DNA of 64,000 bases from Chrysophaeum taylorii (Eukaryota; Sar; Pelagophyceae; Pelagomonadales; Pelagomonadaceae), in assembly GCA_029834535.1 (NCBI GenBank), contig JAQMWT010000585.1, positions 1 through 64,000 on the forward strand, given 5' to 3'. Positions 1 through 64,000 of the stretch are shown piece after piece. The notes beneath the pieces were generated by a model. The model was not told the DNA's origin and searched no databases. It was given only the letters and a program-made list of their open reading frames with translations. The stretch's first letter is position 1; every line of letters starts with the position of its first letter. The translations under genes and the position numbers were made by a program.

Positions 1-1159
1 TTCGAAAGTAGTCAGAATGCAAGCAGTAGTTGGTTCAGAACACTTGATACCCACCCCTCAACCTCCATTTTAACTGCGAGAGCCGCTGGCTATTCTTGTT
101 TCCATGTAGATGCCAAGTTTCCACGGCTGTTGTGCTCCTGTGGCATTGTCAAGATCCGTTACTGTGCGCTTGACTTCTCGCAAGTGTCTAAACATCGTGA
201 CCTAAACGTTTTGGATGCTCTTGATGATGTCGCAAGGTGGACCATATGGCAGACAAACTTTTTTTGTTCCAAGCCCCGAAATATGGCAATACGTGGAGCT
301 GCGCAAGGGAGCGATTTGAGTGTGCACCCTTTGCGATCAACCCTTGGTTCGAAATGGCAGCAATTACGTTTACATGATTTTTCGATTTCTCAACACCTGC
401 AATATCTGAAACATCGTTCGACATCGCAACATCTAGAACAAAGTGGTGTACTCAGGACTAATTGTATCGATTGCCTGGATAGGACGAATGTTGCTCAGTT
501 TACTGTTGGGGCGCATGCTCTGGGGAAGATACTTGCGGCCACAGGTGGACCGAGCGCCCATTTTTGTCGAATAGCCAAATTTTGTGCTGTTTATTGGATT
601 TTGCAGGTGCGCGCCAATCACCCACACTTGAGTCAAACAACCAGATGATACTTATTCTGATGGAACTGTACTCAACAGTTGGTGACTTGATTTCTTTGCA
701 GTACGGGGGTTCTGAAGCGCATAAAAAATGGGCACATCACCACAGGCATCATCCGTGTCAAGTACGCATGCAGCTAAACAATTCAACGACATCGGGGCAA
801 CGACGAAACACAAGGAGCTCCTCACATCCATACGACGATATTACTCAAATGCTTTTACTGATCGCCTCAAACAAGATGCTATGAATGTTTTCTTAGGTAA
901 CTATATGCCTAGTGAGAGCCATCTTAGTGACCTGCCGCTATGGGAGTTAGAGTCTGACTACTACCTGCATAATTTTCATGTCCAAATTGGCACCCCCCTT
1001 TCGATGAGAGCTCGTCGAGAACCTTGGCTTTCGTCATCTGATGAAGAGTTGGTATTCTCACCGCACGAAGATAGTGGGAACAACATGATTGTTGGCACAG
1101 ACAGGCAGTGCCTGCCGAACAAAGGGTGCAGGAGAAGCGCGGGTTGTTCGAAGATGTGA
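1..1159 (+). CDS. FIG4: FIG4-like SAC-domain phosphoinositide phosphatase, 5' partial, one frameshift
   Basis: The frame is open from the window edge. Members of this family remove the 5-phosphate of PtdIns(3,5)P2 on endosome or vacuole membranes in a complex with Vac14 and the Fab1/PIKfyve kinase. The SAC signature [12 protein letters not shown] lies at about 454-489, with the CX5R catalytic Cys at 463-465 and Arg at 481-483. FIG4-type blocks flank it: a [18 protein letters not shown] segment before, then [24 protein letters not shown] and [12 protein letters not shown] after. A 62-nt intron at 545-606 restores frame. A second frame change lies at the A6 run near 725-730, where one extra A would restore it, so this is either a sequencing indel or a mutation. 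The N-terminal half lies left of the window. The true C-terminus is uncertain, because this frame stops at 1159 without conserved tail sequence. Family assignment is firm; FIG4 rather than another SAC protein is likely from the RYYSN...LWELE block. Confidence 0.85.
545..606 (+). other. spliceosomal intron in the FIG4-like gene
   Basis: The segment starts GTGGAC after CACAG and ends TTTTGCAG. Removing these 62 nt joins ...LAATG to [11 protein letters not shown]...[10 protein letters not shown] in one frame, which matches the expected FIG4 order; leaving it in gives a frame change. This shows that the host genome has short GT-AG introns. Confidence 0.75.
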
Positions 1160-3468
1160 GCGTCAGGCAGGGTGGTAGCCAGCGTGCTCTGGGACTCTTG
1201 TTTTATTCATGTAGTATCGAGCGATATATTTTATGCACCCGCGTAACTTCCGAGCAATAGGCGTTGTCGGTTTGGTGGCGAAGTGCTCTAATAGTCTTCG
1301 AAACAGAGCGTGCAGACGCGGGATCTGCCGTTGTCAGTAACGTGTACACGTACCTTGGAGAGTTGCGGTTTGAGCGCATCCACAGACCCCACAAGCTAAC
1401 TCGATTTGACAAAACTTTTCGTATATGATTTCTGCGCGCCAATCACGCTTGCGCGTGAGAGTTGCCAAAAGTGGGAGAGTTCGACCGCTCCCCTGCCTAG
1501 ACGCCGTGCTCTTCCGACTTTGTCCACCCCTGAATCGCAAGATGGCCAGAAACAGTATGTCGAGTACACCTTACCAGTGTCAGCAATTAGGCTTATTACG
1601 GCACATGTGCTGGCAATAATGCGATGAGTTGGTGAATTTAGAATCCTCTGAAACCTCAGCTACCCCCCGCCAAGACGTGCTGTTCCATTGTACGGACTGT
1701 GTGGCATATGGCTGTAGTGTGGACTTCAAACGTGGCAAGTCATTCAAAGATGATCACAGGTGCGGACAGCAGGCGGCAAGTTTTCATTGGCAACGGCTGT
1801 GGCGGTGCCAACCGTGGCGAAACATGAGTGAGTGCAGACATTGCGCGTAGGAGTCTTTCACCGAAAAGAGATGATGCTAAAATCACACTTCGCAAGCTGG
1901 TGCATGAACTCTTACCGGTCACGTCCCATAGGAGTCAAACAGTTGTTTGTCCTGATAGAACTCGAGATGCGGAGCATCAAGATTCCCAAGGGGCAGGATG
2001 CCGTGGCTCGCGAGGTCACTGTCGTGATGCGTCTTTCAAGCCGGAGATCCAAGGAAGCCGTCAGTCGTGGTTGGAGAGTGGCTGGGTCGACTCAAGGAGT
2101 TCCTTATCTCAAGGCTTCGCTGATTACCATGAGTACGCTCGTGCCGCAGCTGATCCGTCTATCCTAGCTTACGGTGGTGATGAAGTCGACGCGACTGGTT
2201 GTCATTTCGCGATGCGAGATCACGGCAGGAATTCGAAGCAGCCCTCAGGAACACAACCTTCACCCGAGTGATGTTAATTCAGTCTTGGAAACTGCCGCGA
2301 CAGCAGGAATTGGGACAGTCTTGTCTTGTGGACCGTATCGCGGCCTGTATCAGGACACACTCGCTCGTGATGTCGTTGCGACTGTAATTTCAGCGCTATT
2401 TAATGACCTAGCACATGCATGCTGTGGGTTTAGTTTTGACTGCACGTCATATTTACCCTGTTTTAATGATGTATAGAGTTAAACATGCTTTGATGCGGTC
2501 ATGCACAGGTCAACAACGAACTCGATGCCATCGTGGGCATTGCGCGAGATCGCCCGATGCATGTGTTAAACGAATGCCAGGGTGCCGAGAGGCAGGCTTC
2601 TTCGTCAGCTACGATGTCGCGACTCGAAGGAAGAAATCTGGGCTCCGCACTCAACCCTTCTCAATTTGAAGGAATGGGTGTGTCTTACGAGAATGCAGGC
2701 AATTCCATTGACTCCAAAGAAAACGCTGCAGTCAAAAAGTCAGATATGGACGGAAAAGTTTTTTCAGTGTTATCAAGAAATGGGTACTCGCGCGGTGGTA
2801 CGATGGCACATATTCTCTCTGAACTTCTTAGCTTATCTCAAGCCCGAGACACTTATGTGCAAGAAATGTGCCTAGAGTCGTTAGCATCCGTCCGGTCGCG
2901 CTACTTAACTGATGATTCTGTGAATCTTTACTCGAAGTTTGTGACATCTAATTGTCACGATGTCACAAGAGGACATCTCGTACTTGTGTGGATCGTGGCA
3001 TCTTGGCCCGGACCGGTCTACTCACAAGCAAGCATCACGCCTACATCCCCAGGCTCTCTTCCTCTAGGACTTAAAGGTGACGTTCGTTGTTTTGCGCAAA
3101 CCACCCCAGGACATCGTGTTGAGTCACGTCAGGAACCCCCTCGATAATTGTGGAGACTTGCGAAATGCCGGAATCGCCCGTGATTTTTCTGGGAAGTTGA
3201 CCAGCCTCAGGGACCCCATAATGTTTTCGAAGAGCTGCCAAGTCGCGGGAGCTCAAGTGACACATTTGGGGAGAGTGCAGGGCTGCGTAACCTCATACGT
3301 TGTTTCGGCCGGCTGTCAGACGATTTGTATGTTCGGGTTGATAACAAGTATATGCTTTTCAATGAAGTTGGAGCACTTACTGTCGTAGCATCTGGTTCAA
3401 TCCCATCTCAAAGCGATGAGCGCATTGACATAGAGTCACAGCGCATGACTACTAGCTTCACACCCTGA
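1160..3468 (+). pseudogene. degraded or multi-exon coding remnants, unassigned
   Basis: No single long frame covers this stretch. Pieces that look protein-coding on the plus strand are 1832-2167, 2174-2476, 2533-3147 and a final piece of about 80 codons ending in TGA at 3468 (it contains LSDDLYVRVDNKYMLF). The last piece joins an upstream piece at a run of five T near 3184-3190, where a one-base shift would connect them. They could be further exons of the FIG4-like gene or a separate gene damaged by indels. I recognise no domain. The poly(A) signal at 3552 supports a transcript end just downstream. Confidence 0.35.
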
Positions 3469-3551
3469 TGTGCTGATTCGAGCGTCTCCTCTTTTGCAAG
3501 CAGGTGTAGGAAACGAAAGCTGTGTTCTTGTCTAGTTTAGTTGCCAAGTGC

Positions 3552-3557
3552 AATAAA
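3552..3557 (+). promoter_or_regulatory. AATAAA polyadenylation signal
   Basis: A canonical AATAAA lies 84 bp downstream of the last plus-strand stop codon (3468), a normal distance for the 3' end of a eukaryotic mRNA. It is the only supporting mark for a transcript end here. Confidence 0.4.
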
Positions 3558-4084
3558 GAGCATGAATGTCCGGCAAGATTCCGATTTTTGCCTAAATTTC
3601 TGCGTCCACGATGCTAGACGGCGCGCGCGAGCACTTCTAAACTGGCCAAATTAGGGCGCTCCGCAAACATCAACGCCGCGGAAAAGCAACATCATCTGCT
3701 AGTTGATGGCATGTGCAGCAGTAAATTCGATGAGCGGGGACGGTGGTTCTGCAGTGAGCGCTGAACAGATTCCGGCACCAGATCGACACCCAAAGCACGA
3801 TCAGTGGGTGGATAAAGCGGCTTTTCTCAAGTCCGTGCCACGGTTGTGCTCATGACAAGGTTGACGGCATCAGTACACAGGAAGGCCTAGTCGTTGTTGT
3901 TGCATGCCGACATGGCAACTAGCGTGTTTATTAAATCGTGTTCCAGCGCACACCCACACGCCATGCGACGAATGTGGGCTAATCTCCGGCCTTTGATCCC
4001 AGTTTCTTGCCTGATTTTGACTATCAAGCTCCAACCGGCCTGGATTCTGTCCGTTGCCAACCCTGGCCACCATTTAACCTGTAG
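3558..4084. other. no gene seen
   Basis: About 530 bp of ordinary sequence. Short frames occur on both strands, but none has recognisable domains or composition different from its shadows. I see no repeat shared with the rest of the window. Confidence 0.4.
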
Positions 4085-4126
4085 TGTACATAGAACTAGA
4101 CAGAGCCCCTTAGTATGTCTAGAGGT
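4085..4126 (+). repeat. dispersed repeat fragment, second copy at 62765-62812
   Basis: The string beginning TGTACATAGA and ending ATGTCTAGAGGT recurs at 62765-62812 with a few differences. At the right-hand copy a gag-like ORF starts about 50 bp further on, so this may be the 3' end of an LTR. No matching second LTR is visible, so the class is unproven. Confidence 0.4.
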
Positions 4127-4138
4127 GGTGTTTGAAAG

Positions 4139-4631
4139 TGCAGGCCGGTAAGTCTCGCCTCTGCCCCAACTGCGCGATTTTCTTCTGTGATTCCGGATCG
4201 GCTCCTGCCGGTCCGGCCTGGCTCCATGCTCGGGAGAGGTCTGAAGTTGTTAGTGAGTTAGCAGGCCAGTTTCACCAGGTCCCAATCTCTAACCCCATTT
4301 CTTGTCCCAATCTCAAACCCTCGCAATTTTGTGTGTGCTGACTTCGACGGTCCCTCGCAAACACCCGCCTTCAGTGCAGGCCAGTATGCCCGAGCCAAAG
4401 CTTAGACCCTTTTTATGCGCTCAATTTGACCCGGCCCTCGCAAACACTCGTCCTTCTAAGGTGTTCCACTTCTTCGTTCTCTGTTCAACACGCGATGGGG
4501 CGGCTGCGGCCTGAGCTCTGCACCCGACGACTCGCTGGAGAGAGGGCGACTACCCGGGGACCTCGTCGTAGACGACAGTGCGCGTGTAGACGATGGGAGG
4601 GGCTTATCGGTATTGCGCAGCACATGTGGGG
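4139..4631 (-). mobile_element. truncated copy of the foldback helicase element
   Basis: The left end GTGCAGGCCGGTAAGT matches the terminal repeat of the 43826-48411 element. Sequence at 4268-4300 matches its subterminal repeats (CCCAATCTCTAACC). Sequence at 4540-4631 matches its helicase arm at 43918-44010. The copy is split by a SINE (4150-4260) and cut at 4632 by a copia LTR. The matching is by eye over three separated blocks. No intact helicase frame remains. Confidence 0.6.
4150..4260 (+). mobile_element. SINE-like repeat S1, 5'-truncated, TTAG tail
   Basis: This is a copy of the family described at 53301-53704, lacking its first 290 or so bases and ending in a degenerate TTAG-type tail. 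It is flanked by a 10-bp direct repeat with one mismatch (GCAGGCCGGT at 4140-4149 and GCAGGCCAGT at 4261-4270), as expected for target-primed reverse transcription. It sits within the terminal repeat of the foldback element fragment. Confidence 0.65.
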
Positions 4632-5477
4632 TAGAATAGAAAATTGATTTAGGGTCAGTACCCCCCCCATATCACACACACAATCACCAATAAAAGCTGT
4701 GTCGAACACCGTGCTGCTCTTTGTGTCGTTAGGGACATGGCGTCAGGGCAGCACCACTGCCATCATCTCTCCAGGAGCACAGTGATTTTCCCATGTCTCT
4801 AGGTTTGGACCCAGTCCGGTACTGGTGAGAAACGTCCCTCAAAGACATCGTTCTCGATCGACGTCTCGGACAAAGACCCAGTTTCCAGGTAAGAGCAATC
4901 TCCTGAGGTTCCTGAAGTTTCTAAGACGTATCAAATCTAATCGCTTGCTACCGGTGCAAAAGGTGTGAAAGCAACCAACAACAGCAAAAACGCAACCCGA
5001 AAACGATGGCGACTCGCGACTACACAAGTCCGAGTCTGGATTTTTGATGCAATTCATTCCCACAAGAACAAGCTCTCCGGCTTTTGCAACAGCAAAACGA
5101 CATCAAAGCTGATTTCGATGCCGAACTTGATGCGCTATTCGCAAAACGCGACACAAGCTGCAGCATGCGGCGCTCGCCTCAAAACACGCCGACTATGATA
5201 AGCTCGCCGCAAGAATCGAGGCTATGAACGAGCAACTCGACCAGGACGAGCAACCTGAACAGGCTTCCCCCCAGCTGTTCTAACGGAGAACCCCCTCAAG
5301 CAAACTTCACACGAAGTCGCGACCCAAGACCCGACTGTCTCGATGGTCACCCCCCCTCCTGCTGTCCAACAAGTTCTCGAAAATGGACAACCACCGCCTT
5401 CTGCCGTCCACCCCGCCGGAAGTCAAACACCCCAGGCCAAAGTCTCGGCCTCAACAGCCGTCACTCCGGACCCTGGC
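4632..5477 (+). mobile_element. Cop-3: copia-like LTR plus decayed gag-like start
   Basis: The LTR is at 4632-4801 (starts TAGAATAG, ends TCTCTA) and matches the 5' LTR of Cop-2 at 52970-53161. The leader that follows matches 53162-53300 and 53705-53789, and a start codon at about 5006 opens MATRDYTSPSL, the same beginning as the Cop-2 gag-like ORF. Later stretches (5215-5475) match the Pro-rich part of that ORF with many frame breaks. The copy ends where the Gyp-E LTR begins. It lacks the SINE that interrupts the Cop-2 leader, so it serves as the uninterrupted reference for that insertion site. Confidence 0.7.
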
Positions 5478-5767
5478 TATGGCGGCACAGAAAAACACTC
5501 CCGATCCTAGGGTGACAAAGGGGGTACTCACCGACTCGCCCTAGACCTCACTGAACGAGGCCAACACGGACTCGGGGTCGGTTATGCTCGCCACACCACC
5601 TCACGCTCACCAAGCCCTTCAACTTGAGGCTGGAGAGTCGATTTATGATAGCAAAATACGGCTCTCGGGAGAGGGTGACATCACTAGGAAAGTAAGGAAA
5701 GGCGTTCCATTGAACGGGTATCGAGCCTTGAGAAGAGGGGTGGCGGCGGTCAGGAGTTGCCGCCACA
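5478..5767 (-). repeat. LTR of Gyp-E (3' LTR, minus-strand element)
   Basis: This aligns along its length with the Gyp-C LTR at 49910-50225, including GGTGACA...GGGGGTACTCACCGAC and GGCTGGAGAGT, and ends in CCGCCACA. The start is TATGGCGG instead of TGTGG. Short Gyp-E internal sequence follows at 5768-5827 and resumes at 11328-11458 after the Gyp-D insertion. Confidence 0.7.
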
Positions 5768-5827
5768 GGACTCCCCTGGTGAGAATACGAGCTGCCCTCA
5801 GCGAGCTCGACGAGAATCACGAGCCTG
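5768..5827 (-). mobile_element. Gyp-E internal remnant, left piece
   Basis: This is the stretch next to the 3' LTR. Its first bases match the corresponding position beside the Gyp-A LTR at 11765 (GGAC...CCCCTGGTGA). It is interrupted at 5828 by Gyp-D; the other side continues at 11328. Confidence 0.5.
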
Positions 5828-6156
5828 TGTGGCAGTAATGCCCATTTCCCCCACTTGCCTGCCTGCCACCTGACTTACCATGATTGTTGCCCTGGTATTG
5901 ACCTTGCATTTATGGGGGTGTCATCTTGACACCTTCACCTGCGCTTCCACTGGACCCAATGTACCGGGCATTTGTATTGCTTTCTTCCTGTTTCCTTGAA
6001 ATTACCCTCAATTGAATGTTCGACAGCATGGCGTGAGCGGAGTGTGAGCGCTTGTTGGACGTGTGGTGGAACCACCCGTGGTTCAGGACAGTTGAGCGGT
6101 CACGTTGTGACCGACGGTTAGGCGAAGAGGGGCGGGTGAGCTGAGTTTCCACCACA
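5828..6156 (+). repeat. Gyp-D 5' LTR
   Basis: Starts TGTGGCAGTAATGCCC and ends TTTCCACCACA. It aligns from end to end with 11024-11327 with small indels, so it is clearly the partner LTR. The sequence right after it (GGTGGTCTCAGAAACGGG) is the likely primer-binding region. Confidence 0.85.
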
Positions 6157-6732
6157 GGTGGTCTCAGAAACGGGAACTGACAGTTTGGGGTTGTTGTTAC
6201 GCAAATCCCGGACTGTCAGTCTCCCGCGCCCGGCGGCGAATCGGTGTTCAGGCTTTGGGCGAGTGCAGAGCCGACGTGTTTGTGCGGTTCCGGCGAATCG
6301 AGGGTGTCACTCCGATACGCGAAGCGGAACAAGCGTTCGGCGTGTTCGAACGTGAGCGGGCGTTGTCGTGAGTCTCGAAAAAAACAATCGCCTGGGAGCG
6401 GGGAGTAAGCCATCGCTCCCAGAACGGCAGACCGGGGAGGACAACCATATCCTCAAGACAACCGAGAAAAAAAAGAGTTCGCCTGGGGAGACAGCCATCT
6501 CCCAGAACAGGTAGGCCGGGAGGACGACCATATCCTCTAGCAAACCGGCTCAAGCGCGCAGTCAAGCAGTAGCCGGCAAATTGCTGATTTGACGACAAAA
6601 ACAAAATAGATGACGGCCCCGTGGTTTCGGGACGCCCAGGAACGTCTGCGGCGAGTCATCACCCCAGTGATGGAGTCATCCGAAGACGGCTAGATGTCGG
6701 GACGGGTGGCGAACGAGTGGAGATACCAGTGA
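6157..6732 (+). other. Gyp-D 5' untranslated leader
   Basis: About 575 bp between the 5' LTR and the first plausible gag start at 6733. It contains an imperfect duplication: two similar blocks around 6385-6460 and 6460-6545 (each with CCATCKCYCCCAGAACGG-type sequence followed by GACGACCATATCCTC). I see no coding signal. Confidence 0.5.
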
Positions 6733-8515
6733 GTGCGGCGGATACGTCCGGCCAGAAGTGCGCACTCCAGAAGTGAAGAGGTGGGGGCCATGACAGCCCC
6801 AGAACCTATACCTGCAACGGTAGTCGGGGGCGAGCCAACGCCTATGCCCGTGCACGTACGAGAAGACGAGACGATCCGTACGGAACGACTACGGTCCGAC
6901 CCAGGAACTCCAGCTGCAATCCGGGAGCCGGTGACTCGAGCACCGCCGGCCCCACCTTACTCTGCGATTGCTGGAGAAGAAGATGAGGGGGATCCTGCGC
7001 TTATGCGCACCCTCCTCGAAAAGTTGGAGAATATCGCTCTAAGATCCACTATCTCGAAGGGACGATGGAATACGAGCGAGAAGAGTCTCAACGCCAATAC
7101 CGAGACGCTGAGCTTCAGCGTCGGACAGTTCAGCATGAACGAGCCGAGAATGAACGGCTTCGACGAGAAATCGAAGATACGCGACGAGCTCGAGAAGAAT
7201 ATCCACCATCTCTCGATATTACCCTCGTCGAGCAATATCGTCGAGGCCGAGTTTCAGCGGCACGAGGCCGATAAGCTGCGGCGTGAGCTCAAAGAGGCCA
7301 TGCGAGTCCGAGACAAGCGACCACCATCACCTGACGTTGATCGCGCCAGACCGGAACTAGCGGACGACGCCGCGGCGACTCGTGCAGACGACCCACCGCC
7401 TCGAAAGCATCCCGAACCAATACGGCGGAGGCCCTCTGCACCTGACTTCGATCCTTCTGGCGACGATGATGAGTTCGATGATACCATCAGCATCGATAGA
7501 GGTCCGACGGGGATGCACAGGTTGAACTTCCCGACACTCCAAGGCCCTATTGTCAAGGCGCGTGACGAAGTACGGACGTGGTGGAACCAACTGATGCGGA
7601 TCATCGAGCTAAGGCTCGACCGTCCTTCATGCGCCATGAACATCGGTGGCGAATATCAACTCGCTCCCATGACTGTTTATAACAAGTGGGAAGACGAGCA
7701 CAAGCCACTATGGAAAGGTATTTACGCGGACGTGTTTCGAAGGCGGAAATCCGTAAGCGACGAGGAGGCAGGCCAAAATCGAAGAAGCACCTATTGCCCT
7801 GCCCTCCTCGAGCTACTACAGAGCAACTGGAGTATGGTGGTACACGATGACGCAAGGCAACCTTCCGCTCTCCAAGTACGTCAGCAAGTGGGTCCAAAAA
7901 TTTGGACTATGGCGAGCTGCTTCTAAGAACCCGGTGGAACCCGAAGCTGGATGCACTTTCTTCGAGGGTTATCGTCTGAAAAGCTCCGACACGACATTCA
8001 CCTTGCGCGGATCTCGGCCCCGGACCAAACGCTAGACCAGACGTTCCAACTTGCCTTGCAATTGGACGCGATGCCAGAGGTGGGGACGTCCAGCGACAAG
8101 CATGAAGATCCAAAAAGACCAAAGTCCCAAAAGATAAGCCCCACCGTACGCGTAAGGAATGGTATCAGCAGCAGCAGCAGCGGTTATGTCACCAGCTCTG
8201 ACGCGTCAGGTCGGCTGCCGGAGAACCTCGACTCTGAGTTACGCTATGCGTTGATGACGTGCTTGAAATGTGGGAAGCATTTATTACGGGCACGATGGTG
8301 GGGTGTGTCCTAAGCCTGGAAATTCTGATCGGAAAGCTCGCGCTGCCCGAACGTTGAAGGCTGCAGGCTTCCCACCGACGGCAGAAGGACAGGCCCAATG
8401 TCGACAAACGGTCACGGCTAATCAAGCTGCCGTGACGCGGCGCGTTCAAGCACCATTTACGCCACCCCCCGTCTTACTGCTGCGCAGGGCACAGGTGCAG
8501 GTCCCCAACAGGTAA
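6733..8515 (+). pseudogene. Gyp-D gag with several frameshifts
   Basis: The long frame 6733-7926 (397 aa) is interrupted in sense: residues read from about 7065-7270 in another frame give a typical gag coiled coil (MEYEREESQRQYRDAE...), so two compensating indels are likely. The frame then moves at about 7850-7950 into 7951-8313 and again near 8265 into 8270-8515. Across the last shift the residues CLKCGKHYYGHDGGVC make a CX2CX6HX4C zinc knuckle, the nucleic-acid-binding end of a Gag. The layout matches the Gyp-A gag: acidic N-terminus, coiled coil, capsid-like middle, Cys-rich end. It would package RNA if intact. Confidence 0.65.
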
Positions 8516-8849
8516 TCGCAGCCGCTCCGCAGCAGATGGTTCAGCAACCAGTGGCAGCAGAGCATCGCGCACGCTGAGATCGGAGGACGTTGCGCAGGCA
8601 CTAAACACCCTGTCGTTGCTACGCCAAGCTACCCAGTCGACACAGCAGCAGGCCAACCCCAGCCAGTGCAGTGCCGGCGCCGCCTCCCAGTGGCTCGATG
8701 TGCTTGATGAAGATCAGGGCGGCCCTAGGCGATTCATGGATGCACGGTGCAGAATGTGGCACTGATTGACGGCAATGTGATCAGCGGAGACGACGAGGAT
8801 GAGAGCCGTGGTGATGTAACACCAGAAGAGCACTCCTTTTTGTGAACCC

Positions 8850-9939
8850 ATGGAACCGCCCTCCTTTTTGGTGATCACCGAGGACGCATGGACGGCAGAA
8901 GAGAGTCGGAGTGCTGAGGTACGCAAAGTCGCGTCTATCATCTCCAGTCAAGACGGAGGGGAGATGTCGAAAGACGAGGACCCAAGCTGGTTTACTGGTC
9001 GAGACCAATTGACCATCGCTGTGGAGCCGTCATCAGACGATCTTGCCACTGGCTCCGCTGCATGCCCGAGCATTAGCTCTGATTTCGATGAGTTCTGCCC
9101 GCAGACAGCGATGAATACAGCTAGTCATCCCGATCATCGTGAGAACAAAGCAGTGACATACGACGGGACGAAGTTGACATGTTTGACGTATATCCCTGTC
9201 GCCGTCGTGTCTCAGGATGGTGCATCTTATTCGGTCCTTGCAGCTGGGCTGGATGGTATGCTGACTCGCCATACATCGATCACGTGCTTTACAACAAGCT
9301 CGCGTGAAAATAAGATCATTTATCGCCAGGCGCTGAACTCTACTCGCACTCTTAGCGGATCAGGTGGTTCGGGAGCGGCTATTCGCGAATGGATATGCGC
9401 GTTTCTATGACGCCTGGAACTTCCACTCTGCTGATGTTTTTCGTGGGGCAGACGAATGGGCAGCTACTACTAGGGAGCGCGAGAATTACGACTTTGGGTT
9501 CTATCATGGATTACGCTTCCGAGTTGGCCATTTTCCGTCGCTCTGAAGTTACCATTGGAGTTCTGAAAAGTAGAGATCCGATGCGCTTCAGGACCACCAG
9601 GGCGTTGTCCTCTTCAACGAAGCGTTCGATGCGACTCCAACAGTGTTTCCTATGTTCCCGACGGCGAAGCTCGCCATACACGACGGGAACCAGAAGCAGT
9701 GGCAGCCATTTGCTACTCCTTGGCGGTATGATAGCTTGCTTCGGTCCATCCAGGCTAGAGCCGAGCACCATCGCACTGACCCAGAGCATCCTCCGCTAGA
9801 CGCTGGTTGTGAGACTGCGGGTACGGGCGGACAAAGTCAGGTTTCCCGTGAGGATCCCACCGTCGTCCCTCACTTCGCGTTTGTGACTAAGACCCACTAT
9901 CTCGCACCCGGCCATCCTTATGTGCTGGAGCTTGTGTGA
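8850..9939 (+). pseudogene. Gyp-D aspartic protease, decayed
   Basis: Residues around 9160-9360 (GTKLTCLTY...GLDGMLTRH) align with the protease of Gyp-A (GTLTFMACHIY...GVDGMADV). A second block in another frame at about 9450-9570 (LLLGSARITTLGSIMDY) corresponds to the flap-distal LLGGRDIRVLGAVVDY of the intact copies. The catalytic DTG is not preserved: the matching position reads DGT. At least two frame changes separate the parts. The identification rests on comparison with the window's own better copies. Confidence 0.55.
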
Positions 9940-9999
9940 CGCGCCACTGATGAGAGGTCAGGCCTACCGCCCTTATCGCTCGCTCTACCCTGATTTGCG

Positions 10000-10533
10000 T
10001 GTGATACCAAACTCTTTGTCGTCATATTGCTTCCACGAGCCGAACGAAGTTTACGTGGCTGTGGGCATGTTGGCACAGGACCTATTGGACTCGACCCTGA
10101 GGTACCCATGATCGAGGGAGAGATCATACCCATGAAGGTTGCGTCAAAGTACAGCTGGAAGCCGCTGAAGAGGATACAGAGTCTGTTTTGCGACTGCTTC
10201 AGCTGACGAAGATGAGACGGAAGTCGAGGAGGAGGTTATGCTGTGAGACCCCCCTGAACCTCCGCCAGAAGAAGGAACAAAAAAATGTCGAAGGAAGAAG
10301 CCACGACTCAGGAGCTGATTGCTAGGCATGCTTCTTTGGTTTGGATTCCAATCACCTATATCAGCGTCGTCGTTTATTTCGCCGGCGCTGGTGGATCGAG
10401 TTTGGGGATCCAACGATGCAATGAGATCTATGAACCTCTTTTCGCATTGTGTTGGCTGGTTGCATGTCCACTTGCCGAGCTGTTTCCAGCTCGCCAAACT
10501 AACGTCACCGCTGTTCCGTCGCCACTGCTGTGA
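10000..10533 (+). pseudogene. Gyp-D DNMT fragment, motif I only
   Basis: The frame at 10285-10533 contains WIPITYISVVVYFAGAGGSS followed by LGIQRCNEIYEPLF, matching the DNMT of Gyp-A and Gyp-B (WLPITYRKVVMLFSGAGGST, LGLQRANE). FAGAGG is motif I of C5 methyltransferases, the S-adenosylmethionine loop. The sequence leaves homology about 15 codons later, so motifs IV to X are absent and the fragment cannot methylate. A short upstream block in another frame (NEVYVAVGMLAQ, about 10048-10085) corresponds to GQVFVATFAENEQ at the start of the Gyp-A DNMT ORF. Confidence 0.7.
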
Positions 10534-11023
10534 TGCAGAGCAACAGTCTCCACGACCGCTGAAGAGGAAGGTGCAGGAAGAAGCGACCAGCGTATTTCAA
10601 GACGTGCGCAGTTCCGTGGGCGGACGCGCTAACGACGAACATGGTTATCCTGTACCGTGGTGCCTCCTCATTTAGCTGATCAAGAAGCATGCAGCAGTCA
10701 TCACCTCCGACCGTCGCGCAGGTCGAGGAGGTGATGCTCTTGGTTGGACCCACCCCGCTTTAAATGAGGATGAAAACGGATGAAGAGCGACATTTGAGAC
10801 CAGAAGACAAAGACCCTGACGGAGGTAGCTTCACTCGTCTACGACGAATATGGACGGCTGGAACCTTGTGCCTGACTGCCTGAATGAAATCTCGTCAGTA
10901 ATCAATGCCTCCTCCAACAACAAAGTTCCTGCTGATGTAGCTCACCGTAGCATCTCGTACGATTCTCAGCGTGACCTTCGACCTTTCTTGAAGTCGAGGA
11001 CGACGCATCTCAAGTAGGGGGCA
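10534..11023 (+). other. Gyp-D sequence between DNMT fragment and 3' LTR
   Basis: About 490 bp that take the place of the missing RT, RNase H and integrase. I see no domain or repeat, apart from the purine tract at the end (about 11010-11020). The junction near 10530 probably marks an internal deletion. Confidence 0.5.
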
Positions 11024-11327
11024 TGTGGCAGTAATGCCCATTTCCCCACTTGCCTGCCTACCTGACTTACCCTGATTGTTGCCCTGGTATTGACCTTGCA
11101 TTTGGGGTGTCATCTTGACACCTTCACCTGCGCTTCCACTGGACTGCCACCGGGCATTTGTATTGCTCTTTCGCCATTACCCTCAATTGAATGTTCGACA
11201 GCATGGCGTGAGCGGATGTGAAGCGCTTGGTTGGTTGTGGTGGAACCCGTGGTTCAGGACAGTTGAGCGGTCACGTTGTGACCGACGGTTAGGCGAAGAG
11301 GGGCGGGTGAGCTGAGTTTCCACCACA
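11024..11327 (+). repeat. Gyp-D 3' LTR
   Basis: Partner of 5828-6156. It is 25 bp shorter because of scattered small deletions (for example in the TTTATGGGGG and CTTCCTGTTTCC segments of the 5' copy). Confidence 0.85.
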
Positions 11328-11458
11328 CTTGGCTGAATGAGCATCTCGGGAACGAATCTTCTTGTAGACGCGTTCGACGACAGGCTCGGGGACTCGTCCA
11401 AAGTGAACTTCGGAATCCATCATCGATCTCACGCGGAGCAGCGATCGGTACACGGCGA
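11328..11458 (-). mobile_element. Gyp-E internal remnant, right piece
   Basis: This aligns with Gyp-A internal sequence near its 3' LTR (11810-11925: AACGAATCTTCTTGTA, then GACTC/ACTCGACCAAA). It continues the piece broken at 5827 and is cut off at 11459 by the Gyp-A LTR. The rest of Gyp-E is not visible. Confidence 0.55.
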
Positions 11459-11764
11459 TGTGACGTAAGGGAAATGCACCACCTGGGCTCAATCTTCGAA
11501 TCTAGGCTCGCCGCTCACGTCCGCGCTCTTCGTCGAGTAGGACGAGGAAGCCGTTCGCTCGCCACACAACCACAAACAACGCCGTGCCTGGTCCCTCGAA
11601 AGATCGGCTTTGCTTTATGTTGATATATCAATCACGAAATCAGGGTGACACCATACGGAAAAGGAAGATGATGTCATAGAGAAAACTGACTTTATCAGAA
11701 CGGAGTAGGGTGCCCCTGATAAGGGGGAAAGGAGGGTAAGCCTAGGAGGAGGGTTTCCGCCACA
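11459..11764 (-). repeat. Gyp-A 3' LTR
   Basis: Begins TGTGACGTAAGGG (plus-strand sense), ends TTTCCGCCACA. It matches 21748-22158 except that it has a single copy of the 75-bp block duplicated there. Confidence 0.85.
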
Positions 11765-12390
11765 GGACCCCTGGTGAAATGAGCCCATGGGCGGAGGCGC
11801 GAGGCTTCGCTTACGAGCGTCTCGTGAACGAATCTTCTTGTAAACGGGTGATGATCGCGGGAACTCGACCAAATGGCGTGAGACTCTTCCAACAAATCTC
11901 GTGCGGAGCAAATCCGTGACACAAGGAGTTGTGCTGGATGAGATCTGGACTTGTCGGTGAAACTGGCGCCGTCAACGTCCTTGTACTCAGGCTTGAGCTT
12001 GCGGTTCGAAAGGTGAGAGGTCGGCTTGAAATAAGCGACATCATCATTCGGACCCAAATCGGAATAGAAATGTAGAGCAACACGATCATTCTGGTAATCG
12101 TAAGGCTCGTGAACTTCAGCAACATAGATCTTCTTGCAATCAGAGCGGCGGTCAGGAATCCGGAAAACAACAAACTTACCGTGCTGATAATCATCACGGA
12201 AGGTTTCTTCGGGTTTGCGGATGGCGATCAACGATCGGGGATCCATCGGCAGATCTTCACTACATGAAGCTCGTTCTTCGGGGGCAGGCGAAGACTCAGC
12301 TGGTGGCGGGAAGGCGTTGATATGATAATAAACGGTCCTCGCCATTCCGGTCGAAGCATTCTTGAAATAATAAAGCAAGCATGCGATCAC
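11765..12390 (-). CDS. Gyp-A C-terminal barrel-like domain ORF
   Basis: The minus-strand frame (to 11695, running into the LTR) carries HGKFVVFRIPDRRSDCKKIY, then VAEVHEPYDYQNDRVALHFY. Alternating short strands with a VALHFY core resemble the small beta barrels (chromo, Tudor or BAH-like) found after integrase in some gypsy elements, where they guide integration to marked chromatin. The Gyp-B copy at 22159-22731 is alike. The fold is inferred from pattern only. An aromatic-cage ligand cannot be judged from sequence. Confidence 0.5.
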
Positions 12391-12512
12391 CTTGTATTCG
12401 ACATCGACATGTTGGCGTTGTAAGCCAATCGTTGTTTCTTCAAAGCTTTATCACGAGTTTCGTGGACGATCTCATCTATATACCCAATCGTTCACGAGTT
12501 TCAGCGACTGCA

Positions 12513-14039
12513 TCAGAGCGAGTCTGGCCAACATGCGGTATCGAAATCCATAGGTGTATAATCGGTCAACATCGGCTGGCTTTGGTTCAGGCGTAGCATA
12601 AAGGGAGAAATCTGCGTGCCTGGAATAAACTTGCGGTTGTAGCAAAACGCAATATAGTGGGCAAAGTCGGGCCAATCCGTGATGTTCCGGCCCTGAAGGC
12701 AGGCACGGAGGAAGGCCTTGATAAATCGGTTCACACGCTCAGCAGGGTTCGACTGGGCATGATAGGGGATCGTAGTTTGGTAGCGCGTGTTGAAGAGATG
12801 GCAAAACTCGCGCATCAACTTGTTCACGAACTCTGTACCGTTGTCAGTACGAACCATCTGGGGCTAGTAGCCCTTGAGGAGGATGTTAATGACAACAGAC
12901 TCGAGAATGGATTTAGCAGTCTTATCGTTCAAAACATCCATAATCAAGAAGCGCGAGAACGGATCGAAAAACACTAGAAGATACGTCTCGGGACCAGCGC
13001 TGGGCAAAGGTCCAAATATATCCATGCAGAGAACTGTGCTATCACCATCGTAGACAGGCTGTTGCAAGAGTCCAGCTCGTTTCGGCTCTGGCGTACGAGC
13101 TCTCTTGCAAACTAAACATTCAGCAAAGAAGACTCCGACTTCGTTCGACATGTGGGGCTACCAAAATCGTTCTTGGATAGCCTGGACAGTACTGTGACGT
13201 CCCATATGACCACCGTTAACCGGAGTGTCATGGTAGAGTCGAATAATGCGCTTGCGCAACGTGGCAGGGGCCACAATCATCGGGTGCAAATCAGCAGAAA
13301 TGCGGTAAAGAATGTCTTTCACAACTTCATATCGTTCGTTCGCTCGGTAACGTCGCGACGTATGACCTTGGGCCATCCGATAGCGAATATCCTCGCAAGT
13401 AGCATCAGATTCTTGCTCACGCGCGATCTCATCGAGCGTCATATTATCGGGAGTTTTATCAATATAATCCTTGTGCGCGGCTGCGTCCTTGAAGACCTGC
13501 GGCTCATCGCGCACGCGGTTCTTCCGACGTTGTCTCGTAGCGTGAGACGTAGCCAGTCTCATCGGATCTTTTTCGGGAGCTTCTTCCTCGTCTTCCGGCA
13601 GTTCGGTCGTGACAAACGACAATATGAAGTGACAGCCGGAGGCAGGAATTCCTTGGTCATCAATAGTTCGGGGAAGCTCTTGGAACACCAAATAAGCGTG
13701 GTTCAAAGGTTCTCCAAACTCGTCAGTCTCGATGACATGATCTATCGGATTGCGGGAGAGACAGTCAGGGATACTCATTCCCGGTGACTTTCCCGGCTTG
13801 TAACCAAGTTCAGGGTCAAAGTTGGCGAGGCGCATCGCCCAACGAGCAAGCTGTCCAGACGAGTGCGTCGCCTTACGTAAAAACGTCAAATTTCGGTGAT
13901 CGGTCTCCAAAACAGTCCGGTGCCCTTCAATATAGGCTCGAAAGTGCTCTAGAGGAAGGACAACAGCCAGCAGCTCCAGCCGACGGGGCTCATAATTGCG
14001 CATCTCCTTCGGCACGGCTCGGCTCCAGTATTCAGTCAT
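12513..14039 (-). pseudogene. Gyp-A RNase H and integrase, two in-frame stops
   Basis: Read on the minus strand: the end of RNase H (ETDHRNLTFLRKATHS, IPDCLSRNP), an H2C2 zinc module (YHDTPVNGGHMGR ... ECLVCKRA), then the integrase core with LCMDIFGP, VRTDNGTEF and NPAERVNRF supplying D, D, E. Stops interrupt it at about 13152 (TGG to TAG just before PHMSNEV) and about 12860. All catalytic acids are present, so only the stops disable it. The intact counterpart is Gyp-B 22469-24175. Confidence 0.85.
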
Positions 14040-15345
14040 TCGTTTTCTCGAGTCACTCTTCCTGCCTTGTCCTTGACTTCGACAATCTGGAAGAGATATG
14101 CTCCAAGTCCATCGTTGGAAGCGTCGGATCGGATCTGAAAGGGCAGACCATAATCGGGGTGGTAGACTCCTCTGGAATCAACCAAAGTTTCAATAATCGT
14201 ATCCCAAGCCCTTTGACACTCGAGCGTCCACTCGAACTTTACGCCTTCGAGACATAATCGTCTCAGCGGTTCCACGATCTTCGAGTAGCTCTTCACATAT
14301 CGCCGGCAGTAATTGCTCATGCCGATGAGAGAGCGTATCTGGGTCTTCGGGGAAGTATTTGGCAAAGTACCTGGAATCGGCATCTTCTGCAGAGCCTCCA
14401 GCGTCTTCGGATTCGGCTTCAAGCCTTCGGGGTCGAAATATGTCCCAGAAATTCTATCTCATCCTTGAGAAGGTGGAACTTTGCGGTTCGACCACTGTAC
14501 CCTCTCCGTGCCAAATGACACATAACTTCGATCAAAACTTTTAAATGTCGATGAAGATTGTCGGATCCCATCATAATATCGTGAACAAACGCAACCAAGT
14601 CTCGATACATCCATTTCGAAAGGTCGTTCACCATCTGCCTGCAGAAAAGAGCACCGGCCGTCTTCACACCCAGAGGTAGTCGCAAGAAACTATGGGCGCC
14701 AAGTGGGCTAACCATCGTGACTGCGTCTTGCGCTGCCGGATCCAGACGAAGGTTGTGGTATCCCCATCTAATATCAATGCATGTCCGCCAGCGTCGCATG
14801 GCGAGAAAAGCTAAAGCATCGTCTTGTCGAATGTTCGGCCAACTGTCATTGGCCAATTGATCGTCGAGCTGACGTAAGTCAACTGCAGCACGGAACGCGT
14901 TTTACGTTCCAATCTCAGCTCCTTTCTTGGGGTGCATCAACATAGGAAAGCCCCAAGGTGAGTTGGCCGGGCGAATGACTCCATCCCGACACCACTCACT
15001 GATCTGCTTGCGGAGACAATCGAGCTTCGCAGGCGTCAGTCGGTAGGGCGCCATCTTAATCGGTCGCGGATTCGCGTCTTTGAATCGTAGAGATACAGGA
15101 GGCGAGTCCACAGGTCTCATAATCGGGTCGAAAAAGGCCCAAGAATATTGCACACAGTGACGGAGCATCAGCTTCGCCTCGTCATCTAAGTGCGGATTGT
15201 CAGGAATTCCAAGCTCCTGAACAACCTTGTCAACTTCTTCCTTCGTAGGAATCTTCACTTTCATAACGGGGCTATCCTTGACATGCTCGGGAGTTTGCGG
15301 CAGCGGTGCACCATCAGCATCGCGCGGCGCATCTTTCCATGGCAC
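14036..15345 (-). pseudogene. Gyp-A reverse transcriptase, active site FVDD changed to FVHD
   Basis: Frames 14902-15345, 14419-14856 and 14036-14422 together give a gypsy RT: KMAPYRLTPAKLDCL, WGFPMLMHPKKGAE, IDIRWGYHNLRL, LPLGVKTAGALFCRQM and then AFVHDIMMG. The catalytic motif should be (Y/F)xDD; Gyp-B and Gyp-C read FVDD at this place. Here GAC became CAC (near 14590), replacing an essential metal-binding Asp. A frame change or stop lies near 14860-14900. RT polymerises the cDNA, so this copy cannot replicate itself. Confidence 0.85.
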
Positions 15346-15370
15346 ATCGAACTTTTCTCATATTTTAGCC

Positions 15371-17092
15371 TCACTTCCGGGTGGCTTTTGTTGATCTTCT
15401 CGCCTTTGACACGAACGCTCGGCTCGCTCTTAATCTTCGGTTCCTGATCTCGCTGGCGGAACGTCCAAATTTGGTTGTCGGGGCAGCAGAAGAAGCATGA
15501 GACGTCCCCGGCTCATCTGTTGCAGGCGGAAGCAAAGGCACCTCTGGAGGTTTCCATCTGGTGCGATCTTGGAGATAATCAGTCGACACCCATCTTACGA
15601 CACGTGTGCGCGTGTTTAACAGAGGAACTTGTACGTGACGAAGGGTGGTTTCGTCGATTTGCAAATAATAATCAAACGGTCGGTCTGCAGGACTCAACGC
15701 GGACGGCAAAGCCTCGCCGCTCAAGCGAAAATCCTTGGTCACAGAGTTGTGCAGATCGAGTACCAATAAAGCCATCGTGTCTGGTGGCACGACGGACGCC
15801 AAGTGTTTCAACGAGGTCGTCCTGGAGAAGCCGGCCCAATCAAAATCAAGGGGCATCGTCAGCAACTCCGAAGTCATTTTTAGATTCAGAGATCTGCAAT
15901 CGGAACGGTGCGGTCCTACGCGAAGTGGGACACGCGTAACGGTATAAGCTGCGTCTGTCGCGGCTCGTGATGATCCCAAATTGTTCATCTGAAGTAAATG
16001 CCGTTCGTCCGCGTAGCCAAGCGCAGCGGCGAACTCTGGTTATATATTCTTGCAAGTCTTGGGAACTGCGCGTAAATGCAGCGTATGGCTGGAAACCAAC
16101 AACCGCACGCGACAGCTCATCATACTGGGCGTTGTGTCGTAAAAATTGACGACGTACACCTAGGGGTGTAAACGCGCAACGTAAGAAATAATCGAGGCCT
16201 CCTGCTCTATCAACCACACGAAGAAACCAGCCATCTTGCATAATTTCATCGTCCAGTGGGTGGCGGTGACTCCCTTCCCAACATCTCTGGAAGTCAAGTT
16301 GCACAGAGCGGAGTGGACGCAGGGTGGCGACGCGATACACATCGACGACGACCATTCCGCGTAAGGTAAATAAGATTCGATCAACCGTAAGGTTGTAACA
16401 TAGCGACCACAAAGCGTGTGCAGCACCACAAGAATGTTCGGAAAATTCTTGCGGCGGATCTTGTTGGCGGTGTCCGACGCATCGAGTGCTAGCACGACTC
16501 AAAACGACGTCCCACACATTTCGTTGGCTCGTTGGAGACCTAAAGTGCTGCCTCCGGCTCCACTGAACAGCATCACCACCTTGCGATAAGTGATCGGAAG
16601 CCATTGAACCTTTTCGTATCGGCGGCGGATCTCCGCTTCGGTGATCTCGCGGCACTTCTTTTCATCTTCTTCAGACCGTCGAGCGAAATCGTCGTCTCGC
16701 TTGGGTCGTTTGGGGGAGGACTCGTCCACAGCAGCGGCTGTAGCGTCCTTCTGCGCCGTGCTCAGCAACATCGGCGGGGGAGATTCGTCGCAGCGCGTCA
16801 AGTGACTAGCGACGGAAACGGCGAAAGGAAGGTTCCCCTTGTCGTATCCTTCTTCACATTCTTTCGCAAGCTCGTTGATCGTAGAAACGCTCAACTCATC
16901 TTCGTACCGAACGATGTCGCCAATTGCGAGAACCTCGCCTTGAGTGACGACCGTCGGTACTTCTTGCGTGGAAGTAACAGCCACGCGGGCAGATGACTTG
17001 TCGTGCTCTTCGCAAGAAGAACACATCCCTTCGACAACTCCCAGCTGCTCGTTTTCAGCAAACGTAGCGACGAAGACCTGTCCTATTTCCAT
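15371..17092 (-). pseudogene. Gyp-A cytosine-5 DNA methyltransferase, three nonsense mutations in one frame
   Basis: One minus-strand frame runs through motif I (LFSGAGGSTLGLQRANE, 16500-16570), motif IV with the nucleophile (CIASPPCVHSAL), a short motif VI (VYVVNFYD), motif VIII (CRVRLLVSSH) and motif X (SLKHLASVVPPDTMALLVLD). The enzyme would transfer a methyl group from AdoMet to cytosine C5. Three stops break it: CGA to TGA after motif I (16499), TAC to TAG before motif VI, CAA to TAA in the target-recognition region. The first is a C-to-T change in a CpG. The N-terminal 145 residues are acidic and unassigned. After motif X a Pro-rich linker leads to RT. The catalytic Cys is intact. Confidence 0.85.
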
Positions 17093-17278
17093 AGGCTTGA
17101 CAAAATAACCGGCAAATTACAAGTCCGACCGGGCTCGATTTGTAGCGTGCGCGCAGCGTAAGCGACAACTTCCTGCGCGGCTTCTCCCGGAGCTGGGGAG
17201 AGTTTGGTCGTAGAATGTCCCCGCGTCGTCAAGGCTACCGCTCGTTCTGGCGGCGGGCTGCGGATATCTTTAATCGAG

Positions 17279-18424
17279 CTAAGACGAGCGTAACCTCGTC
17301 TTGACCAGGTCGAGACTCTGCTTAAAAGCGTCGTGCTGGTGATTGTAAATCAGCACGGTTGTCGGGTCTCCATCGTAAACAGACCGAAAGGTCACAATGG
17401 GTGCATCGACTCGTTCACCCTTGACTTTAATCTTCTTGCGTCCGTATACGACTTGGGTTCGATAAAAACAGATCCGATCGTGGGGGTAGTCCACGACGGC
17501 TCCTAAAACTCGGATATCGCGCCCTCCCAACAGGAAAAGATAATTGGTGTCGGCCACAATAGCGACAATGGGGGCGGCGATGTCGTCGGCGAGAGCGACC
17601 CGGATCGCGATCCAACGATAGATCGTAGTCGTATTCAACCCCGATCCGTACAGCTTGCGCTTGATCGGAAGCTCGCCTTCATCGAAAATCAACTTATCAT
17701 TGGCCAAGTTTCTGACCATTTCGCGGCAAATAGAAGAAACATCTGCCATTCCATCGACACCGATTGTCGTCGAGAATTTCGGTCCGTCACGATTCCTGTA
17801 GATGTGACAGGCCATAAACGTAAGAGTACCCGTATCCAAACAACTGAGGGTAACCAAATCATCTTCGATAGTCTTGTCATCTCGCGGCGTTAACGAAGTG
17901 TGAGAACATTGGGCTCTGCCTCGCTCGTCGCCGGGGTTGGGCATCGACACCGCGGCTTGAGTTCTCGTATCATCTGTTGTCGGCGTCATCGACGCAGCGC
18001 TCGCGGCAGCCTCTTTATCTGGTGGCTTCCGCTCTTCCTCCGTGACAATCTCGGAGGGAATCAATGCTGGTAGGGGATCCCGGTCTTCGGCGTTCTCGGA
18101 AGCAAAGGACCTCTCCCATAACTCGTACATTTCGTCTTTCCAGAATGCATCCGTAGATTCATTCGTCATCGGTTGATCATCACAGTCGGTACCGATCGGT
18201 TCCATGTCGGCTGCGGCTTCGATTCCGTAGCTGAGCGGTCGTTCTGGTGGCTTCCTTAGCAAGAAGTTCCGAGTTCTCGTCCACCAATCCTGCAGGTTCC
18301 ACGTCGGCTCCTCTTCGTCCCAATCGAGAACGCTGCTAATCTTCTTCTTACATCCATCTTCTTCGGTCGGGTTCGGCTCGACTCCGGCAACGCCGTCACT
18401 GCTATCTTCTTCTGGCGGTGACAA
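17279..18424 (-). CDS. Gyp-A aspartic protease ORF (381 aa)
   Basis: The retroviral-type active site LDTGTLTF has D197-T-G199, and the C-terminal half holds the second hallmark LLGGRDIRVLGAVVDY (the ILG-D-F pattern of gypsy proteases). Residues 1-190 are acidic and low in complexity and carry no domain I recognise. The enzyme would cleave Gag-Pol. It lies between the RS ORF and the DNMT, in the Gypsy position. This is the best-preserved protease here: Gyp-B has DPG, and Gyp-C is split by an insertion. Confidence 0.8.
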   Translation of the reverse strand: MSPPEEDSSDGVAGVEPNPTEEDGCKKKISSVLDWDEEEPTWNLQDWWTRTRNFLLRKPPERPLSYGIEAAADMEPIGTDCDDQPMTNESTDAFWKDEMYELWERSFASENAEDRDPLPALIPSEIVTEEERKPPDKEAAASAASMTPTTDDTRTQAAVSMPNPGDERGRAQCSHTSLTPRDDKTIEDDLVTLSCLDTGTLTFMACHIYRNRDGPKFSTTIGVDGMADVSSICREMVRNLANDKLIFDEGELPIKRKLYGSGLNTTTIYRWIAIRVALADDIAAPIVAIVADTNYLFLLGGRDIRVLGAVVDYPHDRICFYRTQVVYGRKKIKVKGERVDAPIVTFRSVYDGDPTTVLIYNHQHDAFKQSLDLVKTRLRSS

Positions 18425-18665
18425 ACCCAGGCATTGCTCGATTGGATAAGCGTCCCTTTCATCTTTGGACCGTGCACGTAGCTTCTCGTCCGACGCATTA
18501 TGCGATTTCGTATCCTTTTCTTCCGGCGGTGTATCCGTGGCTCGATCCGTCGTAACTGAAATCGTTTCAGGGGGGGTCCGCAGGAAAAGATGGCGTCGTC
18601 CCCGACGTCAACTCTATCGTAAGATCGTCGTCTGCATCACTCGCGATGGTCATCGTCTCATCTGG

Positions 18666-19511
18666 TTAATGATCATCCGTGCTATCGCTGCAGAAACCCA
18701 TGTCTGGCTCACTGCCGGTCCGGTCGCCAAAGGTCATCTCGGGGGGATCCAAAGATAGGCCGATAGCGCCGAGGGCTTCCTCGTCAAAACCAAACGGTGG
18801 GTCGTCCTTGGACGACTCGTCAAGTAACGTAATCGAGGACACTGGTTCACAAGGCGCGGCTTCGTCGTCTTCCGAGTCCGAATCGCCTTCCCAGTATCGT
18901 GGAGCTTCGAGTTCATCGCTCGATTCGCCGGGTTCATCGCCCGACATTTCCTCGTAAATCCGTGTCAAAGACTGACGATCGGTCAGCACTTCGTTGGGTG
19001 GCTCGTCCGGCGGGGGGCGAGCACGATCTTCGAATGCGCCCGCGGCAAAGGCGTCGGCTGCGTCGTCGGAGCGGGTGTCCGTGTCCGGGTACATCATCAC
19101 TCCTAATGGTAACTGTTGACCGCAAGGGGTCGTAAACGCGAACGTGGCTGACGAATGTCCCGAATCTTCTCGGTAACGTCCACCATCCGAATCGCGGTCG
19201 CGAGATCTTCGTCGCCGGCGTCGGCGCGAATGTCTGCTAGGGCTCCGGCTTTCTTTCCGTCGGCGCGAACGTGAGCTGTGACTGCGGCTCTTGTCGCGGC
19301 GTCGGGGGCTCCGGCTGTCTCGACGGCCCGGTCGTGTCGAAGACGATCGGCCGTGTCCATCTTTCAAGTGCTTCACGGAATCCATGACCGTGGTCAGCTG
19401 CGTGCCCATGTCGTTGAGCCTGCTCTGAATATCATGAGCGGCGCTCGAACCGAGAGTGGCATTCGAACTGCCATCATCGCGCGACTGGGTATCCTTCTTC
19501 TGCTCTCCCAT
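18666..19511 (-). CDS. Gyp-A Arg/Ser-rich (RS) ORF (281 aa)
   Basis: Residues about 55-110 are dense in RS, SR and RRR runs (for example RDSRSPRRRDKSRSHSSRSR), followed by an acidic Ser/Asp/Glu-rich half. RS domains in host proteins bind splicing factors and RNA and act as nuclear localisation and phosphorylation regions. Here the gene sits between gag and protease. It could form a basic nucleocapsid tail of Gag, because it directly follows the Gag Cys-rich end. A related ORF is at 49478-49873 in Gyp-C, so it belongs to the family. Function is inferred only from composition. Confidence 0.65.
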   Translation of the reverse strand: MGEQKKDTQSRDDGSSNATLGSSAAHDIQSRLNDMGTQLTTVMDSVKHLKDGHGRSSSTRPGRRDSRSPRRRDKSRSHSSRSRRRKESRSPSRHSRRRRRRRSRDRDSDGGRYREDSGHSSATFAFTTPCGQQLPLGVMMYPDTDTRSDDAADAFAAGAFEDRARPPPDEPPNEVLTDRQSLTRIYEEMSGDEPGESSDELEAPRYWEGDSDSEDDEAAPCEPVSSITLLDESSKDDPPFGFDEEALGAIGLSLDPPEMTFGDRTGSEPDMGFCSDSTDDH

Positions 19512-19556
19512 CTGCCTCGAGAGGGAGGTTTCTTATCGTTTTCGATGTACTTGCAC

Positions 19557-19646
19557 TAACTAACTAACTAACTTCAGACCTCTCCCGAGCATGGGAGCCA
19601 AGCCGAGTCCGGAATCACGGGCCTGTAGACGAGGGGCATACCGAAA
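19557..19646 (-). mobile_element. SINE-like repeat S2 inside Gyp-A gag, with 13-bp target duplication
   Basis: Starts with four CTAA/TAAC units on the plus strand, then the family's 3' sequence (TTCAGACCTCTCCCGAGCAT). It is bracketed by GATGTACTTGCAC at 19544-19556 and again at 19647-19659, a perfect 13-bp duplication. The insertion supplies the last residues and stop of the gag frame. Without it, gag would read on past 19544. Confidence 0.85.
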
Positions 19647-21308
19647 GATGTACTTGCACATCGCCACATAATACTCATCGGGCCCGCGGTTGCAAATAAC
19701 GCGGCTCCCAGGTTCATCCTTGTCGTGGGTCGAGAGGAAAAACCCACAATTCTTGCATGTGAGCTCGTACCACTTTTTCGGAATCTCTTCTAATCGCAGC
19801 GATTCGAATTTCGTCTTCTTATCTTTCGGTCCCGTGGCTAGTGCTCGGCCTCCGCGTCCATGCGGCGGTTTCTGCGATTTCCCGTTCGACGGGTTCTTCG
19901 AGTTGCGGTCGTTCCGCTCTTCCAACGCGGTCGCGTAATCGTTCTCGAGCCGCGTAATCAGCGACAACGTCGACGTAAACGTGTCGTACGTAGTCGGGTG
20001 CCCGCTGCGCATGGTCCGCACGCGGGATCGTAAATCGCTGGACTCCAGCCCGCGTATCAAATAGGAAATAATCTCAACATCATTGAGGATTCGATCGGCC
20101 ACAGAGCAGTAGGCCATCGCCTCGCTCTGGAATTTGGTGCAATAAGTGTGCACATGGCGTTCCCCAGGTCTTTTCGGAACGGATGCCTGGATCGTACTCT
20201 GAAGTTTTCGTAGTAACTCCTCTGTCGTCATAGGCAAAGGGCAACTCGATCGGAAATATTTCAAAACCTTGATGCAGCACTCTCTGTTCAGTCGTCGCAG
20301 TCGTCGTACCACTGAACCGTACTCGTCATCGTCGACGTCCCGACGTAAATAAAAAGACGCCGGATGGTCGAGATCCTTGCACTCTTCTTTGTATTTCTTC
20401 AAGTGCTCTCGGAAAATCGGTGCGACCGTGTCGCGTAAGCTTACCGGCAGTAAATACCGCAGCTTTTCCATGCTGTAATGGTCGTCGGCCAGCGTGCTCA
20501 TCACGGCATCTGCATCTAAATCGAACTGGTCCTGGTCGCGACCATCAAGAACCAATTTAAACGTTTCAGTCTTCAATCCGGAGGTTGATCGCCGATCCTT
20601 ACTGCGATCATGCTTAGCTAACGCGCTGGCGAACCGGTCAGTGAAGTCCATGAGGAACTTCTGGTCGTTGACCTTCCCGTCGTCTCGCGTCTCCTCCTTA
20701 GTCTCGTAATCATCGTCGTCGTAGCGCGGTTTCCTAACTTTAGCGCGTGTTCGCGTAGGCGGCGGCTCTTCCTCGGGTCGGGACCCCGGACTGCTCGCTC
20801 GCCTCGAGCGACTCGTACGTAATTCGTCCCTCTCCCGGGTTAGTAGCCGTACTTGTTCGTGGAGTTCCTCCGTCAGAGCGTTTGCTTTCCGCAGTTGCTC
20901 TCGCATATCGTCCAGCTCCTTCTGGCGTAGCCGTTCAAGCCGCTTGTTTTCTTCTTCTATCTGCTGTAGAATGCTCTCTTGCGCGCGTTCGTTTTCTCGG
21001 CGTAACTCGCGTAGATGAGCCTCGAAAATCTCGTTCATGATCGGTGCTTCGGTGTTTCGTGCACGTGTCGACTGAGCTGTCGGTTGCCTCGCCTGCGGCG
21101 CTTCCAACTGTTCGTCGCCGTTGTAGTTCAGCTCTTCTTCATTGTCATCGTCTTCGGTAGCATGTTCATCATCATCATTATCATCAACATCGTCTTCATC
21201 ATCATCGTTCCGCTCGTTCGTCCCCTCGGGACGACTTGAAGGTTCAATTTCTCGTATCTGCTCGTCAGCAGCCTCATCGTCCTCCATGTCGGCTTCGGCT
21301 CGCTCCAA
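19560..21308 (-). CDS. Gyp-A gag (582 aa), 3' end altered by SINE
   Basis: The structural protein of the virus-like particle. Residues 1-75 are very acidic (long D/E runs), about 90-170 form a strong coiled coil (REELRRENERAQESIL-like heptads), about 180-210 are basic and Pro-rich, and the middle (220-480) is helical and capsid-like (YYSMEKLRYLLPVSLRDTV). A Cys-rich end at about 545 reads CKNCGFFLSTHD, then VICN. It is uninterrupted over its length, unlike Gyp-D gag. The last dozen residues come from the SINE S2. The start at 21308 is the first Met of the open frame; an earlier non-AUG start cannot be excluded. Confidence 0.8.
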   Translation of the reverse strand: MERAEADMEDDEAADEQIREIEPSSRPEGTNERNDDDEDDVDDNDDDEHATEDDDNEEELNYNGDEQLEAPQARQPTAQSTRARNTEAPIMNEIFEAHLRELRRENERAQESILQQIEEENKRLERLRQKELDDMREQLRKANALTEELHEQVRLLTRERDELRTSRSRRASSPGSRPEEEPPPTRTRAKVRKPRYDDDDYETKEETRDDGKVNDQKFLMDFTDRFASALAKHDRSKDRRSTSGLKTETFKLVLDGRDQDQFDLDADAVMSTLADDHYSMEKLRYLLPVSLRDTVAPIFREHLKKYKEECKDLDHPASFYLRRDVDDDEYGSVVRRLRRLNRECCIKVLKYFRSSCPLPMTTEELLRKLQSTIQASVPKRPGERHVHTYCTKFQSEAMAYCSVADRILNDVEIISYLIRGLESSDLRSRVRTMRSGHPTTYDTFTSTLSLITRLENDYATALEERNDRNSKNPSNGKSQKPPHGRGGRALATGPKDKKTKFESLRLEEIPKKWYELTCKNCGFFLSTHDKDEPGSRVICNRGPDEYYVAMCKYIFRYAPRLQARDSGLGLAPMLGRGLKLVS

Positions 21309-21747
21309 TCGGCCGAAGTCTGAACGGGTCCAAAGTGGTTGAGTCGTCGTCGTTTTCGTATCCTGCGACTCTGGGACTTCTACTCGTCCCCGTCACGCGT
21401 AATTCGTCGCCGGGTGCGTCTTGTACCGACTGATCTATCAGATACGGCGGGCGGCAGAATTCGTCTCTGCCCGGCAATCAATGACTCGGCGAGTTGCGAT
21501 CTCACTCCGCTCGCCTGCGGCAGCTGTACCCGGGTTGCGCGTCGGCTCGAACCGATCCGCGCGTCGTCACCTCCGACGACTAACGTATCCGGCCGGGGAT
21601 CTTTCCCACGGCGATGGTCCCTCTAGAACTCTTCGTCGGCGCGCTTGATCAGGGCGCGCACGGCTTGTCCGGACCGTGTAGAGAATGCAAGATGCACTCG
21701 TCCGCTGCGACCGATATGGTCGCTCGAATCTCATATCCTCCACCACC
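21309..21747 (-). other. Gyp-A 5' leader with primer-binding region
   Basis: About 440 bp between 5' LTR and gag start. Directly next to the LTR, minus-strand sense reads GGTGGTGGAGGATATGAGA; Gyp-C has AGTGGTGGAGGATCGGAAT at the same place. Conserved TGGTGGAGGAT at this position is what a tRNA primer site would look like. The matching tRNA is not identified. No separate gene is supported in this stretch. Confidence 0.5.
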
Positions 21748-22158
21748 TGTGGCGTCAGGGAAATTATGCCTACCTGGCTCACCTTCGAATCTAGGCTCGC
21801 CGCTCACGTCCGCGCTCTTGGTCGAGTCACTGGACGAGGAAGGCCGTTCGCTCGCCACACAACCACAAACAACTTCCGTGCCTGGTCCTCACAACTTGAG
21901 GATCGGCTGTTGCTTTATGATTAAGATACTCTCGAATCACAGAAATCAGGATGACGCGTGTCACGGAAAAGGAAGATGATGTCATAGAGAAAACTGACTT
22001 ATCAGAACGAATCACAGAAATCAGGGTGACACATGTCACGGAAAAGGAAGATGATGTCATAGAGAAAACTGACTTTATCAGAACGGAGTAGGGTGCCCCT
22101 GATAAGGGGGGGGGGTTCAAGGAGGGGTAAGCCTTAGGAGGCGGGAGTTTCCGCCACA
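21748..22158 (-). repeat. Gypsy LTR shared by Gyp-A (5') and Gyp-B (3')
   Basis: Begins TGTGGCGTCAGGG, ends TTTCCGCCACA, matching 11459-11764. It holds an extra direct duplication of 75-76 bp (21935-22009 and 22010-22085, both with GGAAGATGATGTCATAGAG), which explains its greater length. Gyp-A gag lies on one side and the Gyp-B tail directly abuts the other, so a single LTR serves both. Confidence 0.8.
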
Positions 22159-22731
22159 AGTGATACTGTTGTTGACCTTGGACTTGTCGGTGAAACTGCG
22201 ACCGTCCACGTCCTTGTATTTCGGCTTAAGCTTGCGAGTAGAGAGATGTGAGGTAGGCTTGTAGTAAGATACCTTGTCAAGGGGACCGAGATCGGCATAA
22301 AAATGCAGAGCGACTCGATCATTCACAAAATCATAGGGCTCATAAACTTCAGCCACGTAAATCTTCTTGCGCCAATCGGACCGTTTGCCCTCGGGGATCC
22401 GAAAGACAACGAACTTACCGTGCTTGAAATCGTCCCGGGAGGTCTCCTTGGGTTTAGGCACGGCTCGATCAACCACCGGAGAAACCATCACAGGTGATCT
22501 GACTGACATGAACACAGCGGCGTTCAGGAGGAGAATCAAGAGACTCAACCCTGTAAGTGACCGGAGACAAGCGTTCCACAATAATGAATGGACCGCGCCA
22601 TTCCGGTCGAAGCTTATTCTGAAGAAAAGGGATGTAGAGCAAAACATGCGATCCTTCTTCATATTCCACATCGACATGATCCGCATTGTAAGCGAGACGT
22701 TGTTTACGAAGAGCCTTCTCGCGAGCTTCAT
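22159..22731 (-). CDS. Gyp-B C-terminal barrel-like domain
   Basis: The frame (ORF 22117-22731, its end in the LTR) contains HGKFVVFRIPEGKRSDW, KKIYVAEVYEPYDF and RVALHFYADLGPLDK, nearly the same as Gyp-A. It overlaps the end of the integrase ORF in another frame, so either it was once fused by read-through or an indel separates it. Its position after integrase suggests a chromatin-targeting or DNA-binding role (inference). No catalytic residues are seen. Confidence 0.5.
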
Positions 22732-24175
22732 TGACCGTAGCGGTGTAGAATTTCAACCTCTCGCGAGTCTCTGCCACAACATCGGAGCGAGTTTTCGGCA
22801 GGCGGCGGACATCAAGATCCATGATCGTATAATCTGTCGGCAATAGAGGCTGCCGGTTGAGACGAAGCATGAAGGGTGAGATCTGAGTCCCCGGAATGAA
22901 CTTACGATTGTAGCAAAAAGCAATGTACTCCGCGAACTCGGGCCAGTCCGTGATCTTGCGGTCTTGAAGACATGCACGGAGGAAAGCCTTGATAAAGCGG
23001 TTGACCCTTTCCGCAGGATTAGCCTGAGCTTGATACGGAATCGTGGTACTATACCGAACATTGGAGAGATGACGAAACTCTTCCATCAATTTGTTGACGA
23101 ACTCTTTCCCGTTGTCGGTGCGAATCCTCTGAGGTAGATAACTTTTGAGTAATATATTCGCGACAAAAGACTCGAGGATCGACTCAGCAGTCTTATGGTG
23201 CAGTACGTCAAGAATCAAGAAATGAGAAAATGGATCAAAAAAGATGATCAGATACGTCTCGGGACCGGCACTAGGCAAAGGTCCGAACAAATCCATACAA
23301 AGAACGGCGCAATCACCATCATACACAGGTTGCTGAAGAAGACCTGCTCTCTTTGGTTCAGGCGTGCGAGCTTTCTTGCACACTATACAACCAGCAATAT
23401 AGGCACCCACCTCATTAGACATGTGAGGCCACCAAAAACGTCCAAGTATCGACTGCACTGTACTTTGACGACCCATGTGAACACCATTGAGAGGTGTGTC
23501 ATGGTGCAATCGGATGATGCGCGTCCGTAAAGTCCGAGGTGCGACTATCATCGGGTGCAAGTCGGGTGCGGCACCGTAGAGGACTCCTTTCACCACTTGA
23601 TAGCAATAATTGGCTCCGTACCGACGAAGAGAGTGGCCTTGAGCCATGCGATAACGCATGTCCTCGCAAGTAGCATCAGTGATCTGCTCTTTGGCTATCT
23701 CTTCCAAAGTCTCTTTGGCTATCACTTCCAAAGTCAAATTATCCGGAATCTTGTCGATGTACTCTTGGTGATCATCGGCATCACGGAAAATACTAGGTTG
23801 GGTCTGCAGACGTTTCTTCTGACGTTGTCTCGTAGCGTGAGACGTGGCCAATTGCATCGGATCGTCGCGACCATCTTCTTCTTCCTCCGCAGGCAACTCA
23901 GTCGTAACAAACGACAGAATGACATGGCACCCAGGTAAAGGTACTCCTTTATCATCAACAGGCCGAGGAAGTTCTTGGCACACTAAGTACGCGTGGTTCA
24001 AGGGTTCACCAAACTCATCCGTCTCGATGACATGATCGATAGGATTGCGAGAGAGACAGTCAGGGATACTCAATCCCGGCAACTTCTTTGGTTTGTAACC
24101 CAATTCAGGATTAAAATTGGCGAGCCGCATCGCCCATCGAGCCAACTGCCCAGACGAGTGCGTCGCCTTTCGCAA
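22469..24175 (-). CDS. Gyp-B RNase H end and integrase (568 aa), uninterrupted
   Basis: It begins in the last part of RNase H (SIPDCLSRNPIDHVIET). The zinc module is HHDTPLNGVHMGR followed by GCIVCKKA. The catalytic core shows LCMDLFGP, IRTDNGKEF and NPAERVNRF, giving the D-D-E triad with the usual spacing, then a GPY/F-like segment (LRPEWRGPFIIVERL). Integrase joins the cDNA ends to the chromosome and would leave the short target duplication. No stop occurs in the whole domain. A run of six A at about 24170 separates it from the preceding RNase H frame. Confidence 0.9.
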   Translation of the reverse strand: MRKATHSSGQLARWAMRLANFNPELGYKPKKLPGLSIPDCLSRNPIDHVIETDEFGEPLNHAYLVCQELPRPVDDKGVPLPGCHVILSFVTTELPAEEEEDGRDDPMQLATSHATRQRQKKRLQTQPSIFRDADDHQEYIDKIPDNLTLEVIAKETLEEIAKEQITDATCEDMRYRMAQGHSLRRYGANYCYQVVKGVLYGAAPDLHPMIVAPRTLRTRIIRLHHDTPLNGVHMGRQSTVQSILGRFWWPHMSNEVGAYIAGCIVCKKARTPEPKRAGLLQQPVYDGDCAVLCMDLFGPLPSAGPETYLIIFFDPFSHFLILDVLHHKTAESILESFVANILLKSYLPQRIRTDNGKEFVNKLMEEFRHLSNVRYSTTIPYQAQANPAERVNRFIKAFLRACLQDRKITDWPEFAEYIAFCYNRKFIPGTQISPFMLRLNRQPLLPTDYTIMDLDVRRLPKTRSDVVAETRERLKFYTATVNEAREKALRKQRLAYNADHVDVEYEEGSHVLLYIPFLQNKLRPEWRGPFIIVERLSPVTYRVESLDSPPERRCVHVSQITCDGFSGG

Positions 24176-25718
24176 AAAACGTCAAATTGCGATGATCCGT
24201 CTCAAGGATCGTCTTGTGACCTTCGATATAAGAGCGAAAATGCTCAAGAGAAAGTATAACTGCCAGTAGCTCTAGCCGGCGGGGCTCATAGTTCCGCATC
24301 TCTTTCGGCGCAGCCCGGCTCCAATACTCAATCACTCGTTCCTCTCGTGTCACCTTGCCGGTGTCGTCCTTGACTTCCACGAGCTGAAAAAGATACGCGC
24401 CCAGACCATCCTTGGAAGCATCCGGGCGGATCTGAAAAGGAAGATCGTAGTCAGAATGATAAACTCCGCGGGAGTCCACAAAACCTTCGATGATCGTGTC
24501 CCATGCCTTTTGGCACTCAGGCGTCCACTCAAACTTAACACCTTCAAGACACAATCGCCTCAGCGGCTCCACAATCTTCGAATAATTCTTCACATATCGG
24601 CGGCAGTAGTTGCTCTTGCGGATGAAGGATCGAATCCGAGTCTTCGGAGACGTGTTCGGCAGTGTACCGGGAATCGGCATCTGCTGCAACGCTTCTAACG
24701 TCTTTGGATTCGGCTTCAAGCCTTTCGGAGTCGAAATTTGTCCCAGAAACTCGATTTCACCTATGATGAGGTGGAACTTAGAAGTTCGTCCACTATATCC
24801 TCGCTGCACTGAATTGCACAGCACTTCAATCTAGACTTGTAGATGACGGTGGAGTTCCTCCGATCCCATCATAATATCGTCGACAAACGCGACCAAGTCC
24901 ATATACATCCATGTTGGCAGATCGCTAGCCATCTGCTTACAGAAGAGAGCTCCTGCTGTTTTCACTCCCAGAGGCAAGCGCAAGAAACTATGTGCTCCAA
25001 GTGGGCTAACCATCGTGACGGCGTCCTGTACGGCGGCGTCCAAACGCCGGTTGTGGTAACCCCATCGAATATCAATGCACGTCCGCCAACGGCGCATGGC
25101 AAGAAAAGCCAACGCATCATCTTGACGAATATTCGGCCAAGTGTCATTGACCAGCTGATCGTTGAGCTGACGCAAGTCAACTGCAGCACGAAAAGCATTC
25201 GACGTTCCGACCTCTGCTCCCTTATTAGGCAGCAATAGTACAGGAAATCCCCACGGAAAATTCGCCGGTCAGATGATTTCATCGCGACACCACTCGGTGA
25301 TCTGCTTTCTGAGACACTCAAGCTTTGCTGGCGTCAACCTGTAAGGTGTCATCTTAATCGGTCGTGGGTTTGCGTCTTTAAATCGTAGAGAAACCGGCGG
25401 CGAGTCCACGGGTCTCATAATCGGGTCAAAAAAGGCCCACGCGTATTGCACGCAGTGGCTTAACATCATCTTCGCATCCTCATCCAGATGCGGGTTGTCG
25501 GGGATTCCCAGTTCTCGAACAACCTTCTCGACTTCTGCTTTCGTCGGAGTTTCGACTTTCATCGCCTGATTTTCCTTGACGTGCTCCGGAGTCTTGCGGT
25601 AACGGTGCACCGTCCGCGTCGCGCGGCGCATCCTCCCATGGCACATGGAACTTTTCTTCGTATTTGAACCTCGCCTCAGGGTGGCTCTTATTGATCTTTT
25701 CACCTTTGACGCGCACAT
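24111..25718 (-). pseudogene. Gyp-B reverse transcriptase and RNase H, frame-broken, FVDD intact
   Basis: Three frames (25269-25718, 24831-25235, 24111-24824) cover the domain: PIKMTPYRLTPAKLECL, IDIRWGYHNRRLDAAV, LPLGVKTAGALFCKQM, AFVDDIMMGS, then EIEFLGQISTPKGLK and the RNase H part (IRPDASKDGLGAYLF, PRRLELLAVI, LETDHRNLTF). The catalytic Asp pair is kept. Breaks lie at about 25240-25270, 24828 and the A6 run at 24170; each could be a single indel or stop. An upstream Pro-rich linker joins it to the DNMT. Confidence 0.85.
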
Positions 25719-25779
25719 TCGGTTCGCTCCTTACTTTCGGCTCCTGGTCAGGTTCAGGATCCGGCGGAACGTCCACTTT

Positions 25780-27340
25780 TTATTGTCGGGGGGAGGCAGC
25801 AGAAGAGGCATGAGCCGTCCCCGGCGCATCTGTTGGAAGCGGAAGCACAGGTACTTCTGGCGGTTTCCATTTGGTGGGATCCTGGAGATCATCTTCTGAC
25901 ACCCACTTAACGACACGAATACGCGTATTCAACTGCGGCACCTGTACGTGACGAAGGGTGGTGTCGGCAATTCGCAAATACTGCTCAGAGGATCGATCTG
26001 TCGGGCGCAACGCGGTCGGCAGGACGTCGCCACTTTGGCGGAAACCTCTGGTCACGGAGTTGTGCAGATCGACTGCTAAAATCGCAAGAGTGTATGGAGG
26101 GACGACAGACGCTAGGTGCTTGATCGAATATGTCTTAGACAGGCCAGCCCAATCATGGTCCATCGGCATCGTGAGCAACTCTGCCGTCATCTTGAGAGTC
26201 AAAGGCTGAGTGTCCGAGCGGTGCGGTCCCAAGCGAAGAGGAACTCGCGTAACGGTGCTAGCCGTATCTGTTGCGTCTCGAGACGAGCCTAGATTATTCA
26301 GCTGGAGCAGGTGGCGTTCATCTGCGCAACCTAATGCTGCAGCGAATTTCTGTTGCATGTTCGCACATGTCTTCTGAGCCTCTTGCAGGTGCAGTGGGTG
26401 ACTAGAGACCAACAACCGCACGCGAGATCTCATCAAAAGTGGGCGTGATGTCGTGAAAATTCTCGACGTACACGTAAGGGTATAAGCTCGCTATATAAGA
26501 AATAATGGACGCCACCTGTTCAATCAGCCACATCATGAAGCCAGCCATTTTGCACAGCTTCATCGTCCAATTAGTGGCCGTAGCTCCCCTGCCAACATCT
26601 CTGGACGTCAAGTTGCAGAGTGCTGAATGAACGCAGGGCGGAGACGCGACACACATCGACGATGACCATTCCGATTCAGGCAAATAAGCCTTGATCAATC
26701 GGAGGGTCGTCTCATACCGTCCGCAGAACGTGTGCTGAACCACAGGTATCTTCGGAAAATTCTTCTGATGAATCTTGTTGGCAGCTGCTGAAGAGTCAAG
26801 AGCAAGGACGACTCGAAACGACGTCCAGCACAACTCATTCGCTCGTTGCAGCCCTAAAGTACTGCCTCCGGCGCCGCTGAATAGCATCACAACCTTGCGA
26901 TACGTGATCGTCAGCCATTGGACCTTTTCAAATCCTCGGCGAATCTCGCCTTTTGTAGCCTCTCGGCACTTCATTTCCTCCTCGTCGGTTCGTCGGTCGA
27001 AAGCGTCGTTACCGAGCGATTCTTGAAGAGAGTTCCTATCCTTATCGGCAGAAGGAGCCGCCTTCTGCACCGAGCTCAAAAGCATCGGTTCGGGAACCGC
27101 GTCGCCTTGAGTCAGATGGCTTGCGACCGAAACAGTCAACGATAGATTGGCCTTGTCATATTCGGCTCCACAGTCCTTCGTTAATTCGTCGACCGTCGCA
27201 ACGTTCAGCTCGTCATCAAAACACACAATATCGCCCAAAGCGAGAACTTCGCCTTGAGTAATCACAGTCGGCACATCCTGGGTAGAGGAGATCGCCACTC
27301 GAGCGGCGAACTTGTCGTGATCTTCGGGAGAAGAACACAT
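25780..27340 (-). pseudogene. Gyp-B cytosine-5 DNA methyltransferase, one 1-bp insertion
   Basis: The frame 27340-26402 (312 aa) has motif I LFSGAGGSTLGLQRANE (residues 153-169), motif IV ASPPCVHSAL with catalytic Cys236 (codon 26633-26635) and a motif VI-like YVENF (ENF 293-295). The second frame 26436-25780 continues with motif VIII SRVRLLVSSHP and motif X SIKHLASVVPPYTLAILAVD. Gyp-A and Gyp-C read straight through this point, and Gyp-B has an extra T in a T4 run near 26425, so one indel separates the halves. There are no stops. Residues 1-145 (GEVLALGDIVCFDDE...) match no domain I know. Motif VI to VIII spacing is unusually short. An AdoMet-dependent cytosine methyltransferase is the only reasonable family. 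Confidence 0.9.
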
Positions 27341-28456
27341 TCCATCGAATACCCCAAGTTGCTCGTATCAGAGGATGTAGCAACGAAAACCTGCCCGGTT
27401 TCCATGGGCTCTGAAAGAGTGACTGGCACGCACGCGTGTAAGTGCGCCCAGGCTCGACCTTCATCGTGCGCGCGGTATAGGCTACCACTTCATGGGCATC
27501 GCTGTTCGAGCATTGAGAAGGCGTATCTGTCGGGACTCCCCAAGTCGTCGAAGCCGCCGCTCGTTTTGGCGGTGGACGCTGGAGGTCTTCAATCTTGCAC
27601 AAGCGAGCGTAAACGCGGTCCTCGACCGTGCTCAGGCTCTTCTGCATCGCATGGTGCTGTTGCCCGTATACTTGAACTACCACGGGGTTGCGCTCATCAT
27701 AAGTTGATCTGAACGTCAAAACCGGAGAATCGACTCGTCGATCCTGCACCCTTAACTTCTTGCGCCCATAGGCGACTTGTGTGTGGAGAAACGCAATGCG
27801 ACTTCGCGGGTAGTCCACTATGGCTCCCAGCACCCGAATATCGCGCGCTCCCAGCAGAAATAAATGATTAGTATCGGCCATAATGGCAACCACTGGGACT
27901 GCCACGTCGTCCGCGAGCGCAATTCGCAATGCGACCCATTTGTGGATAGTCGTCTTATTCAATCCCGACCCGTACAGGGTGCGCTCGACTGGGAGATCGC
28001 CTCGGTCGAGGATTGTATTATCCTTCGCCAGTTTGTCGACCATCCCACGACAAATATAGGAGAGACATCCGCCATTCCACCAACGCCTAAAGTCGTTGCG
28101 AACTTCGGCCCGTCTCGTCGTCTGCAAATATGTCCAACTATGAACGTAAGTGTGCCAGGGTCCGGACAACCGATGGTGATGAGGTCTTGCTCGATCTTTT
28201 CCCCGTCGCGCGGCGAAAGGGCAGTATGATGGCATGTCCCTCCGGATTCGCGTCGCCCGGCATCTGCATCGTCACCGCTGCCATCTCGGGCGTCCCGCGT
28301 CTCGCCTCTGAACCTACATTGGCGTCCGCCGCACTCTCTTTGTCTGGTGGCTCTCTTTTTCCATCGCGACCTCGGGTGGGCTCGGTGCCTCGGCTGCTTC
28401 CTCATTCCCAAGTTTCGCTGGCAACAAATTCTGACAATTCTCAATCGGAGGCACAT
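27216..28456 (-). pseudogene. Gyp-B protease, active site DTG replaced by DPG
   Basis: The ORF at 27959-28456 has GCPDPGTLTFIVGHICRR where Gyp-A has SCLDTGTLTFMACHIYR, so the catalytic triplet is DPG. After a frame change near 28060 the rest continues in 27216-28235 with ADTNHLFLLGARDIRVLGAI. It probably cannot process polyproteins. The frame then runs on to the DNMT N-terminus. Confidence 0.75.
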
Positions 28457-28532
28457 ATACTTACTCCTTCGTTTCCTCGGACGATACTCGCAATTTCTCG
28501 TCCATCAAATTTTGCATTCCCGTCCACTCTCT

Positions 28533-29616
28533 TAGGTATGCGAGTAACGCGTACTGCCGATGGTTCTATTTCACAGGACTGTCAAGCTAAACTTGATGCC
28601 ATCTTTGAGGAGCACTATACCTTGTTAAAATTACGACCATCTGGTCACTACTACAGTCCGTCGAAGACAAAGTTTGTGTCGTCACAAACCCCGAAGAACT
28701 TCTCGGAGTTTTCATTTAGTGTTTCGTTAATGATATTTCACATCAGACTCACACTTCCTCCCGTGAGATATTGCCGCCGATGGTGGAATACTTCCTTAAC
28801 TTAGTCCCAGATCATCAGACCGCATTCAAGAATGTGCTTATCCAAGCTGGTTATCCCTCCGTAATAATAGATTCATTTTCAGACACTAAATTGTCCGAAT
28901 TTCGAGCAAGAACATGAACATGCTGTGCTTACTCCTACAGCTGAACCTCTCGATAACGTACCCGAAACTTTGCGACTTTTAAAGGAGGAAATCCAGTCAC
29001 TTTCTTCGCACATCGCCAAGCGTGATAAGCATCTGTCTGAACGTGACCAACGAATTTCCGATGCTTTGGAGACCATCACTCAACTTCAAAGTGCAAACGA
29101 TGCTCTCACCGCGCAATTAACTGGTAACACCAAGCATGTGTCACTCTTGGACGATTTGTTTTCTAACTACCAGATGCACCAGGATACCACCTTGCCCACC
29201 CTTGCTGTTTTAGCTCACCTTATTTCAAAGTCACTTATCACTTCAGTTGAACAGTCTCCTCCAAACACCTTTGAGGAGGCGCAACGACTTATAATCGAAA
29301 ATACAGCTGTGTTGGTTTACATACCGCTATGTCTGATGCACAGGACCGTGTCATCCATGCAACAGAGTTGCGTTCTCTACCACCTGCTGCTGCTATGTCC
29401 TACCTGTCTTCTGTCATTTCCCCACTTGCGGATATCTGTGACGCGACGGCTGTGAACAACACTACTACTAACGACAATCTCGAAGACCATGTCACTTCCC
29501 CACCAGAATCAACGAAACTGGAAGACAATAGTGATGATGAACTGGACCATACATCAGACACTGTGGATGCTGACTCGTCACGTAACGTAACAACACGTCC
29601 AACTTCCTCCTCCTAA
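28533..29616 (+). pseudogene. unassigned plus-strand coding remnant with coiled coil
   Basis: Three overlapping frames give protein-like sequence: about 28740-28905 (PPMVEYFLNLVPDHQTAFKN), 28868-29455 (LRLLKEEIQSLSSHIAKRDK, a clear heptad coiled coil) and 29329-29616 (an acidic Ser/Thr-rich tail, then TAA). Single-base shifts at about 28905 and 29330 would join them; a TAG lies near 28720. I recognise no family. A decayed gag or a host gene are both possible. It sits between the broken end of Gyp-B and the orphan segment 29640-30171. Confidence 0.35.
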
Positions 29617-30171
29617 TGTTAATTGTAATGTAACCTCATCGTTTATGTTGTTGTTTTTGTTTAAGTTACTCGATGCTTTCATGTATCGTACACAAGCTTC
29701 ACACTCAAGAGCGTCTGGAACGCATAAAGCCTTTCCCACACGCTGAGGGGGCCCAGCGAGCTACAGCTACACTAGAATGTGTACGACACTGGAGTTCTTC
29801 GCACATCTTTTCACACTCCTTATACTTGAGGGTTTTCTCTCCGTAATGCGGCTTTCCTTCATATCTCCCCCCTTCCTTACCCTTCCGCAATTATTACTTT
29901 CAAGACTATGAAGAATTAGGTTTGAAGCTTTCTTCCAACAAGGAGAAATCCTCCAGGTGCGTACCGTCGGGTATGGGGTCTTCTGCTTAATTAGCAGAAG
30001 CTTCGTTCCTCGTTGTCAGTGGAAAAGCTTCTATGGGACCTAATGTTCTTAAGGAGTTAGGGCCTAAATCCCTACCTTGTGTAGTAGCATGTGACAAGCG
30101 GAATGGTCTGTGCGCGCCTAAGACCGCACGCGGTCTCTACCATGTACCCGGAGAGGGTCGAATCTCTCCAG
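29617..30171 (+). other. orphan segment, short frames and a hairpin
   Basis: Two short plus-strand peptides are open: about 29893-29990 and about 29999-30171. Between them lies an 8-bp perfect stem with a 5-nt loop (29980-30000). Neither peptide is assignable. The segment joins Gyp-C sequence at 30172 without any terminal structure. Confidence 0.3.
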
Positions 30172-30241
30172 GTTCACCAAACTCGTCCGTCTCGATAACG
30201 TGATCGATGGGATTGCGAGAGAGGCAGTCAGGGATACTCAT
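30172..30241 (-). mobile_element. Gyp-C, piece left of the Cop-1 insertion
   Basis: Seventy bases aligning with Gyp-B 24001-24070 (TTCACCAAACTCGTCCGTCTCG...GTCAGGGATACTCAT), that is, the RNase H to integrase join. It is continuous with 39670 across Cop-1; the shared CTCAT (30237-30241) is one arm of the target duplication. Integrase, tail and 3' LTR of Gyp-C are lost to the left. Confidence 0.85.
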
Positions 30242-30437
30242 TAGAGAACAGTAATTTCAACTGTGTTACCCTTCAGCAGAGCGTGGGAACAGTGGTAGTC
30301 TGTCCTCTAATCTGCCTCCTAAACGAGGACAGCCGGTGTGAATAACACAGCGTTTTCTTAAATCAAAAGGTGGCAAAGTTAAGGGGACTAACCCTAGAAT
30401 AGGGGGTACTAACCCTAATTCAGATTCCCTATCTCTA
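30242..30437 (-). repeat. Cop-1 3' LTR
   Basis: Aligned base by base with 39474-39669; about ten differences in 196 positions. Bases just outside it on the element side (GCCCTCACAGATTGAACTCGG, plus sense) match the same place in Cop-2, so this is the polypurine-tract region (GAGGGCG in element sense). Confidence 0.92.
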
Positions 30438-30479
30438 CGCCCTCACAGATTGAACTCGGTGAGCGAAATCTGGATCAAA

Positions 30480-31024
30480 CTAAGCACGAAGCGTCTTACC
30501 ATCGACAAGAACACAGAGAGTGTTCTGGACAGAGTCGTACGGTGGAAGAGTAGCTGAAAGAGTAAGCTGATGAGATGGTGGTGAGGAGGAGGTTGAGTGA
30601 ACACCGTAGGCGTTTTTGAACTTGCGAAATAAATTGCGTGGTAGGAGCTTCGAAAAATGATCAGCGACCTGGTAGTGAGTAGGACACCAGAGAGGTCTAA
30701 TGATCGAATTAGCTTGGTAGTCACGAATGCGAAATTCTCGTAAATTGATATGACGAGAAGGAGCACTGACTTTAGGGTGATTAGCGACATGTAATGCGCT
30801 AGCGTGATCAATAAGCAGGGGAATAGCGTGAGCTTGATCACACGAACACAGATAAGGGTGAGAGGAGAAAGGCCTGTAAAACCAGTGACATTCATCGGCG
30901 GCTGCGCTGGCGGCGATGAGTTCAGCTTCCAAGGTGCTTTTGGCCGTAAGATTTTGTCGTTTGTGCTAGACCAAAATACGAGACTGCCAAAGACGAAGAT
31001 ACATGCACCAGAGTTGGATCGCAA
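30480..31024 (-). CDS. Cop-1 RNase H
   Basis: Reads NVT-type copia RNase H: KILRPKAPWKLN in one frame and EAELIAASAAADECHW in the overlapping frame 30480-30932, then LLIDHASALHVANHP, RHINLREFRIRDY and VADHFSKLLPRN. The E, D, H and D positions of copia RNase H are visible. It degrades the RNA strand during reverse transcription. Break between RT and RNase H near 30940-31110, where a 35-bp tandem duplication also lies. Confidence 0.8.
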
Positions 31025-31110
31025 GCGAGGGTCGTAACGATCAGCAAAACTTGCATCAGTAAAACAAATAATGGGTGAACGAAGGTGATGCAGTTCGGGA
31101 TAGCAGTTGA

Positions 31111-32290
31111 TCAGATGCTGAATAAAGGGGGTAGTAGAGGGGCTGTCGGATGCAGAATAAAGGGGGTAATAGAGGGGCTGTCGGATGAATAGTCGAGTGA
31201 ATCATTCGGAGTACCCTTTAAGTAGCGAAGTAAAACATATAAGTGCAGAAGGTGGGTCTGATCAGGGTTGTGCATGCCCTTGCAGCATTTGTTGCACAAA
31301 GTGGTGATATCAGGCCGACATGTGACAGATAAGTAAATACTAGTGCCACAGTAGTGAGGAAAATTGTGGCGTAATACGTCTAAGGTAGGAGCCAAGTCTG
31401 AGAGAAGTTTAGCAGAAGGTTTTTGAATGAGGATGTCCGAATAGGGGACGTCCATACTATGTAGGTTGAGCTTATGCTCAGCAAGCATCTTGGTGATCTT
31501 CGCTGCTACATTCATAGTGAGATGACCAGCGGAGACATTGTAGTGGACATCGACACCAAGAGAGGATCTGATGTTGTCATGCCATGTACCTTTGCCATAT
31601 CCCTTCTCCATAGCAGTGCGAAGAGATGTAATTTTGGCAGTGTTGGTACCAGTGATCAATAGGTCATCGACTGAAACGGATAGTAGAACCCTTTTGTTGA
31701 TAGATCGATCCCAATTGATATAGAGGCAAGTGTCGACTTGTGAGCGGTCGAACTCATGTTGTCGAAGAAACGAGTCGAGTTTGATGTTCCACAACAAAGC
31801 TGACTGTTTGAGGCCATATAGAGCCTTGACGAGTCGGAGAGCGAGCTTCGACTCTGGATGGTTCTTCTGTATCTGCAGGATAAGATTTTGCGAGACACGT
31901 ATTCCTCGAGGGAAGTCGATCATACTGGGCGATCGAGTGCCGATTGGATGAATGCCTGAGGAGTGTCCGCGTGCGCGACCGGGTGCTTGTGCTTCACAGC
32001 GATGGCGAGCAGTAGCCGGTTGCTGGCGAGCATTGCGGTTGGGGAGGATGTGGCTTAAAAGTCAATGCCTACACGTGCCAAGAAACCTCGGGCGGCTATA
32101 CGAGCCTTATGGCGGTCTGGAGTGCCGTCAGCAAAATACTCAATCTTCAGCACGAGTTTCGTAGAGATAGACGACCGGTCTGGCGTTAAAGGTTCAAGTT
32201 TAATGACACCGCTGGAGGATAAGCCTTCAATTTCTTTACGAATCGAAGCAATGTGCTTTAGCTTATCTTCTTCGCCGAGTCCTTTGAGTT
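31111..32290 (-). pseudogene. Cop-1 reverse transcriptase, interrupted
   Basis: Upstream part (about 31930-32290, minus sense) reads KARIAARGFLARVGIDF then a stop, and LLLAIAVKHKHPVAHAD, the typical copia start of RT. The main ORF 31111-31923 has LVKALYGLKQSALLWN, then SVDDLLITGTN, the copia (Y/V)VDD catalytic motif, and RPDITTLCNKCCKG, YLKGTPNDSL at the end. At least two stops or frame changes lie between the pieces. Confidence 0.85.
31116..31186. repeat. 35-bp tandem duplication in Cop-1
   Basis: Two adjacent copies of a unit beginning GATGC.GAATAAAGGGGGTA and ending GGGCTGTCG, with two mismatches. It lies between RT and RNase H and is too long for slippage of a simple microsatellite. Confidence 0.8.
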
Positions 32291-32999
32291 CGACAATCTT
32301 TTATGCGCATAGACAATATCTTCAGCGGTCACGAGCTGTAACACGGCATGGTCGATGTGCTGCAAGTCATAATCCGTGACTTCTTGGAGAATGTCTTGAT
32401 TCGGATCACTTTGACTTAGGAAGAGGTGTCCGAGTTCACCAGAATCATGCATGAAGGCATGCCTGTGACGAGAAGCTAAGTGGTAGTGCTGATGCGCTGA
32501 GATGTCCCAAAAAAGGGAGGAGCCCACACAACAGAATTCTTGATTCCATTGACGCGCATAATACTCTGCCGGTGACAGTTCGTCGTGGCACACATAGTTC
32601 TCGAGAACAGAACTGTCGATGTCGAGGTGGTCAACCAATACAGATGAGTGGTACGGCTTCCTTGGGAAGTCTACGTGCAAGAGTTCTGCGTTGGTTTCTC
32701 TCTGCAAATCCAGTGCGGTGCCGCCCATGATACCATAGTCGTGTGTGGTACTTGCTAGGCGACATCCTTGCGGGACATCATTTGGCGGCTTAGCATCTCT
32801 TCGAATGTTGAGATCAGATGCGATGCTGGCGGCGTGGCCCTGGTGCAGAGCGCTGACACTGATGAGGAACATCAATGTGTTGGACATGTTGGCTGCGGCG
32901 AGAGCCGTGGCTTGCTCCTGCTGGTATTTCCAATTGCTACCATACTCTGAGGCGATAGCGTCTGGTGAAGAGTTTTCCATCGTCGACACGTTTCACGAT
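32291..32999 (-). CDS. Cop-1 linker between integrase and RT
   Basis: The ORF 32258-32989 (243 aa) follows the integrase frame and carries no recognised domain (KYQQEQATALAAANMSNTLM, HYHLASRHRHAFMHDSGEL). In copia polyproteins a variable acidic linker lies here. The frame changes from the integrase ORF at about 32950. Confidence 0.5.
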
Positions 33000-35435
33000 A
33001 TAGAGTTGATCCTTAGGGATGCGAAATCCACGTTCGTCCTTGAGATCTGCCTTTAGCATATCGCTCTGGTTGCGATGATCACGAGAACTGGGGTAAAACC
33101 TGGATCGTCGAGAACAACCTTTATCTTTTCGTTTGGGCATCGGAATGCTACCATCCGGCGGGGGTGGCCGGTCGAGGAACGAAAAATCATGTTCAGGTGT
33201 CTCGTCGCTGACGGGACTTGAATCAGCAGCGGGAGTTGGATCCGGTTCTTTGTGTTCGTCGTCATCGTTCGGTTTATCATCCTGCTCGCCATCGTGAGTC
33301 TCGCCCTCATTTTGCGATTCCTGTCTAACTTCCGCCATTTGCTGTTCGCTTATAGCTGGTAGCGGGTCCTCTTGCCGTGCCTCTGTTAGGATCTGTGCGA
33401 GTGCTTTGATCCGTTCGATCTCCTTGTTGCGGTTGACTGGTATGTCTGCGTCAACATGAAAGTCGTTAGAGGTGATGATTTTCCCATATCGCCCCTGATG
33501 TACAAGCAAGATGGAGCTGTGAACATCACGGATCAATCGGTCCGTGCCGGGGAGGTTCGGGCGATAGTTGATACTGTGAAAGTAAGAGGCGGAGACGCTG
33601 GAGGGTCCCAGCTTGTGACTTTGAGGGTAGACGAAAGTGACAGGTTCGCCAAAGGGAAAGAGCTTCAAGAGCGGTGCCATGGGTGACATGATACGCCGGG
33701 GAACGGTGCGTGCCATGTTTGTGCGCGAGGGCAGTCCATGAGAGCGCTGGTTGTCGGCTTGGATCTTATGCAGTAGAGCAAATGGATGATAATACTGGGC
33801 GGCAATGGACTTTCCTTCGATGCGTACACTGCGAAGATTGAGGAGGCGAACTACAGTGCCTCGGGTGTTTTCCTCTATGATGTTTTCCGCAAAATTCCGT
33901 TGGTGGAGGTGGCGACCAAGGATTTGAAACTGGATGCCAAGTTGCACCCTGAGCGGGTGGGGAGCTTCAGAGCGGAAAGTCGAGAATGCATCAGACGAGA
34001 TGATTTTCACATTGACATTGAATTCGACCTTAATCACATTGACCACATAGAGGATGCCGGCCAGAACATCCTGCGCGTCTAGTTTCCGCAGGAAATAGAC
34101 CCACTTGTGTGCTAAGATAATACACACGAAATGCATGATGTAACGAAATCCACCGTAGCACTTGCTGATGCTCGGGTATGATACATCCATGTGGAGGTGT
34201 TGGCCAGGAGCATAGGCCAGTTCATCAGGTGACCAGGAAGTGTTCTTGTGACGGAAGCTGACATGCGATTGACAGCTCTTGCATTCGCTGCAGTCTTGCA
34301 GATACCGATCATCACCTGGGCGAAGATTCGTTACATTAGCGGCAGTCGTTCGGCGAAGAATCTCGGGTTGCTGATGATGGATGCGGTGCCAGCGAGTGGC
34401 CAGAAGCACTCTTTTAGCGTGCTGACTTGTGCCGGGCTTGTGCAAGGGGCGCAGTGCGGCGGTCGACGCGCTAGGGGGGCTGGGTCGCTTGTCAACTCGG
34501 ACTTTGGCAACGGTTGCCTCGGCAAGAAGCGTCTCGAGGTTTTTCGATTTGCTTGGTTTGCGGATCGCATCATGGTGAGCTTCTGCAACAGCATTGAAGA
34601 GGGAGGTGAGGTTGAGGTCCTCCTCTACTAAGAGACGGCTGGAGATGCTCATGAAGAAGTCTGCAACCTGGGTGATGTCACCTGGGCTGGGGATGCCATT
34701 GCGTATTGTTGCCCATTCGATGTGAAAGTTCACGTGGTGGTGCGATTCGTGGAGTGCGAGAACAGCGCTGTACTTTGCCTGCAGCATATTGTGCGGGACG
34801 GCGTTGGCCAGTGCCCTATACGCGAAGTACGGCGGGTGCTCTTGGAACAGACGGGGCAGTTCCGGGTCCGAGTGGTGTCCAAACTTCGCGATTTCGTTGA
34901 GGGTCGTATAGCGGATGTGGTCTGGAGAGATCAGCAGCAAGGCGTTGGAGTAGCTCGTGTTGGTTGGGTACGAGCCAGTGGCCGAGTGACACTTGGTGCT
35001 TTTCTGAAGCGTGTCTCCGATGTGGCCGACATAGTCCGCGTAAGTGGGACGTGCTTTGGACATAATGAGTCCCTTGGGGTCATCGAGAGTAATTCGCCCT
35101 CGTGAGTCGCGGCAAAGCCAGGATGCGAACGATTCATGTAGTGGACCCAAGTGGACGGGCGCGAGCAGCTGTGAGCGGCGGCCAAGGAGGTGGTGTAGGC
35201 GACGACCAGAAAGGCGGTGCCCTTGGGAACATCCAGGGAAAAGGCGTGCGTTGGGGAGAAGACTGCGGGTTGATGGGAACAGTCCAATATCTGAGGGGGC
35301 CTGGAATGTAGGGTGAGGGAGGCGCGCGGGAAGTAGCCACATGCGACGGCAGTAGCGGCGGTGCCGGTGATGGCTCCATCCTAATCGTAAGCACATTGAG
35401 ACTCTGCGGCATGAAAACAGCGGAGGGTGTTCCAT
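33000..35435 (-). CDS. Cop-1 integrase and C-terminal region (part of an 832-aa ORF)
   Basis: Read on the minus strand from 35435 to 32937: a zinc-binding lead (HRIHHQQPEILR, CSECKSCQ), then the core with LHMDVSYPSISKCYGG (first Asp), KIISSDAFSTFRS (second Asp) and RNFAENIIEENTRG (Glu region; copia usually has ExxH here). After it comes an acidic Pro-rich stretch (DDKPNDDDEHKEPDPTP) and KDERGFRIPKDQLYIVK leading to RT. The ORF has no stop over 832 codons, the longest open frame of the window. The first 130 codons overlap the DNMT end in another frame and are not translated as DNMT. Confidence 0.8.
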
Positions 35436-36530
35436 GTGGCGAGAGTGGGGTGTTGCGACAAATGGTTGTGCAGGAATGTGAAAACCAGAAGGTGGGAAAT
35501 GGACGCCATGGTGGCGTAGGGGGTGCCGTCGGCGTCTAGACCGAGATCCGCGAAGGGCTTGGTGAAGCGTGCGAGCATTTGGCAGACGCGGGCATTCTCG
35601 GAAAGCGAGAGTTTCGAGGCGCTGGCGGGCTTGTAGGAGTAGGTGGCCTTGTGCTGGTAGTAGTCCAAGGCGGAGCGGGGCACTGTACCACGAAGGGCGG
35701 GTTTGGCGATCCAGAGATCGTCATGGATGGTGTGACTGGGGTCCAGGAGAGGTACCATGCTCGGAGGCGAGGTAAACCAAGTAGAAGCGGTTTTCTCGAG
35801 GTTGTAGCCGGTGAGCGGGTGTCGGGCATACACAGCGAGATAGCGTGTCTTGCTGATGACGTCACCAAAAGCAGAGGCATTGTAGACACCGGAGTGTCGG
35901 AAGTAGCCTAAGCGCTGATAACCTTTTGCGAGTTGAGCATACTCGTGATGAGTTCGGGGGTTGGGAGGTACGTTCTCGACAATGGCGTAGGTCGGGAGCG
36001 TGCAACGAACAAAACGGATTTGTTCTTGGACATAAAGGTCGGCGTGACCGGAGTGGCTTAGTCGTCGTATTCTTGCATTAACTCAGATGTTGACAGGGCA
36101 ATGTAAAAACTGCCAAGTCGAATGGAGGTAGTCGTATTTTGCCGGTTTGGAGTGCGGCATTGAGCTTCCTTAGGTCCGCATAGTGCTGAGCGTGCGGAAA
36201 GAGTTGTTGCGCACGGGTGCGCATAATATGGTTAATTTCGCAGGTGACCACGACAGTAAGGCGTTTGTCGAATCGTTTGCGAAAAGTGTCGAAACCTTCT
36301 TGGTGAAGTCCACCTGCAATAATGGCTGTTTTGAGCGGAGGGGGTTGTGCTTGCACAGAGAGGTCTGCGGAGCCATTAAAGGCGTAGTGGACGACAGTAT
36401 GTGGGAGGTTGAGCATTTCGGTTAAAAACAGGGAATGATTCTGTAGCTTGGCGAAATCAAGCGTGTGCGATTTAGAGCGTGTCTTGGCGACATGCTGTGT
36501 GATGTGTGCAATCTCATCCTTGAGTGACAT
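35381..36530 (-). pseudogene. Cop-1 cytosine-5 DNA methyltransferase, distinct from the Gypsy one, one frameshift
   Basis: Frame 36530-36078 (150 aa) contains a motif I-like KTAIIAGGLHQEGFDTF, CEINHIMRTRAQQLFPH (motif II region) and FDLAVFTLPCQHLS, motif IV with catalytic Cys146 (codon 36093-36095). It stops right there; after a shift near 36075 another frame gives PTYAIVENVPPNPRTHHEYA (motif VI ENV at 35970-35978), QRLGYFRHSGVYN and SKTRYLAVYARHPL (motif VIII), then a C-terminal part to 35381 (PYATMASISHLLVFTFL, possibly motif X). Motif I is weaker than usual (AGG for FxGxGG). It shares no close residues with the Gypsy enzyme outside the universal motifs. It lies between protease and integrase. 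Confidence 0.85.
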
Positions 36531-36536
36531 TCGTTT

Positions 36537-37106
36537 TCATGTGTGGAAACCAAGCACAGTTGTAAATGTTTGCTTTGGATGGGACGGCAGGGACAACAGG
36601 CCGTTAGGTTTGCGAGTGGCGAGTACGACGGCGGTTCTTCCTAGGAGAGTCTTATAATCGTGCGGATCGAAGGTGGAGGACTTCATAGTTTCGTACAGAT
36701 ATGGCTCGCGGGGCAGTGGCGGATCGGTGGCTTGTACATGCAGAGATTTGAGCTGAGATGTCGCTATAACTTGGAGACCTCTCCTGAATTGCGGGACGAC
36801 CATAAATACGAGATATAAAGAGATATAAAGCGTGACCGGTTGAGTCATTTGTATCCTTTGAGGAGAGACCTGCAGCCTGCAAATACAACGGTTTAACACC
36901 GATGAAGTGGCTGGTAAGGGTGCCTCGTCCCATATGAGTGGTGTGTTCGGGAATCCGGCGTATGGACTCGGGAACAAAGTGTTGTATTGTGCGCGTAAAG
37001 CAAAAAGATGCGCCACCGTCCACCAATGAAGCTCCAGTGCCGGGTCAATTGCATCCGTGCAGCGAGTTAGTCTTCTTCGAGGTCTTTCCTGGAGTGTAAG
37101 TTGCAC
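36537..37106 (-). CDS. Cop-1 aspartic protease region
   Basis: In frame 36652-37026, MVDGGASFCFTRTIQHFVPE holds the copia protease active site pattern (VD[GS]GAS). About 60 residues on comes GRGTLTSHFIGVKPLY, the flap-type segment. A second overlapping frame (36537-37106) is open too, so an indel is likely within the region. It directly precedes the DNMT. Confidence 0.65.
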   Translation of the reverse strand: MQLTLQERPRRRLTRCTDAIDPALELHWWTVAHLFALRAQYNTLFPSPYAGFPNTPLIWDEAPLPATSSVLNRCICRLQVSPQRIQMTQPVTLYISLYLVFMVVPQFRRGLQVIATSQLKSLHVQATDPPLPREPYLYETMKSSTFDPHDYKTLLGRTAVVLATRKPNGLLSLPSHPKQTFTTVLGFHT

Positions 37107-37157
37107 AAAGAAAATCTGCGACTCTAGGTGAGATGGTTGATGATGTCGGGAAATTCG

Positions 37158-39313
37158 TCATCGTGAGGCTTGGTGCCTGATTGAGCAAGATGTGGTTGGC
37201 GGCACAGGCGTCGTCGGCAACCATAAGCGAAAAAGCCGACTCTGGTGGAGAGCACGCATATAGTCACTGTGACGTTGTGCGTAGTCTTCGGCGGAGTCAT
37301 CTTCATCATTGATTTCGGGAATGGTGTCGTCGTATAGGTCTAGCTGACCGCTGTCGTCATAGAAACCGAGGTGTCCTTTTTCATCTTGTTCATCGGTTTC
37401 GGCTTCGCCCTCATCAGGTGGATCGTCCTGGGGATCGGACGTCAACATCTGGAGAAATTCGGCGGCATCGTTTTCGGCTTCGGAGAGAAGTATCTCGTCG
37501 GAGATGGTGGTGATGAGGTTGATTAGCTTGCTCATGCGCTCGGAGCTGGACGTATGTTGGCGACCGGCTTGGCTAAGATTCCGCATGGTTTGGAGCTTGC
37601 GACGGACTTCACGAAGGGGGACCTTGAAGCGTCGGTCAGGAGTAGATGGTTTGGGTGGATGAGGTTGATTGGGAAAGGCGACCTTGCGAAGATGCCGGTG
37701 CTCGCGTTTGTCAGGGGTGACAGGAGTAGCACGGGGATGTTACTTGGTCTTCCTTGGGGTGACAGGGGTGGCCATGGGCTTAGGACTGTCATTGATGTCG
37801 TTGTAAGACGGGGAGAGAGGATTGGGAGGCTTTTTGCCAGGAGGGGGCTTCTTGGGGTGCCGCGAAATTTGCTTTTTGCGGTAGGCGTGGAGTTGGTGAG
37901 TGAGGTCATTGTCTTCATCTTGGTCAAGGTTGGCCTCCGCGAGAAAAACAGCGGCGGGGTCGGTGTCTTCATCGGGATCCGGTGGGGTGTCATCTTCAGA
38001 GGGAGAGGTGTCATCATCGTCTTCGGTGAGGTGGAGACCAAGACGGCGGGAGCGAAAACGGGGGTTGTCTTTGTCCTTTGTTGGCAGACGACCAAAGTCA
38101 GTGACGAAGCGCAAAGGCTTGAAGTTGAGAGTCGGGTGAGGCTTGAGGTGAGCCCAAAAGATGCGCTCAAACGTGGAGATGACTTTGATGCGAGCGATGA
38201 GCTTGGGAAGGTGGTTGATGACTTCCTTGTCTTCGTCGAGTAACAGCGAGTCGTTCGGAGTGCGCAGACAGTTAGCAAGACGCACAAGCCCTTGATGTGT
38301 GTTGGGGCGCGGGAGTCAAGCAAACTTGGAGGGTACTTAAAGCGAAGCAGTTCGTGGATTTCCTCGAGAATCTTGTCGTCGGAAAGTTGGAGAGAAGCAT
38401 AATTTGTTATCTGGCGCAGTTGCTGCTGGACATGGCGCATATATTCAATATAGTGCGCAGGCTCGTGGATCTCTGGGTAGAACAGCGTGTCCAGGAAGGC
38501 ATTATAGACGTAATGCGCATGGTGGACGTGGTTCTGGCCCGTGTGCTTGTCGAGTGCTAGGCGAACTTGAAGCACAAATTCGAGTCCTATCGGATGGGAA
38601 GATCCGAGTGCATCGATTTCGTCGCATGCTGGGTGCTTGACGGAGTCGCTACCGGCATGTAGGAAGCGGCGAAACAGGGGGTGCACGGTCTCGCGGAGGT
38701 ATACGATGACGTCGGCCTCTTTTCCTTGGAGATAAGGCTGGGTGATCGGATACAACTTGCCTTTTGTCATATCGGTCGGGTCCTTGTCTTTATCTTCAAG
38801 TTATTGGAGCTTTGGCTCGTAGACGTTCTCCAGGCAGTGTTTGCCGAATTTGCGGTACACACCCTTGTGGTAGACGTAACGGCCTTGGGGATCTTGCGTG
38901 TTCCCGGCGGTAGAGTGGTGGTCGGGGTCTTTATCGTATTCCTTGATGCAGTGGCTTAGAAGAGCGTCAGCGAGATCATTAGATCCGCGCAAGACGGATT
39001 CCCACGTGTAGAAGCCCTGTAGGAAGTATTGAGTTATGCCTGTTTCAGGCATCAGATGTTCGACGAACAACTGCATGACGCGAAACGAAAGCATTTGGGG
39101 CGTGACTTGAGCCGAGTCCATTGACTTGAGAACGGCGCTAGGTGGGTCACTAAAAGTGTTAGGTTTGTGCTTGGGGTCTTGTTGAGCTGGAGGGGGGGGT
39201 GGAGCCGCAGCAGCGACGGCAGGTGGTGGTGCTTGCGTTGCTTGCACTTGGGCGGCCAACGCGCTTAATTGAGCATTGAATTGTGCCATCAAGCGAGCTT
39301 CGTGGTCTTGCAT
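37158..39313 (-). pseudogene. Cop-1 gag, several frames
   Basis: The first piece 38801-39313 (170 aa) has a coiled coil and Pro/Ala-rich run (QAPPPAVAAAAPPPPPA) followed by VTPQMLSFRVMQLFVEHLM. The start ATG at about 39389 is cut off from it by two stops. The second, 37532-38770 (412 aa), begins KLYPITQPYLQGKEADVI and contains a helical capsid-like region, then an acidic region (read better in frame 37740-38285 with DEDTDPAAVFLAEANLDQDE), and 37158-37586 gives the C-terminal acidic part. I see no CCHC knuckle. Confidence 0.6.
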
Positions 39314-39473
39314 CTCTTTTTGATGCCTTGCTTATAAGCGAGCTTATTGTTCTCGCATCTCCTTTTGGAGTTCTTGATTGGCAGGCATTTTGCTTGGGTT
39401 CAGGAACGTCAGTGAGCGGGACTCGTCTGGTAATCCTGAGGCTTTGCTGATACCGGGACTGGTGCCCAATACA

Positions 39474-39669
39474 TAGAGAACAGTAATTTCAACTGTGTTA
39501 CCCTTCAGCAGAGCGTGAGAACAGTGGTAGTCTGTCCTCGAATCTGTCTCCTAAACGAGGACAGCCGGTGTGAATAACACAGCGTTTTCTTAAATCAAAA
39601 GGTGGCAAAGTTAAGGGAACTAACCATAGAATAGTGGGTACTAACTCTAATTCAGATTTTATATCTCTA
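39474..39669 (-). repeat. Cop-1 5' LTR
   Basis: Partner of 30242-30437. In element sense the LTR ends CTGTTCTCTA, and the next bases read TGTATTGGGCACCAGTCCCG, which resembles the sequence after the Cop-2 LTR (GGTTTGGACCCAGTCCGATA) and is the likely primer-binding region. Confidence 0.92.
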
Positions 39670-41358
39670 CTCATTCCCGGTGACTTCCCTCGTTTGTAGC
39701 CCAGTTCAGGATCAAAGTCGGCAAGTCGCATCGCCCATCGAGCCAACCGACCTGGCGAATGCGCCGCCTTCCGCAAAAACGTCAAATTGCGGTGATCCGT
39801 TTCGAGGATCGTAGTGTGCCCTTCAATGTAAGAGCGAAAATGCTCGAGAGAAAGAATAACTGGCAGTAGCTCTAGCCGACGGGGCTCATAGTTCCGCATT
39901 TCTTTCGGCACAGCTCGGCTCCAATACTCTATCACTCGTTCTTCTTGTGTCACCTTTCCGGTGTCGTCCGTGACTTCCAAGAATGGGAAAAGATACGCGC
40001 CCAGGCCGTCCTTGGAAGCATCCGAACGGATCTGGAAGGGAAGATCGTAGTCCGGGTGATAGACTCCGCGAGAGTCCACCAAGGCCTCGATGATCGTATC
40101 CCACGCCTTTTGGCACTCGGGCACCCACTTGAACGGCACGCCCTCGAGACACAATCGGCTCAACGGCTCCACAATCTTCGAATAATTCTTCACATATCGG
40201 CGGCAATAGTTGCTCACGCCGATGAAAGGTCGAATCTGGGTCTCCGGAGACGTGTTCGGCAGCGTTCCGGGGATCGGCATCTGCTGCAGCGCTTCTAACG
40301 TCTTAGGATTCGGCCTCAAGCCTTCCGGGGTCGAAATGTGTCCCAGAAACTCGATTTCATCTTCGAGGAGGTGAAACTTCGCTGTTCGTCCACTGTATCC
40401 TTGTTGTGCTAAGTGGCACAGTACTTCAATCAAGACTTGTAAGTGACGGTGGAGGTCGTCCGATCCCATCATAATATCATCGACAAACGCGACCAAGTCC
40501 TTATACATCCATTCTGACAAATCGCTGCCATCTGCTTACAGAAAAGAGCTCCTACGGTTTTCACTCCCAGAGGCTAACTAAACTAACTTCAGACCTCTCC
40601 CGAGCATGGGAGCCAGGCCGGACCGGCAGGAGCCGGTACGGAATCACAGAGGAAAATCACGCAGCTGGGGCAGAGGCGAGGGACGAGGACGGACTCAATA
40701 AACTATGGGCTCGGAGTTTGCTAACCATCGTGACGGCGTCCTGAGCGGCGGCATCCAAACGCAGGTTGTGGTATCCTCATCGAATATCAACGCACGTCCG
40801 CCAACGGCACATGGCAAGAAAGGCCAACGCGTCGTCTTGGCGAATATTCGGCCAACTATCATTGACCAGCTGATCCTTGAGCTGACGTAAGTCGACTGCA
40901 GCACGAAAAGCGTTCGACGTCCCGATCTCCGCTCCCTTCTTGGGCAGCATCAGCACCGGAAATCCCCACGGAGAGTTCGCCGGTCGGATGACTCCATCGC
41001 GGCACCACTCGGTGATCTGCTTTCTGAGACAATCGAGCTTCGCTGGCGTCAACCTGTAAGGCGTCATCTTACTCGGTCGTGGGTTTGCGTCCTTTAATCG
41101 TAGAGAAACCGGCGGCGAGTCCACACGTCTCATAATCGGGTCCAAAAAGACCCACGCGTATTGCACGCAGTGGCTTAGCATCATCTTCGCATCCTCACCC
41201 AGATGCGGATTGTCGGGAATTCCTAGTTCTCGAACAACCTTCTCGGCTTCTTCTTTCGTCGGAGTTTCGACTTTCATCGCGTCGTTGTCCTTGACGTGCT
41301 CCGGGGTCTGCGGCAGCGGCGCACCATCTGCATCGCGCGGCGCATCCTTCCACGGCAC
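39670..41358 (-). pseudogene. Gyp-C reverse transcriptase and RNase H, disrupted by a SINE
   Basis: Part before the SINE (40777-41358) has PSKMTPYRLTPAKLDCL and WGFPVLMLPKKGAEIG. The part after it (ORF 39498-40520) starts MYKDLVAFVDDIMMGSDD with both catalytic Asp, followed by EIEFLGHISTPEGLR, IRSDASKDGLGAYLF and LETDHRNLTFLRKA, ending at the Cop-1 LTR. SINE S3 replaces a few bases between the LPLGVKT-encoding side and GAHSFLRL. Without the insertions this RT would have FVDD. Confidence 0.85.
40574..40694 (-). mobile_element. SINE-like repeat S3 inside Gyp-C RT
   Basis: Starts TAACTAAACTAAC then the family sequence. Both borders are set by comparison with the uninterrupted Gyp-B at 24960-25010: CCCAGAGGC on the left and AACTATGGGCTC on the right. 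No clear target duplication remains; a few target bases were lost. Confidence 0.85.
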
Positions 41359-41443
41359 ATTGAACTTTCTTCGTATTCGAACCTCACTTCGGGATGGCTC
41401 TTGTTGATCTTTTCACCTTTGACTCGCACACTCGGTTCGCTCC

Positions 41444-43044
41444 TCACTTTCGGCTCTCGATCAGGTTCAGGATCCGGCGGAACGTCCAATTTTGGTTGTC
41501 GGGGGGCTCCAGCAGAAGAAGCATGAACCGTCCCGGGCGCCTCTGCTGGAAGCGGAAGCAAAGGTACCTCTGGCGGTTTCCATTTGGTGCGTTCCTGGAG
41601 ATCATCTTTCGACACCCATTAACGACACGGGTACGCGTATTCAGCAGCGGAACCTGTACGTGACGAAGGGTGGTGTCGGTAATTCGCAGATACTGCTCAG
41701 AGGGTCGATCTGTAGGGCGCAACGCGGTCGGCAGGACTTCGCCACTTTGGCGGAAACCTCGGGTCACGGAGTTACGCAGATCGAGGGCTAAAATGGCCAT
41801 AGTGTATGGGGGCACGACAGACGCCAGGTGCTTGAGCGAATCTGTATTGGACAGGCCAGCCCAATCATGGTCCAGCGGCATCGTGAGCAACTCTGCGGTC
41901 ATCTTGAGAGTCAAAGGCTGAGTGTCCGAGCGGTGCGGTTCTAAGTTTAGAGGAATGCGCGTAACGGTGTAAGCCGTATCCATTGCGTATCGGGACGAGC
42001 CTAGATTGCTGCTGGAGCAGGTGGCGTTCATCCGCATAACCTAATGCTGCAGCGGATTATTGTCACATATTCGCACACGTTCTCGGAGCCTCTTGCAGGT
42101 GCAGCGGGTGACTGGAGACCAACAACCGCACGCGACAGCTCATCAAATTGGGCGTAATTTCTTGAAAATTGACGACGTACACGTATGTAAACGCGCAATA
42201 TGAGAGATGATCGATGCTTCTTGTTCAATCAGCCACATCAGGAAGCCCGCCATTTTGCACAGTTCATCGTCCAATGAGTGGCCGTCACTCCCTTGCCGAC
42301 ATCTCTCGACGTCAAATTGCAGAGTGCTGAATGAACACGGGGCGGGGACGCCATGCACATCGACGACGACCATTATACTTCAGGCAAATAGCCCTTTATC
42401 AATCGGAGGGTCGTTTCATAGCGTCCGCATGGCGTATGCTGAACCACTGGCACCATAGGAAAATTCTTATAATGGATCTGGTTGGCAGCTGCGGAAGAGC
42501 CAAGAGCAAGGACGACTCGAAACGACGTCCCGCACAACTCGTTCGCTCGTTGCAGCCCTGAAGTGCTGCCTCCGGCGCCGCTGAATAGCATCACCACTTT
42601 GCGATACGTGATCGGGAGCCATTGGACATTTTCAAATCTTCGGCGAATCTCGCCTTCTGTAGCCTCTCGGCACTTCTTTTCCTCCTCGTCGGATCGTCGG
42701 TCGAAAGCGTCGTTACCGAGCGATTCCTGATGGGGGGTCACGTCGTTTTCGGCACACGGGGCCGACTTTTGTACCGAGCTCAAAAGCATCGGCGCGGGGG
42801 CCGCTTCGCATTGCGTCATATGACATGCGACCGAAACAGTGAACGACAGGTTGGCCTTGTCGTACTCGGCCTCACAGTCCTGCGTTAATTCTTCGACCGT
42901 TGCAACATGCAACTCGTCATCAAAACGAATAATATCACCCAGAGCGAGTACTTCACCTTGAGTAATCACAGTCGGCACATCTCGGGTGGAGGAAATCGCC
43001 ATTCGAGCGGCGAACTTGTCGTGATCATCGGAAGAGGAACACAT
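41444..43044 (-). pseudogene. Gyp-C cytosine-5 DNA methyltransferase, catalytic Cys changed to Arg
   Basis: Frame 42373-43044 has motif I (LFSGAGGSTSGLQRANE), then a GAA to TAA stop. Reading on gives MASPPRVHSAL: the motif IV nucleophile TGC of Gyp-B is CGT here, an Arg, so the enzyme is dead even with the frame repaired. The motif II Asp is also Gly (ALGSS for ALDSS). A one-base deletion follows near 42270. Motifs VI and VIII read in one frame as VVNFQEITPNLMSCRVRLLV, and motif X (SLKHLASVVPPYTMAILALD) lies in 41444-42037. This copy shows that the break in Gyp-B is an indel and not a built-in frameshift. Confidence 0.85.
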
Positions 43045-43052
43045 GCCGTCGA

Positions 43053-43825
43053 CTACCCCGAGTTGCTCGTATCCAGGGGATGTAGCAACGAAAACCTGCC
43101 CGTTTTCCAGGGCTCGGAACGGGTGACTGGCACGCAGTAAGTGCGCCCAGGCTCGACCTTCATCATGTGCGCAGCGTAGGCCACCACTTCATGGGCAGCG
43201 CTGCTCGAAACTCGAGAAGGCATGACAGTCGAGACTCCCCAAGTCGTCGAAGCTGCCGCTCGTTCTGGCGGTGGACTCTGGAGGTCTCTAATCGTGCACA
43301 AGCGAGCGTAAGCGCGATCCTCGACCGTGTTCAGGCTCTGCTTCATCGCGGGGTGCTGGTGACCGTAAATCGGCACTACCACTGGGCTGCGCTCATCATA
43401 AGTTGATCTGAACGCCAGGATGGGGGAATCGACTCGTCGACCCTGCACCTTCAACCACTTGCGCCCATATGCGACTTGCGTGCGGAGAAACGCAATGCGA
43501 TTGTGCGGGTAGTCCACCACGGCTCCCAGCACTCGAATATAGCGCGCTCCCAATAGAAATAAATGATTCGTATCGACAACGATAGCAACCACTGGGACTG
43601 CCACGTCGTCCGCAAGAGCGATTCGCAACGCAACCCATTTGTAGATAGTCGCCTTGTTCAATCCCGGCCCGTATAGGGTGCGCTCGAATGGGAGTTCGCC
43701 TTGGTCGAAGATTGTCTTATCCTTCGCCAGCTTGGCGACCATCTCGCGGCAAATATAAGAGACATCAGCCATTCCATCCACACCGATGATCGTTGCGAAC
43801 TTCGGCCCGTCTCGTCTTTTGTAAA
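43053..43825 (-). CDS. Gyp-C protease, C-terminal half
   Basis: Contains GVDGMADVSYICREMVAK, ELPFERTLYGPGLNKAT and VDTNHLFLLGARYIRVLGAV, the second half of the gypsy protease as in Gyp-A. The DTG half is at 48412-49176, separated by the palindromic element. The first codons of the open frame (to 43904) come from the inserted element. Confidence 0.75.
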
Positions 43826-43917
43826 TACAAGTGCAGGCCAGTAAGTTGACGTCCCAGTAAGTTGACCTGGTCCCAGTAAGTTGACCTGGTCCTAGTAAGT
43901 TCACCTGGTCCTAGTAA

Positions 43918-44575
43918 GGGCGGCTACCCGAGGACCTCGGCGTAGACGACAGTGCGCGTGTAGACGCCGGGGGGGGGCTTATCGGTATTGCGCGGCACGT
44001 GTGGGGTAGGGTGGAGTCGTCGACTCAGAAGAGCATATCCTCGGGGTTGCCGATCGACAGAGAGCCACGTAGAGCTGGACGTGGCAGAAGACGGGCTTGG
44101 GCAAGAGGACGCCGACCTTGCGGGGCGTCTGCCCCTGGCTCTTGTTGATCGTTTGGCGTCGGTGGGGCTTAAGGGATACTGGTTGGAGGAGCCTCGGTGA
44201 CACGACACGATCGATGATGCATCGGGTGCCGTTGCAGTGGCCGTGCGACGGGTCGAGGTTGCGAAGACTTTAAGCTCGAGGTCAAAGTCAGCATGCCGTT
44301 GGTTGTCAGGGAGTTGACAACTCGACCGTAAAGAGCGAGGCGTCGTCTTCCGACCCAACCTAGTCGGCCAAAAAGAACTCCGACGCCTCGTCTCCGGGAA
44401 AGGCCCCGGTCATGCGCGCGTTGTCAGCATCGACGACATCGTTTCGACGGGGCGTGAGAATGGCGCGCTGAAAGAGCCGCCGCGGGTCGTGGAAATAGTC
44501 TGCGAGGTCGCCGTAGACGGCTTGGAGGATCAATGTCTGGCTCGCGCGCCTACCTGATCCTTACCCTAAATCGGG
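43918..44575 (-). pseudogene. Pif1-type (Helitron-like) helicase C-terminus, left arm
   Basis: Minus-strand frame 43979-44203 reads RRQTINKSQGQTPRKVGVLL and PKPVFCHVQLYVALCRSATP, the last helicase motifs (NKSQGQT...V..L..PVFSHGQLYVALSR) of Pif1 and Helitron helicases. Other frames add an upstream part. The helicase unwinds DNA in rolling-circle transposons. No Rep nuclease is present, and the frame is broken. Confidence 0.75.
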
Positions 44576-44599
44576 GGACAAACAAACAAACACGGCCCC

Positions 44600-45790
44600 T
44601 TGTGCGTAGCCTCCACTCCGAGCTCTCTGAGGCACTGTACCCGATCAACGTTGCCGTCGGGGTCAAGGGCGGCCCCTCGCGCCTCGTCTTTGGCGTCCGC
44701 ACCCACGCGGAGCAGTACCCCGACCAGGTCATCATCAAGCTGGACAAACGCAACGCCTTCAACGAGCTCAAGCGCCGGACCGTCGTGGACAAACTCGCAA
44801 AACCACGCCAACGCTAAGCTGCGTGCCTATGGCCACTTTATGTTCAAGCAATTACGGCCGGCATCCTGGGTGGCCCTCCACGGCCCCACCGGCCTCGATC
44901 GCGCCCCCTTCGACTCTCAAGAAGGCGGCCAGCAAGGCGACCCCACCTATCCACCGGCGTACTGTCTGGCAACGCATGACGCCGCTCAGGCCCTTGACAC
45001 CCGCTTACGTTCATGTGCCGGCTACGCCCGATTTGGCATGGACGACGGCGTCATCTCTGGTTCCCCTCGTGAGGTTGTCGACGCCCTCCTGCAGTACGCC
45101 CGCGACATCCAAGCTAGCGGCGAGGAGCTCCGCCTCGACAACTGCGTGGCGTTCTGTCCGGCACTTGGCATGGGTCTTCTCGACCACCCCGATGTTCACG
45201 ACCACGTCCAAGTTGCGCCTGACGGCACGCGTACTCTTGCTGGTATCCCCGTTGTCGCCGACGGCCTCGTAATCTACGGTGTGCCCATCGGCTCCCCCGG
45301 CCACGCCGGAGATGCCTATGTCGAAGCTACCTTGCAGCGCGAGGTTGACGCTCAGGTGAGCTACATGAGCCGTATTCGCACCAAGCTCCAGAACGTCTCC
45401 CTCCACTGCATGTACTCGTTGGGCCGCTACTGCATCGCCCCGCGCATGGACTACATCGCGCAACACTGCTACCCCACCAATGCCTTGAGCGCGCTCCGCC
45501 GCTTCGACGTTGCCGTCCTCAGCTTCGTCGCCACAGCACTTGGCGCAGATCCGCGTCAGGTTTTTGACTCCACCGGCATCGTCCTCCAACGCCTCCGTCT
45601 TCCTGCTCGAAGTGGGGGTGGCGGCATTCGCTCCTGCGCCGACCTCAGCCCCGCCGCCTTTGTTGGCACGGCGGCCCAGGCCCTCCCACACCTCGTCGAC
45701 CTTCGCGATCCTACGGGTGCCGTGGAGGTCCCTGGCTACCTCCCCCCGCCTCGCCTCGGTCCTGGGTGCCACTTCTTTTCGCACAGGTAA
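44600..45790 (+). CDS. LINE reverse transcriptase
   Basis: RT motif A is IIKLDKRNAFNELKRR (in the frame 44533-44817), motif B SQEGGQQGDPTYPPAYCLAT, motif C RFGMDDGVISG with the Asp pair at 45041-45046, and motif E VIYGVPIGSPGHAGD. A frame change near 44800 links motif A to the rest. The NAFN ... EGxQQGDP ... DDG pattern is non-LTR type, but I cannot place the clade. Fingers and palm are present; no APE-type endonuclease precedes it. Confidence 0.85.
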   Translation: MCVASTPSSLRHCTRSTLPSGSRAAPRASSLASAPTRSSTPTRSSSSWTNATPSTSSSAGPSWTNSQNHANAKLRAYGHFMFKQLRPASWVALHGPTGLDRAPFDSQEGGQQGDPTYPPAYCLATHDAAQALDTRLRSCAGYARFGMDDGVISGSPREVVDALLQYARDIQASGEELRLDNCVAFCPALGMGLLDHPDVHDHVQVAPDGTRTLAGIPVVADGLVIYGVPIGSPGHAGDAYVEATLQREVDAQVSYMSRIRTKLQNVSLHCMYSLGRYCIAPRMDYIAQHCYPTNALSALRRFDVAVLSFVATALGADPRQVFDSTGIVLQRLRLPARSGGGGIRSCADLSPAAFVGTAAQALPHLVDLRDPTGAVEVPGYLPPPRLGPGCHFFSHR

Positions 45791-47147
45791 CGAGTTGCAC
45801 CGTTGGCACCACCTCCTCGCATCCGGCTGCCGCCTGGGGCGAGCACTCGAGACTGCGTGGGACGGACTTCGGGCTGATCTCCGTACCACGCTGGCTTCCC
45901 ACGGCGGCGCTGGTTCCGGCGACCCCGCCAACGTTCATCTCGTCGACGGTCCTCTCTCCCACGAATTCGTCTCCATGGGCGTCCTCGTCGACCCCACCAT
46001 CTCGACACCCGTGCTCATACCCCAACTCCAGCGTGCTCTAACCTCCCAGCGCGAGACAGCTCGGGCCACTGCACTCCAGCGCCTTGCGGCCACCCTTCCC
46101 ATCACCGAAGCACTTCGAGTAGCGGCGTCCTCATGGGATCGCTTCTCGACCACGTTCATCAGCTCGTGGCCCAGCTCTGCCCTTCAAATCCCCAACCGCT
46201 GCTGGGCTGAGATGTGTGCCCAGTACTTTGGCTACCCCTCTCCAGCTTGTTTGGGCCTCGTGGGCACTCGCATTCTGGGCACTGACGTCGTTCTCGACGC
46301 TCACGGCAAGGTGCTTCTCACGCAGGCCAACCTTGTCAACCGCGGAGGAGCGCGGACCACCTGGCACGACGGCCAGCTCGGGTGCGTCCTCGGCAGCGTC
46401 AAAGAGGCCGGCATCCCAGCCCTGTCCGAGGTTTTCGGCATCTTTGCTGACGTCGTCGCCCCTACCATTCGCACGCGCCTCTACGGCCGGTACCGAGGCA
46501 ATCTCGCCCGACGCCAAGTCGTCCCAGACATCCTCACCACGCTCGACAACAAGGAGCAACTCTACGACATCAAAACCCTCGCTTGGGGTTCGTTGTACAC
46601 CGCCCACGCCCTCCATCCCTCCCACCCGTCGCCTGTCGATCGGCGCGCAGCGCAAGTCCACTCCGAATTCCTTGCTCACGCCCGCGGCATCGACGCCATC
46701 ATCCCCCAGCCGGGTACAGCACCACCGCCTGGCTTCTTGGGCCCTGTCGAACAGCGGCTACGTAGCTACGGCACCGTCGCCGGCCTCGTCTTTGGTGCCT
46801 TCGGTGAGGCCAGCGCGGCGTGCCACGCTCTCGCCCAAACATGCGCAGAGCGCATCGCTGCGCGAACCTGGGTGGCAAGCGGCTGCGCCAACTTCACAGA
46901 GGCAAAGGCGGCCCAAACTCGCCGCATCTACCGTGAGTGGGGGATCGCCAACACATTAGGCCGGGCTCGCTGGGCCCTCACCGCCCTCACCCATGTCGCC
47001 GCCTCGGGGAACCCCACCCAGGCCGCCCGATCCCAGCAGGACGTCACCCTTCGTCGCACATACGTCCGGCGGCAGCATGCGTACGACCTACGGGCGGGGC
47101 CCGTCCTCTCTTCGCCTGCCCCACGCCTCGGCGATGACCCCGACTAG
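45510..47147 (+). CDS. LINE C-terminal region with PD-(D/E)XK-like endonuclease
   Basis: A frame change near 45760-45790 moves from the RT frame into this one. Residues RRQVVPDILTTLDNKEQLYD, then IKTLAWG, give P-D (46524-46529) and D-I-K (46565-46573), which fits the restriction-like endonuclease that follows RT in site-specific LINEs. Upstream is a long helical region without recognised domain. The usual CCHC finger is not obvious. It would nick the target to prime reverse transcription. The nuclease call is inference from two short motifs and position. Confidence 0.55.
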   Translation: MPSSASSPQHLAQIRVRFLTPPASSSNASVFLLEVGVAAFAPAPTSAPPPLLARRPRPSHTSSTFAILRVPWRSLATSPRLASVLGATSFRTGNELHRWHHLLASGCRLGRALETAWDGLRADLRTTLASHGGAGSGDPANVHLVDGPLSHEFVSMGVLVDPTISTPVLIPQLQRALTSQRETARATALQRLAATLPITEALRVAASSWDRFSTTFISSWPSSALQIPNRCWAEMCAQYFGYPSPACLGLVGTRILGTDVVLDAHGKVLLTQANLVNRGGARTTWHDGQLGCVLGSVKEAGIPALSEVFGIFADVVAPTIRTRLYGRYRGNLARRQVVPDILTTLDNKEQLYDIKTLAWGSLYTAHALHPSHPSPVDRRAAQVHSEFLAHARGIDAIIPQPGTAPPPGFLGPVEQRLRSYGTVAGLVFGAFGEASAACHALAQTCAERIAARTWVASGCANFTEAKAAQTRRIYREWGIANTLGRARWALTALTHVAASGNPTQAARSQQDVTLRRTYVRRQHAYDLRAGPVLSSPAPRLGDDPD

Positions 47148-47370
47148 GTCCCGCGTACTTATCTCCGCCCGTCAGGCACATCCCTCATACCCCACAAACC
47201 CACCCACATCCTTCATGCTCCCCACACACACCCCCCTCTTAGCAGTCGACATTTACAGACAAACAGTACCCACCCACATCCTTCATGCTCCCCACACACA
47301 CCCCCCCTCTTAGCAGTCGACATTTAAAGACAAACAAACAAACAAACAAACAAACAAACAAACAAACAAA

Positions 47371-47442
47371 CAAACAGACAAACATCTGCCGATTAGTAGT
47401 CTTAACGTCTTAACTACTAATCGGCAGATGTTTGTCTGTTTG
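47371..47442. repeat. perfect long hairpin at the centre of the palindrome
   Basis: At least 29 bp on each side (47371-47399 and 47414-47442) pair perfectly around a 14-nt loop; pairing continues into the flanking ACAA/TTGT repeats. It is the centre of symmetry of the two helicase arms. Confidence 0.9.
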
Positions 47443-48105
47443 TTTGTTTGTCTGTTTGTTTGTCCCTCGATTTAGGGTAAGGATCAGGTAGGCGCGAGAG
47501 CCAGACAGTGATCCTCCAAGCCGTCTACGGCGACCTCGCAGACTATTTCCACGACCCGCGGCGGCTCTTTCAGCGCGCCATTCTCTCGCCCCGTCGAAAC
47601 GATGTTGTCGATGCTGACAACGTGCGCATGACCTCGGCCTTTTTTTCCCGGAGACGAGGCGTCGGAGTTCTTTTCGGCCGACTAGGTTGGGTCGGAAGAC
47701 GACGCCTCGCTCTCAAGAGTCGAGTTTTCAACTCCCTGACAACCAACGGCATGCTGACTTTGATCGCGAGCTCAAAGTCTTCGCAACCTCGACCCGTCGC
47801 ACGGCCACTGCAACGGTACCAGATACATGATCGATCGTGTCGTTGTCACCGAGGCTCCTCCAGCCTGTATCCCTTAAGGCCCGCCGACGCCAAACGATCA
47901 CCAGGAGCCAGGGCCAGACGCCCCGCGAGGTCGGCGTCCTCTTGGCGAAGCCCGTCTTCTGCCACGTCCAGCTCTACGTGGCTCTCTGTCGATCGGCAAC
48001 CCCGAGGATATCCTCTTCTTGGTCGACGACTCCACCCTACTCCACACATGCTGCGCAATACCGATAAGCCCTCTCCCAGCGTCTACACGCGCACTATAGG
48101 TTAAC
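47440..48105 (+). pseudogene. Pif1-type helicase C-terminus, right arm
   Basis: Mirror copy of the left arm. 47508-47640 reads LQAVYGDLADYFHDPRRLFQ then RAILSPRRNDVVDADNV (helicase AILxPxN segment); 47837-48067 reads RRRQTITRSQGQTPREVGVL and LAKPVFCHVQLYVALCRSA. Frame changes lie between. It diverges slightly from the left arm, so the two have been evolving separately. Confidence 0.75.
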
Positions 48106-48411
48106 TTACTGGGACCAGGTGAACTTACTGGAACCAGGTGAACTTACGGAGGTTAGAGATTGGGACTAGGTGAAATTAGTGACCAGGCGAACTTACGGAG
48201 ACCAAGTGAACTTACTGGGGTTTTTAGAGTAAACTCAAAGGTTAGCGGCGTGTGCGGATCAAAGCAGCTTAGATTGGCGGGGGTGACGGCGACGAGTTCA
48301 AAGGAAAGTGGATGTGAGCACGAGTGGGTTTACGCCGAATTTACTGGGGTTAGAGATTGGGACTAGGTGAACTTAACGGGGACTAAGTGAACTTACTGGC
48401 CTGCACTTGTA

Positions 48412-49176
48412 AGGATGTAAAACTGTGAACGTAAGCGTGCCAGTATCCAAACAACCGATGGTGACGAGGTCTTCCTCGATCTTTTTCCCATCGCGCGGCG
48501 ACAGGGCGGTATGATGGCATCGCCTCTTCAGATCCGCGTCGCCCGGCATCTGCATCGACACAGCTGCCATCGCAGGCGTCACGCGCCTCGTCTCTGGCTC
48601 TACATTAGCGTCCGCCGCACTCTTTTTGTCTGGTGGCTTTCTCTCTTTTTCCATCGCGACCTCGGGTGAGCTCGGCGTTTCAGCTGCATCCTCATCTCCA
48701 AGTTCCGCTGGCGCCTCTGGGTTCTCCCATATGCCGTTCATTTCGCCCTCCCACGATACTTCCATCGACTCGCCCTCGGATCGTCGCTCTCCACTACCGA
48801 TTCCAGTCGGGTCTCGGCTCCTCGCGGCTTCTTCGCTGCAGCTCGGCGATCGACTCCTTCTTTGCGCCGGCGGTCTCTTCCGCAGGAAGCTCTGAGCCTT
48901 CGCCCACAATTTCCGAAAGCTCCACCTTGTCTTATTTCCGCGAAAGCTGTACGACTTCATCCAGCTTGCGTGCCCATCAATCGTGCCCTTCTCAGCTTCA
49001 TCGGCGCTTCGACTGTCATCATCGGTCACCGGCAGCGAGCTCCGACACTTCCCAATCGGCAAATTCACTTCCTCCTTCGCTTCATCGGACGTTTCCTGCA
49101 ATCGCTCGTGCGTCCAGTTGGGCATTTCTGCCCACTTCTCCTCCATCGGCGCGCCTGTGGTCCGATCTGTGACCAA
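48412..49176 (-). CDS. Gyp-C protease, N-terminal half
   Basis: The frame (ORF 48373-49176) is acidic and basic in turns, with KIEEDLVTIGCLDTGTLTFT at the end: the catalytic DTG is intact. The frame is cut at 48411 by the palindromic element. Upstream, PAQRRSRSPSCSEEAARSRD is RS-like, so the RS and protease regions may be one long polyprotein here. Confidence 0.75.
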
Positions 49177-49477
49177 AACCGTTTCGGGGGGCAGCAGGAA
49201 AAGAAGACGTCGTAACCGACGTCAACTCGGTGAGTGTGACGTCGTCAGCGCGCTCGTCCCTGGACGACATCACATTGACAAATTGGGGGACACTGGATTT
49301 TGGAGCGCTGGGTCGTCTTCCTCTGCATCTGAGTCTCCCCAGTAGCGCGGAGATTCCAAATCGTCGGTCGATATTCCTTCCATAGTCGTTGTGGAGGGTC
49401 ACAGAGCAATCTGAGCGTCGGTGATCGTTTCCTCCGGTCGCAAACGATGGCTGCTCGGCGCGGCGGCATCGGCAATA

Positions 49478-49873
49478 TCATCGGAGGACTGGGCGGAGCG
49501 AATCTATGGGTAGACAACGACTCCCAATGGTAACTGCGCTTCGCACGGGGCCTGAAACGCAAAAGGTGGCGCTCGAATGGCCCTCACTATCTTGGTAACG
49601 TCCGCCGTCGTACTCCTCGGCGCGTGGTCGGCGTCGGCTGCGCCGGCGCGAATTTCGACTGGGGCTCCAGCTATTTCGGCGACGGCGGAGGCTCACACTG
49701 GGTGTTCGGCTGTTGACCCGCTGGTCGGGGCTCTTACTTCGGCGTCGGCGTGACGATAGAGTAGGTGACGAACGCTCGTCTCGTGGCCTCGTAGACGACG
49801 ACTGGTCGTCCCTCATACTTCTAAATTCATCTCTCATCGACGCCATGGCGGATCCGATCTCGGAGAACGCCAT
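49478..49873 (-). CDS. Gyp-C Arg/Ser-rich ORF
   Basis: 131 aa with SSRRRRSKSPDQRVNSRTP and RRRNSWSPSRNSRRRSRRRP, then GGRYQDSEGHSSATFCVSGP, matching Gyp-A (GGRYREDSGHSSATFAFTTP). It lies directly after the LTR, because gag is deleted in this copy. The middle to the protease (49177-49477) continues in broken frames. Confidence 0.65.
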   Translation of the reverse strand: MAFSEIGSAMASMRDEFRSMRDDQSSSTRPRDERSSPTLSSRRRRSKSPDQRVNSRTPSVSLRRRRNSWSPSRNSRRRSRRRPRAEEYDGGRYQDSEGHSSATFCVSGPVRSAVTIGSRCLPIDSLRPVLR

Positions 49874-49909
49874 CTGAAGGTCGTGAGCGGATTCCGATCC
49901 TCCACCACT

Positions 49910-50225
49910 TGTGGCCGCAAAAACGTTCCCGACCCGGGGTGACAGAGGGGGTACTCACCGACACGCCGGAGACCTCACTGCTCGAGGTCAATACGGACTC
50001 GGGGTCGGTTACGCTCGCCACAACACTTGCTCACGCTCACCAAGCCTCCCAACTTGAGGCTGGAGAGTTGATTTATGATAGCAAGATACCCTCTTATTGA
50101 GAGAGCAGGGCGGCGTTAGTAGGATAAAATCCCATGACATCATAAGGAAAGCAAGAAAAGGGTTCCGTCGAACGGGTGTAAGCATTGAGAAGCGGGGTAA
50201 GCCTCAGCGAGGAGATACCGCCACA
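49910..50225 (-). repeat. Gyp-C 5' LTR
   Basis: Starts TGTGGCCGCAAAAACG, ends GATACCGCCACA. It aligns with the Gyp-E LTR (5478-5767) and less closely with the Gyp-A LTRs. Confidence 0.8.
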
Positions 50226-50248
50226 CCACCCGCAGTTTGGACACTCTG

Positions 50249-50309
50249 TAAGGCCACGTTGTGACCGCCGGCCCGGCTACGAGGGGCGGGTGAAGAAGTG
50301 TCGACCACA
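50249..50309 (+). repeat. fragment of a Gyp-D-type LTR
   Basis: GGCCACGTTGTGACCG...GAGGGGCGGGTGA...CCACA matches the 3' end of the Gyp-D LTR (6096-6156). It borders the Gyp-C LTR, so Gyp-C may have inserted in a Gyp-D relative. Confidence 0.65.
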
Positions 50310-50742
50310 GAAGAACAAGACGAAGATACCGAGGTCGTTCACGTCGCCTAAGGCAAGAAACACAGAGCACCATCTACGGCGACTCCTCCTTCGTCCCGAA
50401 ACGCAAATGAAACTTAGAGCATCCGACCTAAGCAATAGCGGGCGGGGGGGCACGGAACTGACGGGGCGCGGCAGGGACCGGGGCAGGCGTAAAAAAAGTG
50501 GCGTTCACTTCACCATTGTTCACTTTAGCCACGTCGGGCGCCCTGACCGTTTTCACTTCAACTCACTTCACGAGACGCGGGTGACGTGGTTCACGTTCAT
50601 TGGTAGGGTTAAGTGAATTCCCAACGCTGGTTTTTACAATAACAGGTGGGTCGAGATCGGCGGCTCTCGGAATTCAATCCGCGTTTCTGGTCGAAACTGC
50701 TTGTAAGAGTAAAAAAAAAAAAAAAAAAGCGGAAAAGAGCTG
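50310..50742. other. intergenic, no gene seen
   Basis: About 430 bp upstream of the TRAPPC12-like start codon. It has an 18-A run at 50711-50728 close to the start, and no coding signal. It may hold the promoter or further upstream exons of that gene; a possible 3' splice site (CACTGCAG) lies at about 50745-50754. Confidence 0.4.
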
Positions 50743-52124
50743 ATGAGCACTGCAGCCGCGACGAAATGCGTCGTGGCCTTCAGCGAATACGCGCACCAGC
50801 ACCCACTCGAGACAAAGACATGCAGTACTATTCGCCGCGAAGCAAGCGAGCCACTGCTGCGAACTTTAGCTGCAATGGCTAAACAGCAAGATTGGAATTC
50901 AGTAGGCATCTTTTCAATTCACACACAGCCGTGGCAACGCCTTGTATTTAGGTTGTTAAAAGAACCAATGAGCTGCCTGCTGTGAAGCGAGCTTCGCACG
51001 GCGTTGAAGAGAACAAAAATTACCTGTGGTTGTCTGTTTTGCTGTGGAGACTGATGGCTCTCATTCGTGTCTACGTACCATTGCACAAATGTGAGACGAT
51101 GCGTTTTCCTGTCGGTAGTTTAGACCACGTTGCATACAACCCTTTACAGCGCTTGGACCAGCAGAACACGTTGCTTCGTGTTGTACTGAATCTTGCATCA
51201 ACACTACTGAGTTGTTTGAAGGAAACAAGTTGGAAGGTGCCATACGCAATGCACTGCAAAATCTTCCACGGCCACGATCTTAGTTATAGCTACCGAATGC
51301 ACTTTGCTGCGAAAATTCTACTGCACCTTTCAAGAGCGGACTATCACATTTTACGTCAGCATTGGCGCCTTGCGCTTTGCGAAATAGTCGTCGGCAGGAC
51401 TTCTGCAGCTATTGCCCTGCGAGGACAAAGTGATCCTGCTCAAAAAGCACTTGCTGCTTCTTGTTTCGCGCACTTGGATTCTTATTTGGCTCGCATTGCG
51501 CTTCAAATGGGTTCATTGCTGTTTTCAGAGAGAGCCTTCGCGAGAGCCAAGAGGTGGTTAAAACTCGCCATAGGACTTTATGCTCATTTCAGTGGTTCAC
51601 TAGAAGTCGTTGATGTTTGTCTTCCGAAAATGGAGCTATGTTCTCCTACTGTTGTTTGGCTTTTCCCTCGCGTAATGAGCAGTCCCCTCGTTGAACATGG
51701 CCTCACGGCATTTACTCTCGGGGACGTAAGTTCAGCTATTAACGCCTTTGGAGAGGCATTGGTGCATCCATGGCAATACCTTTTATGGCTATTTGACACC
51801 TACGATGATGTTTGTCGACGTGGCAGTGTCATTCAAGGGCGGCTGGCTCGCCTCAAATCTTACTCTTTCGATGCGCTGAATAATCAAGCTCTGTGTTCGC
51901 TCTATGCGTGCGACGTCCACACGGCGGTAGCATTGCTCGAGAATTTTGTGCGATCGAACCCTGGACAAAATATTAACGGTGTAATCACATTCAATCTCTG
52001 CACCTTATATGACTTATCATTTGACACGGCTGTCGCTACGCAGCGGAAGCAAGGCTTATACAATTTAGCTATAGACTCTGGCTTACAGGCTGTGAACACG
52101 AGTTGGTTTCGTATCCGTTCATAG
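50743..52124 (+). CDS. TRAPPC12: TRAPPC12-like TPR protein, one frameshift
   Basis: TRAPPC12 is a subunit of the TRAPP III tethering complex, acting at ER-to-Golgi traffic and autophagy. C-terminal residues match the TPR end of that family: NNQALCSLYACDVHTAVALL, then FVRSNPGQN and VITFNLCTLYDLSFDTAVAT, RKQGLYNLAI (the family reads NNxAVCLLYxGxL...VLFNLxTMYELES...KxxLL). Several further helical repeats precede (LARIALQMGSLLFSERAFAR). The first frame (50743-50985) joins the main one (open to 52124, TAG) at about 50970, where one missing base in CCAATGAG would connect ...LLKEP to NELPAVKRASH. No intron is seen. At about 460 codons it is shorter than animal TRAPPC12, whose N-terminus is disordered. 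Assignment is by the C-terminal pattern. Confidence 0.7.
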
Positions 52125-52533
52125 CTAATGGCCGAAGCAGGCTATTCCCTTTGGCTGCTGGATCTTCAATCCATGCTACTAGGATCCAGTCTTCATTGTA
52201 ATGATTATATGCGTGTCTCATCATATTGTATGTTCAGAAAATGAACTAATTTTGGTGGCCTATAATTCTACTGTAAGCCTCTCGAACGACATTGCTACCT
52301 CTCTATGTGGGAGGTTTTCGGGCAGCACAGTCCTCAGCCTCCGCGTAAATGCAAACAGCCAGATTATACGCTGCCAGGCACATATTTCATAATAGCTCCA
52401 GAGAGTTATGCCAGTATTCAGGTATTATCTCGATGAGCTATTTTATACTCCGCACCTGGGGTCTTTACGACCACACCTTACTTTCCCTCATTGTGAGGGT
52501 TTTCTTTCTATTCCGCACGGCTTTCCCTCATCC
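52125..52533. other. region after the TRAPPC12-like gene, no gene seen
   Basis: Short frames on the plus strand only and no recognised family. No AATAAA is present in the first 150 bp. Confidence 0.4.
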
Positions 52534-52964
52534 CTTACCCCTGATCGCCAACCGTATGGTTGCGACGCAGGATGGTGCGTAACACGCTTGCTCCCCGCGC
52601 CGGCCCCGGGGTCCCGGAGTAAGACGGTGCCTGCTCGCCTCCCAGACTAGCTGGTTAGCACCGGAAAGTCTGCGCTGGGATGGGGTTCGCTCGGTTGTGC
52701 AGAACGCGACGGACGGGTCGATTTTTCGTGGACCAAAACGTACGCGGCCTGCGACGCGACGAGCACGACCTCGCGCAAGACCGTGCGTAGTGGCGGTCCG
52801 CTATCAACTCGTACTCGTCCCTCGCACCCTCTACGTACTCGTCCCTCGCATCCTCTACCCCAGCTGTGTGCTTCCTCCGTGATCCTGCACCGGCTCCTGT
52901 CGGCCCGGCCTGGCTCCCATGCTCGGGAGAGGTCTGAAGTTAGTTAGTTAGTTAGCTAGTTAGT
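52534..52964 (+). mobile_element. SINE-like repeat S4, near full length
   Basis: Aligns from its start (CTGATCGCCAACCG) to the TTAG tail with S5 (53301-53704), with indels around 52790-52870, where GTACTCGTCCCTCGCA is duplicated. The Cop-2 target site lies exactly in its tail. Confidence 0.8.
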
Positions 52965-52969
52965 TACCC

Positions 52970-53161
52970 TAGAGATGGAAAATTCCATTTAGGGTTAGGA
53001 CACCCCCCCCCCCCTTTAGTCTCACACTCACACCGAAACACCCAAAATCGCTGTGTCGAACACCGGGCTGCTCTTTGTGTCGTTAGAGGACAGGACGAGA
53101 AGAGTGGCACTACCCTGCCGCCATTCTCTACCAGAGGCACAGTGGTTTTTACTGTTCTCTA
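52970..53161 (+). repeat. Cop-2 5' LTR
   Basis: 192 bp, TAGAGA...TCTCTA, matching 61779-61964 and the Cop-3 LTR at 4632-4801. After it comes GGTTTGGACCCAGTCCGATA, the likely primer-binding region. Confidence 0.9.
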
Positions 53162-53300
53162 GGTTTGGACCCAGTCCGATACTGGTAGAGAAACGTCCTC
53201 CGAAAGAAATCGATCTCGATCGACGTCTCGGACAAAGACTTCGGATTTCCAAGTAAGAGCATTCTCCTGAAGTTCCTGAAAGTTCTAAGACCGTAGACGT

Positions 53301-53704
53301 ACCCTAACCCTGCGATCGCTAACCGTTGGTTGCGATGGAGGACGGCGCCTAACACGCTTGCTCCCTGCGGCGGCCCCGGCCGTCCCGGAGTGAGACGGTG
53401 CCTGCTCGCCTCCCGGGCTGGCCGGTTAGCACCCGGAAAGTCCGCGCTGGGATGGGGTTCGCTCGGTTGGGCAGAACGCGACGGACAGGTCGATTGTTCG
53501 TGGACCAACACGTCCGCGGCCTGCGACGCTTTTGCACGACCTCGCACAAGACCGCGCGCAGTGGCGGTCCACCATCAACAAGTCCGTCCTCGTCCGTCGC
53601 CGTACCCCAACTGCGTGATTTTCCCCTGTGATTCCGTACCGGCTCCTGCCGGTCCGGCCTGGCTCCCATGCTCGGGAGAGGTCTGAAGTTAGGTAGTTAG
53701 TTAG
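53301..53704 (+). mobile_element. SINE-like repeat S5, full-length reference copy, in the Cop-2 leader
   Basis: About 400 bp from CCCTAACCCTGCGATCGC to the tail GTTAGGTAGTTAGTTAG. The Cop-3 leader (4940-4965) shows the empty site. Inside, CTGGCCGGTTAGCACC (about 53415-53431) and GGTTCGCTCGG (about 53457-53467) resemble the A and B boxes of a tRNA-derived promoter at a tRNA-like distance, but both are imperfect. The 3' end of the family is conserved in all copies. Confidence 0.75.
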
Positions 53705-53789
53705 ACAAGCCTAATCGCTTGCTACTGGTGAACAAAGTGTGAAACGTGTGAAAGGAAAACAACAACGCGCAAAACGCAACCCCAAAACG

Positions 53790-55268
53790 ATGGCGACTCA
53801 CGATCCACAAGTTCCGAGTCTGGAAGTAGCGACGCAATTCGCTACACAACAAGCTCTCTTGCAGCAGTTCAAAGCCGATTTCTTTGATCACCTCGCCGCT
53901 GATTGCTAACAGCTCAAAGCTAATTTCTTAGATCAACTCGCCGCTGATAACGCTGTCTTAAAAGCCAAAATCGCCGCTGATTACGCTGATCTCAGAGCCA
54001 AAATCGCTGCCGCGATCGAAGCTCGAGACGAGCAACTTGATCAAGACGTGCAACTCGATCAAGACGAGAAATTCGAACAAGCTTCCACCACAGCTGTTCT
54101 TACGCCCCCCCCCCCCCTTCTCACGAAGTCGCGACCCAAGAACCGATCATCTCGATGGTCACCCCCCCTCCTGCCGCCTACTCCGCCGGATGTCAAACGC
54201 CACAAGGCAAAAGTCTCAGACCCCACTGCCTTCCCTCCGGACCCAGGCATCGCCAAGATTACTCCACAACCTGGCACACCCATCATTCACGAGGACACTC
54301 CACCTTGTTCGAATATCGCACCAGCGATGTTGAACACTCCACCACCACTCAACAATAATCTCTTCACTACACCAACCCCACCAGAGCCTCCACCTCCTTC
54401 ACTGGAGCCTAACTCCCCACTATCGTCGACTCCCACTTCACAATCTATTCAAGTTCCCCAACATCCTCGTCAGCCCCTTCGCCGCAACACTCATTTCCTT
54501 CCTGATGATCATGCCACCTACGGCCATGACGGCCCCGGTACCGTCATCCCTGACCAAGCCCCCACCGCGGCTCAAGCTCCTGCCGCCCCACCGTCGGACC
54601 CTACTGTCCGATATCCATTATCTTCCGCAAGTCACTCTCCACAAGACTTTCATCTCCACCCACAAGACCATGCCACCTACGGCCACGACGGTCCCGGCAC
54701 TTCCATTCCCACCCCAGCTCCTTCCGCGGCTCAAGCTACTGCCGCCCAACCATCGGACCATCCCGACCGACCTTCATCACCTTTCGAAAGTCGCTGTTCC
54801 CCCGATTTTCATCTCCACCCGCACGACTACGCACTCCACGGCTTCCACCACCCCCCTGTCTCCACCCAAGCAACACTCCACCTCCTTTCTCAAAGTTCCA
54901 ATGCACCTCCGTCTGCGCTCCAACGCGAGTTGGCCACCACTCAGGCTGCATTCCGCTCCCAAACCGCTGACTTGGCCGCAACCAAGGCCATGCTCATTCG
55001 CAAGGACGACGCTTTGTCCTCCACAGCCGCCAAACTCACCATAACCGACGCCGCCCTAGCTTTCGCCACCGCCCAGCTCGCCATCCAAGCCGACGAATTG
55101 GTCTACACCCGCGCGGAACTCCATCTCACCCAAACCCAGTTCAAGGCACTCGAAACTGCCCACGCTGACATCCGCAACTCCCATTTTGAAACCAACGCCG
55201 TCCTCAACACCATTCTTACCTCCTTGGATGCCCCCCACCCCACCCAAGATGCTGCATCGCATCTTTGA
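53790..55268 (+). CDS. Cop-2 gag-like ORF, one internal stop
   Basis: The frame from ATG 53790 begins MATHDPQVPSLEVATQFATQ, has a TAA at 53907-53909, and continues to 55268. An Ala/Leu coiled coil (about 53910-54060: LKAKIAADYADLRAKIAAAI) is followed by a Pro-rich middle, a tandem repeat (54505-54835, unit about 165 bp with HATYGHDGPGT), and a long C-terminal coiled coil (LQRELATTQAAFRSQTADLA). Two coiled coils around a Pro-rich region are Gag-like, but there is no zinc knuckle or capsid motif. Cop-3 has the same start. Function as a particle protein is inference. Confidence 0.6.
54505..54835 (+). repeat. tandem repeat of about 165 bp in the Cop-2 gag-like ORF
   Basis: Two full units and the start of a third. 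Each encodes DHATYGHDGPGT, a P/A-rich run and SP.DFHLHP.D. Frame is kept between units, which suggests selection or a recent duplication. Confidence 0.75.
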
Positions 55269-58200
55269 CCTTCTTTTCCAATCCACAACCTACCTTCATC
55301 CCCTTCCGAACCAATTTCCAATACCTCTCTCCCGATCCCCCCCGAGTCTCATCACCACCTCCGCGGATGCCCCGGACCTGGTTCTCCTGGTTCACCACCC
55401 ACTCCGTCTCTCTGTTCTCAACCCCCCGTCATCTCGGGCCCCTCCTCCTCTGCCAAACCACTCTTCGCCTCTCTGTCACCCCCTGAACCCCTTTGCACCC
55501 GCTCGCCTTATCAGCCACCTGGTTCATTCCAACTCGACCACATCCCCGCGCCCGAGTTACGAGGGCGTACATCCAACACCGGCGACCGTACCCCTACCAC
55601 AAGCGACGATCTCCACGTGCAAAGTCCCACCAAGAATCAAGACCACCCACATCAAGAGTCGACAAGTTCCGAATTATCAAAAGACAGCTCTTTCCCTGAT
55701 GGTCATGCTCACCATCATGCTGCCAAGACATGCACAAGGACGTATTCTCTCTTCGGACACAACGGCCCAGGAAGCAGTCTTGTCGAAAGAACACCAAGCC
55801 ACCTCGTTCCCACTTTCGACAAGTCAAAGAACAAGACACCTTGGGATGTTCCCGAGTATTATGCCTACATCGACTATGGCAACCACACCCAAGAACCTAA
55901 GGCTCCGCCGTATTCTATGCCCCAGGCACAAGAGCCGCAGGCCACTGACAACATCCCCTCTGATTCAGCCCCCTGGTATGATGCATACAGCGAAGAAGCA
56001 AGACCCACTTCACTAGCCTCGAAGATGGTCTTCCCGACCATTCCAGATCAGCCACCTGATCCAAGCACCATCACCAATGCCCCCGCAATGTCGTATGCAC
56101 AAGGACAAGACACGCTGTCAACGGTCCCACGGTCAACATACTCGCAGGCGCTCACCGCACCCGCAAGTATCAGCTCAGATTCACCAGGCACTCCCGCCTT
56201 GTCCGATATTTCTCGATCAGCCGCTCCCGATCACTTCGAAGCTGGTTCCACCTCGCTGCCTTCTCTCCCCGAAGACAGGCGCGCACTGCCGCTCACCGGC
56301 GCTTGCTGCTGCACCCACCATCCATCTTCTCGGCCGAATGCACTGGATGACACTGCTCAGCAGGTTGCATGGACCCATCTGCGATCACCATTTCACGATT
56401 CGATGGACGTCTTCGCACGAGCATCAGTCGCAGCACATGATCACCCGCTCCCCAACTCTCAGTAAGAGGATGCACTCCTTTCGGCTGCCGATCCTTATGT
56501 CACACCGCGACCAAGCTTCTGGAAGCCTTCACCATGGCCGCAGTAATAGACACAGATTTCGAGAGTTCTGAACGGCCCGATCAGCCGCAAACTATGCACG
56601 CCACCATTTCGACCATTTCGGTCCTTTATGCCCCCTTGCATAGCTCCCTTCTGGACGCCACACACTTGCGCTGCCTCCCGAAAATCGATGTTGCGCTCTC
56701 AGGAGACATTCTCCGCGCACAATGCACAGACTCGCTCCACCTGAACCGCTTCTGTCAGTGCTTTCGCATCACTGGAATACACGACGAACGTTCCATGCCA
56801 GCTGCCGGCTCCACCACAAACATGCACCCAAATCACGCACGTTGTCTCCCTCAAAAGCGTCTTATCGCTCGGCATGTAACTCCTCAGTCGAGGACGCATG
56901 TCGCATGCCCGCACCTTCGAATGCCCGACACGCCTATGGGCAACCCTTGTCACTACGGCACTCACTGCTCTGGTCCTCGCATCTCCGCCATTGAGGATGC
57001 ACCCAGCAGGACTTACCCTTCCATCGCCCTTGGTTCAAATGTACTCTACTTCGCCGATCCCCCTTTTCGAATTCCCGCACTGGACCCCAAGCGTTCCAGG
57101 CCGGATACTCTCCACCACCGGATCTCAGCTCACGCTCCCATCTGCCCCACCTTGCAGACAGGCCAGCCGCGAGGCTCACCCCTTTTGGCACTGACTTCGG
57201 ACCACCCGCATCACGCGCTTTTGCTCTCGGAGCATGACACGCTTTTCGATGCTCTCCGCGTCACCGCCTTTAACACCAAGACACTCGTCATTTCCACCGA
57301 CGCTCCGCGACGCAACGTATCTCACGACCTTCAGATCACCAACATAAGTCGCTCGCGCCCGCACCACGTCGCGCACGCCTTACGAGGGCATAGTTCAATT
57401 GGTGACCTCACAGGTCTATCGACGCATTTTCCGACGTCCGACTTTGAACTTACGAGTCACTTTATGGCAATCCCCAATGCCAAGACGTCTGAAGCTGCGC
57501 AATCATGCCTCTGGAACTCCAAAGCCACAGAAACTGCCAGACAAGAAAGCACTCAGCTCTCCACAGCTGCTCAACAGCTACTTATAGTCTCGCACATAGC
57601 AACGAGTACAATCCCGCAGTCTCTATTGGATGGCAAGACGAAAGATAAGACCACAACGACCAGGTACACCAGCCAGCCCACTGATACAGCAGACGAGACA
57701 ATGCAAACCAACTGCACAGCACGGTTCCAGAATATGCAGACGATGCTCAGGTCCAATGCTCAATTACTCGACCACGCACACGTTCTGTCACCTGACCTTG
57801 CACTGCTACTGGCTCCTGTCTCATTCATAGCTGATGCACCCCATCCGATGGACCAGTCCTTCAGATATGTCCCGCTCACAGAAGCACCACTGCAGGACAA
57901 ACAGGTACATCATGAAGATACAGGTAAACGCACCACGATCACGCGCACAAGCTCATTGCGCCTATCTGATCACGACGAGACGAAGCTACAGCTTTGCTTG
58001 TTCCCTTCGCCTCTGGAAGACAAAGGCCGCCTTCCAGCCCCCCAGGCACCTGACCCGTCCCTGTCGCTGCAATCCGCATTAGCACAGACGATCTCGCCTC
58101 CCTGCACGACTGCAGATCATGCACAAGCAAATGTCGGTATTCTCCAGAGTTATGCGCACCCGCTGGAATCTTACCAGCACGGCCACCTCCGCCAGTCAGG

Positions 58201-60724
58201 TCACTGCACCACCTCGATCTTCCCTGACACCAGGTCGACGCATCGCCCATTCGCGATTACCTCATGTCACCTATTGGACGACTATGATCTCGAGCATGAA
58301 CTCATCGCAACGCTTGAGTCATAACCAAGAAGGAATCCTACTTTGGAGTCACCTCAGCCACTCCCACGGGAACTTCGGCCACCAGACGCCACCCATGTGC
58401 TCGTGGTTTCTCCATTGGTTTCCTCCAGAGCTTTTGACTGCAGCAGAGACAAAATGCAACCTTCCCATGCGACTATACTCGCATTCTCGTTTGGGACACT
58501 GGCATGTACTTCATGTCAGATGTTTACGCTCGTAGTACCGCGACACACGGCAACCAAGATAGAAGTGGACTGCGTTCCACCCTTATCTCTGAGCGCTACC
58601 CCCGGCATGCTGCTCCCGGCACTACTAGCCAGTCCCATCACGTCTGATTCAGCTCCCATTGCTTTGTATGACGTCATATGTCATATTCCGATTACAGCTC
58701 AGACACCGCACAGGCTCCTATGCACTCGCGACGGCACGCTCACCGCCCCTCTGCGTTTAGACTACAAACATTGCGCCATACCCATGGTACACTCACAGTC
58801 AACTGAGACGCACGCTCGCTTGTCGCACAGTACGATTCCCGAACACCCTTTGGTTCAGGATAAGCAGAACTGTGTCGTCTAGACACCGCTGACGCGCCCC
58901 CTCCGACCGCCGCCCGGCTCTGCGCTCGTTTCGCAACCACGGTCTCTCCGTCTCACAGGCAATTCGAAAATTAATTAGCCCAGTTCGAATTACGAGGGCG
59001 CATTAGTTTTCCACCGGCGACAAGAATCGTTTCGATTCGTATCAGTCATGCCTCCTATGGCTACTCTGGCTACATCGGAACTCACTTCAAGGCACGTACC
59101 GAAGTTCCTTTTTCTAAGGACCTCTGTAACACGCCATGACCTGGTGAGCACTCGTCGTTCCTCCCCGCTTCAACGCGACTCCCGACGACCAAATCCCCGA
59201 CGATCTGTGATGACACTAAGTTCCGTCATCAATGCAATTCAGAGCCTCCCACGCTCTTCCGTCAGTCTCTTGCAGGTCACACCTCTCAAGTTTCAGCTCG
59301 CTCGATTTCATCCTGCATGCTGCCATATGCAAACGAAGTTCTGTCACGCCAACGCCACATGTCGCAGTTATCGCCAGTCTCGCGCAATAAATGCCCGCCA
59401 CTACATGATAGCCGCACGCAGAGTCCTTTGCTCGCCTCCTTTAACGTCCCTCCCAGCACTATGCTTGACGTTGAGGCTCTGCACCACTATGGTTCGGTTA
59501 CAACACAACTTCACACGACATCCTCGCCCAGTTCTGATCATGTTTCGCATCTGTCGCCATTACTGTCAGAATACTGCTTCGGACACAGCTCAGACTGCAC
59601 TCGCGTATTGCGCTCTTATGACGCATCCGGTTCGCTCCTCTCCGTTCACAATGCAGGTTCCGTCTTGCAGAACTCCGAGCCCACCAGCCGCCATTGCGAT
59701 TCGCACCCAGTCGACACTTTCCGTAGCACCCGCGAGGATAACCCCCAATCTCCACAGGTTGGACACGCGCTCTGCTCCCAGCATTCTACCGGATGTCACT
59801 ACCGCACACCGCTAGCCCCACCCAGTTGTGTTGCGAATCCAGGGAAGTTAACTGCCATGCCTATCTACTTCTTCATTCCCACACACTCGCTGCTAGCCTC
59901 AATCTCGCTTGACTCATTGTCGGACAGTTCTCGCATTCTGGACATCACCTCACATCATGTTCATTCTTCGGACATCCTCCGTCAACAGATTAATCCTCTC
60001 TTGAAACATACGCACCCTGCACGTCGTATACTGTACAGCTCTCGCATATCGACAACACCCTTCTGTCGAATGTCTCCCCTTTCGGTCACTGCACGATTCA
60101 CCAGGGATGCACCACGCTCCCTCGCGCTTGTACATCAAGGGAAGTTTGATTCTGGTGAAAACGACTCCGGATATGAAATGCATACTGGATCAGTCGATTG
60201 TCACAGTTCATGATTACTTTGCCGAATAAACACGAAAGATGCGACTTTGACCATACCCTCGACGTCCGCTCTCCCCCTGGCACGGACAATATCTTCAAGC
60301 AGTCCATCGCCTTCAGGCATTTTCTCCTGTTGCCCAACTCTTCGGCATTTTCTGCACAGGGCACTGACTCTTCAGCACAGGGCACACGTCTGTATCCACC
60401 ATCATACGCGACACACTCGCAGGACACTCGCCTGTATCCACCATCATACGCGATACACTCGCAAACCTCAGTCCCAGCCCACTCATCTTTCGATGATAGC
60501 AATGGCGACTTCCACCAGACCACAACTCCAAGTCTGCAGCAAATTTAGAGTTTTCATATTTATGGCCACCCCCAGACAACTTTATCCCGATATCCTAATA
60601 GCGCTACGATTACTCGCATATTATCTTAGATGCTCATAGTTTAGCTTCAGCTGTCCCACGCTACACTCAGGACGACAGCTTCAACACGTATGTGACAGGC
60701 AATTCTGGTTCTCTCATCTTCCAG
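55269..60724 (+). other. Cop-2 interior of unknown function, long plus-strand frames
   Basis: Long plus-strand frames follow each other (55186-56016, 55617-56465, 56534-58324 of 596 aa, 58343-58882, 59048-59815, 59317-60213, 60198-60548). They are rich in Ser, Pro, Thr, His and Arg and show no domain. The plus strand is rich in C and poor in G, which makes stop codons rare, so open frames alone prove little. A 45-bp direct repeat (around 55550 and 58980, with TTACGAGGGCG and CCGGCGAC) and a 39-bp tandem repeat at 60388-60466 are the only internal structure found. It could be captured host sequence, a fast-evolving protein, or non-coding filler. Confidence 0.4.
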
Positions 60725-60945
60725 TAACTAACTAACTAAATTCGGACATCTCCCGAGCATGGGAGCCAGGCCGGACAGGCAGGAGCCGATCCGGAATCAC
60801 AGAGGAAAATCACGCAGTTGGGGCAGAGGCGAGGGACGAGGACTCGTTGATGACGGACAGCCACTGCGCGCGGTCTTGTGCGAAGTCGTGCAAAAGCGTC
60901 GCAGGCCGCAAACGTGTTGGTCCACGAACAATCGACCTGTCCGTC
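60725..60945 (-). mobile_element. SINE-like repeat S6
   Basis: Begins TAACTAACTAACTAA on the plus strand, then the family sequence in reverse, ending near GACCTGTCCGTCC. It is 5'-truncated. Only a 4-bp match (CCAG) flanks it. Confidence 0.75.
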
Positions 60946-61778
60946 CAGGAACAGCTCCGCCTTACTCGCTATCATTACGACGATTACCTTACCATGTCGA
61001 AAACGATTAGGTTAAATGGTCTCATCTCTTCATGGGATAACGCTGTCGCTCAGTCACATCGTCACACCCTTACTAGCCCAACTTCAGTCACAATAGAATC
61101 TCATCCCTACGGCCACTCTCACTATTCGCCTTTCGATCAACCTTTGGTCTGCTGCACAATTCCCGACTGCCTGACCCATGATCCCCACTGTTGTTAACAG
61201 TTAGACCACCTGTTCTACTACGAGGATCCCCCAGTCACTTAGGATTTATCCACCCGCACGCACCTTCGCCTTACATCACGGAACACCCACGACTTAATGC
61301 GTACAACTTTCGACTTCAACTATGACGCTAGTACACTCGCTTGTTCTTCGCGATATTGTCATTCCATCCTTCTTTCATCAGTCGCTGAACAAGATGATGA
61401 TCTGATCTCTCGTACAGAATTCGCCATACTTCGCCATTAGCCTACCTAGCATTTTTCTCCACGTATCCTCTTAGCATCTTCCTCCACATTTCTTCTTCCT
61501 TACGATCGATGCTTCTTCCTTTCCTTGATCATTCGCCCCTTCTTTCAGTATCCTTTTCATTTGCTTCCCCTCTCAACCTATTCCCCGTTCAACTTCGCGC
61601 TCTTTCTCCTTTCTCACTCGCACTCACCTGCTATTCGGCTCTACTCTACCTCTCTCATGCACTTCGCAACCTTCTCTTTCGACGCCTCCTCACAACTCAA
61701 CGTTTATTTGTCTCTGGCCAGACATTTGTTTTGTTTGTCCCAGATTTCGCTCATCACCGAGTTCAATCTGCGAGGGCG
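60946..61778 (+). other. Cop-2 interior, 3' part
   Basis: C/T-rich on the plus strand (61440-61640 nearly all pyrimidine-rich words such as CTTCCTCC). The last 40 bp before the 3' LTR are shared with Cop-1, including a GAGGGCG purine tract. No coding domain. Confidence 0.5.
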
Positions 61779-61964
61779 AAGAGATGGAAAATTCCATTTA
61801 GGGTTAGGAACCCCCCCCCTTAGTCTCACACTCACACCTAAACACCCAAAATCGCTGTGTCGAACACCGTGCTGCTCTTTGTGTCGTTAGAGACAGGGCG
61901 TCAGGGCAGCACTACCACTGCCACCATTCTCTACCAGAGGCACAGTGCTTTTTACTGTTCTCTA
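61779..61964 (+). repeat. Cop-2 3' LTR
   Basis: Partner of 52970-53161. The first base is A instead of T. Followed by the TACCC target duplication. Confidence 0.9.
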
Positions 61965-61969
61965 TACCC

Positions 61970-62862
61970 CTTCTCTTTGTTCTTCGCTTTCACAGTTATG
62001 GGCCGCGCAAAGCTCGAAACAGGGCGCAGAGAAATCTGCAGTCTCTTACCTTTTATTCCGTCCGTCGAGAGCGCAGTCTCTTCCTTACCCTCCCCCTTCC
62101 CTTTTCACCAAATCAATAGTTCTCTGATTTGTGCTCACGCTCATCATCATGGATTAGTGCGCCCCGTAGGTACGTAGGATTACATGTTAAACTAGGTGTA
62201 GTTCTATGTGTCGTCTGTCGTGTGCTGAGGCTAGGGGAACTAACCTGTTCTCTGAAAATAACCTGCCAGATTCACACGGCGAGACGGGATGGTTCTTCGG
62301 TGACTTTATACCACTGCCTCGCGGAATACTCTGCAGGTTATGGGCCCAGCGGGGTCCTGAAGAATCATGTGTTGCATGCGCGTAACTGTTGGGTATTAGA
62401 CTGTTATACCGCGCCACTCTAGCCTCGCCATGCAACACGCTTGTATATATACGCCTAACATGGGTTGTACATAGCTACACCACACACGTTAAGACTGCGC
62501 AACTTTGTGTGTCTGTCTATATGTCGTTGTATTGTCGCTAGAGTGTTGATGTGTGTGTATTCTGTCTAACTGTACTGATTGCGTGCGCGCTATGGAATAT
62601 TTCGGGTATGTCCACCTGGACGCTCGACGGCGATACACTAACAGCTCTCTCCATATATAGAGCACAACTTAACAACAACTGCCAGTCAGTGCTAACCTCA
62701 CACTGACTGGAATCACAGTTTGTACAGTTGCTATATATGCATCTTCCATCGTCTAACCGATGAGTGTACATAGACTCCCGATAGCCAGAGCCCCCTAGGA
62801 TGTCTAGAGGTAGTTATTTAACTCTGCTCTGACAGAACCCATAGGTTCACGTCACAGTTCTC
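61970..62862. other. unassigned, possible LTR of another element
   Basis: No gene seen. The stretch 62765-62812 is the second copy of the repeat at 4085-4126, and the gag-like frame begins about 50 bp later. An LTR ending near 62815 is therefore possible, but no partner LTR is in the window. Confidence 0.3.
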
Positions 62863-63325
62863 ATGGCAGAACGAGCAGCAAGAGTCGCACCCAAAGCAGT
62901 CACGGGTGCTGACATCTCAAACTGAGGCACCCGTTGTTGAGTTTCTTAATGACGGGAATCGCTTCCAACTTTAAAGCCGCAAGGTTTCACTCCAATTACT
63001 GCAAATTCGGCAGATGTTGCGGCTTCATCATGCCGATGCCCTCTTCGAGTACGAGTCGTACGAGGCCTATACAAAGTCCTGCGCTGACTATGAAGTCTTG
63101 CGCAATAGGATTCTTGACCAGGTCTTCCTCGAGTGGCAAAACGCCAAATTGGCGGAACTTAACCTGGGATCAGTTGATGATCCGCCTCCTGAATACCAGG
63201 TCTGGCATTTCACTGCTGAAGCGCTCCCACGTCTTCCTGACCATGAAGTAGGACAGTTGGCCACTGTCTGCTATGAGAATGAAGTTCGTACGGTTCGCCC
63301 CGAAATAAACGATCGCTTTAAGTAG
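62863..63325 (+). pseudogene. gag-like or unknown small ORF, frame-broken
   Basis: Starts MAERAARVAPKAVTGADIS at 62863. A one-base shift at about 62923 gives TEAPVVEFLNDGNRFQL, then a TAA, and the same frame continues SRKVSLQLLQIRQMLRLHHA and VFLEWQNAKLAELNLGS to TAG at 63325. The short acidic helical composition and the position after a shared repeat suggest the Gag of a further retrotransposon. Not recognised from any family. Confidence 0.35.
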
Positions 63326-63467
63326 GGGGGATTAAGGAACCAGGTGGTTCCGTGCGCAGAACCCCCCTGCCGCTGAATGCCCGGGGAAAGTCGATAGACG
63401 TCGAAAGGGCCTTCCAACTGGCCAGCTCGCTCGTGAGGCCACTCTCGTAGCTCCCGCACTCGTGATT
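63326..63467. other. spacer, no gene seen
   Basis: 142 bp between two unrelated frames on opposite strands. It contains the small palindrome GGAACCAGGTGGTTCC (63338-63353). Confidence 0.4.
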
Positions 63468-64000
63468 CTATGCTGCTTTATTTCCTAGAGCCCCGCTGAT
63501 GAGCGTGAGCAGGAACCGGCTGCTCGAGTGTACGTAGAAATCCAGGTAAAAGCACATGAAAGCGAAACCACCCGACAATGTGGTTCCTCCGGAGAACTCC
63601 TGACGAGCACACGGCGCGAAGTCGACCATTTGGGCGGCTGGTTGGCCGTCGGCGACAGACGGCCCGTCAATCGGCGAGCTCGTCGGTGAAAACGCCCATA
63701 TCCTCTTAAAAAAAGGTGTCTCCCGCCGTTTCATCCACATCCTCGTCGTTTTCGTTGGTGTCGAGCTCGAAGCGCCAGGAGCCAAGTTCGGTGCCTTGAA
63801 AAAAGTCGGACGATTTGCTTTGAGCCAACCGGAGGAGCCATCGTCGTAGCCGAAGAATATCCATCCCGTCCCAAGTTTTCTGCGGCCGTCCTTTGCATTT
63901 GCATCCGAGACGGCCTCAATCTCGCCTGGCATCCAACAGGCCCCAGGTTTTCCCTCGAGCTCCCTCAACATCTCGACTCGCTGGCCAACAAGAGAGTCGA
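63468..64000 (-). CDS. ORF with Tudor-like segment, 5' partial at window edge
   Basis: The frame is open from the right edge to the stop at 63468. Near the start, LVGQRVEMLRELEGKPGACW, MPGEIEAV and WIFFGYDDGSSGWLK follow the G-x-R-V-E...W-x-G-x-I...Y-D-D-G...W pattern of Tudor or SH3-like barrels, which bind methylated residues. The C-terminal half is without features. Whether this is a host gene or part of another element cannot be told. Confidence in a real coding region is moderate. Confidence 0.4.
   Translation of the reverse strand, partial: DSLVGQRVEMLRELEGKPGACWMPGEIEAVSDANAKDGRRKLGTGWIFFGYDDGSSGWLKANRPTFFKAPNLAPGASSSTPTKTTRMWMKRRETPFFKRIWAFSPTSSPIDGPSVADGQPAAQMVDFAPCARQEFSGGTTLSGGFAFMCFYLDFYVHSSSRFLLTLISGALGNKAA

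Follow-up and report, generated by a model that had tools for sequence, protein, structure and literature searches.

Cytosine methylation is normally directed at transposons. Elements that themselves carry a methylation enzyme invert this relation, and with them escape from the host can be tested against self-restraint through methylation of the element's own cDNA. Such elements were predicted in a 64,000-nt stretch of the Chrysophaeum taylorii genome (hereafter the window), where Ty3/Gypsy copies appeared to encode a cytosine-5 DNA methyltransferase (DNMT, C5-MTase) between protease and reverse transcriptase (RT). Is this domain of C5-MTase type, does it belong to the family as a whole and what could it do for the element? 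The Gypsy family carries its C5-MTase-type domain as a fixed component under selection, and a Ty1/Copia element nested in one of the Gypsy copies has another. Capture of DNMTs by retrotransposons is itself known; two different kinds of LTR element with a selected DNMT-like domain in one genome were not met with in the literature searched.

Arrangement of the Gypsy copies

The copies Gyp-A, Gyp-B and Gyp-C, all on the minus strand, share one order: a protease-like segment (assigned by eye), a C5-MTase-type domain and RT (Table 1). The expected placement between protease and RT is supported in all three. Assignment to Ty3/Gypsy rests on RVT_1, RT_RNaseH and H2C2 in a single frame of the genomic copy L010, rve in a window copy and terminal LTRs. 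Gyp-A and Gyp-B apparently lie head to tail with one common LTR. An RS-rich ORF had been described next to the DNMT; judged from the relative's sequence, the RS-rich stretch sits within the frame at the gag position and forms no separate ORF. Gyp-D, thought to keep the first part of the DNMT, retains the gag-like part only, and a search with L010 (E <= 1e-3) gave no DNMT match between 43.9 and 64 kb. With the same query and threshold, the sole other DNMT fragment in the window besides copies A-C is the plus-strand one listed in Table 1.

Table 1. Positions of the Gypsy and Copia features in the window
Feature	Position	Strand	Basis or remark
Isolated motif I fragment, DNMT of the same kind	10,264-10,425	+	tblastn 45%, E 4e-8; in degraded stretch
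Gyp-A 3' LTR	11,459-11,764	-	84-88% to 5' copy
Gyp-A pol: RT, RNase H, integrase zinc-binding part	12,966-15,531	-	similarity to relative; domains seen in query
Gyp-A protease-like segment and DNMT frame	15,455-17,839	-	tblastn, 82% to P0002 residues 1-799
Gyp-A DNMT-like domain, motif I to C-terminal end	15,593-16,645	-	91% identity to L010 domain (query 1-351); 3 internal stop codons
Gyp-A gag-like region with RS-rich stretch	17,843-21,164	-	by position; relative without Pfam match
LTR region: Gyp-A 5' LTR, apparently also Gyp-B 3' LTR	21,748-22,158	-	
Gyp-B RT, RNase H, integrase	22,469-25,844	-	RNase H ORF 24,111-24,830; integrase ORF 22,469-24,181
Gyp-B, protease-like through DNMT	25,789-28,162	-	
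Gyp-B DNMT-like domain	25,876-26,959	-	SPPC present; ENF private to Gyp-B; single frame change near 26,435-26,457
Gyp-B protease-like segment and linker	27,390-28,162	-	with frame changes
Copia element, inserted in Gyp-C pol	30,242-39,670	-	197-bp LTRs; TCAT on both flanks
Copia LTRs	30,242-30,438 and 39,474-39,670		197 bp, 95% alike
Copia polyprotein, frame-broken	31,414-37,263	-	pieces 71-90% identical to 1,952-aa L014 frame; RVT_2
Copia-borne DNMT-like domain	35,696-36,353	-	profile match; LPCQ, mostly ENV kept in relatives
Gyp-C RT and RNase H	39,669-41,557	-	cut by Copia insertion, continues at 30,170-30,241
Gyp-C, protease-like through DNMT	41,502-43,850	-	
Gyp-C DNMT-like domain	41,621-42,672	-	frame-broken; SPPR in place of SPPC (catalytic Cys changed)
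Gyp-D, gag-like part only	48,457-49,900	-	no DNMT match there

Homology and retention of the Gypsy domain

The profile search proposed for the region 25,780-27,340 did return PF00145, in the ORF at 26,402-27,367 on the minus strand (E 5.4e-4), but at 19.9 bits, slightly below the 22-bit cut-off. Unbroken relatives elsewhere in the genome reach 23.6 and 26.1 bits; the domain alone scores 28.6 (L010), 25.9 (L011) and 20.7 bits (L037, under the cut-off), and the copies L009, L010 and L011 pass (23.6-28.6 bits). The NCBIfam dcm model gave 20.3 bits for L010, against its own cut-off of 100.65, and no match for L037. A home-made profile built from 11 C5-MTases matched the domain of two copies at 20.5 and 17.5 bits; the remaining parts of the polyprotein (gag, protease/linker and pol) gave no match, and none of 200 Gypsy shuffles was reported. 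Aligned by hhalign with the 11 known C5-MTases, the domain matches from motif I to PPC over ~78 columns (probability 92.8, E 4e-7), the two motifs standing in the correct order and spacing. Motif I (LFSGAGG) is present in 18 of the 19 copies that cover the site and SPPC in 19 of 21, from a set of 23; the predicted SPPC of Gyp-A and Gyp-B is confirmed.

Beyond SPPC, no significant profile match was obtained in the domain. The proposed VNF/ENF motif VI falls outside the aligned part (profiles align motif I to IV only), and the 23 copies read VVNF (20), VDNF (1) or VENF (1) at this position or are out of frame (1), the ENF of Gyp-B being private to it. ENV was absent from both copies scanned for it, and the ENV glutamate of motif VI was not found. 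Identification of RVRLL as motif VIII and of VVPP as motif X was made by eye; hhalign sets the second half best against IX-X, without significance (E 0.24). With ~78 columns aligned to C5-MTases, the domain offers too little sequence for a tree of DNMT classes, and it is not assigned to a class. No relative of the domain appeared among ~5.8 billion database proteins (E <= 0.001, then E <= 1), which is weak evidence of absence given that the search reaches only proteins of similar length that share 5-residue words with the query, and that no more than ~8,000 candidates were scored. Viral contigs scanned with the Gypsy alignment gave no relative, and the structure predicted for a 174-aa unbroken window piece (single sequence, no alignment) had a pLDDT of 38.8, that is, no usable model.

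Within its own 70.8-Mb genome the domain is abundant: 116 matches were scored of 1,068 candidates, 92 of them stop-free by our count. By the same kind of count, 49 of 101 RT rows had no listed DNMT partner, and the notion that about half of the family is without the domain was dropped when 19 of 20 fetched from these 49 proved to hold part of it; in the single exception (L029), the sequence ends inside RT. In at least 13 copies the DNMT and RT entries give one and the same open-frame length, up to 3,063 and 3,067 codons in the longest, which shows the two to be fused in one frame. The median dN/dS is 0.073 for the N-terminal and 0.146 for the C-terminal half of the DNMT, compared with 0.032 for RT, 0.050 for RNase H, 0.177 for protease and 0.209 for the linker, and purifying selection on the DNMT segment is strong between subfamilies whose dS exceeds 1. 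Taken with the scored matches, the fetched RT copies and the shared open frames, these low ratios bear out the original prediction of a fixed family gene as opposed to a chance insertion.

A second domain in a nested Copia element

The element inserted in the pol of Gyp-C belongs to Ty1/Copia by its RVT_2 (E 1.6e-38 in L014, and found in the window), LTRs and TCAT target-site duplication. In the L014 frame, rve lies at residues 1016-1110, ahead of RVT_2, at 17.2 bits (E 0.006), under its cut-off of 32.6; none is listed for L015. The family order is gag, PR, DNMT, RT, RH, INT in the Gypsy elements and appears to be PR, DNMT, INT, RT in the Copia elements. The Copia DNMT is dissimilar to the Gypsy one and better preserved. 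It went unremarked in the original prediction, whose coordinates include neither this domain nor Gyp-C.

The Copia DNMT has 152 genomic matches, some of which are pieces of a single copy. Three copies match PF00145 above the Pfam cut-off (E 5.8e-9, 1.7e-9 and 4.1e-12), and the 11-enzyme profile is significant only in the DNMT segment, the best shuffle reaching 0.7 bits. The hhalign match begins at motif I and runs as far as motif VIII, and both PCQ and ENV fall on their counterparts (probability 97, E 1.2e-10). All eight rows carry LPCQ, seven ENV and one ENA; motif I reads IIAGG, with a shortened loop, in all six of the eight rows that cover the site, and the complete FxGxG was not found. With a dN/dS of 0.095-0.16 (INT 0.14, PR 0.13), the domain is under purifying selection. 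Its highest score is with a bacterial enzyme of Dcm type; it had no listed match to the host DNMT2-like and DNMT5 proteins and found no relative in the database of ~5.8 billion proteins (E <= 0.01, at most 8,000 candidates scored), again weak evidence of absence.

Because PCQ and ENV are kept, it is plausible that the Copia domain is a cytosine methyltransferase. In the Gypsy domain this activity may be altered or lost, since no ENV glutamate was found, though the cysteine and the SAM motif are retained; its catalysis is uncertain, profiles backing motifs I-IV only and motif VI lacking the canonical ENV.

Possible roles and known systems

We lean, if only slightly, toward the reading that the polyproteins of two LTR families include C5-MTase-derived domains that selection maintains and that act on the cDNA or RNA of the element itself. 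Lying downstream of the protease-like segment in both families, the domain would be made together with Pol. The protease would probably release it, to be packaged alongside RT; within the replication particle it could bind SAM and nucleic acid and act on the element's cDNA or RNA, and a new copy might then carry its mark or protection before it reaches the host nucleus. This role is inferred, and CpG statistics lend it no clear support. CpG observed/expected ratios are 1.17-1.32 in the window Gypsy copies, 1.32 and 1.44 at two host loci and 1.01 in the window Copia element. C/T differences occur at rates of 0.049 (CG), 0.035 (CA), 0.033 (CC) and 0.059 (CT). The CG rate exceeds CA and CC but not CT, and the Gypsy ratios lie near those of the two host loci; thus neither measure points clearly to CG methylation over the long term, and CpG decay in the copies was not clearly found. 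With this footprint and without the motif VI glutamate, the Gypsy domain may or may not methylate the element's cDNA, as first suggested. A bolder form, which we hold possible with rather more doubt than belief, is that two unrelated LTR superfamilies each took up a C5-MTase independently and at an equivalent polyprotein position, after the protease. Strong selection by the host would then favor elements that mark or shield their own nucleic acid, and the Gypsy enzyme would since have turned into a glutamate-less, non-canonical methyltransferase-like module with a new function.

A tentative alternative sees in the Gypsy domain a pseudo-enzyme kept by selection, a SAM- and DNA-binding scaffold that has lost methylation and serves Pol as a nucleic-acid-binding or targeting module, for instance in cDNA handling or integration-site choice. 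The motif VI glutamate is missing in 22 of the 23 copies (one being out of frame there) despite strong purifying selection, and both the profile silence past SPPC and the lack of clear CpG decay fit this account; however, binding alone would not call for the conserved SPPC nucleophile and LFSGAGG, and the Copia domain retains PCQ and mostly ENV. The two separate captures in one genome, of which one has the canonical catalytic residues and the other lacks the motif VI glutamate, form a natural comparison that asks whether selection maintains catalysis or SAM and nucleic-acid binding. Less likely still, the substrate of the domains is RNA (the element's mRNA or its primer tRNA) and not DNA. Among methyltransferases of solved structure, DNMT2, which methylates tRNA, stands nearest to the Gypsy domain, the CpG footprint is again unclear, an RNA target has been raised for SymbioLINE-Dnmt (PMC5890265, discussion) and orchid Gypsy elements, in the accessible text of their report, carry an RNA demethylase (PMC9289625). 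Yet the DNMT2 likeness is not significant (E 0.19-0.21) and confined to motif I, a second structure search placed it at E 0.32-0.35, outranked by chance GGA1 matches, and the Copia domain favors Dcm-type enzymes over the host DNMT2-like protein, which it does not match. That the profiles pick up a chance likeness of another Rossmann-like segment is very improbable: the Gypsy match spans only ~95 residues at modest bits and the database gave no relative, but motif I and PPC follow each other at the correct distance, and neither the other polyprotein parts nor the shuffles give a match. A neutral hitchhiker, captured once as a fragment and then merely copied along, would explain the many broken copies, all three in the window included, but is hardly credible, being already contradicted by median dN/dS of 0.07-0.15 and the predominance of stop-free matches.

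Regarding the preferred reading of selected domains acting on the element's own nucleic acid, comparable DNMT captures are known in two other algal groups (PMC5890265), including a Gypsy case in Klebsormidium (de Mendoza et al., 2018, PMC5890265). The suggestion of a new arrangement is therefore only partly right, a DNMT within Gypsy Pol having been published. KnitGypsy-Dnmt3 of Klebsormidium nitens resembles the present family in its DNMT inside the Pol ORF, multiple copies and purifying selection (their Ka/Ks < 0.2), but is DNMT3-related, conserves the key residues and has a DIRS-like repeat structure (PMC5890265). The Gypsy family here has ordinary terminal LTRs, no ENV and no assigned DNMT class. 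In Symbiodinium, SymbioDIRS-Dnmt3 and SymbioLINE-Dnmt likewise place DNMTs in more than one retrotransposon class per genome and in hundreds of copies, and in yeast the SymbioDIRS type showed de novo CG methylation (PMC5890265). Their carriers are DIRS and LINE elements, in contrast to LTR Gypsy and Copia here, and the Symbiodinium LTR Copia elements are stated to be without any DNMT domain (PMC5890265). A 2025 paper (PMC12344493) remarks on 'LTR Copia', citing the 2018 study, in which the LTR element with a DNMT is a Gypsy one; the accessible part of the 2025 paper describes no Copia element. Two DNMT-bearing LTR kinds in one genome, one nested within the other, were not found in the literature searched. 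If the Copia DNMTs are confirmed, the trait would reach a further major LTR superfamily. As far as the accessible text of its report goes, the orchid Ty3/Gypsy element likewise fixes an extra enzyme of nucleic-acid methylation, an AlkB m6A demethylase shown to be active in vitro; it differs in being a demethylase and not a C5-MTase, encoded in an additional ORF and with an RNA substrate (PMC9289625).

DNMT-bearing elements of the Gypsy family

Gypsy elements with a DNMT-like domain are real in Chrysophaeum taylorii and wider than the original prediction stated, and such a domain is additionally present in the Ty1/Copia element that splits Gyp-C. Searches of the assembly (70.8 Mb, 697 contigs) with the Gypsy domain gave at least 116 matches (116 scored of 1,068 candidates) at 79-100% identity, 92 of them stop-free by hand count, and RT gave at least 101 (101 scored of 1,293 candidates). 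Because contig pairs C10/C297 and C25/C521 are duplicate (haplotype)-like, with matches at nearly equal positions and equal scores, these counts are partly double. Among the matches listed, the DNMT and RT open frames are of equal length in at least 13 copies (longest 3,063 and 3,067 codons), and 49 of the 101 RT matches have no listed DNMT partner. Of these 49 loci, 20 were inspected: 19 retain a truncated or frame-disrupted portion of the domain (just its end in locus L034), and in the other, L029, the sequence is cut off within RT. The domain is therefore an ordinary component of the family, as proposed when it was called a fixed gene, and the apparently domain-free copies inspected mostly still hold part of it. 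Gyp-D, thought to retain the first part, is a gag remnant without a DNMT match.

Features of the window, its contig and two host loci
Feature	Position	Strand	Remarks
Gyp-A, Gyp-B, Gyp-C		minus	Ty3/Gypsy copies; Gyp-A and Gyp-B head-to-tail
LTR	21,748-22,158		seemingly common to Gyp-A and Gyp-B
Ty1/Copia insertion	30,242-39,670		within Gyp-C; 197-bp LTRs, 95% alike; TCAT on both flanks
Gyp-D	48,457-49,900		gag remnant
Repeat pair, 89% alike	5,828-6,156; 11,024-11,327	plus	encloses ~5 kb, possibly a decayed relative that has LTRs of its own
DNMT motif I fragment	10,264-10,425		inside the ~5 kb
Repeat pair, 91% alike	52,971-53,161; 61,780-61,964	plus	borders ~9 kb, possibly another LTR element; no Pfam match in three long frames (452, 398, 627 aa)
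~100-120-bp repeat	4,154; 40,574; 52,834; 53,581; 60,725	both	one within the Gyp-C RT region
Decayed Copia DNMT copy	69,538-70,203		same contig, beyond the window; 62% identity, five stops
Host DNMT2-like gene	L017:4322-5401		360 aa; class assigned by eye
Host DNMT5-like gene	L018:3968-9499		C5-MTase and SNF2 domain in one frame

The predicted placement between protease and RT is borne out at locus L010, where a gag-like frame is followed by a frame containing a protease-like segment, a linker and the DNMT domain, and RT, RNase H and the integrase zinc-binding domain lie downstream in a different frame. The protease-like segment (DTG plus a VADT...LLGGRDIRVLGAIVDF stretch) is assigned by eye; Pfam named no protease in L010. 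The DNMT domain is likewise unbroken in L009.

Selection was estimated as dN/dS (Nei-Gojobori, median over pairs with dS > 0.15; 27 Gypsy copies), and the figures are rough because dS exceeds 1 between subfamilies. Values were 0.073 for the N-terminal half of the domain (20 of the 27 copies cover enough), 0.146 for the C-terminal half (23 copies), 0.032 for RT and 0.050 for RNase H (26 each), 0.177 for protease (16) and 0.209 for the linker (17; the L011 row mixes two adjoining element pieces). The domain is thus far from neutral and under stronger constraint than the flanking protease and linker. Within-subfamily pairs with decayed copies give higher values (Gyp-B versus L037, 0.35-0.36 in the DNMT).

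Profile evidence and catalytic motifs of the Gypsy domain

The domain is recognized as a C5-methyltransferase by profile, as predicted, across motifs I to IV. PF00145 (cut-off 22 bits) scores 23.6 and 26.1 bits in whole frames of unbroken relatives and, with the domain isolated, 28.6 (L010), 25.9 (L011) and 20.7 (L037, below cut-off); the top window piece reaches 19.9. The alignments to the relatives are confined to model positions 2-52 each time. NCBIfam dcm gives 20.3 bits in L010, against its own cut-off of 100.65, and no match in L037. A home-made profile of 11 C5-MTases (nine phage/plasmid enzymes and the host DNMT2-like and DNMT5-like proteins) detects two copies (E 5.6e-6 and 4.6e-5), with zero matches in Gypsy gag, protease/linker and pol and none reported among 200 shuffles. 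In hhalign, motif I up to the PPC of motif IV aligns with C5-MTases (E 4e-7); beyond PPC nothing is significant, the best-placed region being IX-X (E 0.24). The reverse search of the same 11 enzymes with a Gypsy profile gave no match below E 0.097, and comparison with solved structures no significant match.

The canonical motifs claimed for these elements hold in part. Across 23 copies, LFSGAGG of motif I occurs in 18 of the 19 covering that site and SPPC in 19 of 21, the exceptions being SPPR in Gyp-C and one copy out of frame. At the site interpreted as motif VI, 20 of the 23 copies have VVNF (VDNF and VENF occur once each, and one copy is out of frame there), and an ENV scan of two copies found none. 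VENF belongs to Gyp-B, and since V occupies this site in the close relative L037 (dS 0.16-0.34), Gyp-C, L011 and L038, the simplest reading of its E is a change private to this copy. About 12 residues separate VVNF from RVR; in M.HhaI, E119 and R163 are about 44 apart. From this spacing, a strand-helix unit may be absent, or VVNF may be equivalent to the strand ahead of motif VIII. The Gypsy enzyme departs more from the canonical form than was claimed, and its activity is uncertain.

A second domain in Copia elements

The presence of DNMT in a second superfamily is the stronger novelty. The Copia domain has 152 genomic matches, part of them fragments of single copies; of three on the window's contig, two are the window copy. 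A 1,952-codon frame (L014) matches PF00145 (E 1.1e-7) and RVT_2 (E 1.6e-38), with a weak rve match under cut-off (E 0.006); L015 matches PF00145 (E 5e-7) and RVT_2. Alignment to C5-MTases by hhalign spans motif I to VIII (E 1.2e-10), and the 11-enzyme profile gives E 2.2e-11 (top of 200 shuffles, 0.7 bits); outside the domain, residues 1-299 give a non-significant 3.9 bits (E 0.66). LPCQ is present in all eight aligned copies, ENV in seven (ENA in one), and motif I is a shortened IIAGG in all six copies covering it. Along the domain dN/dS is 0.116, 0.095 and 0.16, with 0.13 for protease, 0.14 for integrase and 0.28 for RT (5 copies only).

In both elements the domain lies downstream of a protease-like segment (by eye in both). 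The two domains show no mutual similarity, as would be expected if they were captured separately or have diverged extremely. The portions available of the open-licence literature, including PMC5890265, PMC9998398, PMC12344493 and PMC9289625, yielded no description of a DNMT-bearing Copia element, which does not prove absence. The text available of PMC12344493 has a single phrase, "LTR Copia", citing the 2018 paper, whose LTR case is Gypsy (PMC5890265).

Predicted action and CpG footprint

As a Pol component, the domain is expected to be packaged and to remain close to newly made cDNA, an argument made for DIRS elements by de Mendoza et al. (PMC5890265). According to the same paper, DIRS-element DNMTs methylated CG in yeast, and the yeast work on KnitGypsy (Klebsormidium nitens) and SymbioLINE (Symbiodinium) gave inconclusive negatives (PMC5890265). 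By this analogy, the expected packaging with Pol and the DIRS precedent make nucleic acid of the element itself the favoured target. Cytosine methylation is plausible for the predicted Copia enzyme and uncertain for the predicted Gypsy enzyme.

The CpG figures give no clear signal of long-term CG methylation. CpG observed/expected is 1.17-1.32 in the window Gypsy copies and 1.01 in the window Copia; for comparison, two host-gene loci have 1.32 and 1.44. Pairwise C/T differences, which are affected by coding constraint, were 0.049 (CG), 0.035 (CA), 0.033 (CC) and 0.059 (CT) for Gypsy and 0.133, 0.072, 0.102 and 0.140 for Copia (10 alignments); in both, CG exceeds CA and CC, yet not CT. Methylation in other contexts, or transient marks, are possible.

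Across the whole genome, PF00504 (chlorophyll-binding) has 80 matches, clustered and many with identical scores, and 0 in 14 control genomes; on this basis the host is regarded as a photosynthetic eukaryote. The five-place repeat of the window looks like a small non-autonomous element.
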